Assembly (NCBI GenBank): GCA_040757085.1
Contig: JBFLXJ010000002.1
Span: 124,001-188,000 of the forward strand
DNA length: 64,000 nucleotides
From: Bacillota bacterium
GTDB taxonomy: Bacteria; Bacillota; Sulfobacillia; JACIYH01
Reading direction: 5' to 3'
A model generated the notes under the pieces. That model was not told the DNA's origin and did no database searches. It saw only the letters and a list, made by a program, of their open reading frames with translations. Below are positions 1 through 64,000 of this stretch, one piece after another; the stretch's first letter is position 1; each line of letters begins with the position of its first letter. Made by a program: the position numbers and the translations under genes.

Positions 1-40
1 CAGGGGTGGCGCATCCTGCCAGCGGGACGGCTTTTCCAGG

Positions 41-598
41 CTACCCATTCTCCCCACCTCCCGGCCCCTCGACCGGTGCGAAGTACAGGATGTCGGTGAT
101 GGCCCCCTGCCTCTCGGTCGGCGGCTTCCACACGGCCCGCACCGGCATACCCACCCGCACCCGACGCAGGATTTCCTCCAGCGTGTCGCCCACCTCGCCC
201 AGGAGGTGCATGATGCCCATCCCCGGGCTGGCCCCGTCCAGTTCAATCACCGCCGGCACCCGGGGCACGGAAGAGCGGCTGGCATCCCAGTTAACGTACG
301 AGACGGAGAAGGTGTTGACCCGCCCCGTGTCCCGCACGGCCACCCAGCGTACCGTGGGACGGAAGCACCACTCACAGAACATGCGGGGCGGCACCATCAC
401 CCGGTTGCAGCCAGGGCACCAGCGCCCGTAGATCTTGCCCTCTTTGAGCCCCCGGAAGAACCTGCTCAGGGCTGCCCCCGTGTCCCAGGCGTACTGGGCC
501 TTCACGCGCCACTCCGTGGCGAGCACCCTGCCTTCCTGCAGGTCACGGTCTCTGAGGGGAACTCCGGGATATTCGCGGATATGCACGCTCATCTTCAC
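41..598 (-). CDS. DUF35 zinc-ribbon/OB-fold protein, partner of thiolase-like proteins
   Basis: 185 aa. An N-terminal helical part is followed by a rubredoxin-like zinc ribbon (C61, C64, C75, C78 in the pattern CPGC...CEWC) and an OB-fold domain ending near residue 170, the usual DUF35 (PF01796/PF12172) layout. Family members bind thiolase-fold enzymes such as archaeal acetoacetyl-CoA thiolase/HMG-CoA synthase and the Ltp2 steroid side-chain aldolase, and act as a scaffold or acyl-CoA-binding subunit. It overlaps the upstream thiolase-like gene by 4 bp, so the two are translationally coupled and probably form a complex. The acyl substrate is not evident. Confidence 0.88.
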   Translation of the reverse strand: MKMSVHIREYPGVPLRDRDLQEGRVLATEWRVKAQYAWDTGAALSRFFRGLKEGKIYGRWCPGCNRVMVPPRMFCEWCFRPTVRWVAVRDTGRVNTFSVSYVNWDASRSSVPRVPAVIELDGASPGMGIMHLLGEVGDTLEEILRRVRVGMPVRAVWKPPTERQGAITDILYFAPVEGPGGGENG

Positions 599-1767
599 AC
601 CCCCAGTACCACCACGGTGCCCACCTGCATCAGGTCACCCCAGGCCTGAGCCAGGCCGGTGCGCACGGGCCGGGAAACCTGCCTTGCTCCCGCTTCCCCG
701 CGCAGCTGCCAGAATATCTCCGCCACCTTCATCAGGCCGGCGGCGGCGATGGGGTTCCCGACCCCGAGCAGGCCCCCGGAGGGACAGACGGGGAGCTCTC
801 CGTTCCGGGCGGTGATACCCCTTTCCAGGAGGCGGGGAGCCTCACCCTTGTCGCACAGGAGCAGTCCCTCCATGTGGTGCAACTCCTTGTACGCGAAAGG
901 ATCGTATGCCTCCACCACGTCTATCTCCCGCCGGGGATTGGTGATGCCGGCCATGTCGTAGGCCATGCGGGCGGCGTACTCTACGTACTTGGGATAGTAC
1001 AGGTCCCGGTTTGTCCAGTAGGACGTGTCCAGGTGCCACCCTACCCCCTTCACCCACACCGGCCGATCGCTGATGCGCTTGGCCACCCGCTCGGATACCA
1101 TGACGATGGCGGCCGCCGCATCGGTGACCGGGGAAACCATGAGCCGGGTTACCGGCCAGACCATCACCTCCGAACCAACGATCTCCTCCACGGTGTAGTT
1201 GCCGGGGATACCTTCCTGGGCGCAGGGGTGGTCCAGGCCATTCCTCTTGTTCTTGACCGACACCAGGGCGATGGTCTCCAGGGGGATCTTGTGTACCTGC
1301 ATGTAGCGGTTCATTTCCAGGGCGAAAATCCACAACAGGTTGACGCCCAGCGGCCTCTCCAGGAACTGGTCGTAAATGCCGTTAAAAGCCGCCTGGGGGT
1401 GAGGCAGGCAGGAGGACATCTTCTCCTCCGCCACCACCAGGACGGTGTCGAAGTGACCGGAAGCGACGTGGTACCATCCGTGGATGGCGGCGAACACGCC
1501 GGACCCGCCCCCCACGAATGAGCGCATGTAGGGCTTGCGGAACCCTCCCGCGCCGTCGGCCAGGTACTCCCCCTTCATGTGCACCCCATCGAACACGTCG
1601 GGCGCGGTGCCCATCACCACAGCCTCGATGTCCCGCGGGCGCAGCCCAGCCGCATCCAGGGCCATGCGGGCGGCTTCAAAGCACAGTTCCTTCCCCGTCT
1701 CCTGGGCCCGCCGCACGAAGCGGGTGAGGCCGGCGCCCACCACTGCCACCTTATTCTGATATCCCAT
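595..1767 (-). CDS. Thiolase-fold (SCP-x type) acyl-CoA protein lacking the catalytic Cys
   Basis: 390 aa, full length for an SCP-x/SCP2-type thiolase. It shows the N-terminal KVAVVGAGLT strand and the C-terminal CPSGG segment. At the position of the nucleophilic cysteine the sequence is GGGSG (residues 86-90), with no Cys. The usual GHP histidine motif reads GNP (in GVGNPIAAAGL). Missing Cys and His argue against ordinary thiolysis or Claisen condensation; a retro-aldol role like Ltp2, or a structural role beside the next thiolase-like gene, is more likely (inference). It is coupled to the DUF35 gene downstream and lies 16 nt from the second thiolase-like gene upstream. Confidence 0.85.
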   Translation of the reverse strand: MGYQNKVAVVGAGLTRFVRRAQETGKELCFEAARMALDAAGLRPRDIEAVVMGTAPDVFDGVHMKGEYLADGAGGFRKPYMRSFVGGGSGVFAAIHGWYHVASGHFDTVLVVAEEKMSSCLPHPQAAFNGIYDQFLERPLGVNLLWIFALEMNRYMQVHKIPLETIALVSVKNKRNGLDHPCAQEGIPGNYTVEEIVGSEVMVWPVTRLMVSPVTDAAAAIVMVSERVAKRISDRPVWVKGVGWHLDTSYWTNRDLYYPKYVEYAARMAYDMAGITNPRREIDVVEAYDPFAYKELHHMEGLLLCDKGEAPRLLERGITARNGELPVCPSGGLLGVGNPIAAAGLMKVAEIFWQLRGEAGARQVSRPVRTGLAQAWGDLMQVGTVVVLGV

Positions 1768-1783
1768 CTTGCCTCACCCCCTC

Positions 1784-2926
1784 CTAACGAGCCAGGACTG
1801 CCACGGCGCCGGAGGCAGTGGGTATCCCGCGCCAGGACTGGGCCAGCCCCACTTCCGCCCCCGGTACCTGACGGGCACCCGCCTCACCCCGCAGCTGCCA
1901 TACCACTTCCGCCACCTGCCGCAACCCGGAGGCATCCAGAAGATACCCCGCCCCCAGGTTGCCACCGGAGGGGTTCACGGGGAGCTGGCCGCCCCGGGAA
2001 AAGAATCCCTCCTGCACCATGGCAGCCGCATCCCCGGGCCGGGCCAGCCCCAGGGCCTCCAGGTGCTGCAGTTCCTTGTAGGAGAAGGTGTCATCCACCT
2101 CGGCCAGATCCAGTTCCCGCACGGGATCCCTGATGCCGGCCATCCGGTAGGCCATGCGGGCGGCCAGCTCGCAGTACACGGCCCGCCCCCACTCCCACCG
2201 GCTCAGGTCAGGGGTGTCCTGCGCCCATCCGATCCCCCGCACGAACACGGGGTCATCCCGCAGCCGGCGCGCCACCTCTTCGCACGCCAGGACGAGCACC
2301 ACCGCCCCGTCTGCGTAAGGAGCCACGTCCAGTTCCTTGAGGGGCTCGGCCACCGGCTCGGAGGCCAGCACGTCCTCGGGCTCGACCACCGCCGGGTGGG
2401 CCGCCCAGGGGTTATCCAGGGCATGCCGCCGGTTCTTCGCCACCACGCGGGCACAATCCAGTTCCGTGTACTCGCGCTCGGCCAGGAAACGGCGCATCCC
2501 GAGCCCCGCCACAAAGCGCGGGTTCAGACCCAGCGGGCGCACGAAGACGGGGTCGAGGGCGAACGCTTCGATGTGGGATGGGTACAGCACGTTGGAGGGT
2601 TTGGCGTGCCCCTCCACCACGGCGATACGGAACTGGCCCGTCTCCAGCAGCAGGAGGCCCGCCGCCAGGCCCGTGATGCCATCCGCGCAGATGGTGTGCA
2701 CGGGCTTCAGGACGGCGCCCAGCTGGTCGGGCACGTACTCATCAAAGATGGCCGTGCCTTCCCAGTAATCCTCGGACACGGCCACAAACGTATCCACGTC
2801 CTTGGGTTCGATGCCGGCATCTTCGTAAGCCCTGGTGGCCGCTTCGTAAACGAGTTCGCGAAAAGAGGCACAGGTAGACAACGACCTCAGCGGCGTGGCG
2901 CCCACGCCCACGATAGCAATTCTCAT
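1784..2926 (-). CDS. Second thiolase-fold (SCP-x type) acyl-CoA protein
   Basis: 380 aa from the ATG at 2926, which has an AAGGGGGG ribosome site 7 nt upstream; an ATG 18 nt further out lacks this spacing. The fold begins MRIAIVGVGATP and a Cys (C80, in HTICADG) sits where the thiolase nucleophile is expected. The C-terminal GHP motif is replaced by GYL (GAGYLLDASGL), so the general-base His is absent and a Tyr takes its place. This is first in the three-gene unit with the Cys-less paralogue and DUF35 protein. Likely a heteromeric thiolase-like lyase; substrate unknown. Confidence 0.85.
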   Translation of the reverse strand: MRIAIVGVGATPLRSLSTCASFRELVYEAATRAYEDAGIEPKDVDTFVAVSEDYWEGTAIFDEYVPDQLGAVLKPVHTICADGITGLAAGLLLLETGQFRIAVVEGHAKPSNVLYPSHIEAFALDPVFVRPLGLNPRFVAGLGMRRFLAEREYTELDCARVVAKNRRHALDNPWAAHPAVVEPEDVLASEPVAEPLKELDVAPYADGAVVLVLACEEVARRLRDDPVFVRGIGWAQDTPDLSRWEWGRAVYCELAARMAYRMAGIRDPVRELDLAEVDDTFSYKELQHLEALGLARPGDAAAMVQEGFFSRGGQLPVNPSGGNLGAGYLLDASGLRQVAEVVWQLRGEAGARQVPGAEVGLAQSWRGIPTASGAVAVLAR

Positions 2927-3062
2927 CGCCTGCCCCCCTTGCATCGGCTGGTCGGCTTAGCCTGGGCCTGCGGGTCTGATGGGCAGGGCACCACCTCCTC
3001 TGGGGTATTCGCGCTGGAAGCAGCTAGCTCCTGCCGCAACTCCTTCCTCGCTCCAAACGAAA

Positions 3063-3093
3063 CATATACCGTCCGATATAAGGATCTTGACAA
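3063..3093 (-). promoter_or_regulatory. Possible promoter of the thiolase-like operon
   Basis: On the minus strand TTGTCA (3093-3088) and TATATG (3068-3063) are separated by 19 bp. The spacer is longer than the sigma-A optimum and of the length used by MerR-type activators. It abuts the hsp20 promoter in divergent orientation, sharing the -35 area next to an AACCGCGGTT palindrome. The call rests only on motif match. Confidence 0.3.
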
Positions 3094-3115
3094 CCGCGGT
3101 TAGGCTGCATATAAT
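3087..3115 (+). promoter_or_regulatory. Strong sigma-A promoter of hsp20 with an operator-like palindrome
   Basis: TTGACA (3087-3092) and TATAAT (3110-3115) are both perfect consensus boxes with a 17-bp spacer. A perfect 10-bp palindrome, AACCGCGGTT (3092-3101), lies at the start of the spacer, a good place for a repressor or activator. No CIRCE element was seen. The start codon at 3158 is preceded by GAGAGGAGG at 3141-3149. Confidence 0.75.
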
Positions 3116-3157
3116 GACCAGCAGAAGAAACATCATGTCAGAGAGGAGGCATCTGCT

Positions 3158-3622
3158 ATGTCCCTCATGCGCTGGGATCCGTTCCGTGACCTGGTGGAGA
3201 TCCAGCGGAGCCTGGAGGACCTGTTCCGGCGTACATTCGCCACCTGGGAACAGCCCCTGGCGGCCCCGGTCCGGAGCACCGGCTGGGTGCCGGCCCTGGA
3301 CGTCATCCAGAAGGAGGGGCAGCTTCTGATCAGGGCCGAACTGCCGGGGGTGGATCCGGAGCAGGTGGAAGTGACGGTAGAGGACAACCAGCTCACCATC
3401 AAAGGCGAGCGCAAGGAAGAGGTACAGGTCGAAAAGGAAAACTGGCTGCGGCGCGAATTGCGTTACGGGTCCTTTCAGAGGTGCCTGACCCTGCCCGCCG
3501 AGGCCGACACGGAGCACATCAAGGCCACCTACCGCAACGGGGTCCTGGAGATCACCGTGCCCTATCAGCCCACTGCCAAGCCTCGCCGGCTCACCATCGA
3601 CGTGGAAAAACCCAAGAAGTAG
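3158..3622 (+). CDS. Hsp20-family small heat-shock protein
   Basis: 154 aa. A short N-terminal arm (MSLMRWDPFRDLVEIQRSLE) precedes an alpha-crystallin domain of about 100 residues (about 45-145) with the features ELPGVDPEQVEVTVEDNQL and the signature YRNGVLEITVP near the C-terminus, then a basic KKPKK-like tail. An ATP-independent holdase that keeps unfolding cytoplasmic proteins soluble. Monocistronic: consensus promoter upstream, terminator downstream. The start has a GAGAGGAGG site 8 nt away. Confidence 0.95.
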   Translation: MSLMRWDPFRDLVEIQRSLEDLFRRTFATWEQPLAAPVRSTGWVPALDVIQKEGQLLIRAELPGVDPEQVEVTVEDNQLTIKGERKEEVQVEKENWLRRELRYGSFQRCLTLPAEADTEHIKATYRNGVLEITVPYQPTAKPRRLTIDVEKPKK

Positions 3623-3710
3623 GGGGCTGTGGCTGGCGGGCTGACCCTACCGCAGTGCCACCGTGACATGACGCCGGACCGGCGTCGTCGCACGCAAATG
3701 CGGGAAGGCG

Positions 3711-3744
3711 CAAGGCGTGGCTCCCCGAGCCACGCCTTGTTCTT
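3711..3744 (+). terminator. Rho-independent terminator after hsp20
   Basis: A perfect 12-bp stem (CAAGGCGTGGCT at 3711-3722 with AGCCACGCCTTG at 3728-3739) and 5-nt loop, followed by TTCTT. A shorter palindrome (GACGCCGG, one base, CCGGCGTC, 3670-3686) precedes it. Confidence 0.75.
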
Positions 3745-3849
3745 GCCCGTGCCCTTCCACCTCGGCTCCCCGGGACCATGCCGAGGGAGGAACAAGCACG
3801 TCGCGCCCCGTTGCAGACGTGTTCCCGTTACTGCCTGAGGGGCACGTGG

Positions 3850-4368
3850 CTAGCGCCGGCGCATCGCCGGCTGCACGGGAAGGCTTACTGACGTCAGTGT
3901 TGTCCCCAGTACCCTGGCCACCGCCAGGGAAGCCACCCCATCGGCCACGTGGTGAAGAGCCGTCCCCACTCCCACCTGCACCAGGGCCACCGCCAGGTTA
4001 TAGCCGAAGGCCAACACCGCCAACGCCTCGCCCAGAGCATGAACAGGTAGGGCAACCGCCAGGGCTGCCCAAAGGGGCCAGCCCCGCCTTACCAGGATGG
4101 CGCCCAGAACACCCCACAACACATGCACGAATGCGCGGGCTGCCACCACCGGGCCCAGGGTAATCAGGAACCCAAAAGTCGAACCCAGCCCCACAAACGC
4201 CGCCACGGCCGGGCTCACCAGCATGGCCAGCATCTCGGGCACGTGAGAAAACAGCGTAGCGGAAAAAGGTGGTATGACCACCTGCAGGTAACCGCGAAAA
4301 AGGATGGGAATCAACAAAGCCAGCGCAGTGAGCAAACCACCGACGACAACTTCCTTAGCGCGCACCAT
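3850..4368 (-). CDS. niaX: Niacin-type ECF transporter S component (NiaX-like)
   Basis: 172 aa, about five hydrophobic helices, the size and pattern of an ECF-transporter substrate-binding S component. The role is assigned mainly from context: it lies directly downstream of a NiaR-type niacin repressor and carries an operator-like repeat over its promoter, as niaX genes do in other Firmicutes. The start at 4368 (GGGGGTGAG just upstream) is preferred over the ATG at 4404, which would lie at or before the predicted transcription start. The shared ECF ATPases are not in this window. Substrate other than nicotinate or nicotinamide is possible. Confidence 0.7.
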   Translation of the reverse strand: MVRAKEVVVGGLLTALALLIPILFRGYLQVVIPPFSATLFSHVPEMLAMLVSPAVAAFVGLGSTFGFLITLGPVVAARAFVHVLWGVLGAILVRRGWPLWAALAVALPVHALGEALAVLAFGYNLAVALVQVGVGTALHHVADGVASLAVARVLGTTLTSVSLPVQPAMRRR

Positions 4369-4406
4369 CTCACCCCCGGAACGTAATAATCCCCCGGATC
4401 GCACCC

Positions 4407-4436
4407 AGTATAGCAGATGACTTGACAGGTGACAAG
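4407..4436 (-). promoter_or_regulatory. niaX promoter overlapped by a putative NiaR operator
   Basis: Minus strand: TTGTCA (4435-4430), 17-bp spacer, TATACT (4412-4407). Over the -35 box lies CTTGTCACCTGTCAAG (4436-4421), with CTTG/CAAG ends, and a further TGTC upstream. The placement fits repression by the niaR product encoded immediately upstream. That NiaR binds this sequence is inference. Confidence 0.6.
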
Positions 4437-4495
4437 ACAGAGGCGCTTAAGGTTTCTAGCCGGGCCATCCTGCCCGGGGGCCCGGAGCAGAAAAC

Positions 4496-5014
4496 TCACG
4501 AAGCGTCCAGCAGGTAGCCTTTCTCGTGCAGCCGGGTCCGAGCAGCTTCGATGGCATCCGGGTGAGACGCCTCCAGGGTATGCAGGTGCACGCCCCCCGT
4601 CAGGCTGGAAAGGAGGGCAGCCCCGGAACTGGCCACCCGCTCGAGGAAGGTGGTCACGTCTTCCCGCGTTTCCAGGAGCAAAAGACCGCGCAGCTCCCCA
4701 TAGATGGGATGCTCCACGATCACGTCCAGAACCCGTACCCCCGCCTCCACGAGGGTGTACAGCTCGTCCCCGGTTTGGGCGGGGGAATGCCTGACCGCGA
4801 TCACCTTCCGGTAGGGACGGGCCGGCATACCGGGCCCCAACCGGTATCCCTGGGGGGTGGCCAGGATGTCCTCCCCGGCCGCGCGCAAGAGGGCAATATC
4901 CTGCACAATCACCTGCCGGCTAACGCCCAACCTGCGCGCCAGGTCTGACCCGGTGACCGGGCCGCGGGCCTGTCTCAAAAGAGCCAGGATGTGTTCCCGG
5001 CGTGATGCCGCCAA
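4496..5014 (-). CDS. niaR: NiaR-type niacin-responsive transcriptional repressor
   Basis: 172 aa from a TTG at 5014 (GGGGG 7 nt upstream; a longer GTG start at 5074 is possible). An N-terminal winged helix (SRREHILALLRQ...LARRLGVSRQVIVQDI) is followed by a 3H domain with its three histidine sites (VRHSP, EHPIYGE, HLHTL), which in NiaR/YrxA bind metal and nicotinic acid. Known members repress NAD biosynthesis and niacin uptake genes when niacin is plentiful. The adjacent S-component gene is the evident target. Confidence 0.85.
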   Translation of the reverse strand: MAASRREHILALLRQARGPVTGSDLARRLGVSRQVIVQDIALLRAAGEDILATPQGYRLGPGMPARPYRKVIAVRHSPAQTGDELYTLVEAGVRVLDVIVEHPIYGELRGLLLLETREDVTTFLERVASSGAALLSSLTGGVHLHTLEASHPDAIEAARTRLHEKGYLLDAS

Positions 5015-5159
5015 GGCAGAACCCCCGTGGGCTATTTCGCCTCCATTGCGCCGGTGTCCTGCCGCACAAACCACTTCGCGGGCCTCTCCCCCACGCGGTC
5101 GACTGCCCCGGGGTATCCGCCGCGCTAGCCAACGGGTGCCCGGCCAGCTCGGGCACTGG

Positions 5160-5381
5160 TCAACTGGTGGGCTGCTGGCGCTGCTCCCGGGCCGTGGAGT
5201 AGCGAAACAGGTGGTACACCGGGCAGTAGCCGATTGCGGCCGTCACCAGCAGGTAGGCCCCCACCAGGACGAACAGGCCCCCCAGGAATCCCGCCACCGG
5301 GACGAAAAAGCGCAGGGCCAGGAGCACTACCCCCACCACAATGCGCACCGTGCGATCGGTGGCTCCCAGATTGTTCTGCAA
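5160..5381 (-). CDS. DUF2892 (YgaP-like) small membrane protein
   Basis: About 73 aa. The N-terminus QNNLGATDRTVRIVVG and the two membrane helices (about 12-35 and 38-58) with GYCPVYHLF are typical of DUF2892 domains, found alone or fused to rhodanese domains. A TTG start at 5381 gives the usual distance to GGGAGGGG; a GTG at 5387 lies too close to it. Function unknown. Confidence 0.75.
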   Translation of the reverse strand: MQNNLGATDRTVRIVVGVVLLALRFFVPVAGFLGGLFVLVGAYLLVTAAIGYCPVYHLFRYSTAREQRQQPTS

Positions 5382-5442
5382 ATCCACCCCTCCCCTGATG
5401 CGGGAATCAATGGGTAGAGTGCCGCCTGGGTGCCTTTCCTAT

Positions 5443-5559
5443 GCTATCATGGATACGGGAACCACCACCCATCGAGGGGTGGCAGGCTGCGGTTTGCAGC
5501 CGTACTGGGGCGCGGAGACCCATCGCGGTTTGCGGCCCCATCGCGCGGGAGGGAAAACG
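5443..5559 (+). promoter_or_regulatory. Extended -10 promoter and structured 5' leader of the hydrolase gene
   Basis: TGCTATCAT at 5442-5450 is an extended -10 element with no clear -35. Its transcript would begin near 5457 and carry a leader of about 100 nt containing three consecutive stems: CCACCC/GGGTGG (5465-5470 with 5477-5482), GGCTGC/GCAGCC (5485-5490 with 5496-5501, loop GGTTT) and GGGGC/GCCCC (5507-5511 with 5535-5539). The octamer CGGTTTGC occurs twice (5490-5497, 5526-5533). GGGAGGG follows at 5547-5553. It does not match a riboswitch class I recognise. Confidence 0.45.
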
Positions 5560-6444
5560 GTGCGTTACCAGGTGGGATTTGCCGGCGCGGCACGCCGCCG
5601 CGTCTTCGTAAGCCTGATCGCCCCCGAGCATCCCGTCGCCCTGGCCCTGGTGGTGCACGGGGCAGGGTCGTACCTGGGACCGTACTTACCTTTCGCCTGG
5701 GAATTGGCCAGCACCGGGATCTCGGTCACCCTGCTTGACCTCCCCGGCCATGGCCTTTCCGACGGCACTCCCGCCCACACCCGCTCCCACACCGCCTACC
5801 TGGAAGCCATAGGGGAGGCCCTGGACTGGGCCCGGGCGGCGTGTCCTGCCCCGTCCACCTTCCTCATCGGCGAGAGTTACGGGGCGGTGCTGGCACTCCT
5901 TTACGCTGTCGGGCACCCCGATCCCAGCCGCCAGCAGTCGGGGGGGAATCCCGTGAGCGGGCTGGTGCTGTCTGCACCAGCCTTCCGGGTGGCGGGGGTG
6001 CCGGGTTGGGCCCTCACGGCCGTCCGGGCCATGGCGCGGGTGGCGCCTCGGCTCCGGCTGCCCCGGGGTGCTCCCCTGGCGGTGAGCAGAAATCCGGTGG
6101 CTGGGGAGATCGTGCGCCGGGACCCCTTCCTGCACCGGCGGCTGAGCACCCGCTACGTGGCCGAGCTGGTGCGTGCAGGCGAGCAAGCTGCCCGCAGGGC
6201 CCCCGAGGTCAAGGTCCCCGTCCTTTTCCTCATCTCCCGTACGGACCTGGTCGTGGACAACCGCTCCACCAGGGAGGTATTCTCCCGCCTGGGTACCGAC
6301 GATCGTACCTGGCAGGAGTTCGGAGGTCTGGCCCATGCCCTGCTGCTGGAAGACCCCGCCGGGATCGCGGGCCTGGTGTCCCGCTGGGTCCAGGGCCGGG
6401 TTTGTCGCACTACGCACTGCCCGGCACAACCGTCTCAAGCATGA
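5560..6444 (+). CDS. Alpha/beta hydrolase, monoacylglycerol lipase/S33 type
   Basis: 294 aa from the GTG at 5560, six nt after GGGAGGG; the frame is open further upstream but that part has no family resemblance and overlaps the leader. The fold shows the oxyanion HGAG segment (VVHGAGSYLGPY), LLDLPGHGLSDG after strand 4, the nucleophile elbow GESYG, the acid Asp in ISRTDLVVDN and the catalytic His in GLAHALLLED. Likely a cytoplasmic esterase or lipase; substrate unknown. Confidence 0.85.
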   Translation: MRYQVGFAGAARRRVFVSLIAPEHPVALALVVHGAGSYLGPYLPFAWELASTGISVTLLDLPGHGLSDGTPAHTRSHTAYLEAIGEALDWARAACPAPSTFLIGESYGAVLALLYAVGHPDPSRQQSGGNPVSGLVLSAPAFRVAGVPGWALTAVRAMARVAPRLRLPRGAPLAVSRNPVAGEIVRRDPFLHRRLSTRYVAELVRAGEQAARRAPEVKVPVLFLISRTDLVVDNRSTREVFSRLGTDDRTWQEFGGLAHALLLEDPAGIAGLVSRWVQGRVCRTTHCPAQPSQA

Positions 6445-6545
6445 GCGCGTCCCAGTCGAACCACAGCACAAACCCGCCCCACTCCCGACCCCCGCAGGAA
6501 AGCGGCAACTTTATGGCGAATTTGGGCAAAGGAAGGTGATGCTGC

Positions 6546-7115
6546 GTGGGCGGTGGTTGCTGCCAACTGGGTCGGATCATCCGGCAGAAGCGCAAGGAAC
6601 GAAAGCTCACCCTACAGCAACTGGCGGCGGCGTCAGGCCTCAGCCTGGGGTTCCTCTCTCAGGTGGAAAACGGCCAGACGCTGCCTTCCCTTTCTTCTCT
6701 GCGCAAAATCGCCCAGGGTTTGAACACCTCGCTGTTCACGCTGCTGGCGTACGGCGAAGACAGGTACTCGTCGGTGGTGCGCCCGGGCGAACGCAAGACG
6801 GTGAAATGGCCCCAGCTCAACGTGGCCTTCGAGTTGCTCTCAGGAAGCCACGGACCGGTCAACCTGGAGGCGGCACTCACCCACCTGCCCCCCGGGGCAC
6901 ACACCTGTGACCAGCCCCTGGCCCATGGATACGGCCCGGCCGAGGAGTTCACATACGTGATAACCGGCCGGGTGAAACTTTTCCTTGGGGACGAGACGAT
7001 CGACCTGGAGCAGGGTTCAAGCGTTCACTTCAGTTCCCTCATACCACACAAATACGCCAACGATGGCGATGAGGAAGCCGTCATGCTTACCGTCATGTCG
7101 CCTCCTTCGTTCTAG
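6546..7115 (+). CDS. XRE-family regulator with C-terminal cupin sensor
   Basis: 189 aa from a GTG start behind AAGGAAGGTGAT. An HTH_3 domain (about 9-63: IIRQKRKERKLTLQQLAAASGLS, written here in part) is followed by a Cupin_2 domain (about 105-180; GPAEEFTYVITGRVKLFLG). Family members such as PuuR-type proteins sense small molecules through the cupin and control polyamine, amino acid or stress genes. The target is not evident: neighbours are a hydrolase upstream and a lipid kinase downstream. Confidence 0.88.
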   Translation: MGGGCCQLGRIIRQKRKERKLTLQQLAAASGLSLGFLSQVENGQTLPSLSSLRKIAQGLNTSLFTLLAYGEDRYSSVVRPGERKTVKWPQLNVAFELLSGSHGPVNLEAALTHLPPGAHTCDQPLAHGYGPAEEFTYVITGRVKLFLGDETIDLEQGSSVHFSSLIPHKYANDGDEEAVMLTVMSPPSF

Positions 7116-7247
7116 CGAAGTCCGCATGTTTCCCGGCAGAGCGGAGGCTCCCGGTGACGGGGCAGCGGTCCGGGAGGTTTTTCCCTGCGGGCGGCGAATC
7201 CTGGGCTTACGAAATCTCTTGCGCCGGGGCGAGGAGGCAGGGAAGCG

Positions 7248-8162
7248 TTGGACTGGTATTTTATCGTGAATCCGGTGGCAGGGCGCGGCCGCACCGCCCG
7301 CCTGTGGCCCCTCATGGAGCGCATCATCGCCGAGAAAGGGATCCCCTTCCGGGCCACATTCACCGCCCGACCCGGGGAAGCCCGGGATTTGGCGCGGCAG
7401 GCGGCCGATGAGGGAGCGGCGGCCATCGTGGGGATAGGGGGGGACGGCACCACGGGGGAAATCGTGAACGGCGTGCTGGGCAGCACGCGCCCCGAAACCC
7501 CCATAGGCGCCGTACCCACTGGCACCGGCAACGACTTCGTGCGGGGGCAAGACCTCCCCATATCCTGGGAAAGCGTGCTCAGGTCCATCCTGGAAGGTTC
7601 CCGGCCCACCCCGGTTGACGCCTTCGAGGTGGAAGATGCCGGGGGGAACAGGCGTTACGCCATCAACTCTATCGGAATCGGCTTCGACGCCTACGTGGCC
7701 CACCTGGCCCACTCCCGCCGCTGGCTGAAGCGCCTGGGTGCGCTGGCTTACGCCTTCGGGGCCGCCGGGGGGCTGCTCACCTTCCGTCCCACCGACAGCA
7801 GGGTGCTCCTCGACGGTGTCCCGGTCCATTCCAACGGCACCTGGCTGGTGGCCTGCACCAACACCGAGCGCCTGGCAGGGGGCATGAAGGTATGCCCCGG
7901 CGCGAACCCCGGGGACGGCCAGCTCAACCTGTGTGTGGCCTCCGGCGTGTCCGCTCCCCGCGTCCTGCAGCTCATGATCCTGTCCTTCCAAGGCAAGCAC
8001 GCCGGGCGCCCCGGCGTCCGCCTCCTGTCGGGTCGGGAAGCGGTGATCAGTGCGGAACGCCCCCTGCCCGTGCACATCGACGGAGATCCCGTCCCCTTTG
8101 AGTTGCCGCTCACCCTCCGCGTGCACGCGGGGGCTATCCGCCTGCTTACGCCCAAGGGGTAA
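7248..8162 (+). CDS. Diacylglycerol/lipid kinase, YegS/DgkB family
   Basis: 304 aa from a TTG start with GAGGAGG 10 nt upstream. The catalytic N-domain carries FIVNPVAGRGRT, the nucleotide loop GIGGDGTTGEIVNG and VPTGTGNDFVRG; the C-domain beta-sandwich ends with the HIDGDP motif. Phosphorylates diacylglycerol or another lipid alcohol with ATP, recycling lipids from envelope turnover. The length is normal for the family. Confidence 0.92.
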   Translation: MDWYFIVNPVAGRGRTARLWPLMERIIAEKGIPFRATFTARPGEARDLARQAADEGAAAIVGIGGDGTTGEIVNGVLGSTRPETPIGAVPTGTGNDFVRGQDLPISWESVLRSILEGSRPTPVDAFEVEDAGGNRRYAINSIGIGFDAYVAHLAHSRRWLKRLGALAYAFGAAGGLLTFRPTDSRVLLDGVPVHSNGTWLVACTNTERLAGGMKVCPGANPGDGQLNLCVASGVSAPRVLQLMILSFQGKHAGRPGVRLLSGREAVISAERPLPVHIDGDPVPFELPLTLRVHAGAIRLLTPKG

Positions 8163-8241
8163 GGCCGCTCGGCCGGCAGAAGCTTGGGCGAGCCGAGTCG
8201 GGGGGTGCTTTGTGCTCCGCCTGAGGGGCAGGGTCGTGCGG

Positions 8242-8424
8242 TCAGGCCTGATGACCCGATTGAGGCTGGTGCTCCGTCTCCGGCGCTTGCGGCGCAGGGG
8301 GAAATGCCCGGCGCAGGACCACGATGGCCCCCCAGAAGGCCAGGGCGGCAAGCATGATGCTGGCCATCCCCAGCCCCATGACCCGCAGGCTGGCCACGAC
8401 CGTTCCCCAGTCGATCCAGGCCAT
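8242..8424 (-). CDS. Small OadG-like gamma subunit of a Na+-pumping decarboxylase
   Basis: 60 aa from the ATG at 8424 (GAGGTGAGG 4 nt upstream). One membrane helix (about 11-37) and a Pro/Gln/His-rich cytoplasmic tail match OadG-type subunits, which anchor the carboxyltransferase to the beta subunit. The gene starts 5 nt after oadB ends, the normal order. The residue-level match is weak, as always in this family; the call rests on topology and context. Confidence 0.65.
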   Translation of the reverse strand: MAWIDWGTVVASLRVMGLGMASIMLAALAFWGAIVVLRRAFPPAPQAPETEHQPQSGHQA

Positions 8425-8429
8425 CGGCC

Positions 8430-9530
8430 TCACCTCACCAGGGCGAGGATGAGCCCGCCCGCCATGATGGATCCGATCTGCCCGGCCACGTTGGCCCCGG
8501 CAGCATGCATCAGGATGTAATTCTGAGGATCCTCGTTCAGGGCCATACGGGCGATAACGCGCGCCGACATGGGAAAGGCAGATATCCCCGCCGCCCCCAC
8601 CATGGGGTTAATCTTTTCCCGCAGGAACAGGTTGAGCAGCTTGGCAAACACCACCCCGGCGGCCGTATCCATGACGAAGGCGGCCAGGCCCATGAGCAGG
8701 ATGAGCAGGGTGGCGGGGGTGAGGAACGTCTCCGCCCGCATGGTGGACCCGATGGTGATCCCCAGGAGCAGGGTGACCAGGTGGGCCAGCTCTTCCTGGG
8801 CGGCCCGAGACAACCGGTCCAGCACCCCGCACTCCCGGATCAGGTTTCCGAACATGAGCATGCCGATGAGGGGAACGCTGATGGGCGCCACCAACCCCGC
8901 GATCACCGTGACCGCGATGGGGAACAGGATGAGGGCCGCGCGGGACACATCCTGACGCCGGTAAGCCATCCGGATGCGCCGGTCTGCCCTCGAGGTCAGA
9001 AACCGGATAACCGGCGGCTGGATGATGGGGACCAGCGACATGTACGAATAGGCGGCCACCGAGATGGGTCCCAGCAGGTGGGGGGCAAACCGGGAGGCCA
9101 CATAAATCGAGGTGGGACCGTCGGCTGCCCCGATCACGCCGATGGCAGCCGCCTCCTTGAGGCCGAATCCTGCCGTGGCCGCCAGCAGCATGGTGAAAAA
9201 CACACCGAACTGAGCAGCAGCCCCGAACACCATGAGGATAGGGTTCTGCAGAAGAGGCGAGAAATCCATCATGGCTCCCACGGCCACGAAGATGAGCACC
9301 GGGAACAACTCGGTGGCGATGCCTGCCCTGTGCAGGAGTTCGAGCACCCCTCCCGGCAGCACCGCCGCTGAGAAGGGGATGTTGGCCAGGATGGCCCCGA
9401 ACCCGATGGGTAAGAGCAGTGCCGGCTCGTACTCCTTGCGGATGGCGAGCCAGATGAGGACGCCACCGATGCCGAACATGATCAGATGTCCCGGTGTGAT
9501 GCCCGTCAGCCCCGCCAGCAGTCCGTCCAA
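8430..9530 (-). CDS. Na+-translocating carboxylic-acid decarboxylase beta subunit (OadB/GcdB family)
   Basis: 366 aa, TTG start behind GGTGGAGTG. About nine to eleven membrane helices. The hallmark GAADGPTSIYVASRFAP (region III) holds the aspartate essential for Na+ transport and carboxybiotin decarboxylation; the C-terminal NYILMHAAGANVAGQIGS is also typical. It pumps Na+ as it decarboxylates carboxybiotin on the alpha/carrier subunit. The carboxyltransferase and biotin carrier subunits are not in the window, so the substrate (oxaloacetate, methylmalonyl-CoA, glutaconyl-CoA or malonate) cannot be told. A biotin ligase lies upstream in the same operon. Confidence 0.9.
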   Translation of the reverse strand: MDGLLAGLTGITPGHLIMFGIGGVLIWLAIRKEYEPALLLPIGFGAILANIPFSAAVLPGGVLELLHRAGIATELFPVLIFVAVGAMMDFSPLLQNPILMVFGAAAQFGVFFTMLLAATAGFGLKEAAAIGVIGAADGPTSIYVASRFAPHLLGPISVAAYSYMSLVPIIQPPVIRFLTSRADRRIRMAYRRQDVSRAALILFPIAVTVIAGLVAPISVPLIGMLMFGNLIRECGVLDRLSRAAQEELAHLVTLLLGITIGSTMRAETFLTPATLLILLMGLAAFVMDTAAGVVFAKLLNLFLREKINPMVGAAGISAFPMSARVIARMALNEDPQNYILMHAAGANVAGQIGSIMAGGLILALVR

Positions 9531-9533
9531 TTC

Positions 9534-10187
9534 TCACTCCACCCTCTTCCAGAGATAGCTGCGTAGTTCTTGCACGTCGCGTGCTACCATCGTTGCCCCC
9601 GCTTCGCGCAGACGCTCAGGGGGATGGGAACCCCATGCCACTCCCACCGCCTCCACCCCAGCACCCCGGGCACTCTGCATGTCGTAGGGGCTATCGCCCA
9701 CCATGACCGCCCGCCCCGGCGGACATCCCAGACGCCGCAAAGCCTCCCGCACCGGTTCGGGCGAGGGCTTGTGCTCCCGGGTATCTTCCAGGAACACGGC
9801 CGTGGTCAGGTAAGGAGCGATGCCGAAACGGCGCAACCCCATCTCGGCTCCCCGCCTCCTCTTAGAAGTGACCACGGCCAGGCGGGCTCCTGCCCCGTGC
9901 AGATCGCCCAGGAGTTCCCGGATGCCGGGAAACTCCCTCGCCAGGGCATCGTGCTCCCTGAGGTTGAACTCGGTGTAAAGGCGCACCAGTTCTTCCGCCC
10001 GCTCGGGATCGAACCGCCGCATCTGATCCATGAGCGGGGTCCCCTGCCCGGCAAGCAGCACCTCATCCGGAAAGTCCCGGCCCAGCACCTCGTGCAGGGC
10101 GTACCGGAATGAGGCCAGGATGAGGTCTCGGGTGTCGATTAGGGTGCCATCCAGGTCGAACAGCACGGCTTCGTACCGCAGCACCAA
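9534..10187 (-). CDS. HAD-superfamily phosphatase (PpaX/phosphoglycolate phosphatase-like)
   Basis: 217 aa. Motif I FDLDGTLIDT, motif II VVTSKRRRG, motif III Lys in HKPSPEP and motif IV VGDSPYDMQSARGAG with a helical cap between motifs I and II: a class IA HAD hydrolase. PpaX hydrolyses pyrophosphate and Gph hydrolyses phosphoglycolate; the sequence does not decide between them. It sits between coaX and oadB in the operon with 3 and 16 nt gaps. Confidence 0.88.
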   Translation of the reverse strand: MVLRYEAVLFDLDGTLIDTRDLILASFRYALHEVLGRDFPDEVLLAGQGTPLMDQMRRFDPERAEELVRLYTEFNLREHDALAREFPGIRELLGDLHGAGARLAVVTSKRRRGAEMGLRRFGIAPYLTTAVFLEDTREHKPSPEPVREALRRLGCPPGRAVMVGDSPYDMQSARGAGVEAVGVAWGSHPPERLREAGATMVARDVQELRSYLWKRVE

Positions 10188-10203
10188 CTAAGCTTCGTCC
10201 TCT

Positions 10204-10986
10204 CTATGTTTCGTCCTCTCCGGGATGGTTTCTCTCGTATACCAGTCGCAGGCCTTCCAGGGTCAGGAGCGGGTTCACCACCTCCACGGTGCGGGCTTCC
10301 TGCACCACCAGCTCAGCCAGGCCCCCGGTGGCGATCACCCGTGCTTCCCCACCCAGCTCCTTCTTGATGCGCGTCACCAGGTGGTCGATCATGCCGGCAA
10401 ACCCCAGCACAATCCCCGCCTGCATGCTGGCCACCGTGTTCTTGCCGATGGCACTCCTGGGCTTCACCAGTTCGATGCGGGGCAGCCGGGCAGCCCGCTC
10501 GAAGAGGGCCTCGGTAGATATGCCGATACCGGGGGCGATGGCGCCCCCCAGATACTCCCCCCGGGCGGACACCACGTCGAACGTGGTGGCGGTACCCATG
10601 TCCACCACGATGCAGGGCCCCCCGTAAAGCTCGAAGGCAGCCACCGCGTTCACGATGCGGTCCGCACCCACCTCGCGGGGATTCTCGTACCGGATATCCA
10701 TCCCGGTCTTGACGCCCGGGCCTACCACCAGGGCTTCCACACCCAGGTAGCGGCGGGCCATCTCCTCCAGGGCAGGCGTCAAGGGCGGTACTACCGATGC
10801 AATGGCACACGCTCGCAGCGCCACCAGCCCCAGGCCGTGAAAGCTGCACAGCTGGTGAAGCAGCATCCCGAACTCGTCGGCGGTGGCCTGGCGCCCGGTG
10901 GTGGTGCGCCAGTGAAAGGCCAGTTCCCGGCCCCGGTATACTCCCCAGACGATATTTGTGTTTCCCACATCTACGGCCAGGAGCAT
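10204..10986 (-). CDS. coaX: Type III pantothenate kinase CoaX
   Basis: 260 aa. All three motifs of the ASKHA-fold CoaX family are present: [10 protein letters not shown] (phosphate-binding), the GADR pantothenate motif ([10 protein letters not shown]) and [12 protein letters not shown]. Phosphorylates pantothenate, the first step of CoA synthesis, and is insensitive to CoA feedback. The start ATG has GAGGTG 6 nt upstream. Lies downstream of birA, as coaX and birA often do, here with a P1 peptidase gene between them. Confidence 0.96.
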
Positions 10987-10995
10987 GGATGCACC

Positions 10996-12057
10996 TCAAT
11001 TCCCAGTCAGATCGCGGCATGCCGGAATGCCCCCGGCCCCGGTGGCGGCCAGCACCGCCCGCCGGATGGCCTCCGCAACCGCTTCCGCGGCCAGCGCCCC
11101 CACCAGAGTGACGTTAGCCTGCCGCTTCCCCGTGGCCAGGGCGAACACCACATCACCATCGAACATGGTGTGGGCGGGGGAAATGGCCCGCGCCAGGCCA
11201 TCCTGCGCCATCTGGGCCAGCTTGTTGACTTCCTCCTTGGTGAGGTGGGCATCGGTGGCCACCACCGCGAGCGTGGTGTTACACCCCGCCCCCACCACCC
11301 GGGGCTCGGCTGACCCGTCAGCCCTCCCCCCGCTGCCCCCTGACCATGCGGCGGGCCCACCGCTCCGCGGAGGAACCGGCCAAGCGGAGATGTCGCCGGT
11401 GACGGCCTCGCGCAGGTGGCGGGCGGTATCCAGCAACTCGCCCGTCATGGGGTTGCGCGCCCCCGCCAGCAGGCGCCCGGTCCGCCAGTCCAGCACGTCA
11501 CCGAAGGAGTTCACGGCCACCAGGGCACCCACGGTCAGCCCATCCCCCAGGCGGATGCTGCAGCTGCCGAGCCCGCCCCTGGTCGCCCAGCGGGTCCCAA
11601 ACACCTTCCCCACCGTGCACCCGGTCCCCGCTCCCACGTTCCCTTCTGGAAAGGAACCCGCTGCCGCCTGCTGGCAGGCCAGGATGCCCATGTGCCGGTC
11701 CGGACGGGCGCGGGGATTTCCCAGATCCAGGTCGAACAGCACGGCCGCGGGGACGATGGGCACCCGGGCCACGCCGGTGTCGAACCCCACTCCCCGCTCC
11801 TCCAGCCACTCCATGACCCCGCAGGCCGCGTCCAGGCCGAAGGCGGATCCTCCCGCCAGCACTACGGCATGCACCCTTTCCACCAGGTTCACCGGTCGCA
11901 ACAGGTCGGTCTCCCGGGTGCCGGGCGCCGATCCCCGCACGTCGGCACCTGCCACCGCCCCCTCTTCCACCAGCACCACAGTGCAACCGGTGAGGCCCTC
12001 CGGGTCGGAGGCGTTGCCCACCTTCACCCCCGCCACATCCGTGATGTTACCGTACAT
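10996..12057 (-). CDS. P1-family peptidase (DmpA/BapA-like beta-aminopeptidase)
   Basis: 353 aa. An Ntn-like DOM fold precursor that self-cleaves before the nucleophile; here the cleavage region reads GCNTTLAVVATDAHLT, so a Thr rather than the common Ser would be the new N-terminus. AGGSAFGLDAACGV is the other conserved segment. Relatives remove N-terminal D-, L- or beta-amino acids from peptides and amides. The start overlaps the end of the birA gene by 11 nt; the ATG at 12057 is better spaced from GGGGGG than the upstream GTG. Confidence 0.88.
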   Translation of the reverse strand: MYGNITDVAGVKVGNASDPEGLTGCTVVLVEEGAVAGADVRGSAPGTRETDLLRPVNLVERVHAVVLAGGSAFGLDAACGVMEWLEERGVGFDTGVARVPIVPAAVLFDLDLGNPRARPDRHMGILACQQAAAGSFPEGNVGAGTGCTVGKVFGTRWATRGGLGSCSIRLGDGLTVGALVAVNSFGDVLDWRTGRLLAGARNPMTGELLDTARHLREAVTGDISAWPVPPRSGGPAAWSGGSGGRADGSAEPRVVGAGCNTTLAVVATDAHLTKEEVNKLAQMAQDGLARAISPAHTMFDGDVVFALATGKRQANVTLVGALAAEAVAEAIRRAVLAATGAGGIPACRDLTGN

Positions 12058-13330
12058 CCCCACTTTCCCCCCGACCTCCGGAACTGCGCAGGGAAACGTC
12101 CCCGGCCACTACCCGCACCAGTTCACCTCCGGCCCTTCTCACCAGGAGTGCGCCCTGCTCGTCGATGTCCTCCGCCACCCCCGCCCAGGTTTCCTTACCG
12201 GCAATGAGCACTTCTTTCCCCAAGACGGTAGCACGCTGGCGCCAGAGCTGCAACAGGGGCACCGGGCCTTCTTTCCGCAGCCCGCCGTACAGCCGGTCCA
12301 GATGGTCCACCAGGGAGGCGGCCAGTTCCGGCAGGGGAGCCCGCCCCGCCGCCTCCAGGATGGTGGTGGCGCGCTCGCGCTCAGCGGCCGGCAACACCGC
12401 TACGGGGAAGGCAGCATTTAACCCGATCCCCAGCACCACGTGGCCAGGCCCGACCTCGGCCAGCACCCCACCCAGCTTGCGCCCTTCCCAGTAAATGTCG
12501 TTGGGCCACTTGATCCCGGCCTCCAGTCCCACCACCTCGGACAGGGCCCGGCACGCGGCCACCGACGCAGTTGCCACCAGGACCCCTCCCGCATACAGCA
12601 GGTCGTTCTCGGGCCGGAGCAGTACGGACATCCAGATTCCGCCGGGCGGGGACTCCCAGCGGCGTCCCAGGCGCCCGCGACCCGCCGTCTGACGGCAAGC
12701 CATCACCACCGTGCCTTCCGGGTACCCCCGCCGGGCCAGATCGGCCAGCACGTCGTTGGTGGAGGAGCATTCCTCGTAGCCCAGGAGCAACCGGCCCACC
12801 ACCCGCCCCCCTGTGGCGCGGGGCGAAAGGCGGGCGACGATCTCCTCCAGCCAGTCCGGGCGAGGGGACTTCCCCAGGGCACTCCACAGGATCTCGCTGC
12901 CTTCCCCGGGATCCCTCACCAGGGCCACCAGCCGCTCCATGGGGCATATCTCCCCGGGCTGGCGTCCGCACACAAAGGGCACCGTTTCCTCACCCTGCAC
13001 GTGCACGCACTGCTCCGCCAGGACGTCCCGGGCGGGCTGGCTCACCACCTGCCCCCACACCGCCCGCACTCCCGCCCGGACGGCGAGCAGGGCAGCCGCC
13101 TTGCCCACCACCCGGTCGGCCAGGGCGGGGGGAGCCGGCCAGGCCGAACTACCCCGCTCGGGGCTCCATCCCAGCCGGTCCAGGAGTTCCACCAGAGGCA
13201 AGAGGCCATTGCCGCGCGCCCGGCCCAGCAAGCGACCCTCGCAGGCCAGGGCCACAGAGGCGATGCCGTCTTCCACCTGCTTCCTGGCCAGTTCCAGATC
13301 AGGATCTCTCTCCCGCTCCCAGCGGCTCAT
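12047..13330 (-). CDS. birA: DUF1893-BirA fusion: biotin-[acetyl-CoA carboxylase] ligase
   Basis: 427 aa. Residues about 170-427 are a biotin ligase: ECSSTNDVL, the biotin-AMP loop TAGRGRLGRRW (214-224), GGIWMSVLLRP, GIKWPNDIYWEGRKLGG and a C-terminal SH3-like cap. Instead of the usual winged helix, residues about 8-145 are a DUF1893 domain (LARKQVEDGIASVAL, ADRVVGKAAALLAVRAGVRAV, SQPARDVL, ICPMERLV), a deaminase-like fold of unknown activity seen as a single protein in thermophiles such as Thermotoga. It joins biotin to a carrier protein, plausibly that of the decarboxylase whose beta subunit is in this operon. The ATG overlaps the upstream stop. Confidence 0.9.
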   Translation of the reverse strand: MSRWERERDPDLELARKQVEDGIASVALACEGRLLGRARGNGLLPLVELLDRLGWSPERGSSAWPAPPALADRVVGKAAALLAVRAGVRAVWGQVVSQPARDVLAEQCVHVQGEETVPFVCGRQPGEICPMERLVALVRDPGEGSEILWSALGKSPRPDWLEEIVARLSPRATGGRVVGRLLLGYEECSSTNDVLADLARRGYPEGTVVMACRQTAGRGRLGRRWESPPGGIWMSVLLRPENDLLYAGGVLVATASVAACRALSEVVGLEAGIKWPNDIYWEGRKLGGVLAEVGPGHVVLGIGLNAAFPVAVLPAAERERATTILEAAGRAPLPELAASLVDHLDRLYGGLRKEGPVPLLQLWRQRATVLGKEVLIAGKETWAGVAEDIDEQGALLVRRAGGELVRVVAGDVSLRSSGGRGESGDVR

Positions 13331-13998
13331 AACCAGGCCGGCTCGAGCACCCAGTACTCAGTTTTGACGGGAAGCTGACCTTTTTCCACCCGCGCCACGG
13401 AGCCACCGGGCCGCCTGACCCCTTCTTTGCCGCGCAGAAACTCATCCACACCCGCAATGGGCCAGTCGGGGTTGGCCGCCGTCTTGAAGTGCATGGGGAT
13501 GACGATCCGTGGTTTGAGCAGATCGATCACCCGGTCGGCTTCCGCCGGCCCTATGGTGTAGAACCCTCCCACCGGCGTGAGCAGGACGTCCACCGATCCG
13601 AAGGCGCCGGATTGCTCCGGGGACACGGGGTGTCCCAGGTCGCCCAGATGGACCACCCGCAGCCCGCCCATGTCGAGTACGAAGCAACCGTTCTTGCCCC
13701 GTTTGGCCCCCTTCTCGCCATCGTGGAAGGTGGGAACCATGCTGACCATCACATCCCCCACCCGGGCACTGGGATTGGCCCAATCGCCGCCCGGGGCAAG
13801 GGCCCTGACCACCTGCGGCGAACCGCTCGCGACCTGGACGTGGTTGTGGTCGAAATGCTCGTGGCTCACCGTCACCAGGTCGGCCGCCACCTGCTTCACC
13901 TTGTAGCCCACCTGCTCGTTGAACGGATCTGTCACCACCCGCGTCCCACCCGGGCTGGTGAGCAGGAAGCAAGCATGCCCCAACCACTGGATCTCCAC
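13327..13998 (-). CDS. Metallo-beta-lactamase-fold hydrolase, UPF0173/YtkL type
   Basis: About 223 aa. Zinc ligands are visible as HEHFDHNH, HLGDLGH and IPMHFKT, with the N-terminal WLGHACFLL strand typical of UPF0173 proteins. A GTG at 13998 is best placed after GGGAGG; GTGs at 14004 and 14007 are in frame. First gene of the operon leading to birA, coaX and oadBG, overlapping birA by 4 bp. Substrate unknown. Confidence 0.88.
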   Translation of the reverse strand: MEIQWLGHACFLLTSPGGTRVVTDPFNEQVGYKVKQVAADLVTVSHEHFDHNHVQVASGSPQVVRALAPGGDWANPSARVGDVMVSMVPTFHDGEKGAKRGKNGCFVLDMGGLRVVHLGDLGHPVSPEQSGAFGSVDVLLTPVGGFYTIGPAEADRVIDLLKPRIVIPMHFKTAANPDWPIAGVDEFLRGKEGVRRPGGSVARVEKGQLPVKTEYWVLEPAWL

Positions 13999-14080
13999 CG
14001 TCACCACCTCCCGTGCTGCTTGTAGTTATTCCACGCGGGCGCACCGCTCCCTGCCCATGGCCTCACCAGCCTGAAAAGCT

Positions 14081-14107
14081 TGAGGCGGCGGGGTTCCCGC
14101 CGCCTCA
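14081..14107 (-). terminator. Hairpin terminator after the SIMPL-domain gene
   Basis: A perfect 12-bp GC stem with a 3-nt loop (TGAGGCGGCGGG at 14081-14092 with CCCGCCGCCTCA at 14096-14107). On the minus strand it is followed by AAGCTTTTC, a modest U-tract. It separates the SIMPL gene from the MBL/birA operon. Confidence 0.6.
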
Positions 14108-14157
14108 CCCGGGCGATGCTGATTGCGGGCACGTGCCCCTTTGACCAATGACCAGAA

Positions 14158-14904
14158 TCAGAACTCGAAGGTCATGCTCACGCTCACCTGGATGGTCAGC
14201 TCACCCGGCATCACGGGCGGGGCTGCACCGTATCCTGCCTCAGCCTTCATGAGCATGGGCCCGCGGATGATGGGGATGCCACCCCTGTGCACGCTGATGT
14301 TCCGTACGCCTTTGATTTGCACTCCGGCTGCCTTCGCCGCCAGTTCCGCTTGCCGGCGGGCATCCGCAACGGCCTCTTCCAGGGCCCTGTCCTGCCAGGG
14401 CCTGGGGTCACTCAGGCCGAACGAAATCCCCTGGATGCGGTTGGCACCCGACGCCACCACCGCATCCACCGCCTTGCCCAGGTCGTCCAGCTTGCGTACC
14501 GTCACCTGTACACCGTTTTCCGCCCGGAACCCGATCACGCGGGGCGGCTGCGGTTCCTCCTGCGGCCGTTCGGGCTTGGTGGATTCGTAAATCGGATACA
14601 GGGAAAGCTGCGTGGTCTGTATATCCTTCTCCGCGATCCCCAGTGTCTTCAGGGTTGAAATCACCTCTTGCATGGCCCGGGCGTTCTGCTCCTGGGCCGC
14701 CCGAGCCGTGTTGCCCGTGGTCTCCACGGCCACCTGCAGGCTGGCCATGTCGGGCTTCACCTGCACCTCCCCGGTACCGTTCACCTGGATCAAGCGATCC
14801 ACACGGGCCTCGTCCACTGCCTGGACCTCGGACCCGCGCAGCGCCAACCCCGCCCCCAGCAAGACGGCAAGCACTGCCACGGCGGCCACCAGCTTCCTGT
14901 ACAT
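14158..14904 (-). CDS. Exported SIMPL-domain (DUF541) protein
   Basis: 248 aa from the second of two nearby ATGs (14904), six nt after AAAGGGGG. A signal peptide (MYRKLVAAVAVLAVLLGAGL) is followed by a DUF541/SIMPL domain: INVNGTGEV-type first strand (here IQVNGTGEVQVKPDMASL), the helix rich in Gln/Ala and the SFGLSDP and DARRQAELAAKAAGV segments. Bacterial relatives (BP26, YggE) form periplasmic or surface ring oligomers and are linked to stress; the role is unknown. Monocistronic between hairpins. Confidence 0.88.
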   Translation of the reverse strand: MYRKLVAAVAVLAVLLGAGLALRGSEVQAVDEARVDRLIQVNGTGEVQVKPDMASLQVAVETTGNTARAAQEQNARAMQEVISTLKTLGIAEKDIQTTQLSLYPIYESTKPERPQEEPQPPRVIGFRAENGVQVTVRKLDDLGKAVDAVVASGANRIQGISFGLSDPRPWQDRALEEAVADARRQAELAAKAAGVQIKGVRNISVHRGGIPIIRGPMLMKAEAGYGAAPPVMPGELTIQVSVSMTFEF

Positions 14905-14975
14905 CCGCATCCCCCTTTCCGCCGCTCCCACGCATGAGACGCCCCACCCTCGCCCCACGTTGCACCGCCAATTAA

Positions 14976-15002
14976 GGAGCCCGGGGGAAGACCCCGGGCT
15001 CC
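14976..15002 (-). terminator. Rho-independent terminator of the hut-fhs operon
   Basis: An 11-bp perfect stem (GGAGCCCGGGG at 14976-14986 with CCCCGGGCTCC at 14992-15002), loop of five. Read on the minus strand it follows fhs by about 40 nt and ends in TTAATT. Confidence 0.65.
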
Positions 15003-15044
15003 CTGGGTAGCAACACCCTTAATTCGCGGTTACGGGTCTTGGGG

Positions 15045-16742
15045 CTAGAACAGGCCGACCACCCGGCCCTCTTCGTCGATGTCCACCTTCTGGCCGGCGG
15101 GCTCGCTGGGGAGACCCGGCATGGTGCTCATCTCGCCCAGCAACGGATAGAGGAAGCCCGCACCCACCGAGGCCCGCACTTCGCGGACGGTGACGCGGAA
15201 TCCGCGCGGACGCCCCTTGAGGTTGGGATCGGCGCTGAGGGAAAGGTGGGTCTTGGCCATGCAGATGGGGAGCTTGTCGTACCCCAGGCTGGTGTACAGC
15301 TTGATCTGCTGCTCTGCCTTCGGGAGATAGTCCACCCCGTCGGCCCCGTACACCCGGGTGGCGATGATCTCGATCTTCTCCTTGATGGGGATGTCCAGGG
15401 GGTACAGGTGGTGGAAGTTGCTGGGCTGCTCGCAGGCCTTCACCACCGCGCGGGCCAGGTCTTCGCCGCCGGCACCGCCCTTGGCCCACACCTCGCTCAC
15501 CACGGCGCCGGAGGCACCGGCCGCCAGGGCCTTCTGCCTGATCAGCTCGATCTCCTCGTCCCGGTCGGTCGTCATGCGGTTGATGGCCACCACGGCCGGG
15601 ATCCCGTGCATGAGCACGTTCTCGATCTGCTTCTCCAGGTTCTCGCAGCCTTTCTCGAGGGCGGGCATGTTCTCTTTGGCGATGACCTCGGGATCCATCG
15701 GTCGCCCGGGCCGCACCTTGAAGGCACCGCCGTGCATTTTCAGGGCCCGCACCGTACACACGACCACGGCCGCGTTGAGCTTGAGGCCGCTGTACCGGCA
15801 CTTGATGTTGAACATCTTCTCCGCGCCGATGTCGGCACCGAACCCGGACTCCGTGACCACATAGTCCGCCAGCTTGAGCGCGATCTGGTCGGCCAGGATG
15901 GAGTTGTTACCGTGGGCGATGTTCGCGAACGGCCCAGCGTGCACGAACACGGGGGTGTTCTCCAGGGTCTGGATGAGGTTGGGCTTGATGGCGTCCCTGA
16001 GCAGGACGGTCATGGCACCCGCGCACTTTAAGTCTTCCGCCGTCACCGGCTTACCCTCGGGGGTGTAACCTACCACGATGCGGGCCAGGCGCTGGCGCAG
16101 GTCCTTGAGCCCGGTGGTCAGGGCCAGGATGGCCATCACCTCGGACGCCACCGCGATATCGAACCCCGTCTCCCGCGGGTATCCGTTCTCCTTGCCACCC
16201 AGGCCGATGATGATTTTGCGCAAGGCCCGGTCGGACACGTCCACCACCCGCGGCCAGGTGATGGAAAATGGGTCTATGTTCAACTTGTTGCCGTGCAGGA
16301 TGTGGGCGTCGATGAACGCCGCCAGCAGGTTGTGGGCCAGGGCCACGGCGTGCGTGTCGCCGGTGAAATGGAGGTTGAAGTCCTCCATGGGCACGCACTG
16401 GGAATACCCCCCGCCTGCGGCCCCTCCCTTAATGCCGAACACCGGGCCCAGAGACGGCTGCCGGATGCAGTTGATAGTCCGGTAACCGATTCGGTTCAGA
16501 GCCTGGCCCAGGCCGATGGTGGTGACCGTCTTGCCCTCGCCCAAGGGAGTGGGAGTGATGGCGGTTACGGTGACGTACTTGCCGTTCGGCCTGCCTTCCA
16601 GTCTCTTGAGCACGTCCAGGGAAACCTTGCACTTGTACTTACCGTACAGCTCGATTTCGTCCTCTTCCAGGCCCATCTCCCGCGCGATTTCCACGATGGG
16701 CTTCATCTTGGCTTCCTGGGCAATTTCGATGTCGCTCTTCAC
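15045..16742 (-). CDS. fhs: Formate-tetrahydrofolate ligase (10-formyl-THF synthetase)
   Basis: 565 aa, complete. The P-loop TPTPLGEGKTVTT is near residue 64-76 and the PSLGPVFGIKGGAAGGG and GNNSILADQIAL segments are standard. Catalyses formate + ATP + THF = 10-formyl-THF + ADP + Pi. As last gene of a histidine-degradation operon it probably runs backwards, making ATP and formate from the one-carbon unit released by FtcD and FchA (inference; as known in purine- and histidine-fermenting clostridia). GTG start with AAGGGGGG 7 nt upstream. Methenyl-THF cyclohydrolase, needed in between, is not in the window. Confidence 0.96.
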   Translation of the reverse strand: MKSDIEIAQEAKMKPIVEIAREMGLEEDEIELYGKYKCKVSLDVLKRLEGRPNGKYVTVTAITPTPLGEGKTVTTIGLGQALNRIGYRTINCIRQPSLGPVFGIKGGAAGGGYSQCVPMEDFNLHFTGDTHAVALAHNLLAAFIDAHILHGNKLNIDPFSITWPRVVDVSDRALRKIIIGLGGKENGYPRETGFDIAVASEVMAILALTTGLKDLRQRLARIVVGYTPEGKPVTAEDLKCAGAMTVLLRDAIKPNLIQTLENTPVFVHAGPFANIAHGNNSILADQIALKLADYVVTESGFGADIGAEKMFNIKCRYSGLKLNAAVVVCTVRALKMHGGAFKVRPGRPMDPEVIAKENMPALEKGCENLEKQIENVLMHGIPAVVAINRMTTDRDEEIELIRQKALAAGASGAVVSEVWAKGGAGGEDLARAVVKACEQPSNFHHLYPLDIPIKEKIEIIATRVYGADGVDYLPKAEQQIKLYTSLGYDKLPICMAKTHLSLSADPNLKGRPRGFRVTVREVRASVGAGFLYPLLGEMSTMPGLPSEPAGQKVDIDEEGRVVGLF

Positions 16743-16754
16743 CTGAGTCCCCCC

Positions 16755-17384
16755 TTAGACCCCCGGTAGTCCGTCCTGTAACCCGGAAAACACCGCATCG
16801 ACAAGCTTGGCACTCTCCCCTGCCCTTGCTCTGAGCTCCGTCACCTCCCATGCCGTCTCCCGCACGAATTCCCGATCCTTCAAAGCGGCCAGGTTCACCA
16901 GAACGTTGAGGGCAGCCCCCTCCAAGGCAGCACGGGCCATCAGCAGGGCTACGGCAGCGTCCGTGCGGGCACTGCTGATACCCCGTTCCACCGCCATGCG
17001 GGCCAGGTCCATCACCTCCACCGACCGGCGCGCCACCTCGAGAGGTATCACGGCTGCCTGCCGGAGGGCCGACTGGATCGCTCCCGACCGCCCGGCATCA
17101 GTCTTCGGCAGACGGTAGGCAGACATCACCTCCAGAAAAGCTTCCGTGTCGCGATCCACCAGGGTCGCCAGCTCCCGGGACAGCATTCCCGCCCTGTCCA
17201 GGGTGTCACGCAAATCGGCAGCTTCCTGCCCCTTCCTGGCCACGGTGATGCGTGCGACCATGGCCACCAGAGCCGCGGCCTGAGCCCCTGCCAGTGCAGC
17301 CACCGCCCCGCCCCCAGGGGCAGGAGCATCCGAACCGAGCCGCTCCAGAAACTCGCACACCGCCAGGTCACGCAAATTTTCCAA
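16755..17384 (-). CDS. fchA: Formimidoyl-THF cyclodeaminase (FchA)
   Basis: 209 aa from a TTG at 17384, six nt after GGAGGG; this gives the normal length for a stand-alone cyclodeaminase (FTCD C-domain, PF04961). The signature APAPGGGAVAALAGAQAAALVAMVA is present (positions about 18-42). Converts 5-formimino-THF to 5,10-methenyl-THF and ammonia. It lies 12 nt upstream of fhs. The enzyme is split from the transferase (ftcD), as in clostridia rather than mammals. Confidence 0.92.
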   Translation of the reverse strand: MENLRDLAVCEFLERLGSDAPAPGGGAVAALAGAQAAALVAMVARITVARKGQEAADLRDTLDRAGMLSRELATLVDRDTEAFLEVMSAYRLPKTDAGRSGAIQSALRQAAVIPLEVARRSVEVMDLARMAVERGISSARTDAAVALLMARAALEGAALNVLVNLAALKDREFVRETAWEVTELRARAGESAKLVDAVFSGLQDGLPGV

Positions 17385-17398
17385 ACCCGACCCTCCAG

Positions 17399-17608
17399 TC
17401 ACCCGCCCCGGCACGCCCGGGCCGAAATCATCCCCACCAGGAATATCAGGAACAGCAGAGCCCAGTCCCGCCATCCCACCCGCCGCTGCCCGCCACGCTC
17501 GGCCGCCCGGGACTCCGGCTGCTCGGCAGGCATCGCCTCCGCAGCGGGCCCTGGTGGTTCGGCCGGTGTCGCCTCGCCTCTGCGCGGCTCCGGCGTATGA
17601 CCTTCCAT
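17399..17608 (-). CDS. Small Pro/Ala/Glu-rich single-pass membrane protein
   Basis: 69 aa. The first 45 residues are rich in Pro, Glu and Arg; a single membrane helix (WALLFLIFLVGMISARA, about 48-64) follows, with a short C-terminus. It fits tightly between hutI (5-nt gap) and fchA (14-nt gap), so it is probably translated. No family recognised. Perhaps a membrane-anchoring or transporter-accessory peptide of the histidine operon, but nothing in the sequence shows this. Confidence 0.5.
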   Translation of the reverse strand: MEGHTPEPRRGEATPAEPPGPAAEAMPAEQPESRAAERGGQRRVGWRDWALLFLIFLVGMISARACRGG

Positions 17609-17612
17609 GGGG

Positions 17613-18917
17613 TCACCCCCTCTGCAGGGCCAGCACCTGGCCTTCCCTCACCACTACCTTGCCCTTCTTGATCACCCAGGTCACGGGGGCACCCCCCATC
17701 CGGTAGGGGATGTGCTCGTACCCGGGCACACCGAACACCACCAGGTCCGCCTGCTTCCCCTCCTCCAGAGATCCCAGGTCCTCGCCCCGGCCCAGTGCCC
17801 AGGCGGCGTTGGCGGTGACGGCCACCACAACCTCCTCGGGCTCCAGCCCCATGCCCACGCACGCCAGCCCCATCACGAGGGGAAGGGAGGCGATGGGACA
17901 GGTGCCGGGGTTGAAATCCGTGGCCAGGGCGACCGGTACCCCCGCCTGGATCATGTCCCGGGCCGGCGCGTAGGGCTTGCCCAGGAATAAGGCTGTGCCG
18001 GGCAGGAGGACGGCCACCACCCCTGCCTCCGCCATCCGCTTCCAGCCCTCCGGGCGGGAACGGAGCAGGTGATCCGCCGAAGCAGCCCCCAGTTCCGCCG
18101 CCAACTCAGCACCCCCCAGGGGGGCCAGTTCGTCGGCGTGCAACCGCACGCCCAGCCCCAGTTCCCGGGCGGTGGTGAGGATGCGGCGTGTCTGCTCCAG
18201 GCTGAACACGCCCTGGTCGCAGAACACGTCCACGAAACGCGCGAGGCCCTGCCGGGCTACTTCCGGCAGCATGACACGGACGATATGTTCTACGTACCCA
18301 TCGGCATTTCCTCTGTATTCCGGCGGCACGGCGTGGGCGCCCAGGAAAGTGGGAACTATCTCAATCGGCTGAGTTTGCGCCACGCGGGCTATCACGGCAA
18401 GGAGTTTATGTTCGTCGGGCCAGGAGAGACCGTAGCCGCTCTTCACCTCCGCAGTCGTCACCCCGCAGAGGAGCATGGCGCGCAGCCGTTCCTCCAGGAG
18501 CCGGGCCAGCTCGTCGGCCGGGGCAGCCCGGGTGGCCCGCACCGTGGAGAGTATCCCACCCCCAGCCTCCAGGATCTCCAGGTACGCCACCCCGCGCAGG
18601 CGCAGGCGAAACTCATCGGCCCTCCAGCCGGCAAACAAGGCGTGGGTGTGGGGATCCACCAGCCCGGGCAAAACCGTGCCCCCCGCGGCATCCACCACGG
18701 TCGCCCCCGGCTCCAGCTCGACCCGGCGCCTCAGCTCCCCCTCTTCCCCCACGCCCACTATACGACCCCGGTAAGCCGCCACCGCCCCCCCGGGGATGGC
18801 TCCCACCTGCCTCATGGCCTCCCCCCGGCGGGGTCCGGCAGGTACTCCCGGGGGAAGAGCAACCGTAACTACCTGGGCCGCCCCCACCACCAGCAGGTCA
18901 GCTTTCTCGCGCGGCAT
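17613..18917 (-). CDS. hutI: Imidazolonepropionase HutI
   Basis: 434 aa from the ATG at 18917; the frame extends 64 codons upstream but that part lies inside ftcD and lacks similarity. Metal ligands of the amidohydrolase barrel are visible: PHTHALFAG (HxH), LHADEL and ATDFNPGTCP (Asp). The FLGAHAVPPEY segment is specific for HutI. Hydrolyses 4-imidazolone-5-propanoate to N-formimino-L-glutamate, the substrate of FtcD. The start overlaps the ftcD end by 20 bp. Confidence 0.95.
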   Translation of the reverse strand: MPREKADLLVVGAAQVVTVALPPGVPAGPRRGEAMRQVGAIPGGAVAAYRGRIVGVGEEGELRRRVELEPGATVVDAAGGTVLPGLVDPHTHALFAGWRADEFRLRLRGVAYLEILEAGGGILSTVRATRAAPADELARLLEERLRAMLLCGVTTAEVKSGYGLSWPDEHKLLAVIARVAQTQPIEIVPTFLGAHAVPPEYRGNADGYVEHIVRVMLPEVARQGLARFVDVFCDQGVFSLEQTRRILTTARELGLGVRLHADELAPLGGAELAAELGAASADHLLRSRPEGWKRMAEAGVVAVLLPGTALFLGKPYAPARDMIQAGVPVALATDFNPGTCPIASLPLVMGLACVGMGLEPEEVVVAVTANAAWALGRGEDLGSLEEGKQADLVVFGVPGYEHIPYRMGGAPVTWVIKKGKVVVREGQVLALQRG

Positions 18918-19803
18918 TCCACAGACGCACCTCCAGCATCTGATCCACCTTGAGGTCGGGGGCACACAGGAAGTGGCGCACCACATCCAGCAGGGCTTCC
19001 GCCGGTGCCAGTCCCACCAGTTCCGAGCCGGCCACCCTCGTACCGTGACGTCGGGCTTCCTCCTCCACCCGGAGGTAGACGGCGGGAAGGGAGGTGCGCC
19101 GGTAATCAAGGAGGTTCATGGAAACCTGTACACCGCCGTCGTCCCGGCGCAGGCCCAGGGCCTGCACGGCCGGAAGTCCCCCGCCCGACTCCCGCACGGC
19201 CCGGGCGATGGATCGGGCCACCCCCAGGTCGGTTGAATCCAGGTTGACGTTGAACGCGATCAGGAAGGGCCGCGCTCCCACCGCCACGGCTCCGGCCCGG
19301 GGATGCAGGCGGGCAGGCCCGAAATCGGGGTGCCGCTCCGGCAGAGAGATGGCTTCCTTCAGACCTTCGTACTCTCCCCGGCGGACGTCCGCCAGGCGCA
19401 CCCGGTCGGGACGGGTAGCGGCGGCCCCGTAAAGGTAGACGGGGATACCCAGTTCCTCGCCTATCCGTTTCCCCAGCTCCCGCGCCCAGACAACGCACTC
19501 CTCCAGGCTTGTCCCCCGCAGGGGGACCAGGGGGATGACATCCGTGGCGCCGATGCGGGGATGCTCGCCCCGATGCTGCTCCATGTCGATGAGGCGGGCC
19601 GCCGACCGGCAGGCAGAGAATGCCGCCTCCAGCACCTGCTCGGGAACGCCCGCCACCGTGACCACGCTGCGGTTGTGGGCGGCATCGGAGTGCACGTCCA
19701 GCACCGTCACTCCCTGGCCCCGCATGGCCTGCACGATCTCTGCCACCACTTCCGGACGGCGCCCCTCGCTGAAGTTGGGCACGCACTCGATGAGCCTGTC
19801 CAC
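18898..19803 (-). CDS. ftcD: Glutamate formimidoyltransferase
   Basis: 301 aa, stand-alone formiminotransferase (N- plus central domain). The N-terminus LIECVPNFSEGRRPEVV, DVHSDAAHNRSVVT and EHPRIGATDVIPLVP motifs are diagnostic. Transfers the formimino group from N-formimino-glutamate to THF, giving glutamate and 5-formimino-THF for FchA. GTG start with AAGGGGG 8 nt upstream; a GC hairpin lies just before the ribosome site. Confidence 0.95.
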   Translation of the reverse strand: MDRLIECVPNFSEGRRPEVVAEIVQAMRGQGVTVLDVHSDAAHNRSVVTVAGVPEQVLEAAFSACRSAARLIDMEQHRGEHPRIGATDVIPLVPLRGTSLEECVVWARELGKRIGEELGIPVYLYGAAATRPDRVRLADVRRGEYEGLKEAISLPERHPDFGPARLHPRAGAVAVGARPFLIAFNVNLDSTDLGVARSIARAVRESGGGLPAVQALGLRRDDGGVQVSMNLLDYRRTSLPAVYLRVEEEARRHGTRVAGSELVGLAPAEALLDVVRHFLCAPDLKVDQMLEVRLWNAARES

Positions 19804-19825
19804 CTAAAATCCCCCTTCCCATAGC

Positions 19826-19849
19826 GGGGGGCCAGGCGGGCGGCCCCCC
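19826..19849 (-). other. GC hairpin in the ftcD leader
   Basis: Perfect 8-bp inverted repeat GGGGGGCC/GGCCCCCC with an 8-nt loop, in the 123-nt gap between the propeller gene and ftcD and about 20 nt upstream of the ftcD start. It has no T-run, so it is more likely an mRNA stabiliser or partial attenuator than a terminator. Confidence 0.4.
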
Positions 19850-19926
19850 CAGCCTGCCCGACGATGCTGCCTGCGCCTGCCCGCTGGGTGCGGTGTCGCC
19901 GGCGCGCTCTGAGGCCAGCGCCAGGA

Positions 19927-20973
19927 CTAGCGACGCCAGCGCCAACGCAACACCTGACGCAACCGGTAGGCCTCCAGGCTGAGACCTTCTTCACGGGCGC
20001 ACAGGAAGTAGACGTCGCCGCGCGGGCTTACCCTGACAAACCTCTTCAGGCGCGCGTGACCCGTGGTGGGAATGTCGAGCACCTGCACCAGTTGACCCTT
20101 GCGGTCAAACCGGTGCAGGCCCGCAGGCTCGCCCCCGTAGAGGAGGTAGTACAGGTAACCCTTGCCGTCCACCCCCACCAGGGATCCCTCTCCGATAAAC
20201 GTCCCCGTACGCAACTCTACCTGGCCCCAGGGCTCGAGCCGGGGCGACAGCACCTGCACCCGGCGCACGAAGCCGTCCGGGGAGTGCAGGTCAAGGTAAA
20301 GGCAGCCGTCGGGCGCCACCACCGTCCCCCGCACCGCTTCCGAGATCACACCTTCCGTGTCCTCCCGTACCCCCGAGACGCTCACCAGTACGGACGCCAG
20401 GGTCCGGCGGGCCTCACCCCGGCCCTTCAGGAAGCTTACCCGCCTGAAGAAACCGGTGGTGGTCCACCCGGCCTCCTGCACGAAGACGGACTTCTCCCCA
20501 ACGGCCAGTTCTTCTATCAGGTAGACATCTACTCCTTCCGGCCGCATGGCCTCCCGCCCCGCCACGCTTCCGCCTGCATCCAGCCACACCAGTTCGCCCT
20601 TTACGTTGTCGGCCAGGTACACGGTGCCCCCGGGCGACACGGCCACGTCATCGTAGCCCATCCCATCGAGCGGAATGGTAGCCGCCAGTTCTCCGTTATG
20701 GCCCAGCACCAGGACGCGCTGGTTGAACGTATCGAGCAAGAGGATGCGACCGTCCGGGTGAAGTGCAAACGAACGGGGCCCGTACCACTGACCATCCTTG
20801 CCCTCCGCCCGCCCAACCTGGCCCGCTTCCTTCCCCCATGGCGCCCGCCAGATCACCCCGTGCTCGTAGCGACCGGCCCGCTCCGGACCGCCGGCGGCCA
20901 GCACACCCGCCACCAGCGCCAGGAGCATGACCGCCACCGTGCATCCTGACCCCCGCGGCCTCCTGCCCGTCAT
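19927..20973 (-). CDS. Exported NHL/beta-propeller-like protein
   Basis: 348 aa from the ATG at 20973 (GAGAGGTGA 5 nt upstream). An N-terminal membrane or signal segment (TVAVMLLALVAGVLAAG) is followed by repeated blades of the type FALHPDGRILLLDTFNQRVLVLGHNG, VAVSPGGTVYLADN and VSPRGDVYFLCA: an NHL-like propeller of about six blades (positions about 55-330). It sits inside the histidine operon between hutH and ftcD, an unusual place. No catalytic residues recognised; perhaps a surface or periplasmic binding protein. Confidence 0.7.
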   Translation of the reverse strand: MTGRRPRGSGCTVAVMLLALVAGVLAAGGPERAGRYEHGVIWRAPWGKEAGQVGRAEGKDGQWYGPRSFALHPDGRILLLDTFNQRVLVLGHNGELAATIPLDGMGYDDVAVSPGGTVYLADNVKGELVWLDAGGSVAGREAMRPEGVDVYLIEELAVGEKSVFVQEAGWTTTGFFRRVSFLKGRGEARRTLASVLVSVSGVREDTEGVISEAVRGTVVAPDGCLYLDLHSPDGFVRRVQVLSPRLEPWGQVELRTGTFIGEGSLVGVDGKGYLYYLLYGGEPAGLHRFDRKGQLVQVLDIPTTGHARLKRFVRVSPRGDVYFLCAREEGLSLEAYRLRQVLRWRWRR

Positions 20974-21132
20974 GCCGGTCACCTCTCGCCCTAGACGTAT
21001 GCCCGGGCGAGTCTCCATAGAAGAGAAGTGCCGGCGCGCACCGCAGTGTGCACCACGCAGGCCAATTCCGACAACACGCCAGCAGCCTGCGGGGGCAAGT
21101 ACCGGAGCAGAACCCGCCGGGCCGGCCAGCCG

Positions 21133-22659
21133 TCACGCCAGCGGCCCTACTGCCTCCTCGGCCACTCGCAGGATCTCGCCTGCGGAAACCAGTTCCTTCA
21201 GCCGAGACAGGTCCGGCGCAGGGGGACGGTCTTCGTCGAGCGGAGGGACATACCGGCGGATGTGCTGCCAGACGGGGGCTGTACCGGCCCCCAGCCCCTG
21301 CGGTCCCAGAAACTCCACGGCCTGGGCAGCCGCCAGCAACTCTGCCGCCAGGATCCATTCCACGTTGTCCAGCACCCGCCGGGCTTTGCGGGCCGCCCAG
21401 GGACCCATGGAGACGTGGTCTTCCTGCCCGGCCGAGGTGGGGATGGAGTCCACGCTGGCGGGGTGAGCCAAGGTCTTGTTCTCGGAAACCAGGGCGGCTG
21501 CAGTGTACTGCACCAGCATGAGGCCCGAACACAGCCCTCCCGATTTGGTGAGGAAGGCGGGAAGGCCACTCTGGCCGGGGTTGAGCAGCCGCTCGAGCCG
21601 GCGCTCGGAAATGGTCCCGAAGGTTGACAGGGCGATGGCGGCGTAGTCCAGGGCCATCGCCACCGGCTGACCGTGGAAATTACCGCCCGAGATCACCAGG
21701 CGTTCGTCGGGAAACACCAGGGGATTATCGGTGGCGGAATTGATCTCGCGTTCCAGCACTTCTGCCAGGTGGGCCAGGGCGTCCCGGCAGGCCCCGTGCA
21801 CCTGGGGGATGCAGCGCAGGGAATAGGCGTCGTGCACCCGGGCTTCCCCCGGGGCCGTGACCAGCCTGCTGCCCTCGGTGAGCCTGCGCAGGTTGCGGGC
21901 CACCTCCTCCTGGCCCGGGTGGGGACGCGCCACCTGCACCAGGGGGTGGAACGGGGCGATCTGACCTCGCAGTGCCTCCAGGCTGAGAGCAGCGGCAACG
22001 TCCGCCACACCCGCGAGCCGGCGTGCCTCACTCACCAGCAGGCAGCCCAGGGCACTCATCACCTGGGTCCCGTTGATGAGGGCCAGTCCTTCCTTGGCCC
22101 CCAGTGCCACCGGCTCTATGCCGGCCCGACGCAGCGCTTCCCCTCCCGGCAACCTCTCCCCGTGGTAAAACGCCTCACCCTCTCCAATGAGCACCAGGGC
22201 CACGTGGGCCAGGGGAGCCAGGTCGCCGCTGGCACCCACCGATCCCTTTTCCGGCACCACGGGGTGCACGCGCCGGTTAATCATCTGCACCAGGGTTTCC
22301 AGTACCTCGAGGCGGATGCCCGAGTAGCCCTTGAGCAAAGCGTTCACCCGCAAGGTCATGGCAGCCCGCACCACGTCCTCGGGGAGGGGATCGCCCACCC
22401 CAGCCGCATGGCTGCGGATGAGGTTGCGCTGCAGGGCAGCGGCCTGTGAGGGGGAAACCACCACATCGGCTAACCGCCCGAACCCGGTAGTAACCCCGTA
22501 GACCACCTCTCCCTCAACCAGGAGGCGTTCCACCTCCTCCCGCGCCGCCTTCACCCGGCGGGCCGCTTCCTCGCCCACCTTGACCTTCCAGCCTCGCCGG
22601 GCCACACCCTCCACTTCGAGCACTGTCAGGGTAGACCCGGTGAGCACCACAGTGTCCAC
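21133..22659 (-). CDS. hutH: Histidine ammonia-lyase
   Basis: 508 aa, full length. The MIO prosthetic group precursor ASG is at 143-145 (GSVGASGDLAPLAHVAL); VYGVTTGFG near 53-60 supplies the conserved catalytic Tyr, and QDHVSM-type segment (here QEDHVSMGPWAARK) is present. Deaminates L-histidine to urocanate, first step of the route continued by HutI, FtcD, FchA and Fhs. Urocanase (hutU) is absent from the window. GTG start. A cre-like site lies 33 bp upstream. Confidence 0.96.
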   Translation of the reverse strand: MDTVVLTGSTLTVLEVEGVARRGWKVKVGEEAARRVKAAREEVERLLVEGEVVYGVTTGFGRLADVVVSPSQAAALQRNLIRSHAAGVGDPLPEDVVRAAMTLRVNALLKGYSGIRLEVLETLVQMINRRVHPVVPEKGSVGASGDLAPLAHVALVLIGEGEAFYHGERLPGGEALRRAGIEPVALGAKEGLALINGTQVMSALGCLLVSEARRLAGVADVAAALSLEALRGQIAPFHPLVQVARPHPGQEEVARNLRRLTEGSRLVTAPGEARVHDAYSLRCIPQVHGACRDALAHLAEVLEREINSATDNPLVFPDERLVISGGNFHGQPVAMALDYAAIALSTFGTISERRLERLLNPGQSGLPAFLTKSGGLCSGLMLVQYTAAALVSENKTLAHPASVDSIPTSAGQEDHVSMGPWAARKARRVLDNVEWILAAELLAAAQAVEFLGPQGLGAGTAPVWQHIRRYVPPLDEDRPPAPDLSRLKELVSAGEILRVAEEAVGPLA

Positions 22660-22691
22660 GCCGCTTCCACGCCCCCCTCACGTTTTGGAGC

Positions 22692-22705
22692 CGTAAACGC
22701 TTTCG
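22692..22705 (-). promoter_or_regulatory. cre-like catabolite-repression site before hutH
   Basis: The minus strand reads CGAAAGCGTTTACG, close to the pseudo-palindromic cre consensus for CcpA (WTGNAANCGNWNNCW); the outermost T and A are replaced. hut operons of Bacillus are CcpA-controlled, so the place makes sense. Another LacI-type protein could bind the same pattern. Confidence 0.35.
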
Positions 22706-22730
22706 GTACCCCGCCGCGCAATCCCTGCCT

Positions 22731-23996
22731 TCAACGGGGCAACACGGTCGACAGGGCACCCAGTTCGGGCTGCAGGGCCTGCTCCAGGTACAGGGCAACG
22801 TCGCCTGCCTCCACCTGCTGCAATGTCCGGTAGTAATCTTCCAGGGACAACCCGTAAAAGTGCAGGTCCGGCACCAGGTAAGCAGGGGCGTCCAGGGAGT
22901 CAAAGAATGACACAAACTGCCCCAGGGCAGCGCGCCGGCACCGCTCCAGATCGCGGTCGCTCCAGTTGCGCCGGGCTGAGAATATGCCTTCCCGCAGGCG
23001 GTCGCCCAGCCGCCCGGGATCGGGGGTGCGCCCCATAAATACGGTAAAAGCCCAGTCGCGCCCGCATGCGTAGCTGGCGGCGAAGGAATCGTCGATCAGT
23101 CCCTCCTGGTACAACTGGTGGAAGAGATCCGATCCCCTCCCCAGCACGATCTCGAGCGCCATCTCCCCCGCCACCCGCCGCCTCAGGTCGCCACCCCCGG
23201 GGAAAGCGGGGTCCCGAAATCCCAGTGCCAGCAGGGGAACGGCCACCGCCATACGCTGTTCCGCATTCCTTTCTTCCAGCTCACCGTGATCGGGGACTCC
23301 CACCCTGCGGAACCCGGGGGCGGGACCCGGCCGGCGTCCCCCCACGTGACGGTCCACGTGATCGAGGACCTGCCCCGGGTCCAGGTCACCGGCCACGTAG
23401 AGGACCAGATTTGAGGGGTGATAGAAATTGCGGTAGCACAAATCCAGGTGCTCGAAGGTAATCTCCCGGATCGACTCCAGGGACCCCGCCACGTCCTCCC
23501 GCACCGGATGCCGCCGGTAGAGAAGACGCCTGAGGTTGTGCATGACAGTGCGGTGGGGGCTGTCCAGGCCCATGCGGATTTCCTGTTCTATGATGGGCTT
23601 CTCCTTTTCCACTCCCGCCGGGGTGAAGCGAGCCTCCTGCACAAACCCCAGCAGGAGGTCAAGTGCCTCCCAGAACGCGTCAGCACAGGAGAACAGGTAG
23701 CTGGTTACCTCGTACGAAGTGTAAGCGTTGGCCGAAGCGCCCAGGCGGGCAAAGCGGTCGAGGACCGGAGAGTCGGGATCCTCGAACATCTTGTGCTCCA
23801 GGAAATGAGCCACGCCCGCGGGGACGGTGTACTTCCGCCCCTCGGCAGACACGAAGTGCAGGTCCACCGACCCGAAACCGGCGGTCAGGCTCGCGTATTT
23901 GCGCACGAACCCCGGGCGCGGCAATATGTACACGCTGAGGTCGTCTTCCCAGCGGTGGTAGACAATCCTTTCCCCCAGATCCGCCAGGGTCCTCAC
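22731..23996 (-). CDS. M16-family zinc peptidase, active partner (YmfH-like)
   Basis: 421 aa. The inverted zinc motif HFLEH (GVAHFLEHKMFED, near residue 64-76) and the distal Glu in EKPIIEQEI are present, so this is the catalytic subunit of a pitrilysin-like pair. The rest matches the two-domain M16 clamshell (RNFYHPSNLVLYVAGDLDP). It overlaps the inactive partner gene by 4 bp. Cleaves short peptides in a closed chamber; substrate unknown. Confidence 0.92.
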   Translation of the reverse strand: MRTLADLGERIVYHRWEDDLSVYILPRPGFVRKYASLTAGFGSVDLHFVSAEGRKYTVPAGVAHFLEHKMFEDPDSPVLDRFARLGASANAYTSYEVTSYLFSCADAFWEALDLLLGFVQEARFTPAGVEKEKPIIEQEIRMGLDSPHRTVMHNLRRLLYRRHPVREDVAGSLESIREITFEHLDLCYRNFYHPSNLVLYVAGDLDPGQVLDHVDRHVGGRRPGPAPGFRRVGVPDHGELEERNAEQRMAVAVPLLALGFRDPAFPGGGDLRRRVAGEMALEIVLGRGSDLFHQLYQEGLIDDSFAASYACGRDWAFTVFMGRTPDPGRLGDRLREGIFSARRNWSDRDLERCRRAALGQFVSFFDSLDAPAYLVPDLHFYGLSLEDYYRTLQQVEAGDVALYLEQALQPELGALSTVLPR

Positions 23997-25291
23997 GCCG
24001 CGGCCTCCTCTCGGGTCAAAAAGTAAACGGTATCCGGCTGCAATCCCCGGGCCACCTCCACCACCTGCTCACGGGTCACCCGGTCAACCGCGGCGACCAA
24101 TTCGCCGGGAGTGAACTCGCGTCCCACGGTGAGAGCCTCCATCATTCCCCAGGCCAGCCCCCCGGGGTCGTCGCTCCAGGTGGCGACCTCAGCCCGCAGG
24201 GAACGGTGGGTGGCCTCCCACTCCTGATCGGAGATCTCCCCCCGCTGGAGGGCACGAAGCTGTTCAAGGCAAGTATCGCGGGTTTTCTGAAACGCCCCCG
24301 GATCTACACCCGCCACCATGAGGACGATCCCCTTCACGGGGTCGAGGATGGTGTTGGCGTAATAGGCCAGGCCGGCCCTTTCCCGGACGTTCACGAACAA
24401 CCGGGAGTGGGCGTAACGCCCGAGGAGCCCGTCCAGGAACAGGAGAGCGGCAAAGAGGTCGTGGGCCATGGTCACCGTAGTGCGCAGACCCACCACCAGA
24501 CGGGCCTGGCTCACCGCCTGGTGCTCGACCACCTCCCGTACCTGCGGCCGGGCGGGCTTCACCTCCACTGGCGCCAGGGGTCGCGGGGAGCGTTCGCGGC
24601 CATGTGGTTCGGGCAGCAACCTCCTCAGCAAATCCCGCAGATCGCCTGCCGCTGCGCCCCAGTCCCCGACCGCGACCACGTCCAGTTGCCCGCCCGCCAG
24701 CACATCCCGATAAGTATTGTACAGAGCGGCCGCTTCGATCCCGTCCAGGTCCTCCTCCCGCCCCAGCGGGTGCAGGGCATATCTTTCCCCGGCGCACATC
24801 TCCTCCACACAGCGCAGGTTGGCCCAGGACGCCTTGTTGTTGAAGCGCGCCCGCAGGGCCCGCCGCAGGACCTCCCGCTCTTCCGCCACGTAATCGGAGC
24901 GGAACACCCCTCCCTCTGTCACCGGCTCCCACAGAAGCTCCGCCAGCAAGGCCAGGACGCCCTCCAGGTACCCGGAACCGCCCACGAAGCGGGGATGGGG
25001 AAAATCCAGGCTCACCCACCACACCTGCTGCTCGCCCAGCCGGTACACCCGGGCCGAGAGCCGGCAACCGTAAAGTTCCTCACAGCGGCGGGCCAGGTCC
25101 CGGGCGGTGGGAAAGGACCGGGTACCCCGGCGCAGGACAGACGGCACCAGCGCCACGCTGGTCACCGTATCTTTCTCGAGGTTGACCCGCCATCCCAGAC
25201 TGAGGGAGAGGTCCTTGAACTTGGGTGCGGGGAAGTGGTGCAGCCGCACACCGGGCCCCATTTCTTCACTGGCGAACCGTCCGACTCCCAT
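23993..25291 (-). CDS. M16-family peptidase-like protein, non-catalytic partner (YmfF-like)
   Basis: 432 aa from the ATG at 25291 (GGTGGG close upstream); the frame is open further but the extra 64 codons cross an RNA-like element and show no similarity. The zinc motif position reads VLRRGTRSFP, so HxxEH is missing, while the C-terminal half keeps the binding part. Forms the heterodimer with the active M16 protein encoded next. Such pairs occur across Firmicutes. Confidence 0.88.
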   Translation of the reverse strand: MGVGRFASEEMGPGVRLHHFPAPKFKDLSLSLGWRVNLEKDTVTSVALVPSVLRRGTRSFPTARDLARRCEELYGCRLSARVYRLGEQQVWWVSLDFPHPRFVGGSGYLEGVLALLAELLWEPVTEGGVFRSDYVAEEREVLRRALRARFNNKASWANLRCVEEMCAGERYALHPLGREEDLDGIEAAALYNTYRDVLAGGQLDVVAVGDWGAAAGDLRDLLRRLLPEPHGRERSPRPLAPVEVKPARPQVREVVEHQAVSQARLVVGLRTTVTMAHDLFAALLFLDGLLGRYAHSRLFVNVRERAGLAYYANTILDPVKGIVLMVAGVDPGAFQKTRDTCLEQLRALQRGEISDQEWEATHRSLRAEVATWSDDPGGLAWGMMEALTVGREFTPGELVAAVDRVTREQVVEVARGLQPDTVYFLTREEAAA

Positions 25292-25338
25292 CTTCCCACC
25301 GTCCCTTCCTTCCACCCAATCGCCGAAACGCCGCCTGT

Positions 25339-25455
25339 GGCACGAGGCAAACATCTCTCCCGGCGGCTTATGCCGGGGGATCGCACCTCGTGCCGGGGAA
25401 AAACCGTCGCCGGGCGGGCCGTAAGGCCTGTTGCGGGCCTGGGTGCCGCCCGCGA
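25339..25455 (-). ncRNA. Structured element homologous to the omega-RNA-like end of the IS607 relic
   Basis: In the 285-nt gap upstream of the M16 pair. The plus-strand blocks CTCCCGGCG (25357-25365) and CCGGGGGATCGCACC (25373-25387), 7 nt apart, recur identically and with identical spacing at 62344-62352 and 62360-62374; GGTGCCG with a nearby GATAG recurs 55 versus 54 nt further on. Here an outer perfect 9-bp stem (GGCACGAGG 25339-25347 with CCTCGTGCC 25386-25394) encloses a CCCGGC/GCCGGG hairpin. Either a solitary transposon end or MITE, or a cis-acting leader of the M16 gene. The rest of the gap shows no gene. Confidence 0.55.
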
Positions 25456-25576
25456 TAGACAGAACCGGAACAGCCACAAGCACACTCTCTGCCCTGGTCT
25501 GGTGCCGATTGTGTGTATGTTTTGTCTACCGTTCCCCCAAGCTTCACATCCCCGGCCGGGTCCTACCCCGCCTGGG

Positions 25577-26374
25577 TCAGGCCGCGTGATCGGGGGGGCG
25601 GCGCACCACGTAGAAAACCCGATCGGTGCCGGGGCGCACCGGTGATAGGGTATACGCGTGATACAGGCCCAATACCTGCAGGCCGGTCGCGCACAGCCGT
25701 TCCTGCACCTCGGAGAGGGAGTGCGCCTTTTCCTCGTGCACTTCGCGAAATCTCTCCCACCCCTCCCCCTGGCGCAGAAAGCCATCCAGGGTCACCTGCC
25801 ATATCCGCTCGGGAAGGAGAAAGCGGTTGCGCCAGAACAGGACGTAACCATCCCCCTCCAGCAGGCTGACCGTGTTGTTCATGGCGGCCAGCTTCTCCGG
25901 ACTGTTCATGTCGAAGATGAACGCTCCCCCGGGGCGCAGCGCCCTGGCCACCCGACGGAATACCTCCTCCAGATCGTCCGGAGAGAGGACGTAGTTGAGG
26001 CTGTCGAAAAGGCTGATGATGAGGTCAAATCCCTCCGGGGCCACGGGCACCTCCCCACCCCGAGCCACCTGATCGAGATCCAGAGCAGTGGCGTCTTGCT
26101 CCAGGAACGGGATGTCCAGACCCAGGGCGGCGGCCTTCTTCCTGGCCACCTCTAACATGTGGGGGGAGCGGTCGACCCCTATCACCCGGTACCCCCGTCG
26201 GGCGAACGGGAGGGTGGAACCCCCCGTGCCGCAGCAGAGGTCGACCACTGTCCTGGCCTCCAGGCCGTGGGCACGCAGGAGTTCCTCCACATAGGAGGCC
26301 CACATTTCGTAATCCACACCCTGCATCACCCGGTCATAAATTAGGGCGAAGCGGGTGTAGGCAGGATACTGCAC
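25577..26374 (-). CDS. Class I SAM-dependent methyltransferase
   Basis: 265 aa, GTG start just after the FolT gene (AGGTGAG ribosome site inside its end). Rossmann motifs: VVDLCCGTGGSTLPFARRG (motif I), VIGVDRSPHMLEVA (motif II), FDLIISLFDSLNYVLSP (motif IV). Resembles the YqeM/Methyltransf_25 group found in many Firmicutes; substrate unknown. Confidence 0.88.
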   Translation of the reverse strand: MQYPAYTRFALIYDRVMQGVDYEMWASYVEELLRAHGLEARTVVDLCCGTGGSTLPFARRGYRVIGVDRSPHMLEVARKKAAALGLDIPFLEQDATALDLDQVARGGEVPVAPEGFDLIISLFDSLNYVLSPDDLEEVFRRVARALRPGGAFIFDMNSPEKLAAMNNTVSLLEGDGYVLFWRNRFLLPERIWQVTLDGFLRQGEGWERFREVHEEKAHSLSEVQERLCATGLQVLGLYHAYTLSPVRPGTDRVFYVVRRPPDHAA

Positions 26375-26377
26375 GGC

Positions 26378-26947
26378 TCACCTGCCCGCGGCAGCAGGCA
26401 GCGTCCCCCGGCGGGCCAGCGGTACAGTGACCAGGTGAATGATGACCGTGAATACCACTATCTCCAGCGGCTTGGACACCAGCCGGGGCGGAATGAGTAC
26501 CGAGTACGGAATCAGGAAACTGAGGTGCAGGAACCAGGGCGTCAGCACCATACCCACCAGAACCTGGGCTGCACCCACAGCCGCCGCTATGCGGGCCAAT
26601 CCCATTTCCCTTCCCGGGAAGATCTTCAACACCAGGCCGGGCACCAGGCCCAGGATACCGGAACCGAGCGTAATGAGGGGGACGTAAGGACCCATGGGGT
26701 TGATGCCGTAACCGAGCACGTCCGCCAGAGCTCCCACCAGGAAACCGAACAGGGGACCGCCCCATATTCCCGCCATAAGGATAGGGAGGGCCCCGAAGCC
26801 TATGCGGATGGCCTCCACGCCGCCCACGGCAATGCGTACGCTGGCCACTCTGGTCAGCACTATGCTGAGGGCGATCAGCACGGCCCCCCAGGTCAAGAGA
26901 CGCAGGGGTACGCGGGGTTCGATCGAGGAACGACGGCTCGCACGCAT
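26378..26947 (-). CDS. folT: Folate-type ECF transporter S component (FolT-like)
   Basis: 189 aa, six hydrophobic helices. The IRIGFGALPILMAGIWGGP segment, GALADVLGY and NPMGPYVPLITLGSGILGLVPGL are characteristic of FolT-type S components, which bind folate and dock on the shared EcfA/A'/T module. GAGGAGG precedes the ATG. Folate supply suits the THF-based histidine route about 4 kb downstream. No tetrahydrofolate riboswitch was recognised upstream. Confidence 0.85.
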   Translation of the reverse strand: MRASRRSSIEPRVPLRLLTWGAVLIALSIVLTRVASVRIAVGGVEAIRIGFGALPILMAGIWGGPLFGFLVGALADVLGYGINPMGPYVPLITLGSGILGLVPGLVLKIFPGREMGLARIAAAVGAAQVLVGMVLTPWFLHLSFLIPYSVLIPPRLVSKPLEIVVFTVIIHLVTVPLARRGTLPAAAGR

Positions 26948-26991
26948 CTGCAGTCCTCCTCAGCGGCTAATGCAGCCCGCCAGATTTCCCC

Positions 26992-27023
26992 TATATACTC
27001 GCCCAGGCTGGTCCTCCTGTCAA
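26992..27023 (-). promoter_or_regulatory. Possible folT promoter
   Basis: Minus strand TTGACA (27023-27018) and TATATA (26997-26992), but the spacer is 20 bp, longer than normal. An inverted repeat AGCGACA/TGTCGCT (about 27037-27063) lies just upstream and might be an operator. The remaining upstream region to 27189 shows no gene. Confidence 0.3.
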
Positions 27024-27189
27024 CCGGTCGGCTCCCAGCGACACCGCGGATCCCCCTGTCGCTCGGCTACACCAGGCTTTTCACCCTCTTGGCCACTGTG
27101 GCCCTGTTGTTATAGTCACGTGCCAACATCGGGAGGCCAGCTCGGGCTCAAGCGTTGCTTTCCGGCTCACGGCCGTAAGCCCGCCGGTG

Positions 27190-28449
27190 TCAGCCAAACG
27201 GCGGCCGAACCGTGACCTGGCCGAGCGGTGCGGTAGGCCCCCGCCCGGTGCCGGCCTGGGACGAAGGATGAGCAGGTACGGAAGAAGGCGGGAACGCGGG
27301 GACCCGCACACTGGCCGTGAAGCGGGCGGGGGAAACCAGACCTTCGGGCGCACCCGGTACCACCACGCTACCCCCTACCACGCGCGGCAACGGAGGCGGT
27401 CCGGGCCGGGGAGGAACCCCCGGCGCCGACACGGTACCCGAAGGCACCCGCACGGCGGCCCCGCCCGCGGGAAGCACTGCTGGTGGCGGGGCGGTGAGTT
27501 CCCCTCCATGCTCAGCCTCTGGCGAGGCCGGGGTTACCCCTTCCCGGGCGGAACTCTGGGAGGACAGACCAGCGAAAAACGGGGACACGGGGATCCCTGG
27601 TACATCCAGGCCATCCACCGGACCGGCGCGATCCGGGAGGCCGGCGCCCGTGGGGTGACCATCAAGGAATCGGCGGGCAGACACCAGCAAACGAAATCCC
27701 TCCCTTTCCCTCAGGGGATACTCCATGAGGAAATCGAGGACACCCAGGAGCAGGCCCTGGGCACATGCCTGCCGGAAACCGGGATCGGCCAGCCTGCTTT
27801 CTCCCACGGCATCGCCGTGGCTCCCCAGATAAGCGAGGACAGCCAGCCTGACCCGCTGCCCGAGCAGAGGCAGGGCGCCCGCCCGCCAGAGCACTGCCCC
27901 GTACCCTTCCTCTGCCCCGGGCAGCAGGCACCACCGCACGTGGCCCGGCAACTGGGTCTGCCGGCCCAGCCATCGGGCCAGGTGACCCGCCAGGTGACAC
28001 GCGTGGGGCCAGCCGGCGACGTGATACACCACCTCCACCTGACTCCTCTCAGCCGCCGGGCTGGTGTGGAGGGAAATGAACAGGCAGGCCCGGCCTGCCC
28101 GGGCCAGGCGCACCCGGTCCGGGAGGGGTACGGTGCGGTCCTGCTCGCGGGTGAGCGCCACCCGGGCCCCCACCCGGGAAAACTCCGATGCCGCCCGCAG
28201 GGCCACGTCCAGCACGAAATCCGCCTCGACGTAGCCGGTAGGGCCACGGCCCGTCCGGTCCACACCTCCGTGGGCAGGGTCAAGCACCACGGTCCATCCG
28301 TCCAGGTGGGAATCGACGTGCAAAGTACCGCCCGCCTCATCCCAGAAAAGCCGGTGCCCGAGAGCCTGACACACGGCCCGCCAGGCACCCAGAGAGTCGA
28401 CCGGCACCGGTATCGACACCCGGTTGCGTACCACCACCGTCACGGTCAC
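27190..28449 (-). CDS. N-acetylmuramoyl-L-alanine amidase (Amidase_3) with Pro-rich tail
   Basis: 419 aa. The catalytic domain (about 50-240) has the zinc ligands of the Amidase_3 family: VVLDPAHGGVD (His), VEADFVLDV (Glu) and LFISLHTSP (His). A long Pro/Gly/Ala-rich, probably unstructured tail follows (about 290-419). No signal peptide is seen, unusual for a cell-wall enzyme; it may be spore-associated or use another route. About 80 nt separate it from oppF downstream. Confidence 0.8.
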   Translation of the reverse strand: MTVTVVVRNRVSIPVPVDSLGAWRAVCQALGHRLFWDEAGGTLHVDSHLDGWTVVLDPAHGGVDRTGRGPTGYVEADFVLDVALRAASEFSRVGARVALTREQDRTVPLPDRVRLARAGRACLFISLHTSPAAERSQVEVVYHVAGWPHACHLAGHLARWLGRQTQLPGHVRWCLLPGAEEGYGAVLWRAGALPLLGQRVRLAVLAYLGSHGDAVGESRLADPGFRQACAQGLLLGVLDFLMEYPLREREGFRLLVSARRFLDGHPTGAGLPDRAGPVDGLDVPGIPVSPFFAGLSSQSSAREGVTPASPEAEHGGELTAPPPAVLPAGGAAVRVPSGTVSAPGVPPRPGPPPLPRVVGGSVVVPGAPEGLVSPARFTASVRVPAFPPSSVPAHPSSQAGTGRGPTAPLGQVTVRPPFG

Positions 28450-28528
28450 GCCGGGTTCCCCCCAATACTCCTCCCAACCAGCTTATGATTGAGAGCAGCA
28501 CAAAGCCCCGGCGGAGGTACCGCCCTTG

Positions 28529-29539
28529 TCAGGCGAGGTGGCAGGCCACCTCGTGCCCGGGTTCGACGGGGCGCAGGGCCGGGACCTCGGCCCGGCAAAT
28601 GTCGCGGGCGTGGGGGCAGCGGGTCCAGAAGCGACATCCCGGCGGCGGTGCAGAAGGATCCGGCACGTCCCCCTCCAGAGGAGCACCCAGGCTGCGTTTC
28701 TTGGGATCCGGCGCCGGAACCGCATTGATCAGGGCCCCGGTGTACGGATGGAGGGGCCGGCCCAGTACCTTCTCGACCGGTCCTGTCTCCACCATCACCC
28801 CCAGGTACATGACCCCCACGTTATCGCACATGTGTTCCACCACGCCGATATCGTGGGAGATGAGCAGATAAGACAGTCCCAGGCGGGCCTGCAGGTCCGA
28901 GAGCAGATTCAATACCTGGGCCTGCACCGATACATCCAGAGAACTGGTGGGCTCATCCAGTACCACCAGTGAGGGATCGAGGGCGAGGGCCCTCGCCACC
29001 CCCACCCGCTGACGCTGGCCTCCGCTCATCTCGTGCGGGTAGCGGCTCAGGAATTCCGCAGGAAGTCCCACCAGGGCGCACAGTTCCTCCACCCTGCGAC
29101 GCAATTCCCTGCACGACAGTCGCATGTGGGCCCGCAGGGGCTCGGCCACGATGTCCATAACGCGCAGGCGCGGGTCCAGGGACCAGTAAGGATCCTGGAA
29201 AACTATCTGCATGTGCCGGCGCATGCGCCGCAGGTCTTCACCCCGAAGGGAAGTGATATCGTGGCCGTCGAAGACCACGCTTCCGCCCGTGGGTTCCACC
29301 AGGCGCAGGATGGTGCGGGCCAGAGTACTCTTGCCGCAACCTGATTCCCCCACTATGCCGAGGGATTCCCCCCGCCTCCGCACCGTCAGGCTGACCCCGT
29401 CTACCGCTCGCACCCAACCCGTCACCCGGCGGAGTACCCCCGTCCTGATGGGGAAGTACTTCTTCAACCCTCGCACCTCAAGAAGGGGGGTTTCCTTGCC
29501 GCCGGCCACGCCCAGCCCCAACGGCAGCCCGGTGCTCAT
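28529..29539 (-). CDS. oppF: Oligopeptide-type ABC transporter ATP-binding protein OppF/DppF
   Basis: 336 aa from the ATG at 29539, which overlaps the oppD stop (ATGA arrangement); the longer open frame upstream is inside oppD. Walker [16 protein letters not shown], signature [16 protein letters not shown], Walker [13 protein letters not shown], and the C-terminal oligopeptide-permease segment with Cys residues ([14 protein letters not shown]) that in relatives binds an iron-sulphur cluster. Energises uptake with OppD. Last gene of the PucR-linked cluster. Confidence 0.93.
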
Positions 29540-30558
29540 GCGGTCACCTCCCCTGCAAAGTGGCAGGCCACCGCCCGGCCGGCGTGTGCGTGCAGCCGCG
29601 GCCGCTCGTGCCGGCATACTTCCCGGGCCGCGGGGCAACGCGGGGCGAAACGGCATCCCCGGGGCAGGCGCAGGGCGCTGGGGACCTCCCCGTGGATCAC
29701 CTGCAGCCTGCCCTTGCTCCCCCGGCGAGGAATGGCCGCCAGCAGCAGGCGGGTATAGGGGTGGGCCGGGTGGTAGAAGATGTCCTCTACCGGTCCCCAC
29801 TCCACCACATCCCCCGCATACATCACGGCCACGTTCTGGGCAATCTGGGCCACCACCCCCAGGTTGTGGGTGATAAAGATGACTGCCGCCCCCACCTCGC
29901 GCCTGAGATCCACCAGCAGGCGCAGAATCTGGGCCTGGATGGTGACGTCCAGGGCGGTGGTGGGTTCGTCGGCTATGAGCAGGGAGGGGCGGCAGGAAAG
30001 GGCCATGGCGATCATCACCCGCTGGCGCATGCCCCCGCTCAGTTCGTGGGGATACATGGACAGGACAGCCTCCGGCCGGGGCAGGCGCACCAGGCGGAAC
30101 ACCTCGATAGCGCGCTGGCGCGCCTCCCGAGCCGTCACCCCCTGGTGCAGGCGAATGGCCCGCACCATGGCATCGCCCACGGGAAAAACCGGGTTGAACG
30201 AGGACATGGGATCCTGGAACACCATGGATATCTCCTTGCCCCTGACCCGGTCCATCTCCCGCTCGCTCTTGCTCAGCAGGTCCTCCCCCCGGAAAATGAT
30301 ACTGCCCGAGACCACGGCCTTGCCCGGCGGTAGCAGCCGCAGGATGGCGCGGGCGGTCACCGACTTGCCACACCCCGTCTCTCCCACCAGGGCCAGCGTC
30401 TCCCCCGTCTGCAAGGACAGGTACTGCAGGTCAACCGCCTGTACGGTGCCGCCGTAAACGCGGAAACCCACCTTCAGATCCCGGATGGACATGAGCTCGC
30501 TGGCCAGGGTCTCATCCGTTGCCGCAGGTGCACCAGGTGCCGTGAGGAACCGCTCCAA
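29536..30558 (-). CDS. oppD: Oligopeptide-type ABC transporter ATP-binding protein OppD/DppD
   Basis: About 340 aa. Walker [16 protein letters not shown], signature [16 protein letters not shown], Walker [17 protein letters not shown] and a C-terminal Cys cluster ([14 protein letters not shown]). A TTG at 30558 with GGGAGG 10 nt upstream is chosen because the in-frame ATG at 30492 has no ribosome site and would cut the usual N-terminus; the ATG remains possible. Begins 6 nt after oppC. Confidence 0.9.
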
Positions 30559-30563
30559 GCAGG

Positions 30564-31478
30564 CTACGCCTCCCGTGTGCGGGGATCGGAAATCTCCCTG
30601 ATCCCGTCTCCCACCAGGTTGAATGCCAGCACGGCCACGAATATGGCCAGGCCGGGGAAAGTAACGTACCACCACTGGTTGAGGAAGAAGTTGCGCCCGA
30701 TGCTCACCAGCAGCCCCCACTCGGGCGTAGGGGGCTGCGCCCCCATCCCCAGGAACCCTAAAGACGCCGCGGTGAGGATCACCCCGCCGAAGTCCATGGA
30801 AGCCTGCACCACCACCGGAGCCATGGTGTTGGGCAGGATGTGCCGCCAGATAACCACCCAGGGCTTGACCCCCGCCGCGCGGGCGGCTTCCACGAACCCC
30901 CGCTCCCTGACCGACAGGGCCTGGGCCCGGATGAGGCGGCTGTACCAGGGCCACCACGCTATGCCGATAGAAATCATGACGTTGGTCAGGCTGGGACCCA
31001 GCATGGCGCATATGGCCACGGACAGTAACAAGGGCGGAAAGCTCATGAACACGTCGCACACCCGCATGAGCACCTCGTCCACCGTTCCCCCGAAGAACCC
31101 CGCCGCCAGCCCGACGGGCACCCCGATGAGCAGCGCCAGCCCGATGGCAATGACCCCCACAGTCAGGGATATGCGGGACCCAAACAGTACCCGGCTGAAC
31201 AGGTCACGCCCCAGTTCGTCCGTGCCAAACGGGTGCTCCCGGCTGGGCGGAAGCAGTGCCCTCTCCGGATGCACGTCGGCGCCGGCATCCCCTGGATAGG
31301 GCGCCAGCCAGGGGGCGGCCAGCGCCACGAGGATAAGCAGCAGCACCACCGCCGTACCGGCTACCGTCAGGCGGTTGCGCCGGAAAAGGTACCACGTATA
31401 GCCGACCCCCGCCCTCCTGCGCTCTTGACTATTGTGATCCGGGGTGGCGTCCAGAGTGCGCGTTGCCTCGTCGCTCAT
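30564..31478 (-). CDS. oppC: Oligopeptide-type ABC permease OppC/DppC
   Basis: 304 aa from the ATG at 31478, five nt after GGAGGG and one base into the oppB stop region. An N-terminal extension with one helix (FRRNRLTVAGTAVVLLLILVAL, in part), then a five-helix BPD_transp_1 domain with the EAA loop (RGFVEAARAAGVKPWVVIWRHILPN, in part). Forms the channel with OppB. Confidence 0.92.
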   Translation of the reverse strand: MSDEATRTLDATPDHNSQERRRAGVGYTWYLFRRNRLTVAGTAVVLLLILVALAAPWLAPYPGDAGADVHPERALLPPSREHPFGTDELGRDLFSRVLFGSRISLTVGVIAIGLALLIGVPVGLAAGFFGGTVDEVLMRVCDVFMSFPPLLLSVAICAMLGPSLTNVMISIGIAWWPWYSRLIRAQALSVRERGFVEAARAAGVKPWVVIWRHILPNTMAPVVVQASMDFGGVILTAASLGFLGMGAQPPTPEWGLLVSIGRNFFLNQWWYVTFPGLAIFVAVLAFNLVGDGIREISDPRTREA

Positions 31479-31479
31479 G

Positions 31480-32499
31480 TCATCCCTCCAGCCGGATGCG
31501 CGGATCGAGCCAGGCCAGGATGAGGTCCACCACCAGGTTGACAATCACGTAGGTACATGCCACCACGATGGTGACTCCCATGATGGCGGGGTAGTCCGCC
31601 GAGAGGATGGACTGGGAAGCGTACTGCCCCAACCCCGGCCAGTTGAAGACGCTTTCCACCAGGAACGTCTCCGCCAGGGAATACGCGAAGGTGAGCCCCA
31701 GCACGGTAATGGTGGGCCCCAGCGCGTTCTTGAGGGCGTACCGGTAATACACCACCGAGCGCGGGATGCCGTACGCCCGTGGCACCACGATGTACTCCTC
31801 GCTCATCACCTCGAGCAGAGACGAGCGGGTCATCCTGGTGATGAGCCCCAGGGGGTATGCGGCCATGGTGACGGCCGGCAGCACCATGTGGCTGAGGGCG
31901 TTGCTGAATACCGGCCAGTTACCGGTAAGGAGGGAGTCCAGCAAATACGACCCGGTGATGCGGTGAATGGGATAGGTGAGCCGCACCACGGTGTCCACCC
32001 GGCCCCCCAGGGGTAGAATCCCAAGGTAGCCGAAAAAGAGCAATTGCAGCAGCATGGCCAGCCAGAAGGTGGGCACCGAAACCGCCCCGATGGACAGCAG
32101 CCGGGCACCGTGATCGGGCAGCTTATCCTTGCGGGTGGCGGAAAGGATGCCCATCGGCACCCCCACCACCACGGCGATCAACATGCCGCTCAGTATGAGC
32201 TCCAGCGAGGCGGGCAGGAAGGCGCGAATATCCGCGATGACCGGACGGTGGGTGCGGATGGACCTGCCCCACTCCCCCCGCAACAGGTCCCCCATGTAGC
32301 GCAGGTATTGCACGTACAGCGGCTTGTCCAGGCCCAGCTCTACCCGGGCGCGGGCAATCTGCTCCGCGGTGGGGTGGCCTCCCACCCAGCGCGCCGCGGG
32401 GTCGGAGGGGATGACCCTGGCGATGAAGAAGGTCACCAGCGTCACCCCAAACAATACCACAACTCCCAGCAGCAGCCTGCGAACGACGTACGCTCTCAA
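31480..32499 (-). CDS. oppB: Oligopeptide-type ABC permease OppB/DppB
   Basis: 339 aa, TTG start. Typical DppB N-terminus (YVVRRLLLGVVVLFGVTLVTFFI), a periplasmic loop with PSDPAARWVGGHPT, six helices and an EAA loop (YGIPRSVVYYRYALKNALGP). First permease gene of the cluster, 55 nt downstream of the racemase gene. Confidence 0.92.
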   Translation of the reverse strand: MRAYVVRRLLLGVVVLFGVTLVTFFIARVIPSDPAARWVGGHPTAEQIARARVELGLDKPLYVQYLRYMGDLLRGEWGRSIRTHRPVIADIRAFLPASLELILSGMLIAVVVGVPMGILSATRKDKLPDHGARLLSIGAVSVPTFWLAMLLQLLFFGYLGILPLGGRVDTVVRLTYPIHRITGSYLLDSLLTGNWPVFSNALSHMVLPAVTMAAYPLGLITRMTRSSLLEVMSEEYIVVPRAYGIPRSVVYYRYALKNALGPTITVLGLTFAYSLAETFLVESVFNWPGLGQYASQSILSADYPAIMGVTIVVACTYVIVNLVVDLILAWLDPRIRLEG

Positions 32500-32554
32500 T
32501 CCCTGCTGTACCTCCCGACCGTGTCGCGATAAGCGCCACTTCCTCCCGACAGCG

Positions 32555-34072
32555 TCATCTCTTCCGCCAAGGCCTCGCCCTCCCCACCAAGTCGGCCAGG
32601 TTAAGAGCTACGGCCAATGGCTCCAGGACGGGTACATCCAGCTTCTGGGCTACCGCGCCGGCCATCTTCGCCATCGCACCGCAGCCCAGGACAATCACCT
32701 CCGCCCCAGCCCGTCCTACCAGATTCCGGGCTTCCGAAACGATTGCTTCCGCCGTGACGGCCTCGTCGCTGGAAAGTTCGAGGACCCCTATGTCGATCCC
32801 CACCGCACCCGCCAGCCGTTGGGTCAACCCCATCTCCCTGACCTGCAGCTCGGTCCAGGGGCCGGCGTTCCGCCCCGTCGATACCACCCCGAAGCGGTGC
32901 CCCAGCAGCAGAGCCAGTCTGCAGCTGGCCTCTGCCAGGCCAAGGGCAGGTCTGCCGGTGGACTCCCGCAGGGCCCGCACGGCCGGGTCGGCGAAGCAGT
33001 TAACCACACTGACGTCGAAAGCCCCCTCCTCACCGCGCGCTGCCCGCACCACACCGGGACGGGCACATGCCTCCTGGTAAAAGGTTTCTATACAGGGCGG
33101 CCCTTCGGTGATGTCCTTCACGTGTACCCTGGTCCAGGGCGGCAACACGGTGTGAGCATATTCCGGTACCCATGATAGCAGGCCGGGCGAGACTACCGGA
33201 TTGACCAGCAAAACATCTACGGGATCAGGATCCCCGCCGATCCTGCCCCCAGGGCCACCCGTGAACACCCCTGCTTGCTCCCCAGGCCCGCTGGTACCTT
33301 CAGCGCCGTAACCCTGGATCCTCCCAACCGGCGGCTCCCGGTAAGGGGCATACAGGCCCCCCCGGAAATGGGACAGTCCCAGCCTGACCAGGACCTGGGC
33401 GGCGCGGAAGGCAAGGGCCATCGGTTCCAGCACCACCAGCCCCATCCCCTCCAGCACGGCGGCCACCCTGGGGGCAAGCGGGGCCAGGCCGGTGCAGCCC
33501 AGCACCATCACCTGGGCGTTGGCCTCCTCGTGGGCGCGCAAGGCGGCCCGCACCGTGCACTCCACCGTGCGGTCGGGCTGGCGTTCCAAATCCGCCACCG
33601 CCACGCCCAGGGGGTAAATGCCGCCCACCATCCCCTCCAGGCCCAGGCGACGCAAGTAACGGCGGAACATGACCGCGGCATTCTCGTCGGGAGCCAGCAC
33701 CGCCACCCCTTCCCCGAAAAGGGGAGCCAGGGCCAGGGCCGTCTCGCCTGCACCCAGCACCGGACAGGCGAGGAGTTCGCGGCCAGGGGCCAGGCCGGGG
33801 TCAGCGCAGCAGTTGATGACCACGGCGTCATAGACGTCTCTGCCCGGGCCCCGTTCCGGTGCCCGGCCCGCCTCCGCCAGGACGTCCAGCAACGCCGCTA
33901 CCCCGTACTCGGCCTCCACTAGCCTGGTCTCCGTGTCCACCGCCGGGGGCCCGTACGTCAGGCTGGCCACCCGTACCTCGTCCCCGGGTGCAACGAGGGA
34001 GCGGAGGTATGCCTCGTCCTGGGCGTCCCAGGTGTCCGTCCCCACGGGATTGACAAAAAGGTACCTAGCCAC
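32555..34072 (-). CDS. Tandem Asp/Glu/hydantoin racemase-like fusion protein
   Basis: 505 aa from a GTG at 34072 (GGGGGG 6 nt upstream). Two homologous racemase domains in one chain: the first (about 1-245) begins RYLFVNPVGTDTWD and has VVINCCADPG and VLGCTGLAPLAPRV; the second (about 280-500) begins VLLVNPVVSPGLLSW and has VVNCFADPAVRAL and VLGCGAMAKMAGAV. Both cysteines of the two-base mechanism are kept in each half. Family members racemise hydantoins, Asp or Glu, or act on maleate. Fusion of two copies is unusual; these enzymes normally work as homodimers. Inferred role: racemising the imported compound or its cyclic derivative. Confidence 0.83.
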   Translation of the reverse strand: MARYLFVNPVGTDTWDAQDEAYLRSLVAPGDEVRVASLTYGPPAVDTETRLVEAEYGVAALLDVLAEAGRAPERGPGRDVYDAVVINCCADPGLAPGRELLACPVLGAGETALALAPLFGEGVAVLAPDENAAVMFRRYLRRLGLEGMVGGIYPLGVAVADLERQPDRTVECTVRAALRAHEEANAQVMVLGCTGLAPLAPRVAAVLEGMGLVVLEPMALAFRAAQVLVRLGLSHFRGGLYAPYREPPVGRIQGYGAEGTSGPGEQAGVFTGGPGGRIGGDPDPVDVLLVNPVVSPGLLSWVPEYAHTVLPPWTRVHVKDITEGPPCIETFYQEACARPGVVRAARGEEGAFDVSVVNCFADPAVRALRESTGRPALGLAEASCRLALLLGHRFGVVSTGRNAGPWTELQVREMGLTQRLAGAVGIDIGVLELSSDEAVTAEAIVSEARNLVGRAGAEVIVLGCGAMAKMAGAVAQKLDVPVLEPLAVALNLADLVGRARPWRKR

Positions 34073-34110
34073 ACTCGTCCCCCCAGTACCGGCCCCTCCC
34101 CGGCCTTGCG

Positions 34111-35094
34111 TCACCCTGCCCGCTCACGCCACCCGGACATCCCGGCCAGCACTCCGTCGCGCAGGATGACCTCCCCGTCCAGGAAAAGGGTAGGTGTCAT
34201 GATGATGCCGTCGACGTGCAGGGGAACCTGCACGTGCCCGCCCATGCTGGCGTTGTCCCCGAAGGCCACGTGAACCGTACCCAGGACTTTTTCGTCCTCG
34301 AGCACGTTCCCGCTCACCGTGGCCAGGTCGTTGGTGCCGATCCCCAGTTCCGCCAGGTTGGCAGCTCCCTCTCCCACCTCTTCCAGCAGCCGCCTCAGTT
34401 CCGCGGCCACCCGGCCGCCCTCGATCCGCACCGCGCGGCCACCTTCCAGCCATATCCGCACGGGTTGGTCCACCCGCTCGTCCAGCAGAGATCCATCGAT
34501 CACCACCACACCCTCGGCCGTGCCCTCCACCGGGGCGATGTAGGCCTCTCCGGCGGGCAGGTTCCCGAAGCTCCCGGGGGTCAGGTAAAGCCCGGTGTCG
34601 GCATGACCCACCCGCCCGGCCAGGGACATGGTGACGTCGGTACCACCGGCACTCACGATGCGCGCCCTCCCCGCCCGGGTGAGGAGGTCGGCCAGCACCG
34701 TCGCCCGCCGGGCCACCAGGTGGTAGTCGGCGGGGAGCACCCTGGCCATCATATCCGCCGTTATCCCCGGCATGGAGGCGACGCGGGCCCCGCGCGCACA
34801 GGCCTCCCGTCGGGCGGAAGTGTGGGACAGGGAAAAGGTGGTGGGCATCACCACCACGTGGGCGTGCGCCATGGCAGCGGCCACCGCGGGGGGTGGTTCC
34901 TCCCCGTCCCGGTTGCGCACCTCCATGAGCACCAGGACCGGCTCCGCACCCATTTCCCGGGCGGCCAGCCGAAATGCCTCCCCCAATTCGCGGCGGGGCG
35001 CGTCGCAGACCACCGCCACCACCTCGCCCGGCTTCACCCCCAGGCACACCTGCAGGGCGCGGCGAGCTCCTGCCATTACGTCCCCCGCATCCAT
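34111..35094 (-). CDS. M29-type aminopeptidase-like protein (COG2309), copy B
   Basis: 327 aa from the ATG at 35094; upstream in-frame codons lie within the previous gene. Matches the M29/AmpS superfamily: VKPGEVVAVVCDAP near the start, SGNVLEDEKVLGTVHVAFGDN and the HVDGI metal-ligand pair (His, Asp) near the C-terminus. M29 enzymes are two-metal aminopeptidases, but the superfamily also holds the iron dioxygenase NicX, so peptidase activity is not certain. 6 nt from the paralogous gene upstream. Confidence 0.75.
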   Translation of the reverse strand: MDAGDVMAGARRALQVCLGVKPGEVVAVVCDAPRRELGEAFRLAAREMGAEPVLVLMEVRNRDGEEPPPAVAAAMAHAHVVVMPTTFSLSHTSARREACARGARVASMPGITADMMARVLPADYHLVARRATVLADLLTRAGRARIVSAGGTDVTMSLAGRVGHADTGLYLTPGSFGNLPAGEAYIAPVEGTAEGVVVIDGSLLDERVDQPVRIWLEGGRAVRIEGGRVAAELRRLLEEVGEGAANLAELGIGTNDLATVSGNVLEDEKVLGTVHVAFGDNASMGGHVQVPLHVDGIIMTPTLFLDGEVILRDGVLAGMSGWRERAG

Positions 35095-35099
35095 ATCCC

Positions 35100-36155
35100 T
35101 CACCCGCCCCGCGCGGCTCTGGCCAGATCCTCCAGTTCCGGGCCCACCACCCGGCCCCGGTCCAGGATCTGGACCCCATCCAGCCACACGGACGAATTGA
35201 GGCATATGCCGTCGCAGTGCGAGGCGGCCCGGATGCCGTCGGGCGGGACATCAATGGGGCTCATGTAACCGATGCCCCACTCCGTGCACCCCCACACCCG
35301 CTCGTCTTCCAGTACGTTTCCCGTGAGCCTGGCCCCAGGATTAAACCCGTAGCAGACGTGGCCGAGCCGGAACATATTGGGGTCCCGGAAGGATTCCAGC
35401 CAGGCCCGGAACTCCTCCGCCTGGGGGCCACCCGTGATGGAGACTATGCGCCCCTCCCGTACCTCCAGGAAAATCGGCGCCTTGAGGATGCCCAGGGGCG
35501 GGCACAGTGACCCGTCGAACACGATGGTTCCTTCCACCGTTTCCAGCCGGGGGGACCAGCCCACCTGCCCGGCCAGCATCCACACCCCGGGGGTAGACGC
35601 GTCTCCCCAGTCACAACTGATGGAGTGGTCCGGCCCCACGTTCTGGAATGACACCTCCGTGCCGGCAGGGGTGGTGATGCGAACGTGGGTGGCCCGGGAG
35701 GTCAGGTCGCGGACCTTCTCCAGGAAGCGACGCAGGGCGGCCATGTCCACGCGACCGATGGCCCTCACCATGAGGTCCGCAGTCATGCCGCACAGGCACA
35801 GGTAGCGCAGTTCCGGGTTGGCGGCCGTAGCATGCTCGTAGACCCCCGAATACAGCAGCCACTGGTGGTTGTACTCCACCCAGACCCGGGAGGATGCCAC
35901 CGCCCGGGCCAGAGCTTCTACGGGAAGGTCGGGGTCGGCCGCCTTACCCACCCCGCGGGGAGTCGCCACTTTCAGGACCAGGGGCTTGCCCCCCGAATCC
36001 AGCACCGCCGCGGCCGTGGCCCGCACCACTTCCTCGTCACTCAGCGTGTCCGCCGTGATTGCCACCACTTCCCCCGGCTTGACCCGCAGGGACTCCCGTA
36101 CCAGCTTCCCGGCGGCCGCGCTCAACTCAAATTCGTAGGCGCCCATCGGCATCAC
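35100..36155 (-). CDS. M29-type aminopeptidase-like protein (COG2309), copy A
   Basis: 351 aa. Same family as the next gene: LRVKPGEVVAITADTLSDEE, PPLGILKAPIFLEV, NVLEDERVWGCTEWGIGY and HCDGI with the His-x-Asp pair. GTG and ATG starts at 36155, 36152 and 36146 are equally close. It overlaps the upstream DUF917 gene by 29 bp. The two paralogues may form a heteromer or act on successive intermediates; the substrate is unknown. Confidence 0.75.
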   Translation of the reverse strand: MMPMGAYEFELSAAAGKLVRESLRVKPGEVVAITADTLSDEEVVRATAAAVLDSGGKPLVLKVATPRGVGKAADPDLPVEALARAVASSRVWVEYNHQWLLYSGVYEHATAANPELRYLCLCGMTADLMVRAIGRVDMAALRRFLEKVRDLTSRATHVRITTPAGTEVSFQNVGPDHSISCDWGDASTPGVWMLAGQVGWSPRLETVEGTIVFDGSLCPPLGILKAPIFLEVREGRIVSITGGPQAEEFRAWLESFRDPNMFRLGHVCYGFNPGARLTGNVLEDERVWGCTEWGIGYMSPIDVPPDGIRAASHCDGICLNSSVWLDGVQILDRGRVVGPELEDLARAARGG

Positions 36156-37317
36156 CCATCCTCGCGTCGGCCATCTCTCCCAAGCCGTGACACCGGCACA
36201 GCTCCTCCACCGGCACGTATGCGGCCTCGAGCCCCAGGTACCGCGGTCCCAGCACCTCCAGCCCCCGGGCCGTACGCCACTTGCCCGGGGCGGGGAACAC
36301 TACCACTGCCACCTCCCTGCCAGCCGGGATGGCGGGGTTCAGCACGGGCTGGCCGTCCTCCTCCCCCAGCAGGGATATGAGGTCGGGGATCGTGGCCACC
36401 ACGGTCCCATCCAGCCGGGCCACCATGTGCTCGTTGCGGAACGTCACCTCCAGTGTTCTTCCCTGGTAGGGCCCGGAGCCCGCCACCGCCACCTCACCTT
36501 CCGTCAGGCCCCCCGCGATCCGGAAGGTGCTGTCCGCCACCACCGCGCCCCGGAATATAACCATGCCTCCGCCGGCCCGGGCGGCAGCCGTGGCCGGGTC
36601 CATCCCCCCGCTCCTGGCCGCCCGCAGGGCGGCCCCTACCGCCCGGGCTCTGCTCAGCGTCCCCGCCAGGAGTGACTGCCTGGCCACTGCCGCCGGCACC
36701 GGGTGGTCGGCCACCCCGGCCCGGTTACCACTGGCCACCGCGAAAGCCCGGGCTATGGCCTCGGCCCGGAAGTCATCAGCCACCTTCTCCACGATGGCCA
36801 CGTCGCCGGACCCGCTGGCCAGAGCCAGCGGGGCGATGGGCACACCATCCAGGTAGAACGTGGAATGGTACAGCTCGGGCACCGCCCTTCCCGCCGGGTC
36901 GGCGTCCACGACGGGCCTCCCCATGGCCCAGGCCACGGCCAGGGCAGCCGCCGTGTTCCCACCCCCCAACTCCGTCGGCACCACGCCGGCGATGGGGTGG
37001 CCCAGGAATCTCTCCAGGGCACGCACGGCCACCAGGGGCTCGTAGCTTTCCGAAACCGGGCCGTCCCCGGGGGTACCCGCCTCCGCTGTATCTGCCTCCC
37101 CACCTTGGGCGGGGGCGACGGCACCCACGAAATACGGGCAGGCCAGCAGGTCGCCGTCGGCGAGTTCGTCCAGGTCCACCATCCACACCGGGCCGAACTG
37201 CCGGTAACACCTGCGCGCCAGGGCAAGGCCGCTCTCCAGGTGGCCCCCACCACCCGTGGCCAGGACGGCACAGCCCACCAGCAGATCTTCTACTTCTTCC
37301 CACTGCAGTTCACGCAC
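36127..37317 (-). CDS. DUF917 protein (S-methyl-thiohydantoin desulfurase-like), copy B
   Basis: 396 aa from a GTG at 37317 (GGGGGGAG 4 nt upstream). Starts LQWEEVEDLLVGCAVLATGGGG, and has the GVVPTELGGGNTAAALAVAW, DADPAGRAVPELYHSTFYLDG and PDLISLL segments of PF06032. The family was long only DUF917 and is now linked to thiohydantoin desulfuration and grouped with hydantoinase/oxoprolinase-like enzymes. Paralogous to the gene just upstream. Confidence 0.82.
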   Translation of the reverse strand: MRELQWEEVEDLLVGCAVLATGGGGHLESGLALARRCYRQFGPVWMVDLDELADGDLLACPYFVGAVAPAQGGEADTAEAGTPGDGPVSESYEPLVAVRALERFLGHPIAGVVPTELGGGNTAAALAVAWAMGRPVVDADPAGRAVPELYHSTFYLDGVPIAPLALASGSGDVAIVEKVADDFRAEAIARAFAVASGNRAGVADHPVPAAVARQSLLAGTLSRARAVGAALRAARSGGMDPATAAARAGGGMVIFRGAVVADSTFRIAGGLTEGEVAVAGSGPYQGRTLEVTFRNEHMVARLDGTVVATIPDLISLLGEEDGQPVLNPAIPAGREVAVVVFPAPGKWRTARGLEVLGPRYLGLEAAYVPVEELCRCHGLGEMADARMGDADGRLRI

Positions 37318-37359
37318 GAATCTCCCCCCAGCCGGCGTACCCACCGGGCAGCCGTACCC

Positions 37360-38478
37360 CTACCCCTGCCGGGCGAACCGGCCGGGATCCCAGTCCACGT
37401 CGAACCCGAAGAAGCGGGGAACCAGGATGCCCAGCCCCCGCTCGTTGAGCCACTCCCGGGGAGCGGGGAATCCGACCACCGCCACCTCCGTCCCCGCCGG
37501 AGCATGAGGATTGAGGATCGGGCTGCCGTCTTCCTGGCGGAGCACGCAAATGAGATCGGGGACGGTGACGTCCACGTGCCCGTCCTTCCAGGAGATGATG
37601 TTCTCGTTCTTGAACCAGATCCGGTACCTGCTACCCGCCCAAGCGCCGGTACCCTCGAGTTCCATCTCCCCGAACAGGAAACCCTCCCTGTCTTCCCAGC
37701 GGGGATCGGTGCGCACCACACCTCGGAACAGGAGTTCCCCTCCCCCGGTCCGCACCACCGCCTCCACGGGATCCCGGCCCGCCTCCCAGGCTTCGCGCCG
37801 CGCCCGTCCCACCGCCAGGGCCCGCGTCAGTGCCCCCGGGATCACCCCGCCCGCCCGCAACTGCCCCACCCGGGCGGGGTGATCCGCCGTAGCCACCATC
37901 CCCCCGCTGGCCACGGCGACGGCCCGCACCAGGTCTTCCGCCCGGAAATCGTCCACCACCCGCTCAATGACCATGGGCTCCCCGAAATCGGTGCACAGGG
38001 CCAGCGGGTAGATAGGCAGCCCCTGCAGGTAGTACGTGGAGAACTGCAGGTCGGGAACAGCCCGCCCCGCGGCATCGGCGTCCAGCAGGGGAATCCCCGC
38101 CCGGGCGGCCACGGCCATCCCCACCGCCGTGTTAAGCCCGCCGTACTCAATGGACACCAGGGCAGTAAACGGACGGCCCAGGTGCCGCTCCAGGGCGCGC
38201 ATGGCCAGGTATGCGGGCGGCTCTTGGGGCCGTGGCAACCGGGCGAAACGGGCAGATGCCTCCGGGCTTTTGGGGGCCGTGGAACCCGTGAAGTACACCG
38301 AGCACGTAGAGGCGTCATCCGGCAACTCCTGTGGCGAGGCCAACCAGAATACCCGTCCCGCCTCGTGCTCGCGCCGCACCATCTCCCACCCCAGGGAGGG
38401 ATCTCCCCCGCCGCCGGTGGCGAGCAGGGCACAACCATCCAGCACGTCCCTGGCTTCCTGGATCTCCAGCTTGCGCAA
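37360..38478 (-). CDS. DUF917 protein (S-methyl-thiohydantoin desulfurase-like), copy A
   Basis: 372 aa, TTG start behind GGGGGTGG. IQEARDVLDGCALLATGGGGDP, LVSIEYGGLNTAVGMAVAAR, LLDADAAGRAVPDLQFSTYY and VPDLICVLRQEDGSPILN align with the second copy. Both copies keep the Gly-rich N-loop and the DADxAGRAVP motif, so both look functional. It follows the binding-protein gene by 21 nt. Confidence 0.82.
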   Translation of the reverse strand: MRKLEIQEARDVLDGCALLATGGGGDPSLGWEMVRREHEAGRVFWLASPQELPDDASTCSVYFTGSTAPKSPEASARFARLPRPQEPPAYLAMRALERHLGRPFTALVSIEYGGLNTAVGMAVAARAGIPLLDADAAGRAVPDLQFSTYYLQGLPIYPLALCTDFGEPMVIERVVDDFRAEDLVRAVAVASGGMVATADHPARVGQLRAGGVIPGALTRALAVGRARREAWEAGRDPVEAVVRTGGGELLFRGVVRTDPRWEDREGFLFGEMELEGTGAWAGSRYRIWFKNENIISWKDGHVDVTVPDLICVLRQEDGSPILNPHAPAGTEVAVVGFPAPREWLNERGLGILVPRFFGFDVDWDPGRFARQG

Positions 38479-38499
38479 CGAAGACCACCCCCAGGGAGG

Positions 38500-40083
38500 C
38501 TACTTTGCCTCCTCGCGATAACAGTCGTACCACCACACCACGTGCGGATAGGCCGGGTTGTCTACGAAGCCTTTCAGCGACGCCGCCACGGGCCGCACGT
38601 ACTCCAGGTCGTAAAGGAACAGGGCAGCTGCGTCTTCCACCAGGATCTTCTGCGCCTGCACGTACTTGGCGATGGCCTGTTGCCGGTCGATGCCGGAAAC
38701 CCGGCGCCCCTCCTCGATGAGCCGGTCGTACTCGGGATTCTTGTAGTAGCTCAGGTTGAAGACGATTTCGGGCTCGGAGTGGAAGAGGTTGACCAGGAAG
38801 CTGTACGGATCGGCGTAATCAGGCCACCAGTAAAAGAGGAAGATGTCCTGACGCTTCTGGGGGTCCGGATTCTTGGCGAGTTCCCACTGCTGCTCCCAGT
38901 TCATGACCCGGATGTCCAGACCGATGCCGAGCTCGGCGAAGGAGGCCTTCATGAGTTCCGCCACCCTGCGCTCCTGGTCGTCCCCGCTGGTGTACGTAAG
39001 CGTCAGCTTCAACCCGCCCTTGCCGTAGCCGGCTTTGTCCAGCAGGGCACGGGCCTTGGCCGGGTCGTACGTGTACTGGGGCACTTCCTCGGAGTAGCCC
39101 CACAACCCCTTGGGCACTGGCCCCCGGGCCTGGGAGGCGTAACCGAGCATGACCGTGGAGATGATGTCCCGGTAAGGCACGGCGTACGAGATGGCCCGCC
39201 GGACATCCGGGTTGTTCAGCGGCTTCTTCTCCGTATTCAGCATCCCCAGGAGGTTCTGGAAGGAGGGAGTCACCACCACCTTGACCTTGGGATTCTTCTG
39301 CAGGTCGGCGATTTGATCCAGGGGAAGCTGGTTGGTGTAGTCAGCCTGTCCCGCCTCGATCATCTGCCGGCGCGTGGTAGGTTCGGTAACCTGCTTGAAC
39401 ACCACCTTGTCGAAGTGCTTACCTTCCCACCCTCCCCAGTAGTCGGGGAACTTGGTGAGCACCAGGTCCCCGGCCTTCTCGTAGCTCTCCAGCATGTAAG
39501 GACCCGTGCCCGCTTCATGCCCGGCCGCGAACCAATCCTCCCCATGCTCCTTCACCGCCTGGGGGTCGAATATATGGGCTCCGTACCCCGAAGAAACGAC
39601 CAGGTCAAGCGGAGCCGGGTACTTCAGCTTAAACACCACCGTGTACTGGTCGGGCACCTCTATCCTGTCGACGGAATCCCATATGAAGGACGCCCCCTTC
39701 CCCCGCTGGATGGTGCGTTCGATGGAGTACTTCACGGCATGGGCGTCCATGGCATTGCCGGTGTGGAACTTCACACCCTTGCGGATGTGGAACGTCCATT
39801 CCAGCCCGTCCGGAGAATGGGAATAGTCTGTGGCCAGTACCGGGGTGAACTTTCCAGCGATGGGGTCGTAGCGGAGCAGGGTCTCGTACATGTTGTTCAT
39901 GGCGATGATCTCGTTGGAGAAGCTGTCGCTCGGGTCCCAGAACACCATGACCTCGCTCGAGTTGGCGTAGACCGCGACCTGGGGTTTGGCCGGCTGCTGG
40001 GCCGGCTTGCTGCAGGCGGCCAGCAGGGAAACCGCCACAATCGCCACCAGCAGTAGGCCTAACCTACCTTTCCGCCCGTTCAT
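38500..40083 (-). CDS. ABC transporter solute-binding lipoprotein, SBP_bac_5 (Opp/Dpp) family
   Basis: 527 aa from the ATG at 40083. Lipoprotein signal (LGLLLVAIVAVSLLAAC, lipobox LAAC), then the large two-lobed family 5 binding protein: LRYDPIAGKFTPVLATDYS, FHIRKGVKFHTGNAMDAHAVKYSIER (in part), GTGPYMLESYE, NNPDVRRAISYAV. Captures the substrate for OppBCDF encoded at the other end of the same cluster. First gene after the divergent PucR regulator. Confidence 0.92.
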   Translation of the reverse strand: MNGRKGRLGLLLVAIVAVSLLAACSKPAQQPAKPQVAVYANSSEVMVFWDPSDSFSNEIIAMNNMYETLLRYDPIAGKFTPVLATDYSHSPDGLEWTFHIRKGVKFHTGNAMDAHAVKYSIERTIQRGKGASFIWDSVDRIEVPDQYTVVFKLKYPAPLDLVVSSGYGAHIFDPQAVKEHGEDWFAAGHEAGTGPYMLESYEKAGDLVLTKFPDYWGGWEGKHFDKVVFKQVTEPTTRRQMIEAGQADYTNQLPLDQIADLQKNPKVKVVVTPSFQNLLGMLNTEKKPLNNPDVRRAISYAVPYRDIISTVMLGYASQARGPVPKGLWGYSEEVPQYTYDPAKARALLDKAGYGKGGLKLTLTYTSGDDQERRVAELMKASFAELGIGLDIRVMNWEQQWELAKNPDPQKRQDIFLFYWWPDYADPYSFLVNLFHSEPEIVFNLSYYKNPEYDRLIEEGRRVSGIDRQQAIAKYVQAQKILVEDAAALFLYDLEYVRPVAASLKGFVDNPAYPHVVWWYDCYREEAK

Positions 40084-40401
40084 CCCTGTCCCCCCTTTGC
40101 TTACACGTGGCCGGGCCCACACCCTGGCCCGGCTCACTCCGGGTGTCCTGTGCTCCCCCGCTCACACGCCCGGGTCCACCGCGTGGGCCGGCTTTCTCCT
40201 GGTACCGGGGCAAGTGCCAGTACCGCAGCTCCGGACGGGGCAACACCGCAGCCCGTTTTGGTGGGCGAGTGTTCTGCAGCCGCGCCTGGCATCCTGCCGT
40301 ACTGGGTCTCCCTTTTGCACCAAAAATGGGTCATTGCTTTGTCCGATATACACAGGAAAATACCACCGGCAGCGCGAAATCACCCTCAGGGGGGAGTGGC
40401 C
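40084..40401. promoter_or_regulatory. Divergent control region between the binding-protein operon and pucR
   Basis: 318 nt without a gene. Holds a hairpin CCGGGCC/GGCCCGG (40111-40117 with 40126-40132) near the binding-protein start, an A/T-richer tract around 40310-40360 with GATATACA, a plausible -10, and the AGGGGGG site of pucR at 40389-40394. The 10-mer GTCCGATATA (40341-40350) recurs at 3071-3080 in another promoter region. No -35 box could be fixed. Confidence 0.4.
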
Positions 40402-41667
40402 GTGGCCATCAGTGTCATGGAGGCGCTGCGCATAGGCAAGCTGCAGCGGGCCCGCGTCCTGGCAGGCCGCCGGGGGCTGGGCAGGCTCATCGAGCACGTG
40501 GACGTCATCGAAATGCCCGAGATCGACCCCTGGGTGCGAGCGAACGTCCTGTACCTGACCAGCTTCTATGCCATCAGGGACAATCTCCGGACCCAGCAGG
40601 ACCTGATCCGCTACCTGGCCGCGCACGGGGCAGCCGCCATAGCACTGGACACCAAGAGCTACCTCAATGGTGCTCCCCCGCAGGTACTTGAGGTGGCGGA
40701 GTCGTGCGACTTTCCCGTCATCGAGATCCCGGAGGACGCCAGCTACATCGACATCATCACCCCGGTGCTGGAAGCGGTGTTCACCCGCAAGCGCAGCCGG
40801 GACGATTTCCTGGAAGACCTCCTGGAGGGCAACGTCAAACCCGAGGCGATCCAGCAACGGGCCAGGTACCTGGCCTGGAAGCTGGATGGTAAGCGCACGG
40901 TGCTCATCGTTGACCTGGACGACTTCCAATCGTTCTGCCTGTCAGGGCGCCTCTCCGAGCGGGCCATCCAGGAATTGAAGAGCCGTTTTCTCACCGTGGT
41001 GGCGGAGACCACCCACAGGACCCTGGCAGGAGAGCACGTGGTGGCTCCCCGCAGCGACAGCGTGGTGATCCTGGCCCAGGTACCGGACGATAACCTGTCC
41101 CCCACCTCCGTCTATCCCTGCCCCCTGCCCCCCGCCCCGCGGGCGATCATCGAGGACCTGGCCCTCAGGGTTAAGCAGGCGGCCGCGCGTGTCCTGCCCG
41201 GTCTCACTCTTTCGGTGGGGATAGGCCTCTTGTGCAACTGCCCCTCCCAGATCGCAGAAAGCTTTGCAGCCGCCAGAGATGCCCTCAATATCAGCCTCGG
41301 GCTGGCGGGAGGCGACCGCATCGTTTTTTATCAGGACCTGGGGATACATCGCCTCTTGCTGAGGATCGGACCGCAGGCGGAACTGGAGCGGTTCGTGAGC
41401 GAAGAAATCGGCCCCCTCATCGAACACGACCGCCGCCGGGGCTCCCAGCTTGTGCGCACGCTGGAAGTATTCCTGGACAGCGGATGTCACCTGGAGAGGG
41501 CCGCTTCCCGGCTCTACGTCCACCGGAATTCGCTGAAGTACCGCCTTACCCGTATCAAGCAGCTGCTACGGCTGACCAGCCTCGAAGGCGAACGCCTCGC
41601 CTCCCTCGCCTTCGCCGTCAAGGCCCATCGCATCCTGACCGAGCGCAACCGGGCCGGTGCCCGATGA
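40402..41667 (+). CDS. PucR-family transcriptional regulator
   Basis: 421 aa from a GTG at 40402, seven nt after AGGGGGG; upstream in-frame codons lack similarity. N-terminal PucR domain (about 1-125: ALRIGKLQRARVLAGRRGL, VLYLTSFYAIRDN, FPVIEIPEDASYIDII), a central GGDEF-like/CdaR-type region, and the C-terminal HTH_30 (LERAASRLYVHRNSLKYRLTR, about 365-400). PucR-type proteins activate purine, ureide, amino-acid or peptide catabolic genes in response to the substrate. The divergent operon is the evident target. Confidence 0.88.
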   Translation: MAISVMEALRIGKLQRARVLAGRRGLGRLIEHVDVIEMPEIDPWVRANVLYLTSFYAIRDNLRTQQDLIRYLAAHGAAAIALDTKSYLNGAPPQVLEVAESCDFPVIEIPEDASYIDIITPVLEAVFTRKRSRDDFLEDLLEGNVKPEAIQQRARYLAWKLDGKRTVLIVDLDDFQSFCLSGRLSERAIQELKSRFLTVVAETTHRTLAGEHVVAPRSDSVVILAQVPDDNLSPTSVYPCPLPPAPRAIIEDLALRVKQAAARVLPGLTLSVGIGLLCNCPSQIAESFAAARDALNISLGLAGGDRIVFYQDLGIHRLLLRIGPQAELERFVSEEIGPLIEHDRRRGSQLVRTLEVFLDSGCHLERAASRLYVHRNSLKYRLTRIKQLLRLTSLEGERLASLAFAVKAHRILTERNRAGAR

Positions 41668-41737
41668 CCCCGCTGCGAGGCAAGCGGTTACGCCGGCACC
41701 CACCCCATCCCGCGCGGAGCCCCCGTGCGGCTTACCG

Positions 41738-43075
41738 TCAGGCCGCCGATGCGGCAGCCATAGCATCGCCCAGCACACTCAGCCCTTCCTCAAGCTGCTC
41801 GTCGCTGATCACCAGCGGCGGCAGGAAGCGCAGCACATTCCCGTAGCGACCCGCCTTGAGCAGGATCAGCCCGTGCTCATAGGCATACTGGATGATGGTC
41901 GCCGTCTCCGCCGTAGCCGGCTCCTTCGTCTGCCGGTCCTTCACCAGTTCCATCGCCACCATGGCACCCAGCCCCCGCACGTCACCCACCAGCGGGTAGC
42001 GCACCTGCAGGTCACGGCAGAATCCCGCAATGCGCTCTCCCACCTGCTGCGCACGCGCGAGGAAGCCGGGCTCCTCCACGATCTGGAGCACCTTCAGGGC
42101 AGCCGCGCAGGCCAGGGGATTGCCACCGTAAGTTCCCCCGATGCCACCCTTGTGCACGGAGTCCATGATCTCGGTCTTGCCAATCACCCCCGCCAGCGGC
42201 AAACCCGCCGCAATCGACTTGGCCACCAGCAGGATGTCAGGCTCAATACCCTCATGCTCCACCGCAAACAGCTTCCCCGTACGACCAAAACCCGTCTGCA
42301 CCTCGTCGGCAACGAACACGATCCCGTACTTCTCACATATCTCCTTCAGCCCCCGCAGGTAGCCCGGAGGTGGCACAATGAATCCACCCTCCCCCTGCAC
42401 CGGCTCCACCACCAGCGCCGCCACGTTCCGACCGCCCACCCGGTCCTCCAGGGCATCCTCAAACGCCCGCAGGCAGTACAGCCCACAGCCAGGATGCGAC
42501 CTGCCATAGGCACAACGGTAACAGTACGCATACGGGAACCGGTACACCTCGGGGGCAAAGGGCCCGAACCCGTCCTTGTAGGGCATAAGGTGGCTGGTCA
42601 GGGTCATGCCAAGCAGGGTGCGTCCGTGGAAGGCGTCATCGAAGCACACCACCGCCTGCCGGCCCGTGGCCCTCCGGGCAATCTTCACCCCGTTCTCCAC
42701 CGCCTCCGCCCCGCTGTTGACGAACATGACCTTCTTGGGGCTGGAACCGGGCGCGACATGTGCCAGCGCTTCCGCCAGGTCCACATAGGACGCATACCCC
42801 ACCACCATAAAGCAGGTGTGAAGAAAACGCCCCGCCTGCTGCCGCACCGCCTCCACCACCGGAGGCGGGCAGTGCCCGGCGTTCACCACCGCGATGCCGC
42901 CCGCAAAGTCGATGAACACGTTGCCGTCCACATCTTCCAGCACGGCGCCCGCAGCCCGCTCCACGAACAGGGGCGTAGCCATGGACACCCCCTGCGGGAC
43001 AAAACGGGCCCGCTTCTGGAGCAACTCCCCGGTGCGGGGTCCCGGTACAGGGGTGCTGATCCGGATGGTGCCCAT
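41738..43075 (-). CDS. gabT: 4-Aminobutyrate aminotransferase-like class III aminotransferase
   Basis: 445 aa from the ATG at 43075. Follows bacterial GABA aminotransferases closely: RGVSMATPLFVERA-like start (here VPQGVSMATPLFVERAAGA), FIDFAGGIAVVNAGHCPP, VNSGAEAVENGVKIAR, FHGRTLLGMTLT, EPVQGEGGFIVPP, VADEVQTGFGRTG, and the PLP Lys in LLVAKSIAAGLPLAGV. Transfers the amino group of GABA (or delta-aminovalerate) to 2-oxoglutarate, giving succinate semialdehyde and glutamate. Last gene of the sigma-54 operon, directly after the AOR gene. Confidence 0.88.
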   Translation of the reverse strand: MGTIRISTPVPGPRTGELLQKRARFVPQGVSMATPLFVERAAGAVLEDVDGNVFIDFAGGIAVVNAGHCPPPVVEAVRQQAGRFLHTCFMVVGYASYVDLAEALAHVAPGSSPKKVMFVNSGAEAVENGVKIARRATGRQAVVCFDDAFHGRTLLGMTLTSHLMPYKDGFGPFAPEVYRFPYAYCYRCAYGRSHPGCGLYCLRAFEDALEDRVGGRNVAALVVEPVQGEGGFIVPPPGYLRGLKEICEKYGIVFVADEVQTGFGRTGKLFAVEHEGIEPDILLVAKSIAAGLPLAGVIGKTEIMDSVHKGGIGGTYGGNPLACAAALKVLQIVEEPGFLARAQQVGERIAGFCRDLQVRYPLVGDVRGLGAMVAMELVKDRQTKEPATAETATIIQYAYEHGLILLKAGRYGNVLRFLPPLVISDEQLEEGLSVLGDAMAAASAA

Positions 43076-43076
43076 C

Positions 43077-44930
43077 CTACATTCCCCCCAGCCCAAGCTG
43101 GGCAAGCTTTGCCGGGGTCGGTACCCCGTCCTCGTCCCAGCCACGCAGCCGATAGTACTCGTCCAGCATGGAAGTAAAGACCTCGGGCGGTAGCACCTTG
43201 CCCGCAGCAGGCCCCTCCGGGAGCGGCTCGCGCAGGACGCGCCCGGGCAGGTAGTCGTGCTCGCGCCGGAACCCTTCCCGCACGTTGAGCAGCCGGCCCA
43301 GGTTCCAGATGCGCTCTCCGGCCAGGCGCAGCTCGCCGGGCGTCACCTCCCGGCCCAGCGCCACCGTGCAGAATCCGGCCATAAGATCCAGGCTCAGCGC
43401 CCAGAAGTCACAAAAGATCAGGGAAAACTTGATGGAGTTCTGGTCCTGACCCCGAATCACCAGTTGCGCCTTGCCTTCCCCGGTGAAGGGGTCAAGCCCT
43501 CCAAACGCCTCGTCCGCCACCGGCCAGGCCCGCATGTGGCAGGCACCCCGGTCGGCGGTGGCGTAAGCCAGTCCCATCCCCCAGGAGCCCCGCGGTTCGT
43601 ACCCGGGGAATTCCAGGCCCTTGACCTCCATCGCGAATTCCCTGCCGCCGTACCGCCCGGCCAGGTACCGCACCCCCCGGCCAAGTTCCTTGCCCGCTCC
43701 CTCGCCCCGGGCAATGAGCACAGGCGCCCGCAGGTACGACTCCACGTCGCCAAAGCGCAGGCCCAGGTCGACCAGGTCACGCTGCTGAAGTTCCATGGCG
43801 AACGCCACCACCCCGCCCGTGGAGATGGTGTCCAGCCCCAGGTCGTCACACAGCCGGTTGAACTCGATGATGGCCTCCAGGTCCCCAATGCCGCAGTTGG
43901 AACCGGTCAGGGCGAGGGTCTCGTACTCGGGCCCCTCCACCGCCCCCTCACCCGGCCAGGCCTTCGCTCCGGCATCCGGACGGTTTGCACCCGCGGCCCC
44001 CGCAACCTGCCGAGTCACGCGCAGGAAGTTCCCGCAACCCAGGCCGCAGCCGAAGCAGGACTTCTTCGCCACCCGGCGTGCCCGCACCGCATCGGCTCCG
44101 ATGGCCTCGGCACCCGGGAACGTACCCCCCTGGAAGTTGCGGGTGGGAAGGATCCCCGCCGACTGGGAAAGCCCCACGATCATGGGGGTACCGTCCGTGT
44201 AGGCCCACAGGTTGGTGTCGGTGAGCAGGTCATCCCGCATGGCCCGGTAGGCAAATTCCAGGAAACGCCCCATGTCGGGAGCCGCCACCGACCCCGTCCC
44301 CCGCACCGCCACCGCCTTCAGCCGCTTGGATCCCATCACCGCCCCCACACCGCCCCGGCCCGCCTGCCGGTACAGTTCCGAGGTCAAGCAGGCCAGCGGC
44401 ACCAGGTTCTCACCCGCCGGCCCGGTCGACATGATGCAAAACCCCTCACCCAGGGCATCGCGCAGGACAAACTCGGTCTCGTGGCACCCCTTGCCCCACA
44501 GGTCGTCCGCTTCCCGGAACCACACCCGGTCGCCATCGATCACCAGCACCACGGGACGCGGAGCCTGCCCCGTGATCACCACCAGGTCGTACCCGGCGTA
44601 CTTCAACCGCGCCGCCACCGTGCCCCCCACCGAGCAGTCCAGGATGGTCCCCGTGGCCGGCGACCTGGTCACCACGCCCAGCTTCCCCGTGCAGGGGGCC
44701 AGCGTCCCCGTGAGGGGCCCCGTCACAAAAAGCAGCGCATTCCCGGGAGAAAGGGGATCCGTCCCCGCGGGCACGGCGTCATAGAAGTACCGGAACCCCA
44801 GGCCCTTGCCACCGAAGAACAGACGGGCCCACTCCCGGTTAAGGGGCTCCGCCCAACTGCTCAGGGCCCCCAGATCCACCCTCAGCACCTTTCCCGCATA
44901 CGTGTCCCGACCGGCACCCGGCTCAGCCAC
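43077..44930 (-). CDS. Aldehyde:ferredoxin oxidoreductase (tungsten/molybdopterin AOR family)
   Basis: 617 aa, complete, GTG start behind GAGGAGGTG. The three-domain AOR fold is evident: N-terminal GKVLRVDLG, FFGGKGLGFRYFYD; bis-pterin-binding AGRGGVGAVMGSKRLKAVAVRG; the 4Fe-4S ligands C292, C295, C299 (CFGCGLGCG) and C507 (LIFCDFW), spaced as in Pyrococcus AOR. Oxidises an aldehyde to the acid and reduces ferredoxin. Between two aminotransferases that make and use amino-aldehydes, 4-aminobutanal (or succinate semialdehyde) is the likely substrate. Overlaps the ferredoxin gene by 8 bp. Confidence 0.93.
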   Translation of the reverse strand: MAEPGAGRDTYAGKVLRVDLGALSSWAEPLNREWARLFFGGKGLGFRYFYDAVPAGTDPLSPGNALLFVTGPLTGTLAPCTGKLGVVTRSPATGTILDCSVGGTVAARLKYAGYDLVVITGQAPRPVVLVIDGDRVWFREADDLWGKGCHETEFVLRDALGEGFCIMSTGPAGENLVPLACLTSELYRQAGRGGVGAVMGSKRLKAVAVRGTGSVAAPDMGRFLEFAYRAMRDDLLTDTNLWAYTDGTPMIVGLSQSAGILPTRNFQGGTFPGAEAIGADAVRARRVAKKSCFGCGLGCGNFLRVTRQVAGAAGANRPDAGAKAWPGEGAVEGPEYETLALTGSNCGIGDLEAIIEFNRLCDDLGLDTISTGGVVAFAMELQQRDLVDLGLRFGDVESYLRAPVLIARGEGAGKELGRGVRYLAGRYGGREFAMEVKGLEFPGYEPRGSWGMGLAYATADRGACHMRAWPVADEAFGGLDPFTGEGKAQLVIRGQDQNSIKFSLIFCDFWALSLDLMAGFCTVALGREVTPGELRLAGERIWNLGRLLNVREGFRREHDYLPGRVLREPLPEGPAAGKVLPPEVFTSMLDEYYRLRGWDEDGVPTPAKLAQLGLGGM

Positions 44931-45363
44931 GTCGGATCACCTCCTCCACCGCCTGCCCCAGAGAAAGCGCGCCCACCGGACACCACATCACGCAGGCCGG
45001 GCCGCCCTCGCGGCCGTCACATCCGTCGCACAGCCGCACGGGATCGCTGACGATGACGTGCCGGGGACACTCCTCGACGCACAGGCCGCACTCCGTGCAC
45101 AGCTCCCGCTCCAGGTGGAGGTGACCGTCCCGCAGGCTGATGGCTCCCGTGGGACACACCTCCCGGCAGGTAAGGCACCCGTCACAGGCCGAAAACTTCA
45201 CCTCCGGGCCCGCGTACGTGTAAGGCTTCTCCACCCGCAGGGTGGCCCGGAGGGGGTTGAACACCCCCTCCCGGGCCGCGCTGCAAGCCAGGAGGCACAT
45301 CTGACAACCGGTGCACTTCGACCCGTCAATGGACAGAACCGCTACCGGTCTCATGATCATCAC
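44923..45363 (-). CDS. Polyferredoxin (four 4Fe-4S clusters), electron partner of AOR
   Basis: 146 aa with four Cys groups: CTGCQMCLLAC (about 17-27), CDGCLTCREVCP (about 60-71), CTECGLCVEECP (about 89-100) and CDGCDGREGGPACVMWCP (about 112-129). This HycB/DMSO-reductase-B-like arrangement is the small subunit often encoded beside AOR homologues. It would carry electrons from aldehyde oxidation to soluble ferredoxin, a hydrogenase or a membrane complex. Start ATG at 45363 overlaps the aminotransferase stop; ATG at 45354 is equally possible. Confidence 0.9.
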   Translation of the reverse strand: MMIMRPVAVLSIDGSKCTGCQMCLLACSAAREGVFNPLRATLRVEKPYTYAGPEVKFSACDGCLTCREVCPTGAISLRDGHLHLERELCTECGLCVEECPRHVIVSDPVRLCDGCDGREGGPACVMWCPVGALSLGQAVEEVIRRG

Positions 45364-46715
45364 CCCAGGCTCCGTGCCACTTTCTTGAGCACCGACTCCA
45401 AAATGCCCAGCACGGTGTCGACTTCTTCCTTCTCGATGGTGAGCGGCGGCTCAAAGCGGATGGTCTTGGCGTTGATGAGCGTCCCCGCCACCAAAACCCC
45501 GTTCTCGAACAGGCCCTTGGCCACCTCGTAACCCAGCTCGTTGGAGCGGAACTCCATCCCCAGCAAGAGGCCCAGACCGCGCGCTTCCTGGCATACCTGC
45601 GGGTACCGATCGGCCAGCACCTGCAGCCCCCGCAGGAAATAATCGCCCACTACCGCAGCCCGCTCATATAGCTTCTCCTCCAGGATCACGTTGATGGCCG
45701 CGATGGCCGCCGCGCAGGCGATGGGGTTGCCGCCGAAGGTGGTGGTGTGCAGGAAGGGGTTGGGGGTCATCTCCTGCCAGATGCGGGCTGTGGAGACGAA
45801 CGCCCCGATGGGCATGACGCCACCACCAAAGGCCTTGCCCAGGCACAGGATGTCGGGCACCACGTCCCAGTGCTCGCAGGCGAACATCTTCCCGGTGCGG
45901 CCCATGCCCGTCTGCACCTCGTCCAGCACCATCAGGGCGCCGAAACGGTCGCACAGCTCGCGCACCCGGGGCAGGTAGCCGTCGGGGGCCACGTGCACAC
46001 CCCCTTCACCCTGCACGGGCTCCAGTACCACCGCCGCCACGTCCTCCCCCACGAAGGCGCAACTTGACATCACCTTCTCCAGGGCATCGGCATCCCCGAA
46101 GGGTACGTGATGTACGTGGGAAAGCAAGGGCAAGTATGGCTTGCGGAACACGGCCTTGGAGGTGAGCGACAGGGAGCCCATGCTCTTGCCATGGAAGGCG
46201 TTAACCGCAGCGATGAAGGTCTTGCGCCCCGTGTGCAGGCGGGCGAGCTTGAGCGCCCCCTCGATGCTCTCCGTGCCGCTGTTGGTGAAGAACGAATACT
46301 GCAGGTCACCCGGGGTAATGTCGGCCACCAGCTTGGCCAGCATGGCCCGCAGGGGGTCAAGCAGCTCCTGGCTGTGCAGGGCCTGGCGGTTGAGCTGGTT
46401 CTGCACCGCGGCCAGCACCTTGGGGTGGCGGTGCCCGCAGTTGTAAATGCCGTAACCTCCCAGGCAGTCGATGAACACCTTGCCGTGGACGTCCCGGAAC
46501 GTGACCCCCCGGTCATCCCACTCCACCGCGGTGTAATCGGTGGATACCGACTTGCGATACTCCAGGAAGCCGGGGTTGACATGATCCCGGAACCCCCGCA
46601 CCGTCTCCTCCACCACCCAGGCTCTCTCTTCCGGGCTCAGTTCCCTCTTGGCGATCATGTCCAGGATCTTCTGAGATTCCGCGATCACTTGCTCGTAGCT
46701 GGCACGGGGCACCAT
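45360..46715 (-). CDS. patA: Putrescine aminotransferase (PatA/YgjG-like)
   Basis: 451 aa. Closely follows E. coli putrescine aminotransferase along its length: FRDHVNPGFLEYRKSV, FIDCLGGYGIYNCGHRHP, LHSQELLDPLRAMLAKLVAD, FFTNSGTESIEGALKLAR, FGALMVLDEVQTGMGRTG, the PLP Lys in ILCLGKAFGGGVMPIGA, and LVAGTLINAKTIRFEPPLT. Converts putrescine (or cadaverine) and 2-oxoglutarate to 4-aminobutanal/1-pyrroline and glutamate. GGAGGG sits 4 nt before the ATG. The gene follows the symporter by 10 nt. Confidence 0.92.
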   Translation of the reverse strand: MVPRASYEQVIAESQKILDMIAKRELSPEERAWVVEETVRGFRDHVNPGFLEYRKSVSTDYTAVEWDDRGVTFRDVHGKVFIDCLGGYGIYNCGHRHPKVLAAVQNQLNRQALHSQELLDPLRAMLAKLVADITPGDLQYSFFTNSGTESIEGALKLARLHTGRKTFIAAVNAFHGKSMGSLSLTSKAVFRKPYLPLLSHVHHVPFGDADALEKVMSSCAFVGEDVAAVVLEPVQGEGGVHVAPDGYLPRVRELCDRFGALMVLDEVQTGMGRTGKMFACEHWDVVPDILCLGKAFGGGVMPIGAFVSTARIWQEMTPNPFLHTTTFGGNPIACAAAIAAINVILEEKLYERAAVVGDYFLRGLQVLADRYPQVCQEARGLGLLLGMEFRSNELGYEVAKGLFENGVLVAGTLINAKTIRFEPPLTIEKEEVDTVLGILESVLKKVARSLG

Positions 46716-46725
46716 ACATCCCTCC

Positions 46726-48333
46726 TCAAGATCGTTCCGCAGCCTGATTGCGGCGGAATATGCCCAGCCAGTCCCTGAGCGGAAGCGGGTTACCGTCGAT
46801 ATCCGTTAGCAGCCGCGGCGGATCGGCCCGCTGCGTGAGCAGGGACACCACCACCAGCAGCACCACGGAGATCACGAACCCGGGCACCGATGCCAGGTAC
46901 ACAGCATCCCATATGGCCCAGTCCATGTAGACGACGCCTTCTTCGATTACCCCCGTGTTGGCCTCCATGGTAGTGGGAAGGTAATAGAATATGAACGCCA
47001 GCCAGGAAGCGAAGCCCCCCAGCAGGGCAGCTAAGGCACCCGACCGGTTCGCCTTCTTCCAGAAGTACGCAGCCGCATAGGGGGCGAACAGGCCTACCAG
47101 GATCACCGTCCAGGCGATCACCATGAGCCGGTAGATGGTCTCCGCGTACAGGGCCAGGAGCAGGGACGCGACCGCGGCGATGGGAACTATGATGCGCGTC
47201 ACCCAGAGGCTTTCCTTCTCGGAGGGATTGGGCTTGAAATAGCGCAGCCCGTTGTAACCCGCCAGGGACCCGATGGCCAGCAGGGCACTGTCACCGCTGG
47301 ACATGAGGGCAGCCACGGCAGCCGCCACGAAGATGCTGGCCAGGGCCGGGGGAAGGAAGTTCATGGCCATCCAGGGGAGGATCATCTCCGTCTCGGGGAC
47401 GGTCAGATCGGGATTGATAATGTAGGCGGCCATGCCCAGGGCCACCGGGATGAGGCCTATCACGATGTAACCCACGGCGGCGATGTACGAGGAGTATACG
47501 GCCACCTTCTCGTCCCGGGAGGAGAGGGCGCGCTGCATGAAGTCCTGAGCGGGGATGCTGCCCAGCCCGATGGACATCCAGGCCGCGAAGTAATAGATCC
47601 ATCCCAGCGTGCCGGTGTATCCCAGGTACCCGGACTCCTTGACCGGACCCATGGCGAACGGGGGCAGCTCGGCCCAGTTACCGGCGTTGGCGAAGAACGA
47701 GCTCCACCCCCCCACGTGGGAGATGGCCGCCGGCAACATGACGATTACACCCACCGCCAGGATCAACATCTGGACGATGTCGGTGAGAGTATCAGCCCAC
47801 ATGCCGCCCATGTAGGTGTAAGCCACCAGGACCACGGTGGAGATGACGATACCCACCCACAGGGGCAGGCCGCTGAAGATCTGGATGATCGTCCCGAAAG
47901 CAACCAGCTGAGCGCCCACCCAGCCGATCTCGGCGATGATGAGCACTATGGTGCTGGCGAGCCCCATTTCCCGGCCGTACCTCATCTCGAAGAAGTCGAC
48001 CAGCGTGATGAAGCGGCCTCGTCTCATAATGCGCACAAAGAAGAAACCGGCCAGCGCCAGGCACAACGCCGCCCCCCAGGGGTCAAATATCACCCCCTGG
48101 TTTCCAAACAGGTAAGCGTTTGCCGTAGCCCCCATCAACGTGCCCGCGCAAAACCAGGTGGCAAATAACGACCCGGCAATCCAGAGCATCCCCATCCGCC
48201 GACCCGCCACCACGTAGTCCGCCACGTCCTTGATCCGCTTCGACGCCCACCAGCCCACCAGCACCATGCCGGCCAGGTACACGGCCAGCACCACCAGGAC
48301 CCAGTTCGCGTACGGGTAAGCTCCCAATTCCAT
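46726..48333 (-). CDS. Sodium:solute symporter (SSS family)
   Basis: 535 aa from the ATG at 48333 (AAGGGAGG 7 nt upstream). About thirteen helices. SSS hallmarks: RRMGMLWIAGSLFATWFCAGTLMG (in part), DFMQRALSSRDEKVA and the Na+-site region ALMSSGDSALLAIGS. Member of the solute:Na+ symporter family that includes proline, pantothenate and polyamine carriers. As first gene before putrescine and GABA aminotransferases, a polyamine or amino acid is the likely cargo (inference). Confidence 0.9.
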   Translation of the reverse strand: MELGAYPYANWVLVVLAVYLAGMVLVGWWASKRIKDVADYVVAGRRMGMLWIAGSLFATWFCAGTLMGATANAYLFGNQGVIFDPWGAALCLALAGFFFVRIMRRGRFITLVDFFEMRYGREMGLASTIVLIIAEIGWVGAQLVAFGTIIQIFSGLPLWVGIVISTVVLVAYTYMGGMWADTLTDIVQMLILAVGVIVMLPAAISHVGGWSSFFANAGNWAELPPFAMGPVKESGYLGYTGTLGWIYYFAAWMSIGLGSIPAQDFMQRALSSRDEKVAVYSSYIAAVGYIVIGLIPVALGMAAYIINPDLTVPETEMILPWMAMNFLPPALASIFVAAAVAALMSSGDSALLAIGSLAGYNGLRYFKPNPSEKESLWVTRIIVPIAAVASLLLALYAETIYRLMVIAWTVILVGLFAPYAAAYFWKKANRSGALAALLGGFASWLAFIFYYLPTTMEANTGVIEEGVVYMDWAIWDAVYLASVPGFVISVVLLVVVSLLTQRADPPRLLTDIDGNPLPLRDWLGIFRRNQAAERS

Positions 48334-48380
48334 CCCTCGGCCTCCCTTCGCGTTCATTTGCCTGGTTCCACGCAGCATGA

Positions 48381-48399
48381 CTTGCAAGAATCATGCCAA
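48381..48399 (-). promoter_or_regulatory. Sigma-54 promoter of the symporter-aminotransferase-AOR operon
   Basis: The minus strand reads TTGGCATGATTCTTGCA with GG at 48397-48396 and GC at 48385-48384, the exact GG-N10-GC spacing of sigma-54 (-24/-12) promoters. Transcription would start near 48372, giving a leader of about 40 nt before the symporter start. The window encodes two sigma-54 activators. Confidence 0.8.
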
Positions 48400-48512
48400 G
48401 CCTGCCCAGGGATCGCGGTCGTCGGAAGCCGGAAAAGGCACGAATTGGGGCGGTTCCTGCTGGCACCCCCGCCCTGCGGCCCACTCGGTGCTCCAAATAT
48501 CGAGAAGTCCTG

Positions 48513-48528
48513 TGTCATTGTTGAGACA
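48513..48528 (-). promoter_or_regulatory. Candidate upstream activator site for the sigma-54 promoter
   Basis: TGTCATTGTTGAGACA has the TGT-N10-ACA symmetry seen in several enhancer-binding protein sites and lies about 120 bp upstream of the -24 element, a usual distance. A perfect GGACCTG-GCG-CAGGTCC hairpin (48561-48577) lies a little further up. Either could be the bound site. Confidence 0.35.
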
Positions 48529-48549
48529 TGGCAGGCAACCCTGATCACC

Positions 48550-48693
48550 ACCAGGAAAGGGGACCTGGCGCAGGTCCTTGGTGGACAGCCGGAAGACATC
48601 GTCCGCCAGCACCACCAGGTCAGATAGCCGCCCCGGCGCGAGCGGTGGCGTGCCCACTGGAGAAGCTATTTCGTCTTGCCAGCAAGAGAGCAA
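48550..48693 (-). pseudogene. Fragment of an amidohydrolase C-terminus
   Basis: The minus frame encodes GTPPLAPGRLSDLVVLADDV followed by FRLSTKDLRQV, which has the form of the C-terminal end of amidohydrolase-family enzymes (SLAPGKLADLVVLDRDP...). Nothing like the rest of such a protein is present and the frame then degenerates. It overlaps the upstream side of the sigma-54 regulatory region. Likely a remnant of a lost gene; a chance match is possible. Confidence 0.35.
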
Positions 48694-49932
48694 TCAGGGC
48701 GAGGTTCGGAGGATGCGGCGGCCGCCCAGAAAGCGGCTGCCCAGATAGGCGCTGTACTCGGGATCGGTGGGGTCCAGGCTGTTGATGGCAACGCCTCCCG
48801 AACTGCTGTGGACAAACCGCCCGCCGCCCAAGTAGATGCCCACGTGGGATGGCCCCGGCTTGTAAGTGGTGAAGAAAACCAGGTCTCCCGGTACCAGCTT
48901 GCCGCGGTCCGCAACCGGCACCCCCGTCTCGTACTGCATGTCGGAGTCCCGGGGCAGGTGCCATCCGTTGACGCGGAAGGCAAACTGGGTGAGACCCGAG
49001 CAGTCGAAACCGTAGGCGGTGGTCCCTCCCCAGAGGTAGGGCAGGCCCAGGTAGTGGCAGGCAGTGGCTATCACCGCCCCGGCGTCCTTTTTCTCCGCAA
49101 AAACCTGGCCGTGCCCGGGTACCACGGTCACGTGGCTGCTCGCCAGAAACCCTTCCCCCCCGCCGGGAAGCCCTGCCCGTACCCACCCCCCCTTCTCCCC
49201 CAAGCAGGGAAGCTCGGTACCCTCCACCGCGCGCCGGGAGAACACCTCGCGGGCTTCCGGCGACGCTGAGGCTCGCACGGGAGCCAGAGGCACGGTTACC
49301 ACCACCCGCCTTCCCGCCAGGAACTTCTCCACCGCGGCAGGACTTGCCAGCACCAGGGACTGGCCATCCACCCAGCCCAGGTAACCGTCCCACATCCTGA
49401 CCCGATACCACCCCTGCGCCTGCTCCAGCACATCCACCACCATGCCCAGTACGGCCTGGGTCACAGTGTGCTTACCTTCCGCCTGCCCGGGGGCATCGCC
49501 CAGGTTAACCACCGGGAACCTCACGATGGCCCGCGTGTTCTCCCCCAGAGAGGGATCGGGCAGCACCACCACGGCGTCCGCCACCCGGCGCACCCCGGGC
49601 AGGCGGCCCAGCAGGGCAACCGCTTCGTCCTTCAACTGACGGGAACTGCTCTTACCCGTCAGAGTCACCTGGCCGCCCGCCACGGCGACGTCCACCTGCC
49701 ACACCGTGGTCCGTTCGTCCAGCTGCTTCTCCCGGGCGAGTGAGTCGAGTGCCTCCCTGGTAGAGGCCAGTATCTGCTCATCGGGGACCCGGCTGAGAGG
49801 CAGGCCGCTGCATCCGGGGGAAAAGGCACACCCCGATCCCGCAAAGGAGAGGAACAGGCCGAAGGCGAAGAACACGCCCGCCAGCAGGGGACGCCAGACG
49901 ATGCCGCCAGCGCCACACATTCCCGCGTCCAC
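48694..49932 (-). CDS. Exported NlpC/P60 peptidoglycan hydrolase with BON and SH3b domains
   Basis: 412 aa. Lipoprotein-like N-terminus (LLAGVFFAFGLFLSFAGSGC), a BON-like domain (about 52-122: ILASTREALDSL, VDVAVAGGQVTLTG), two SH3b-like parts (about 125-280; QGWYRVRMWDGYLGWVDG, GGWVRAGLPGGGEGFL) and a C-terminal NlpC/P60 domain with Cys in YGFDCSGLTQFAF and His in PSHVGIYLGGG. Cleaves cell-wall stem peptides (gamma-D-Glu-meso-Dap type). It is the last gene of a peptide-uptake operon, which suggests murein peptide recovery. Confidence 0.85.
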   Translation of the reverse strand: MDAGMCGAGGIVWRPLLAGVFFAFGLFLSFAGSGCAFSPGCSGLPLSRVPDEQILASTREALDSLAREKQLDERTTVWQVDVAVAGGQVTLTGKSSSRQLKDEAVALLGRLPGVRRVADAVVVLPDPSLGENTRAIVRFPVVNLGDAPGQAEGKHTVTQAVLGMVVDVLEQAQGWYRVRMWDGYLGWVDGQSLVLASPAAVEKFLAGRRVVVTVPLAPVRASASPEAREVFSRRAVEGTELPCLGEKGGWVRAGLPGGGEGFLASSHVTVVPGHGQVFAEKKDAGAVIATACHYLGLPYLWGGTTAYGFDCSGLTQFAFRVNGWHLPRDSDMQYETGVPVADRGKLVPGDLVFFTTYKPGPSHVGIYLGGGRFVHSSSGGVAINSLDPTDPEYSAYLGSRFLGGRRILRTSP

Positions 49933-49958
49933 CTGATCGCCACCACCTTTTGTCGGCT

Positions 49959-50897
49959 CTACGTCTTCATGCGGGGATCCAGGGCGTCCCGCAACCCATC
50001 ACCGAAGAGGTTAAAGGCAAACACCGTCAGCATGATGACGACGCCAGGCCATATCGAGAAGAGGGGATGGGTTCGCAGGTAAGCCCGGGCGTCGTAGATC
50101 ATACTTCCCCAACTGGCCGTGGGCGGTTGCGCCCCCAGGCCCAGAAACGAGAGGCTGGCTTCGCCCATGATGGCCCCCGGGATACCCAGGGTGATGGACA
50201 CGATGACGGGGGCCAGGCACCCGGGTAGAATATGCCGGAACATGATGCGCAGGTCACTCACCGCCTGGGCGCGGGCGGCTTCCACGTACTCGGTCTCCTT
50301 GAGCGCCAGCACCTGTCCCCGCACCAGACGAGCCATCCCGGCCCATCCCACCACGGATAACGCTATATAGATATTCAGCAGCCCGGGGCCGAGGGCAAAC
50401 ATGATCCCAATGCAAAAGAGCAGATCGGGAAAGGCGAAGAGGATGTCGCACACGCGCATCACCAGGTTATCGAACCAGCCTCCGTAATACCCCGCCAGCA
50501 GGCCGGCGGTGACTCCGATTACGGTGACGATGAACTCCGATACCAGCCCCACGGCCAGGGATATGCGCGAGCCATAGACGATGCGTGATAGGATGTCCCG
50601 CCCGAACTGGTCCGCCCCCAGGACGTACGTCCCGGTGCGGCTGATGACGGACGGGGCACCCGGAGGTGCCAGCCGGCAGGTGAGATCCTGTTCGTATGGA
50701 TCGGCGGGGGCGATAACAGGGGCCAGGATGGCCACCAGGACCAGGATCACGATGTACGCCAGCCCCGCCATGGCGGGACGGTTACGACGCAAACGTCGCC
50801 ATGCGTCGGCCGCCAAAGTGCGGCCTTCCCGGGCCGACCGGCTTCCCCGAGGCAATAACGTGGTTCCCTGGGCGGTAGATGGGCTTTCCCGGGGCAA
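49959..50897 (-). CDS. Peptide-type ABC permease, DppC-like
   Basis: 312 aa from a TTG at 50897 (GGGAGGG 7 nt upstream); an ATG at 50942 inside the previous gene is possible. N-terminal helix segment (RRNRPAMAGLAYIVILVLVAIL, in part), HPFGTD-like loop here YVLGADQFGRDILSR, and the EAA loop ETEYVEAARAQAVSDLR. Pairs with the DppB-like permease. No ATPase genes are found in this operon. Confidence 0.9.
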   Translation of the reverse strand: MPRESPSTAQGTTLLPRGSRSAREGRTLAADAWRRLRRNRPAMAGLAYIVILVLVAILAPVIAPADPYEQDLTCRLAPPGAPSVISRTGTYVLGADQFGRDILSRIVYGSRISLAVGLVSEFIVTVIGVTAGLLAGYYGGWFDNLVMRVCDILFAFPDLLFCIGIMFALGPGLLNIYIALSVVGWAGMARLVRGQVLALKETEYVEAARAQAVSDLRIMFRHILPGCLAPVIVSITLGIPGAIMGEASLSFLGLGAQPPTASWGSMIYDARAYLRTHPLFSIWPGVVIMLTVFAFNLFGDGLRDALDPRMKT

Positions 50898-50913
50898 TGC
50901 TGCTCCCTCCCCT

Positions 50914-51834
50914 CTAGCGCAACCTGATGCGGGGATCGACATAGGCGTAAGAGAGGTCCACCGCCAGGTTGCTCATGATGTACACGAAGGCTGTGAACAG
51001 CACCGTCCCCTGGAGGAGGGGGAAGTCCCGGTTGTTGAGGGCCGTCACCGCCAGGCGCCCCAGACCCGGGATGCCAAAGATAGTTTCGGTGAGGATGGAC
51101 CCCGTGAGCAACCCGCCGATCTGCAGGCCCACCACCGTGATGACCGGGATGAGCGCGTTCTTGAGGGCGTGCTTGAATATGACCACCCGCTCGGCCAGCC
51201 CCTTGGCCCGGGCCGTGCGGACGTAGTCCTGCCTGATCACCTCCAGCAGGCTGGAGCGGGTGAGCCGGGCGATGGAGGCGGCGAACCGGGACCCCAGCAC
51301 CAGGGCGGGCAGTACCATCTCCTTCCAGGTGGCATATCCGGAAATGGGCAGGATACCGAGGCGAAGGCCGAACACATACTGCGCCACCAGGGCCACCCAG
51401 AATATGGGCGCAGAGATGCCGCTCAGGGCCAGGATCATGCTGCCATGGTCGATGACGGAGTATTGCTTCACCGCCGAGACGATGCCCACCGTCAACCCGA
51501 TGGCGATGGCCACCAGCATGGCGCTGATCGACACCTTGACGGTCACCGGGAAGCTGGTGAGGATGAGGCGAGTAACCGGCTGGCGGAAGCGGTAAGACTC
51601 CCCCAGGTCGCCCCGGGCCGCGTTGGCCACGAACCGGAAGAACTGCACGTAAAGAGGGTCGTTGAGACCCAATTGCGCGCGTACCTTTTCCACCACGACC
51701 GGGTCCGCCCGCTTGCCCAGCATGTTCAGCACCGGGTCCCCGGGGACCACGTTCATCAGGATGAAAGTTATCACGGAAATGCCCAGCAAGACCGGAATGG
51801 CCAGCAACAGCCGGCGCACGCTGTAAACAAGCAT
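50914..51834 (-). CDS. Peptide-type ABC permease, DppB-like
   Basis: 306 aa, ATG behind AGAGGTGAAAGG. Standard DppB features: VYSVRRLLLAIPVLLGISVITF, NVVPGDPVLNMLG, VKQYSVIDHGSM and the EAA loop ARAKGLAERVVIFKHALKNA. Second gene of the sigma-54-driven operon, 120 nt downstream of the binding protein. Confidence 0.92.
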   Translation of the reverse strand: MLVYSVRRLLLAIPVLLGISVITFILMNVVPGDPVLNMLGKRADPVVVEKVRAQLGLNDPLYVQFFRFVANAARGDLGESYRFRQPVTRLILTSFPVTVKVSISAMLVAIAIGLTVGIVSAVKQYSVIDHGSMILALSGISAPIFWVALVAQYVFGLRLGILPISGYATWKEMVLPALVLGSRFAASIARLTRSSLLEVIRQDYVRTARAKGLAERVVIFKHALKNALIPVITVVGLQIGGLLTGSILTETIFGIPGLGRLAVTALNNRDFPLLQGTVLFTAFVYIMSNLAVDLSYAYVDPRIRLR

Positions 51835-51954
51835 CCTTTCACCTCTCAGGCCAATGGGCGGGAATGATAAGGGGGGTGTCCGGCCACGAGGACCCTGCCC
51901 CGGGGCGGCAGGACATCACCCCGGGCCTGTGCCGGACTCCCCCCAACCATGCCT

Positions 51955-53559
51955 CTACTTGGGTGCCGGTTCCTTCTGGACCATCTTGTAACTGTTCACA
52001 CCGGTGGGGTGCATGATAATGCCCTTCACGTTCTTTTGCACGGCGAGGTAGTCCTTCTTGTGGAACAGCGGCACGATGGCAGCATCGTCCCCCACGATGA
52101 TCTTCTCCGCCTCCTGGTACAGCTGAGCCCGCCGGGCAGGATCGGTGGTGATGCGTGCTTCATCCAGAAGCGCGGTTACCCTGGGGTTGTCGTAGTTGGT
52201 GGACATGTACCTGGACTGGCTGGGATGGAAGTAGGTATACAGGTAGTTGTCGGGGTCCGGGATATCCGCCCACCAGTTACCGTAGTTGGCCGGTACCTTG
52301 CCCTGGGCCCGCGCCTCACCGAAAGCGGCCCGGTCTATGATCTGCACTTCCAGGTCGATCCCGATTTCTTTCAGCATGGCTTGGATGGCAATGTTGGTAT
52401 CAGCCACCTGGGTGCCGCCCCGCTGCCAGGTGACTGCTTTGATCTTCTTAAGCCCGGCCTCCTCGAGGATCTTCTTCGCCTCGGCGGGGTTGTAGTCATA
52501 CGCCGGGCCCTGGCCGGCAGGGTATGCACCCGGTATGCCGGGCGTGACGAATGCCTTTGCCACCGTGGCACGTCCGCCCAGGATGCTGTCGATGATCTTC
52601 TGCTTGTCGATGGCCATGGCGATGGCCTTACGCACGCGCACGTCGGTGTAAGGCTTTTCCTTCATGTTGAACACGAAGTAGTACGTGTTGAGTGGCGTAC
52701 TCTCCAGGATGGTGTACTGCCCGGACTTGGTGATACGCTCGAATTCGTTGGTGGGAATGGAGGTGACATCGAAGGTGCCCTTTTCGAACTCCATGAGTCC
52801 GGTGGCCTCATCGGGAACGATGCGGTACTCAATACCGTCCAGGTACGGCAGCCCTTTCTCGAAATAGTAGGGGTTCTTTTCCAGCACGATGGACGTGGAA
52901 GGAGTGTACTCCTTGAGCTTGAACGGCCCGGTACCGACGGGCTTACGCCCCCATTCTTCGCCGGCCGCCTTGCACAGCTCGGCCGGGTATATCGAGGCAG
53001 AGGGCACGGCCAGATTGTGCAAGAAGGGTGCGTAGGGCTTCTCAAGGGTGATTTCGAATTCGTAGTCGTTGATGATCTTAAACCCCTTCAGCTCCGCGGC
53101 CTTGCCCTCCACCATATCCTTTGCGCCCAAGATGGGCTCGTACAGCCAGGTGCTCAGGCCCTTCCCGTTAGGATCCAGCATGCGTTCGAAGGTGAACTTC
53201 ACGTCCTTGCTGGTCAGCTCTGTCTTGCCGTCGTGACAGAGTATCCCTTGCTTCAGCTTGAAGGTATAAACCTTGCCATCAGCCGAGATGGTCGGCATTG
53301 ACTCCAGGAGCTCTGGCTCGAGTTCCAGGGTCTCCCCCTTGTACCGGACCAGGGTATTGAACAGTTCCCGGGCGAGACCGTACACGGCCAGGGTGGTATC
53401 TTGCTGCACATCCAGCGTTCCGGGATCATCGGTGAACCAGTCGTGCAGTATGACCGGTTCCCTGGCCGGCTCCTGCACCTTGCGGGCACAACCCACCGCG
53501 ACCAGCACCACTGCCAGCGACAGCACCACAACTGCAAGCAATGGATGCCTGATTCTCAA
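51955..53559 (-). CDS. Peptide-type ABC solute-binding lipoprotein (SBP_bac_5)
   Basis: 534 aa from a TTG at 53559, eight nt after GGGGGG, giving a classic lipoprotein signal (MRIRHPLLAVVVLSLAVV, then VAVGC). Family 5 segments: LKQGILCHDGKTELTSKDVK, GTGPFKLKEYTPSTSIVLE, DVRVRKAIAMAIDKQKI and the C-terminal DDAAIVPLFHKKDYLA. First gene of the operon behind the sigma-54 promoter. The substrate is presumably a peptide or amino-acid derivative. Confidence 0.92.
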   Translation of the reverse strand: MRIRHPLLAVVVLSLAVVLVAVGCARKVQEPAREPVILHDWFTDDPGTLDVQQDTTLAVYGLARELFNTLVRYKGETLELEPELLESMPTISADGKVYTFKLKQGILCHDGKTELTSKDVKFTFERMLDPNGKGLSTWLYEPILGAKDMVEGKAAELKGFKIINDYEFEITLEKPYAPFLHNLAVPSASIYPAELCKAAGEEWGRKPVGTGPFKLKEYTPSTSIVLEKNPYYFEKGLPYLDGIEYRIVPDEATGLMEFEKGTFDVTSIPTNEFERITKSGQYTILESTPLNTYYFVFNMKEKPYTDVRVRKAIAMAIDKQKIIDSILGGRATVAKAFVTPGIPGAYPAGQGPAYDYNPAEAKKILEEAGLKKIKAVTWQRGGTQVADTNIAIQAMLKEIGIDLEVQIIDRAAFGEARAQGKVPANYGNWWADIPDPDNYLYTYFHPSQSRYMSTNYDNPRVTALLDEARITTDPARRAQLYQEAEKIIVGDDAAIVPLFHKKDYLAVQKNVKGIIMHPTGVNSYKMVQKEPAPK

Positions 53560-53649
53560 ACCATGCACCCCCCTATCTTGTGCTGACATGCACCGGACTC
53601 AGCGCAGTACTGCAACCCGTATGCCCGTTCCCACCCCCGGAAGGATCCA

Positions 53650-53666
53650 ACGCAACAACCGTGCCA
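53650..53666 (-). promoter_or_regulatory. Sigma-54 promoter of the binding-protein/permease/NlpC operon
   Basis: The minus strand reads TGGCACGGTTGTTGCG (GG at 53664-53663, GC at 53652-53651, spacing N10), a full match to TGGCACG-N4-TTGC. The distance to the TTG start is about 80 nt. The adjacent gene encodes a sigma-54 activator. Confidence 0.85.
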
Positions 53667-53728
53667 CATCGGCCCCGACCGAAAAAGTGCTCAGCGGACA
53701 ACCTGACCCCGCCTCCGCACAACAAAAA

Positions 53729-53769
53729 GGGCGACGCCCAATAACCCGTCACCCAATTCCCGACCCATT
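53729..53769 (-). repeat. Three tandem imperfect repeats upstream of the sigma-54 promoter
   Basis: On the minus strand three units follow each other: AAATGGGTCGGG, AATTGGGTGACGGGT and TATTGGGCGTCGCCC, of the form ATTGGG(T/C)G(A/T)CGGG. They lie 65-105 bp upstream of the -24 element, the usual place for enhancer sites, and are likely bound by the activator encoded just upstream. Confidence 0.45.
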
Positions 53770-53839
53770 TGCGGTCGCCCCCGCATCCGGACCGGGTGTC
53801 CCGCCTTATAAGAGCACCTGTGTGCAGCAGGTCCCTCGG

Positions 53840-55882
53840 CTACGAGCCGGCACGGCCCTGGCGGCGGAGGAATTCCCGTCCCAGGCTGGTGATGCTGGTT
53901 CCCGCCCTACCCCTCTTCACCAGGATCATGCCCGCCAGTTGCAGGCGCTTGAGAACCTGGCGCAATTCGTGCTCCGTCAAACCGTTGAGCTTCCTCGCCA
54001 GGCTGCGCCTGCCCACCGACACCCCCCTGTCGGCTGCCCGCTCTATCTCTCTCAGCACCGCCACCAGCGGGTCGGGCGCCTGTCCACCAGCTTGGAGCAT
54101 CGCGTTGTTCGTGCTCTGGCGGCATGCGTACTCGCGCACGGCCTCGGGCAGGTCGTCCAGGGTGGCCTCTCCCCGGACCACGCTGATCAGGTACTCGATG
54201 CAGTTTTCCAGCTCCCTCACGTTGCCCGGCCAGGAGTAGGACTGCAGTGCCGCGCACACCTCCGGAGAAAGGACAATGGCCGATTGCCGCATGCGCAGGA
54301 AAAAGCGGGCCAGGGGGAGGATGTCCTCGGCGCGTTCCCGCAGGGGCGGGATGTGGAGGGGCAACACGTTCAGCCTGTAATAAAGGTCAGCCCGAAATGC
54401 CCCCTGCTCCACCAGCCCCTTCAGATTCCGGTTGGTGGCGGCTATTACCCGCACGTCGACCGGGATCACACGCGTGCCCCCCACCCGCACAACCTCTTTT
54501 TCCTGTAGTACGCGCAGGATGCGGGCCTGCACGCTCGGCGGCATGTCCGCGATTTCGTCCAGGAAGATGGTGCCCCGGTGGGCCTGCTCGAAGTAACCGG
54601 CCTTGCCGCCCTTGCGGGCCCCCGTGAACGCCCCCTCCTCGTATCCGAACAGTTCGCTTTCGAGCAATGTCTCTGGCAGAGCGGCGCAGTTCACCGCCAC
54701 AAAGGGGTACGCCTTCCGGGGCGAGGCGTTGTGTATGGCATGGGCGAACAACTCTTTGCCCGTCCCGGTTTCACCGTGGATGAGTACGGCACAGGAATTG
54801 CAGCTGAAGCTTTCCGCCCGCGCCACCGCAGCACGGATAGCCCTGCTCACCCCCTGGATCTGGGCAAAGGTGTACTTCGCCACGTGGCCCTTGCCCCGCA
54901 ACTGCGCGCGCAGCTTCCCTTCCAGTTGCTCTATCTCGTCGGCCTCCCGTATCCGCAACACGCCACCGGCGGGTTCGCCGTCCCGGGTCACGGGGATGTG
55001 GGTTACCACCACCCGGCGCGATCCCAGGGGCCACACCTCATCCCTGATGCCGTCGGCACCCTGCAGGGAAGACACGTCGGCCAGGGCGGGAAGGACTTCG
55101 GTCACAGGACGCCCCATCACGGTCCAGGCCGGACGCCCCAGGATCTCCTCGGCCTTGCGGTTGAACACGTTAACCCGGTGCTGGAGGTCGAATCCGACCA
55201 CGCCCTCCCCCACCACGTCCAGCAGCCCCTCCATCTGGCTGCGCATCTCGGCCATACGCCCCAGCACGAACCACAGGCCCGGGCTGCGGGGGATGATCCC
55301 CAGCATGTAATCTGATATCAGGCGGTTTGCTCGAACATCGAACATGCCAAACTTGCTGAGAACGTCAACGAAAGTGGTGGCATCGATCACCCGATACCCG
55401 ATGTCGATGACCTTCTTCACATTGGGGGGCACCAGGTGGGGCTCACCAGGGGTGATGGCAATGTCCAGTGCAGGAACGTCATCGAGTTCGGGCGACACCG
55501 GCACCAGGTCAAGGTGCTTCGCTCCCAGCTCATATATGAGCGAAATCACGCTGGCTGCCGAGCCTTGGTCATCGTTCACCAGCATGGCCCTGGTCCGCGG
55601 GGGCAGCGCCATGAGTTTTTCCCAGCTTTCCCGGCGCAGCGTCCGCCTCATAACCAGGATGTCGGTGCCAGGCTCCGTGTACCGCGATACGTCCTGGGCC
55701 AGAGAAGACGAAGACACCAGCACGAGGGGGTAGTCCCCGAAAGAGGAAAGTCCTTCCTGCAAACAGAAGGAGTCGATCCGCAGCCGGCCTCCTAAGGGGT
55801 TCAGGACCTCACGCATGTGAGAAACCAGGAAATTGCTGGTCCGCCGCGAGGCCGCCGCCACCGCTATCCGGGGTTCCCCCAT
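53840..55882 (-). CDS. Sigma-54-dependent transcriptional activator with novel N-terminal sensor and wHTH C-terminus
   Basis: 680 aa. Residues 1-205: a two-lobed alpha/beta region resembling PrpR-N-type sensors but not firmly assigned; 212-315: PAS domain (EGVVGFDLQHRVNVFNRKAEE); 335-570: AAA+ domain with Walker A GETGTGKE (370-377), GAFTGA (417-422, contacts sigma-54) and Walker B IFLDEI; 617-672: a winged-helix-like segment (RRSLARKLNGLTEHELRQVL) instead of the usual Fis-type HTH. The operon downstream has a consensus sigma-54 promoter, its evident target. The ligand may be the imported peptide. Confidence 0.88.
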   Translation of the reverse strand: MGEPRIAVAAASRRTSNFLVSHMREVLNPLGGRLRIDSFCLQEGLSSFGDYPLVLVSSSSLAQDVSRYTEPGTDILVMRRTLRRESWEKLMALPPRTRAMLVNDDQGSAASVISLIYELGAKHLDLVPVSPELDDVPALDIAITPGEPHLVPPNVKKVIDIGYRVIDATTFVDVLSKFGMFDVRANRLISDYMLGIIPRSPGLWFVLGRMAEMRSQMEGLLDVVGEGVVGFDLQHRVNVFNRKAEEILGRPAWTVMGRPVTEVLPALADVSSLQGADGIRDEVWPLGSRRVVVTHIPVTRDGEPAGGVLRIREADEIEQLEGKLRAQLRGKGHVAKYTFAQIQGVSRAIRAAVARAESFSCNSCAVLIHGETGTGKELFAHAIHNASPRKAYPFVAVNCAALPETLLESELFGYEEGAFTGARKGGKAGYFEQAHRGTIFLDEIADMPPSVQARILRVLQEKEVVRVGGTRVIPVDVRVIAATNRNLKGLVEQGAFRADLYYRLNVLPLHIPPLRERAEDILPLARFFLRMRQSAIVLSPEVCAALQSYSWPGNVRELENCIEYLISVVRGEATLDDLPEAVREYACRQSTNNAMLQAGGQAPDPLVAVLREIERAADRGVSVGRRSLARKLNGLTEHELRQVLKRLQLAGMILVKRGRAGTSITSLGREFLRRQGRAGS

Positions 55883-55991
55883 CGTCCAACCACCCCGACC
55901 GATCTTTCCAGCCCAGAATTCGACTCCGGCGGCCCGTTACCCTCCGGTCCCCGGCCGCAGGCGCCGGTCCCAACCCTCAAACAGTAAAGAT

Positions 55992-56018
55992 GGGAGGGGC
56001 ACCTCGCGTGCCCCTCCC
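55992..56018 (-). terminator. Rho-independent terminator of the exported-protein gene
   Basis: A perfect 10-bp stem (GGGAGGGGCA 55992-56001 with TGCCCCTCCC 56009-56018) and a 7-nt loop. On the minus strand it is followed by ATCTTTACTGTTT. It lies about 35 nt beyond the stop at 56054. Confidence 0.75.
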
Positions 56019-56053
56019 GGTCCCCAGCATGGCTTTCCGCTATCCCTTGCCAG

Positions 56054-56794
56054 CTAGAAGCCCTGGCTCGCCTGAGGTTCCTGGGATGGCTGGGGCGCCC
56101 GCGGCCCCTGGCCACCCCGCTGCCACCGGGCGCCGGGGCCGCCGCAACCCGGACACCCCGTGCAATCCCGCACGTAGTCCAGCACCTGGGGCAGGCGGGC
56201 CTGGAAGGCCGCCATCGCCTCGTCGGCCCTCTCCTGGGTGATCCTGCCCGTTGCCACAGCCTCATCCAGCCGTGCCTTCACCTTTCCCGTGAGGAAGTCG
56301 ACGACTTCCTGCCGGGTCTTGCCCCGCTCTTGCGCTATCTGAGCTACCGACTTGCCGCCCCGCAGGGCACTCCAGAAGTCCTCCGGGGTCATCCCCAGGA
56401 ACTCGGCCAGTTGGTCGAGCGCCCAACGACCTGCCTGCAGGTGTATCCCCATTGCCCACCGGCCCTTACCAGCTGCAGCCCGACCGGCCCGGAAACCCGG
56501 GTTGCCCTGCTCGATCTGCTGCCGGATGCGGTCAGCCTGCTCGGGGGTCAGCTTCCCCTGAGCCTGAGCCTCGTCCACCACCTGGGTAGCCGCTCGCTGC
56601 CACGCCTGACGGAACTGCTCGGGGGTCACGCCCAGCTCCGTACAGACGCGATCCCGGACCTGCAACCGCGGTTGGTCCAGGCCGGACCCATCGCGGGCCC
56701 GCATCCGCTGGCCGCCCACCCCGGAAGCCAGCACCGGCGAAGCTGCCAGTGCCAGCACCAGCGCGCCGGCGATCACCCACATCCACCTGCGCAA
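56054..56794 (-). CDS. Exported helical protein of unknown function
   Basis: 246 aa from a TTG at 56794 (AAGGAGG 9 nt upstream), giving a signal peptide (MRRWMWVIAGALVLALA...SPVLA). Helical repeats follow: LGVTPEQFRQAWQRA with KLTPEQADRIRQQI, then FLGMTPEDFWSALRGGKSV, AQIAQERGKTRQEVVDF and GRITQERADEAM. The alternation resembles DUF2680-type secreted proteins of Firmicutes. A CTGCPGC motif and a Gln/Pro-rich tail end the protein. Function unknown. Confidence 0.7.
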   Translation of the reverse strand: MRRWMWVIAGALVLALAASPVLASGVGGQRMRARDGSGLDQPRLQVRDRVCTELGVTPEQFRQAWQRAATQVVDEAQAQGKLTPEQADRIRQQIEQGNPGFRAGRAAAGKGRWAMGIHLQAGRWALDQLAEFLGMTPEDFWSALRGGKSVAQIAQERGKTRQEVVDFLTGKVKARLDEAVATGRITQERADEAMAAFQARLPQVLDYVRDCTGCPGCGGPGARWQRGGQGPRAPQPSQEPQASQGF

Positions 56795-57008
56795 ACCGAT
56801 CAACCTCCTTCTCCCGCTCCTGCCGCTATGATACCCCCCAACCGTGAAGGTTTTGTGAAGAGAGACCGGGCAGTGCCGCGCCACGAACAGGAACCGCCCC
56901 GAACAGCAACAAAGTTACGGGTGGGCCACGGCAGGGAAGTGCCGGGGCCGGGGCGAACGAGTAGGCGTGCGCACAGCATCTGGATACCCGGGAGGCAACG
57001 TACCCGTC

Positions 57009-58196
57009 ATGGCCGTCACCACAGCGCTCAACGTGGGGGCCATGACGCTCTGGAGTCCCATCCTTCCCCTGATCTTGCGCGACCTGGGGGCATCGGACTT
57101 TCAGGTCAGCCTGTCGGTGGCCATATGGACGGCGGTAGCGGCATTCTTCCAGTACCAGGGGGGAATCTGGACCGACCGATTGGGCCGCCACCCAACCATC
57201 GTCTACCCCACCTACCTGTGTGCCGTGTCCATCGCGGCGGCCGCCTTAATGCCCTCCTGGAGGGCCTTCGTGGCGGTCTACGTCTTGTGGTACGTAGCGA
57301 ACGCCATCCAAGGACCCGTGTTCTCAGCGATAATCGGTGAGGCCGTCCCCCCCGAGCGGCAGGGACATGCCTTCGGGGTAGTGGAGTTCGCAGTCGGGGT
57401 GGGTGTGGTGGTCGGTCCCCTGGTGGGCGCCTACCTGCTTCCCATCGTGCGGGCGCAGGGCCTGCTCCTCATCACGGGGGCGGTCTTCCTGTGCACTGCC
57501 ATCACCAGGCACGCGTTGCTCCAGGAGACCAAACCCGCTGCGGCGGGCTCACTGCACTTTCGCTTCACCCAGGTGTTCTCCGGACGGCTGGCCGTAGTGC
57601 TCCTCATTTCGGCGGCCTACCACCTGGTACTGAGCACCACCATGTGGGGTCCCTTCCTGGCCCTGCACGCCAGCGACGCCATGGGGCTGAGCAAATCCCA
57701 GATAAACTTGTTCTACGCGGCGGGGTCAGCGGTCTCAGCGGTATCGAGTCTGCTTGCCGGCCGGGCAGTGGCCAGGTGGGGCTGCTACCGGGTGCTCTCC
57801 TGGGCCACCCTGAGCCTGGGCGCCATTGTGCTGCTCTGGTCACTTCAGAGGCACCTCGTGGCCATCGTGGCCGGCATGCTGGCGATCGCAGCCGCCTTCC
57901 AGTTTTCGATGGTGGCCAGTGACACCTTCCGGGTTATCGCGCTGCCCGACTCCATCCGGGGCAGGGCCCTGGGCGCTATCGGCACCGTCAGCAGCCTGAC
58001 GGCTGCCCTAGCCGTCCCCGTGGCCGGGTACTTGCGCCTGATCTTCCCCCTCGCCCCGTTCCTGCTGGCTGGCGGGACGGCCCTGGTGCTGTTCTTCGCA
58101 ACGCAGGTTCTCTCTGCCCGTCACGCCCAGTCCGCCTCCGCCGCCGGCGATCCGCACTCCCCGGCGGCAGGCGACCCCAATTCCCTCCACGGCTAG
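57009..58196 (+). CDS. Major facilitator superfamily transporter
   Basis: 395 aa from the ATG at 57009 (GGGAGG 13 nt upstream; GTG at 56967 is an alternative). Twelve helices with the MFS loop 2-3 motif as GGIWTDRLGRHP. No substrate-specific feature was recognised. About 110 nt separate it from the flavin reductase gene, and the two may be cotranscribed. Confidence 0.88.
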   Translation: MAVTTALNVGAMTLWSPILPLILRDLGASDFQVSLSVAIWTAVAAFFQYQGGIWTDRLGRHPTIVYPTYLCAVSIAAAALMPSWRAFVAVYVLWYVANAIQGPVFSAIIGEAVPPERQGHAFGVVEFAVGVGVVVGPLVGAYLLPIVRAQGLLLITGAVFLCTAITRHALLQETKPAAAGSLHFRFTQVFSGRLAVVLLISAAYHLVLSTTMWGPFLALHASDAMGLSKSQINLFYAAGSAVSAVSSLLAGRAVARWGCYRVLSWATLSLGAIVLLWSLQRHLVAIVAGMLAIAAAFQFSMVASDTFRVIALPDSIRGRALGAIGTVSSLTAALAVPVAGYLRLIFPLAPFLLAGGTALVLFFATQVLSARHAQSASAAGDPHSPAAGDPNSLHG

Positions 58197-58308
58197 CGAC
58201 CCCGGCTCCCTCCCGGCCGGCGATCCCGGCCACCAGGCATGAGGCGCTCCCAGTCAGGACACCAATACTGGGGAGAACAAGAACAGCCCCTGCGGGGAGG
58301 GAGCGCCA

Positions 58309-60309
58309 GTGCCTACCAGTCACTATCCCAATCTGTTTCAGCCGGGTCGTATCGGGAAGGTCACCGTGCGGAACCGCCTGGTGATGCCGCCCATGGCCAC
58401 CAACTATGCGGGCGAGGACGGCGAAGTCACGGACCGCATGATCCGCTACTACGAGGAACGCGCCAAAGGCGGCACGGGCATGATCATCGTGGAGAACGCC
58501 CAGGTCGACTACCCGGCGGGCAAGAATGTGGTCCGCCAGCACCGCATCGACAACGACAAGTTCATCCCCGGACTGCGCCTTCTGGCCACGGCCATCAAGC
58601 GTCACGGGGCGGTGGCCCTCCAGCAGATCCACCACGCGGGCAGACAGACCACCCCCGCCATCACCGAGGGACATGTGCCGGTCGCACCATCCCCGGTCCC
58701 GTGCAGGTACCTGGGCGTCCAGCCCCGGGAACTGACCATCGGGGAGATCGAGTCCCTCATCAACAAGTTCGCGGAGGCCACCGCGCGTGCCAGGCTGGCC
58801 GGGTTCGACGGCGTGGAACTTCACGGTGCCCACGGCTACCTGATCGGCCAGTTCATCTCGCCGTACACGAACAAGCGCATCGACCAGTACGGGGGTACAC
58901 TAGAGGGTCGCATGCGCTTCCCCCTGGAGATCGTCCGCCGCGCCCGCGAGAAGGTGGGGGACGACTTCATCATCGGCTTCCGGCTCAGCGCCGACGAGTT
59001 CGTGGAAGGTGGCCTCACGTTAGAAGAAGCCAAGAGGGTGGCGGCGATGCTGGAACAGGCGGGGGTGGACGTCCTGCACGTATCCGCCGGCATCTACGAA
59101 AGCATGGACCGCGTCCTGGAGCCCATGTCCTATCCTGAGGGCTGGCGCGTCTACCTGGCAGAGGCCATCAAGCAGGTGGTGAGGATTCCGGTAATCACCG
59201 TGGGCGTCATCCGCACGCCCGAGATGGCGGACCGCATCATCGCCGAGGGCAAGGCCGACTTCGTGGCGGTGGGCCGCGGCCTCATCACCGACGCCGAGTT
59301 CGCCCTCAAGGCAGCAACCGGCCATACCGACCGCATCAACCGGTGCATCAGTTGCAACGTCGGTTGCGTGGGTAACGGGATATTCGCCTCCAGCATCATG
59401 CGCTGTACGGTCAACCCCGCCGTGGGGATGGAAGAACTGCTGGGCACCATCCCGCCCGCCCCCCACCGGGTGAAGGTGGTGGTGGTGGGAGGCGGCCCCG
59501 CCGGCATGGAGGCGGCCCGCATCGCCGCTATGCGCGGCCACGACGTGGTGCTCTTCGAGAAGTCCGGCCGCCTGGGTGGCCAGATGCTCCTGGCCGCGCT
59601 TCCTCCTCATAAAGACAAGATCAACTGGTTCACCGATTTCCTCATCAGGGAACTCTCCCTGTTCCGGGTGCGGGTGATGACGGGCCGGCAGGTCTCGGCG
59701 GAGGATGTCCTGCGCGAACAACCCGCCGCCGCGATCATCGCCACCGGCGCCGTCCCCGCCAGTCCGGACATCCCCGGGGTGGACGGACCCCGCGTGGCCC
59801 AGGCCTGGGACGTCCTGGCCGGTACCCGGCAGGTCGACGGCCAGAAAGTGGTGATCGTCGGAGGCGGCCAGGTGGGTTGCGAGACCGCCGAGTTCCTGGG
59901 CGGACGCGGCAAGCAGGTCACCATCCTGGAGATGCTGGAGGACCTGGCCCTGGACATGGAACCCATCACCCGCCTGGACCTGCTGGGCCGGTTCAAGCGC
60001 CTGGGCATCACCGGCCTGACCGGGGTCACGGTGACCGCAATCTCCGACAGCACCGTACACACCGTCGACCGCCACATGCAGACCCGGTCGTTCCCGGCCG
60101 ATACCGTGGTGCTGGCGGTGGGGGCCACTCCGGTGAACGACCTCGCCCTCGACCTGGCCGGGCGTGTCGGAGAAGTCTACGTGGTGGGAGACGCCGTACG
60201 CCCGCGCCGCATCATGGAGGCCGCCCAGGAAGGAGCACTGGCCGCCTACTCCATCGCCGAAGCCCACAAGTGGCTCAGCCCTCTCTCCCCTGCCCACGCC
60301 ACCGTATAG
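58309..60309 (+). CDS. NADH:flavin oxidoreductase, old-yellow-enzyme/2,4-dienoyl-CoA reductase type
   Basis: 666 aa, GTG start behind GGGGAGGGAG. Residues about 1-340: FMN-binding TIM barrel (NRLVMPPMATNYA, ALQQIHHAGRQT, GFDGVELHGAHGYLIGQFIS in part). 4Fe-4S ligands follow in NRCISCNVGCVGN with a further Cys (MRCTVNP). Residues about 385-650: FAD/NAD domain (VVVVGGGPAGMEAARIAAMRG, VVIVGGGQVGCETAEFLGG). Family members reduce enoates, dienoyl-CoA, trimethylamine or bile acids with NAD(P)H. The partner genes are an MFS transporter and a sigma-54 activator; substrate open. Confidence 0.9.
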   Translation: MPTSHYPNLFQPGRIGKVTVRNRLVMPPMATNYAGEDGEVTDRMIRYYEERAKGGTGMIIVENAQVDYPAGKNVVRQHRIDNDKFIPGLRLLATAIKRHGAVALQQIHHAGRQTTPAITEGHVPVAPSPVPCRYLGVQPRELTIGEIESLINKFAEATARARLAGFDGVELHGAHGYLIGQFISPYTNKRIDQYGGTLEGRMRFPLEIVRRAREKVGDDFIIGFRLSADEFVEGGLTLEEAKRVAAMLEQAGVDVLHVSAGIYESMDRVLEPMSYPEGWRVYLAEAIKQVVRIPVITVGVIRTPEMADRIIAEGKADFVAVGRGLITDAEFALKAATGHTDRINRCISCNVGCVGNGIFASSIMRCTVNPAVGMEELLGTIPPAPHRVKVVVVGGGPAGMEAARIAAMRGHDVVLFEKSGRLGGQMLLAALPPHKDKINWFTDFLIRELSLFRVRVMTGRQVSAEDVLREQPAAAIIATGAVPASPDIPGVDGPRVAQAWDVLAGTRQVDGQKVVIVGGGQVGCETAEFLGGRGKQVTILEMLEDLALDMEPITRLDLLGRFKRLGITGLTGVTVTAISDSTVHTVDRHMQTRSFPADTVVLAVGATPVNDLALDLAGRVGEVYVVGDAVRPRRIMEAAQEGALAAYSIAEAHKWLSPLSPAHATV

Positions 60310-60467
60310 CCTGGCTCCCGACCGTACGCGGTGCCCCGGCGCTGGAGGGATCCCTTCGGTCCCGGGAAGGATGGTCTGCTGGATACGCCGAAGTAACTAC
60401 TGCGCTCAAGCGACGCGTACCACCGGCTCCTGCACTACGCGGCCGGAGCCGCCGGGCGAGGTTGCCT

Positions 60468-62300
60468 ATGTCGGATTTGATGTCCATCCAGGCCACGGCC
60501 CAGCAGGTGGCGGAGGCGGTCTCTGCCGCCCTGGGTGTGGAAACCGAAATCGTGGATGACGAACTGACTGTGGTGGCCGGGACCGGTAAGTACCGCCAGC
60601 GCATCGGCACCAAGGAGGAAGGCGGCGACCCGTCGGCCGGGTTCCTGTACGGCCGGGTCCTGCGCACCGGGCAGTCCTTTGTGGTAGAAGACCCCGCTTC
60701 CGACCCCACCTACGACCCCCGCTCCCTCACCGGCGAAACCGAAGAGCAGGCCGAGATCTGCTGCCCCGTCGTGGTGGACGGCCGGGTGGTGGGAGTACTC
60801 GGACTTTCGGCCATGAACGCCGCCCAGCGGGAGATCCTGCTGGGGAAGCAGCGGGAGATGCTCCAGTTCCTGCACCGCATGGCCGAACTGCTGGCCAGCA
60901 AGGTCAGGGAGCACCAGGCCATCACCCGTTTGAGCATCACCTCGAGCCAGCTGGGCACCATCTTGGAGAGCATCGGGGAAGGAGTCCTGGCCATCGACGA
61001 AGGGGGATTCATATCCCACTGCAACCGCTCTGCGGAAGTCCTCATCGGGCTGCCGCGACGGGAACTGCTGGGTAGGCACCTGTCGGCCCTGTGGCCGGAT
61101 TCTCCCATGCTCACGGTGCTGGCCACGGGGCAGGGATACCGGGAACGCGAAGAGATGTACCAGCGGCCCCGGCCAGGCCACTTCCTGGTCACCGCCTTCC
61201 CCGTGCGCGTGGAGGGCGCCGTCAAGGGAGTGGTGGCCACTTTCCGGGCGTTCTCCGAGGTGCGCCGCCTCGTGCGCAGCATGACCGATACGCGCCCCGT
61301 TTGCACCTTCGCGGACATCAAGGGGACCAGTCCCGCCATCCTGCGAGTCAAGGAGCAGGCCATGCAGGTGGCGGCCAGCGACGTCACCGTCCTCATCTGC
61401 GGTGAAAGCGGCACCGGCAAGGAGATGTTTGCCCGCGCCATCCACGCCGCCAGCCCCCGGGCGGCCGGCCCGTTCGTGGTCATCAACTGCGGCGCCATCC
61501 CCGAAACCCTGCTGGAAAGCGAGCTCTTCGGCTACGAGGGCGGGGCATTTACCGGAGCGCGGCGCGAGGGCAAGCCGGGCAAGTTCGAGCTGGCCAGCGG
61601 TGGCACCATCTTCCTGGACGAGATAGGCGATATGCCCCTGCATCTGCAGGTGAAGCTCCTGCGCGTCCTGCAGGACCACGTGGTGGAACGCGTGGGCGGA
61701 ACCCGTCCCATACCCGTGGACGTGCGGGTGATCGCGGCCAGCAACCGCGACCTGGAGCAAATGATGCACGACCACGAGTTCCGCGAGGACCTCTACTTCC
61801 GCCTGAGCGTCATCCCCCTGCAGATCCCACCCCTCCGCGAGCGGCGGGAAGACATCCCCCTGCTGGCCGAGTACTTCCTGGACAACCAGCGTCACCTGGT
61901 GCCAAAGGAAGTGAGCGGCTTCAGCCGGGCCGTCCTGGAAGCCTTCCTGGCATATGACTGGCCGGGCAACGTGCGGGAACTGCAGAACACCGTGGAATAC
62001 GCCGTCCACCTGGCGAAGGGGCCCACCATCACCCTGGATAGCCTGCCGCCGCGCCTGCGCCGTCACACGACGGCGCCCGGCGGTGGTACGCTGCGCGAGC
62101 AAGTGCGCCGTTTCGAGGCCAGCCTCATCCAAGCCTGCCTGGCCCGCTACGGGTCGGGAAGCAGGGCGGTGGACCAAGCCGCCCGCGAACTGGGAATCAG
62201 CCGGGCAAGCCTCTACCGCAAACTCCGAACCACGCCACACAGCTCCCGGCGCCACGCCGGTGCACCCCCGGCACGGCAATTACCGTTCCTAGAAACGTAA
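60468..62300 (+). CDS. Sigma-54-dependent transcriptional activator (GAF-PAS-AAA-Fis)
   Basis: 610 aa from the ATG at 60468; the frame is open upstream but overlaps the reductase gene. GAF-like domain (about 10-145), PAS domain (about 160-270: ILESIGEGVLAIDEGGFISH), AAA+ domain (about 280-530) with Walker A GESGTGKE (312-319), GAFTGA (359-364), IFLDEIGDMP, and Fis-type HTH (about 565-586: AVDQAARELGISRASLYRKL). Could drive the symporter/AOR operon, whose sigma-54 promoter has no adjacent regulator, or a distant one. The 158-nt gap upstream shows no clear promoter. Confidence 0.9.
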   Translation: MSDLMSIQATAQQVAEAVSAALGVETEIVDDELTVVAGTGKYRQRIGTKEEGGDPSAGFLYGRVLRTGQSFVVEDPASDPTYDPRSLTGETEEQAEICCPVVVDGRVVGVLGLSAMNAAQREILLGKQREMLQFLHRMAELLASKVREHQAITRLSITSSQLGTILESIGEGVLAIDEGGFISHCNRSAEVLIGLPRRELLGRHLSALWPDSPMLTVLATGQGYREREEMYQRPRPGHFLVTAFPVRVEGAVKGVVATFRAFSEVRRLVRSMTDTRPVCTFADIKGTSPAILRVKEQAMQVAASDVTVLICGESGTGKEMFARAIHAASPRAAGPFVVINCGAIPETLLESELFGYEGGAFTGARREGKPGKFELASGGTIFLDEIGDMPLHLQVKLLRVLQDHVVERVGGTRPIPVDVRVIAASNRDLEQMMHDHEFREDLYFRLSVIPLQIPPLRERREDIPLLAEYFLDNQRHLVPKEVSGFSRAVLEAFLAYDWPGNVRELQNTVEYAVHLAKGPTITLDSLPPRLRRHTTAPGGGTLREQVRRFEASLIQACLARYGSGSRAVDQAARELGISRASLYRKLRTTPHSSRRHAGAPPARQLPFLET

Positions 62301-62321
62301 GCCTTGCTACGTAATCCATGC

Positions 62322-63158
62322 TTACGACGCCGGGCGAACAGTGCTCCCGGCGATTCGCTCCGGGGGATCGCACCCCGGGACCCAAGCCAGACCATCTCGC
62401 CCCGGGCCGCGCGGGCTTGCACCCGCCGGTGCCGGCGCGGATAGGGGTTCCCCCCTGCCTGGGCCTCCCTCGGAGGGACGCTGGTATAAGGCGTGCGTCT
62501 GCTTTCGCCCACGCACGCTGGGGAGAACCCGGCTCCAGTCGCTCCAGACGTGCCGCCCGCGATTCCTTGCAGGTAGCGGGCGGACGTTTCCGGACCGCAG
62601 CCGCTCCCCAAACTTCAGGCCCCGCCGGGCAATCGCCACTGCCGCTGCCCCGTGCGGCGAAAGCCCGTACCGGGCCAGAAACTTGACCTTCCCAATCACA
62701 CTCGTGTAGGCCGGATTCACCGCGATGACCTCCACGCCCTCCCGGGCCGCCCGGGACACCAGCAGGGCGTGAAAGGCGGCATACGCAAAGTGCGACAGCT
62801 TGCGGGCGTGCCGGTCCGACACTTCCCGCAGCCGCGCTTTCTTCGCCCGGAAGTCCAGCCGCTCCACCACCACTGGCTTGCCGGCCCCCCGGGCCCAGGC
62901 GACGACATCTACCACCGCATCCCCCAGGGTGGCCAGCACCTGTTCCTTCCGCCGGCCCTCCAGTCGGATGTGCAGGTCCCTGGCGGCTACCGGGTTGCCG
63001 AACCGGTCCACCTCGCCCACCGCCACCCGGTCCGCGTTCAGGTCCACCCCCAGGGCACCGGCCTGCCGGCGGGTCACCCGCTCCGCCGCCGGCCGCTCCG
63101 TGGTGGCGAAAAGGTACCAGGTGCCTGCACCCGCCACCACCGCCTTCACTGCCGACAC
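62322..63158 (-). pseudogene. tnpB: Truncated TnpB (RuvC-type RNA-guided nuclease) of IS607 type
   Basis: About 278 codons remain. The RuvC catalytic parts are visible: ALGVDLNADRVAVGEVDR (first Asp), KPVVVERLDFRAKK (Glu) and VEVIAVNPAYTSVIGKVKF with ARYGLSPHGAAAVAIARR. The wedge/REC part that normally precedes them (about 200 residues) is missing: the sequence passes directly from the tnpA tail (VSAVKAVVAG) into GTWYLFATTERPA. An internal deletion of several hundred bp is inferred. Probably inactive. Confidence 0.75.
62333..62442 (-). ncRNA. Candidate omega-RNA (reRNA) at the 3' end of tnpB
   Basis: TnpB nucleases use a guide RNA transcribed from the 3' end of tnpB and beyond. This segment is strongly structured (CCCGG-N9-CCGGG hairpin, CGCCGGG/CCCGGCG alternative) and overlaps the tnpB 3' end. 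Its blocks CTCCCGGCG (62344-62352) and CCGGGGGATCGCACC (62360-62374) and a GGTGCCG/GATAG block recur with the same spacing at 25357-25455, which shows it is an element in its own right. The guide would be read from the flank near 62332 and below. Confidence 0.5.
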
Positions 63159-63757
63159 CAGTTCCCGGGCCTTCTTGTGGCTCCAAGACCGTACAGCTTG
63201 CCCGCAAAGCTGGCCACAATCGCCAGCAGGTCATCCACCAGCTCTTCCTGTAGGGGCTTCCGGTCTTCCTGCCCTTCCACCACATGGAGGCGGACGCCGT
63301 GGCTGGCGAAGTACCGGGCCAGAAAACCGAACCCAAACCGCGTCAGCCGGTCCTCGTACGTCACCGCCACGTCGGTGATCTCGCCCCGCCTCGCCAGTTC
63401 CATGAGCCGCAAGAGGCCCTTGCGCCGGTCGGAGAGGCCGGAGGCCACGTCGGTAACCGCGATGATCCGGTCAAATCCCTGCCCGGCCATCACCGTCCGG
63501 ATGTGGGCCACCTGGCGATCCAGATCCCCCTTGGCCTTCTGCTCGTGAGAGGACACGCGCCCGTAAATGGCGAGGACCCGCTGCCGGTTTCCCTGGACCT
63601 CGCCCCGGAGGCGGCGGATCTCGGATTCCGGGACCCGCCGCTTGCCGCCCGGCGTGCGCAAGACCCGGATTTTGCCCTGCTGTTCCCAGCGGCGGATGGT
63701 GTCGGGGTGGACACCGAGGAGAGCCGCTGCCCGTTCGATGCCGTAGAGCTGGTCAAT
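63146..63757 (-). pseudogene. tnpA: IS607-type serine recombinase TnpA, frameshifted
   Basis: An N-terminal MerR-like HTH (IERAAALLGVHPDTIRRWEQ, read from codons up to 63757) and a resolvase domain with the nucleophile region VLAIYGRVSSHEQKAKGDL, ITDVAVTYEDRLTRFGF and ELVDDLLAIVASFAGKLYG. After LYG the frame leaves the family; the expected SHKKARELV continuation is in another frame from 63182, so a 1-nt indel near 63182-63187 is inferred. The HTH part has no ATG, GTG or TTG start, only an ATT at 63757. Confidence 0.75.
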
Positions 63758-63763
63758 GCTTCC

Positions 63764-63792
63764 AGTCTAGCGAACGTGAGTTTTCCTGTCAA
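63764..63792 (-). promoter_or_regulatory. Promoter of the IS607 element
   Basis: Minus strand TTGACA (63792-63787), 17-bp spacer, TAGACT (63769-63764). The start point would fall near 63757, almost at the first codon of the HTH part, so the transcript may be nearly leaderless. No Shine-Dalgarno sequence precedes the ATT. Confidence 0.45.
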
Positions 63793-63800
63793 TCAGGACA

Positions 63801-64000
63801 AATACCAATGAACACCTATGAAATGGTTAAACTGCTGACAACCCCGCCAGCGCACCCATCAGCATCCCGAGGGCGGCGGTAATGGACACCACGACCCTGG
63901 ATCATCGGGAAGTCCCGCGCCGGACGGGACAGCAGGGAATCGAAACCAGCGCGATGATGTCGATCCCGGCCTGCTCCGCGCAGCATGCGGGGTCGAAAGT
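63801..64000. other. No feature recognised at the right end
   Basis: The last 200 nt carry no convincing open frame, hairpin or promoter. A short frame on either strand might be the edge of a gene outside the window. Confidence 0.4.

Follow-up and report, generated by a model that had tools for sequence, protein, structure and literature searches.

A degenerate omega-RNA scaffold upstream of a yfmF-type peptidase gene is probably the leftover right end of an IS607-family transposon

Results and Discussion

Genetic context of the two copies

The window analyzed here is a stretch of 64,000 nt from a genome of 2.67 Mb in 34 contigs (G000). It encodes two M16 peptidase homologues on the minus strand, each recognized by an NCBIfam model: a yfmF-type gene at 23993..25291 (NF047422, 341 bits; longer open reading frame 23993-25483), with an ATG at 25291 as read from the sequence, and a yfmH-type gene at 22731..23996 (NF047421, 355 bits). 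Between yfmF and a methyltransferase gene lies copy A, a solitary and degenerate omega-RNA (right-end RNA) scaffold at 25299..25493 (covariance model match 25303-25493). Its RNA strand is the minus strand, the same as that of tnpB and the M16 genes. The 3′ boundary was set by family comparison at the terminus AGGGACGG (25299-25306, minus strand). This is followed immediately by the unique sequence TGGGAAGATGGGAGTCGGAC (25279..25298, minus strand), which covers the yfmF start and occupies the position held by the guide in intact family copies. Scans for tRNA and tmRNA returned none, and no promoter was found upstream of copy A. At 25528-25538 on the minus strand, also upstream, the sequence GGGGGAACGGT resembles the family 3′ terminus AGGAACGG and has no preceding hairpin; it reflects either chance or a second remnant.

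A second and intact scaffold, copy B, forms the right end of a decayed IS607 element. It occupies 62283..62459 on the minus strand, contains all five helices of the family, and is matched over model positions 1-180 of 180 with 171.9 bits. Standard pairs are found at 32 of 33 paired positions, copy B itself being among the 29 sequences of the model. Upstream of it on the same strand is a tnpB remnant (62589..63194; TIGR01766, 42 bits, cut-off 32) comprising the C-terminal RuvC part only; aligned with a full TnpB of 494 residues, it begins to match at residue 263, and about 260 N-terminal residues are gone. The remnant is joined to the C-terminus of tnpA, an IS607-family serine recombinase gene at 63182..63757 on the minus strand (NF033518, 156 bits, cut-off 110; open reading frame 63146-63661). 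A frameshift is present at the C-terminus of tnpA, which is fused to what remains of tnpB, its C-terminal half (62589-63760). By comparison with other elements, the whole decayed element probably extends over 62283..63841 on the minus strand, with GG/TTGTCAGCAG at its left end (the slash marks the junction) and ACGG at its right. Such ends are typical of the elements compared here and resemble those of IS607: the left junction is GG, often GGG, followed by TTG or TTC, and the right end is ACGG. In the IS607 element ISXfa1, recombination occurs at GG dinucleotides and TnpB uses a GGG motif (PMC10711439).

Homology of copy A to the tnpB-linked RNA

The first-pass annotation of this DNA had described copy A as an omega-RNA-like homologue of the segment behind tnpB, on the basis of 9-nt and 15-nt blocks separated by an identical 7-nt gap and of a GGTGCCG/GATAG block common to both places. 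All of these are present: copies A and B have in common CTCCCGGCG, a 7-nt gap and CCGGGGGATCGCACC, with GGTGCCG and GATAG or GGATAG further along. The 15-nt block CCGGGGGATCGCACC, at 25373-25387 and 62360-62374, has no other exact match in the window. The homology is also supported by R1, a covariance model built without copy A, which matches it with 57.2 bits (E 4.3e-13 in the 78.6 kb searched, and 1.5e-11 when the whole genome was searched). Because this model finds copy A, the similarity of the two copies is far above chance. The extent first given to the element, 25339-25455, was too short; the real one is about 25299-25493, with the RNA on the minus strand. The element is indeed solitary, as there is no tnpB within 2.3 kb upstream.

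An IS607-type omega-RNA family

Four copies of the RNA were found in G000, all read on the minus strand: A, B, C (contig C2, 23513-23695) and D (at the end of contig C19). Searches with blastn in 150 relatives detected the element in 20 genomes. Each of these had several copies, which frequently lay at contig ends, as is usual for repeats. With the R1 model, the family was detected in 24 of the 154 genomes searched from the class, mostly in more than one copy; names among the relatives include Thermaerobacter, Symbiobacterium, Desulfovirgula and Bacillota. R1 is based on an alignment of 29 copies, with A, C and D left out; most of the 29 are tnpB-linked, and some are partial or at contig ends. 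The alignment stops sharply at the conserved AGGAACGG, beyond which the sequences are unrelated or unique. A fixed terminus followed by unique sequence is the layout of an omega-RNA scaffold and its guide.

The 29 copies support five helices, with two-sided changes in 16 of the 33 pairs and 92.7% of alignment cells pairing. Their covariation score is 0.305, compared with 0.113 (sd 0.010) in shuffled alignments and at most 0.10 in slid-partner controls. We also tallied the surroundings of 61 copies in relatives of the class. A near-full tnpB lies directly upstream in the sense direction in 27 of them and a partial one in seven, while six are at contig ends. In the remaining 21, the 2.3 kb upstream contain no tnpB; copies without a gene are therefore common.

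A covariance model searched against related genomes had been proposed at first pass as the way to recognize an omega-RNA, and for the family both expected signs were found: compensatory changes and matches beside tnpB. The RNA lies directly 3′ of tnpB on the same strand, its structure is maintained by compensation, its boundary falls at a unique flank with a GG core, and the linked protein is a TnpB with a RuvC fold according to TIGR01766 and predicted structure matches. The family thus has the features of an IS607-type omega-RNA, a kind already known, and is itself without an Rfam match: Rfam gave no match in the window at the gathering threshold, and no relevant weak match at a relaxed threshold for copy B and three related loci. 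In intact copies, the right end would encode the omega-RNA scaffold of the neighboring TnpB nuclease, with transcription running on into the flanking DNA and the flank serving as guide. TnpB probably uses the family RNA in this way. The family has strong covariation support and no Rfam entry, and R1 is a model with which the scaffolds of a group of larger IS607 TnpBs can be searched for.

The partner proteins

The partner proteins are of the TnpB type, with a nuclease role predicted from sequence and structure models. A full-length TnpB relative passes TIGR01766 and falls under the cut-off of the guided_TnpB model NF040570. Another TnpB was modeled with AlphaFold2 (pLDDT 69, six sequences, medium confidence); its best PDB matches in Foldseek were Cas12m/Cas12f, with E values of 2e-5 to 8e-4, together with RuvC. 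When the family TnpBs were aligned and inspected by eye (L056, L057, L062, L060, L061 and window 62442-63194), the RuvC-I Asp and RuvC-II Glu were seen to be kept. At the place where one would expect the third RuvC Asp motif (DxNAA), the same alignment has GLSPHxAAAVAIARRG with its His invariant, and a zinc finger was not seen by eye in most of the proteins. The third RuvC Asp and the zinc finger are therefore not apparent in this group of TnpBs.

G000 may also carry an intact member. Contig C1 terminates in the N-terminal half of a tnpB (C1:7-582), and copy D, which is found at the terminus of C19, has an orientation that fits this half. These ends would be accounted for by one intact tnpB element spanning the C19/C1 assembly gap. 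With such a candidate in the genome, a trans-acting partner for copy A is possible.

Erosion of the fold in copy A

Most of the score of copy A comes from sequence. A sequence-only model gives 51.5 bits and structure adds 5.7 bits, compared with 38-58 bits in copy B and the copies with full-length tnpB and about 22 bits in copy C and its counterpart in the congener G001. Pairing is found at four of five scorable pairs in helix 3 (with one gap), six of seven in helix 4 and five of seven in helix 5. With non-pairing positions in all three, as well as gaps, copy A does not have the intact scaffold expected of a functional omega-RNA. The stretch 25299-25473, nearly identical to copy A in extent, folds no better than expected (z -1.56).

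This result departs from the fold described at first pass, in which a central hairpin was said to be kept within an outer stem that is “different but still pairable”. The helices of the family are different ones, helices 3-5 are broken in copy A, and the 9-bp stem specific to it, GGCACGAGG/CCTCGTGCC, is equalled in length in 56 of 400 shuffles (14%). The nested fold, with an outer stem and an inner hairpin, was accordingly rejected: in variants such as L056, L045 and L062 the two arms of helix 4 have changed in concert, and in copy A the long stem is at chance level.

Origin of copy A

We consider copy A to be, very probably, what is left of the right end of a transposon of the IS607 family, in degenerate form and now without tnpB. 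It would have arrived as an insertion that lost its tnpB or never had one, and presumably has no present function beyond forming part of the yfmF upstream region. Of the three readings offered at first pass (a transposon end, a domesticated guide-RNA scaffold and a cis-regulatory leader), a transposon end without genes fits best, and the other two are not supported by the data below.

A special case of the transposon end is conceivable, if rather doubtful: copy A may descend from a MITE-like, non-autonomous IS607 derivative that was mobilized in its short form by TnpA acting in trans. Orphan copy C provides a precedent. It is a 207-bp insertion, GG/TTGAG...ACGG/ (G000:C2:23513-23719, L002:1452-1658), and the congener G002 has an empty site for it in an otherwise aligned tetR upstream region; an orphan can thus be the product of a precise insertion. 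The frequency of copies without tnpB (21 of 61) points in the same direction, as do two well-conserved orphans in genome G003, L183 (contig C64, 162.9 bits) and L193 (C58, 152.5 bits), neither of which has a tnpB within 2.3 kb upstream; orphan scores as a whole span 31 to 163 bits. However, the C64 orphan shows no GG/TT left end by eye, and no significant left-end similarity was found upstream of copy A, where the best local alignment value was reached by 6% of shuffles. The same search with copy C gave one low value (2% of shuffles, one of 12 comparisons), located outside the left-end region. As no left end was found for copy A, its insertion boundary is seen on one side only, which tells against the main reading as well.

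A role of copy A as cis-regulatory leader of the M16 genes yfmF-yfmH is highly improbable. The position is suggestive, as copy A has the same orientation as yfmF and 7 nt separate its end from the start codon of that gene. However, G001 and G002, the two congeners that share the gene order, both lack it between the methyltransferase gene and yfmF, none of the 60 other copies among the 61 precedes yfmF, and Rfam identifies no known leader in the window. Since both congeners are without it, copy A is lineage-specific among the three genomes. Their yfmF site is not a clean empty site, because the intergenic sequence in the congeners cannot be aligned, and this tells against the reading of copy A as an insertion. 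Copy A exemplifies how the guide-scaffold right ends of transposons can be left beside genes and mistaken for regulatory leaders; otherwise it is of little weight in itself.

The most improbable reading takes copy A for a domesticated guide-RNA scaffold that works in trans with a family TnpB and is guided by the yfmF start: the scaffold homology, the recognizable terminus AGGGACGG and the other tnpB of the genome, which may be intact, would allow it, but structure adds only about 6 bits and helices 3-5 are damaged, the one perfect genome match of the 16-nt guide is its own site, the only other match has two mismatches and no preceding GGG, and match numbers do not exceed those of a reversed control. 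TldR proteins are exapted TnpB-like regulators, in which a TnpB-derived protein and a guide RNA are retained outside an active transposon. In contrast, copy A has no adjoining protein partner and is not conserved.

Relation to known systems

The arrangement of the family resembles that of ISXfa1, in which the right-end RNA (omega-RNA) lies behind an IS607 tnpB at the right end of a GG-flanked element (PMC10711439). A GGG-like left flank and a guide position that starts after a fixed terminus are further likenesses of layout (PMC10711439). The two differ in that the activity of ISXfa1 was measured (PMC10711439) and that of the present family is inferred; in addition, copy A has no tnpB and has lost most of its fold. 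RAGATH-18-derived RNAs are similar in being conserved structured RNAs downstream of IS607 tnpB that act as guide scaffolds, in systems with AG/G-rich TAMs (PMC11061315). The present family differs from these in three respects: copy B and the related copies searched against Rfam match none of its families, the TnpBs are about 490-550 aa compared with about 390 (PMC11061315), and the tnpB frame of several elements continues into the RNA region.

Solitary copies in the genus

More generally, solitary omega-RNA copies in the genus could have been kept for a function, loading a family TnpB in trans and acting on the abutting gene. We regard this as very unlikely, and copy A is not the best place to look for it. 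Better candidates are copy C and its G001 counterpart, which are at a tetR promoter and in which helices 3-5 still pair. The G001 relative (L086:2396-2539) has the same right junction as copy C, TCTTGACT, at the tetR promoter, and its left sequence differs. In both species, the copy is situated directly at the -35 region of this promoter. The two copies also differ in helix 4 by a paired change, both forms of which occur in mobile copies as well.

Follow-up and report, generated by a model that had tools for sequence, protein, structure and literature searches.

Two diverged racemase domains fused in one chain within a recurring peptide-uptake cassette of a Sulfobacillia bacterium

A fused racemase gene and its neighbors

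The window, that is, the whole stretch of 64,000 nucleotides that was analyzed, holds on its minus strand a ten-gene cassette (Table 1). In the direction of the minus strand, the order is solute-binding protein, DUF917 proteins 1 and 2, M29-like proteins a and b, the fused racemase, permeases B and C, and ATPases D and F.

Table 1. Coordinates of the cassette genes and of the parts of the fused racemase in the window
Feature	Position	Strand	Remarks
Extracellular solute-binding protein, family 5 (oligopeptide type)	38500..40137	-	
DUF917 / S-Me-THD-like protein 1	37360..38478	-	
DUF917 / S-Me-THD-like protein 2	36127..37344	-	
M29/NicX-like protein a	35100..36155	-	HxD and Glu kept; no Pfam match; start uncertain
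M29/NicX-like protein b	34111..35205	-	Glu, His and HxD metal-ligand-like residues kept; ORF start uncertain
Fused racemase	32555..34114	-	519 aa (505 aa from the 34072 start): N domain, disordered linker, C domain
N domain (RN type)	33290..34072	-	aa 15-275; catalytic-type Cys102 (33809-33811) and Cys207 (33494-33496)
Linker	33233..33361	-	aa 252-294, pLDDT under 50
C domain (RC type)	32555..33244	-	aa 291-519 and stop; catalytic-type Cys373 (32996-32998) and Cys478 (32681-32683)
Opp/Dpp-type permease B	31480..32499	-	
Opp/Dpp-type permease C	30564..31544	-	Start uncertain
Opp/Dpp-type ATPase D	29536..30501	-	End of a longer ORF; start approximate
Opp/Dpp-type ATPase F	28529..29500	-	End of a longer ORF; start approximate

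The racemase gene is one stop-free ORF that ends at 32555, and its first GTG, at 34114, overlaps the stop codon of the upstream gene as GTGA (34111-34114). A second, internal GTG, from which the earlier note counted, lies at 34072 with a GGGGGGA stretch ahead of it, and either codon may be the start. The product matches Pfam family PF01177 twice, with a whole-protein score of 217.9 bits against a cut-off of 31 and, in the genome search, separate matches of 140.3 bits for the C half and 89.3 bits for the N half. Both cysteine motifs are present in each half, NCCADPG (C102) and LGCTG (C207) in the N half and NCFADPA (C373) and LGCGA (C478) in the C half, and all four cysteines align with those of solved allantoin/hydantoin racemases. 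Each half therefore belongs to the PF01177 superfamily by 1) a domain over the curated cut-off, 2) a matching fold, and 3) two catalytic-type cysteines, and the protein departs from the single-domain chain, often a homodimer, that is usual but not obligatory in the superfamily, in having two such domains in 519 aa. An earlier note, made from the DNA letters, had claimed two racemase domains with four catalytic cysteines in one chain; the single ORF, the double PF01177 match, and the alignment of the cysteines to solved relatives bear this out.

The flanking genes encode a complete Opp/Dpp ABC importer, with a family 5 solute-binding protein, two BPD permeases, and two ATPases with oligo_HPY according to Pfam. 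The DUF917 / S-Me-THD-like proteins were assigned by their PF06032 and PF20906 domains. In NCBIfam, DUF917 protein 2 comes closest to two thiohydantoin equivalogs, which it matches with 77 and 72 bits against cut-offs of 450 and 440; with scores so far below the cut-offs, we rejected its identity as an S-methyl-thiohydantoin or thiohydantoin desulfurase, and literature searches found no paper on these thiohydantoin enzymes. The sole significant structure match of a DUF917 model (pLDDT 92.7) is the uncharacterized 2o3i, so that the fold points to no mechanism, and a caprolactamase match with an E of 0.25 was not taken as evidence. Both M29-like proteins keep Glu, His, and HxD residues, which we take to be metal ligands. 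The Pfam M29 cut-off is reached by protein b only, and the only solved relative found for either is NicX, which is a dioxygenase and not a peptidase. Among the ten cassette genes, there is no cyclodipeptide oxidase or synthase and, in the Pfam search, no hydantoinase or carbamoylase. Transcriptionally upstream on the same strand (41738-48387) lie two class-III aminotransferases, an aldehyde:ferredoxin oxidoreductase, and a sodium:solute symporter, which suggests amino acid fermentation.

Recurrence of the cassette and origin of the fusion

We used the window proteins as queries in a census of 72 loci (L039-L104 and L115-L120), which had been picked for a racemase match, so that the counts are not prevalences. 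Many of these loci are cut by contig ends, three pairs lie on the same contig (L043/L053, L054/L115, and L056/L118), and 68 of the 72 gave hits, whereas four lacked any that reached 40 bits. The combination of three or more importer genes with a DUF917 gene, an M29-like gene, and two or more racemases is present in 15 loci, 14 of them distinct since L043 and L053 share a contig. Among these are L054 and L116 from the same phylum, L058 from Bipolaricaulota (with no ATPase genes in reach), and two archaeal MAG contigs of Thermoproteota, from Ignisphaera (L059) and Desulfurococcaceae (L071). The number of racemases varies, with a single one in some cassette relatives (L055, L061, and L065, for example) and three to four in L044, L054, L058, and L116; at L054:4913-12567 and at L116:4040-16432, two of the four PF01177 genes are direct neighbors. 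Another gene lies between racemases in L054 and L071. These findings show that the fused racemase belongs to a recurring uptake-plus-hydrolase cassette, with an Opp/Dpp importer, two DUF917 proteins, two M29/NicX-like proteins, and two racemases.

Two other arrangements of PF01177 genes came up in the census. Adjacent PF01177-like gene pairs occur in three genomes that belong to one family, f21 (L049:6713-8363, L050:11198-12851, and L051:7339-8992); their five aligned rows lack both catalytic cysteines, with T/N and E/G there, and nothing nearby matches the other cassette proteins of the window. In ten Thorarchaeota loci (L070, L072, L073, L075, L077-L079, L081, L085, and L095), one PF01177 racemase lies close behind a DUF917 gene, and all seven rows that reach position 12 (see below) have Thr there.

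Within the class, 10 of 154 genomes have the RN/RC pair, fused or separate, a count that concerns this pair and leaves aside other PF01177 genes. The fused form is found in three (G000, G031, and G035, the last much diverged and 488 aa long), and adjoining separate RN and RC genes in seven (G001, G005, G027, G029, G037, G038, and G039; the RC gene of G029 is truncated at a contig end). G031, from the same genus, has a full-length fused gene with 94% identity, in a locus that has no second DUF917 gene, and the presence of the same full-length fusion there argues against a sequencing artifact. A 4-nt RTGA overlap between the N-type stop and the C-type start is compatible with five of the seven separate pairs, with start codons picked to fit the alignment; for G005, translation has to begin at the second of two GTG codons, because the first, two codons earlier, would give 10 nt. 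The two genes are 24 nt apart in G027 and 3 or 24 nt apart in G029, depending on the start codon. No further fusion was found in 398 genomes drawn from the phylum, with up to three candidates scored per genome.

A contig scan with the whole fused protein as query confirmed no relative, and the match counts of a contig profile scan with the N-type alignment are to be read as "at least" and not as prevalences. A plasmid search matched 346 records, all under 60% identity, and in the best 10 of the 346 the matching stretches are ~0.7-0.8 kb, the length of one domain.

For phylogeny, a set of 80 domains was reduced to 47 by dropping duplicates and short ones, and a later tree left out three duplicates, rows shorter than 170 aa, and hits that did not exceed 30 bits. 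An approximately unbiased (AU) test rejected a single clade of the N and C halves of the window and G031 (p 0.003, for a group named after the tree was seen), which rules out a recent self-duplication of one domain. The tree places the N-type genes of G037, G038, G039, and G001 in one well-supported clade and their C-type genes in another, while the deeper grouping of N type versus C type and the typing of the archaeal pairs are weakly supported. The fused chain thus unites two old paralogs, RN and RC, and does not stem from a fresh tandem duplication. In other genomes of the class, these paralogs are adjoining genes, which makes a secondary origin of the fusion probable. As for G035, its C half groups with the other C halves (98/56), and a single clade of the N halves was not rejected (p 0.375); its fusion may be the same event as that of the window or have a second origin.

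Integrity and pockets of the two halves

The earlier note had named beforehand an outcome that would speak against it, one half being catalytically dead and structurally degenerate. We looked for this in the conservation of the cysteines, the AlphaFold2 fold, structure matches, and dN/dS, and found no such half. Both cysteines are present in all 19 domains aligned (10 N type and 9 C type), which come from those loci of the class that have the pair, separate or fused; the C-type gene of G029 was left out because it is cut by the contig end. An AlphaFold2 model of the fused protein has a mean pLDDT of 82.4 and a pTM of 0.85, with pLDDT under 50 at residues 1-13, 252-294, and 515-519, and was predicted from an alignment with a depth of 10 on the N half and only 3 on the C half. 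Mixed alignments, one of which took 47 of the 75 listed single-domain references plus three fused proteins, were left unfolded because the single-domain rows fell mainly on one half. In VIA-align comparisons, the N half matches allantoin racemase 5lg5_F (Z 31.0, rmsd 2.0, 223 residues) and has Z 29 to 31 with allantoin racemases; the C half matches hydantoin racemase 2eq5_A (Z 24.9, rmsd 2.0, 208 residues), as compared to Z 23.7 for OpaE and 14 to 17 for aspartate and glutamate racemases. The nearest solved relatives of both halves are thus allantoin/hydantoin racemases. Between the window and G031, dN/dS is 0.25 for the N half and 0.34 for the C half, and 0.37 for the linker, where changes are few; these are point estimates from one gene pair (~37 changes in N and 34 in C) given without a significance test. 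The substitutions between these two species point to purifying selection on both domains; with such values, neither half looks dead. Both domains are complete.

The pockets differ between the halves, as judged by residues that separate classes in this family. In one study, Asn/Asp12 (KpAllR numbering) is found in 100% of allantoin/hydantoin racemases, which have Thr/Ser118 and Thr119 in 84% and 56% of cases, while 89% of OpaE-like enzymes have an aliphatic V/I/L at the equivalent of position 12, and NozR-like enzymes have Ile/Val9 (44%), Phe/Leu14 (32%), Thr/Ser114 (79%), and Val/Ile115 (74%) (PMC12661438). Known members of the OpaE-like and NozR-like groups act on cyclic peptide-like compounds. 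In our multiple alignment, each of the 19 domains from paired or fused loci has an aliphatic residue at position 12. The N type has V/L at 12 and W/F at 17 in 10/10, and the C type V at 12 and L/V/M at 17 in 9/9; the window halves read Val/Trp (N) and Val/Leu (C), position 12 having been placed in the C half also by direct alignment to 3qvj and in the N half by the multiple alignment. The Asn/Asp12 of the allantoin/hydantoin subfamily is therefore Val in both halves. At positions 118/119, the N half has A,P and the C half S,T, and these residues appear to fit no one described class. At the NozR-like positions, the C half reads V,L,S,T and the N half V,W,A,P, as carried over through the KpAllR alignment. 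Since many racemases outside the cassette are also aliphatic at position 12, Val12 argues against membership in the allantoin/hydantoin class and does little to single out a substrate.

The earlier claim of two diverged halves that each keep both cysteine motifs is likewise supported, and both domains are apparently active. That note had further suggested that the fused protein may act on two stereochemical forms or on an asymmetric substrate. The second idea fits the differing pocket residues 12/17, while the first is not needed, because a single Cys/Cys domain should already interconvert both forms (PMC10156859 and PMC12661438).

A candidate stereo-inverting enzyme and its alternatives

In the family mechanism, one cysteine removes the alpha proton and the other returns one on the opposite face (PMC12661438 and PMC10156859). 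PMC10156859 describes NozR, a member of this family that interconverts LL, DL, and DD cyclo-Trp-Trp in S. lividans and fails when either cysteine is mutated. Diketopiperazine (DKP) cyclization raises the lability of the proton on carbon alpha for all residues tested except Tyr (PMC8159430). Genes for PF01177 and DUF917 proteins are enriched in cyclodipeptide-oxidase clusters that have no cyclodipeptide synthases, where Opp-type transporters and peptidases are also found, according to a 2024 Nat Commun paper (PMC11055893).

From the fusion and the cassette described above, we infer a function that we propose tentatively: RN and RC may be a heteromeric stereo-inverting enzyme whose substrate is an imported cyclic (di)peptide-like compound. 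The two domains would form an obligate hetero-pseudodimer, in which each would use 1,1-proton transfer between its two cysteines to invert a carbon in alpha position to a ring amide. Their differently shaped pockets could serve the two unlike stereocenters, or the two side chains, of a 2,5-diketopiperazine or closely related ring amide that the importer brings in, and one stereoisomer would thereby become available to the ring-opening and peptide-cleaving enzymes (the DUF917 and M29-like pairs) of the same cassette. An oligopeptide importer together with peptidase-like and ring-amide-type families fits an imported cyclic dipeptide with two unlike stereocenters, and the pairing of enzyme classes in the cassette suggests that labor may be divided over two unlike substrate halves. 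Several observations weigh against this reading: no cyclodipeptide oxidase or synthase is among the ten cassette genes, the M29-like proteins are closest to a dioxygenase, the DUF917 fold points to no mechanism, residues 118/119 differ between the halves, the own genome has a D-hydantoinase-like gene outside the locus, the number of racemases varies among cassette relatives, G031 has no second DUF917 gene at the locus, and the deeper N-type and C-type groupings have weak support. In a broader version, which we regard as doubtful, bacteria and some archaea would have an undescribed cyclic-dipeptide salvage pathway, with paralog pairs behind an oligopeptide importer and an obligately heteromeric DKP stereoisomerase whose subunits are fused here. 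Hyperthermophily as a source of abundant cyclic dipeptides was considered and dropped, with reverse gyrase over the cut-off in 0 of 11 class genomes (the 10 with the RN/RC pair and G030).

Hydantoins are the chief rival to cyclic dipeptides. In a hydantoin-type catabolic cassette, the racemase domains would act on 5-substituted hydantoins, DUF917 would open or modify the ring, and the M29-like proteins would release the amino acid. Thiohydantoin enzymes are indeed the closest NCBIfam models for DUF917 protein 2, albeit with scores far below the cut-offs, the solved structures nearest to both halves are allantoin/hydantoin racemases, and D-hydantoinase (TIGR02033) is over the cut-off in 7 of 11 genomes (the 10 with the pair and G482), the own genome's copy lying elsewhere and not at the locus. 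However, the Asn/Asp12 that PMC12661438 gives for all allantoin/hydantoin racemases is Val in both halves, N-carbamoylase (TIGR01879) is over the cut-off in only 4 of the same 11 genomes and not in the own genome, neither a hydantoinase nor a carbamoylase is among the ten cassette genes by Pfam, and the importer is of the oligopeptide type. We consider this reading unlikely.

A heteromeric enzyme might also have one working half, the other keeping its cysteines as a structural or regulatory partner. Catalysis and structure are often divided between fused or paired paralogs, the N half is the lower match to PF01177 (89 versus 140 bits), and its residues 118/119 are unusual. Nonetheless, both cysteines are kept in 19/19 paired or fused domains, dN/dS is similar in the two halves (0.25 and 0.34), and both are predicted to fold completely, which makes this option quite improbable. 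We give as little credence to a chance read-through of overlapping genes that has no functional meaning, RN and RC being independent racemases with different substrates in one pathway. The apparent 4-nt overlap in five genomes means that a small indel could fuse the genes, the racemases of L054 and L071 are split by another gene, and the 398 phylum genomes, with up to three candidates each, added no fusion; yet the fusion has been kept with low dN/dS in two species of the genus, G035 also has one, and the AlphaFold model predicts one high-pTM assembly (0.85). Finally, a racemase that acts on free Asp or Glu, or on some different linear amino acid, as the Pfam family name would have it, is highly improbable given that the C half has Z 14 to 17 with Asp/Glu racemases versus 24.9 for 2eq5 and 23.7 for OpaE, the N half has Z 29 to 31 with allantoin racemases, and no NCBIfam Asp or Glu racemase model matches at E 0.001 or better.

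Taken together, because RN and RC are separate adjoining genes in relatives and one protein here, within a recurring peptide-uptake cluster, these findings suggest a joint function, perhaps in the recycling of ring-shaped dipeptides. As natural evidence of the Rosetta-stone kind, the fusion indicates that a pair of diverged racemases may work as a single heteromeric enzyme, and the recurring cassette gives context to two poorly characterized families, DUF917 and M29/NicX-like. Should cyclic dipeptides be the substrate, the cassette would allow this by-product of peptide breakdown to be salvaged and would offer testable enzymes for switching its stereochemistry. Neither a fused or heteromeric racemase nor a cassette of this kind came up in the literature searched on hydantoin racemases, DUF917, and cyclic dipeptide degradation, which was covered by titles, abstracts, and passages and included few subscription papers.

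Among known systems, KpAllR (3QVJ), PfAllR (5LFD), and the P. horikoshii enzyme (2EQ5) have the fold and both cysteines in common with both halves. However, solved allantoin/hydantoin racemases are single-domain chains of 200-245 residues with Asn12, whereas the window protein has two diverged domains in one chain with Val in both. The DKP D/L isomerase NozR (PMC10156859) is from the same family and has the Cys dyad and, with positions carried over from KpAllR, an aliphatic position 12, the C half of the fused protein sharing also Leu17; it differs in being encoded by a single gene in a biosynthetic locus, whereas the racemase of the window is paired, in an importer/hydrolase cassette, with Trp17 in the N half. 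The fungal epimerase OpaE (9QBX; PMC12661438) is alike in fold and Cys dyad, and its aliphatic 20 and aromatic 25 have equivalents in the N half by sequence alignment only, but it is a homodimer of one-domain chains, unlike the two domains per chain found here. The cyclodipeptide-oxidase clusters without a synthase (PMC11055893) carry a cyclodipeptide oxidase, in contrast to the ten cassette genes of the window, and bring together PF01177, DUF917, Opp-type transporters, and peptidases as the cassette does.
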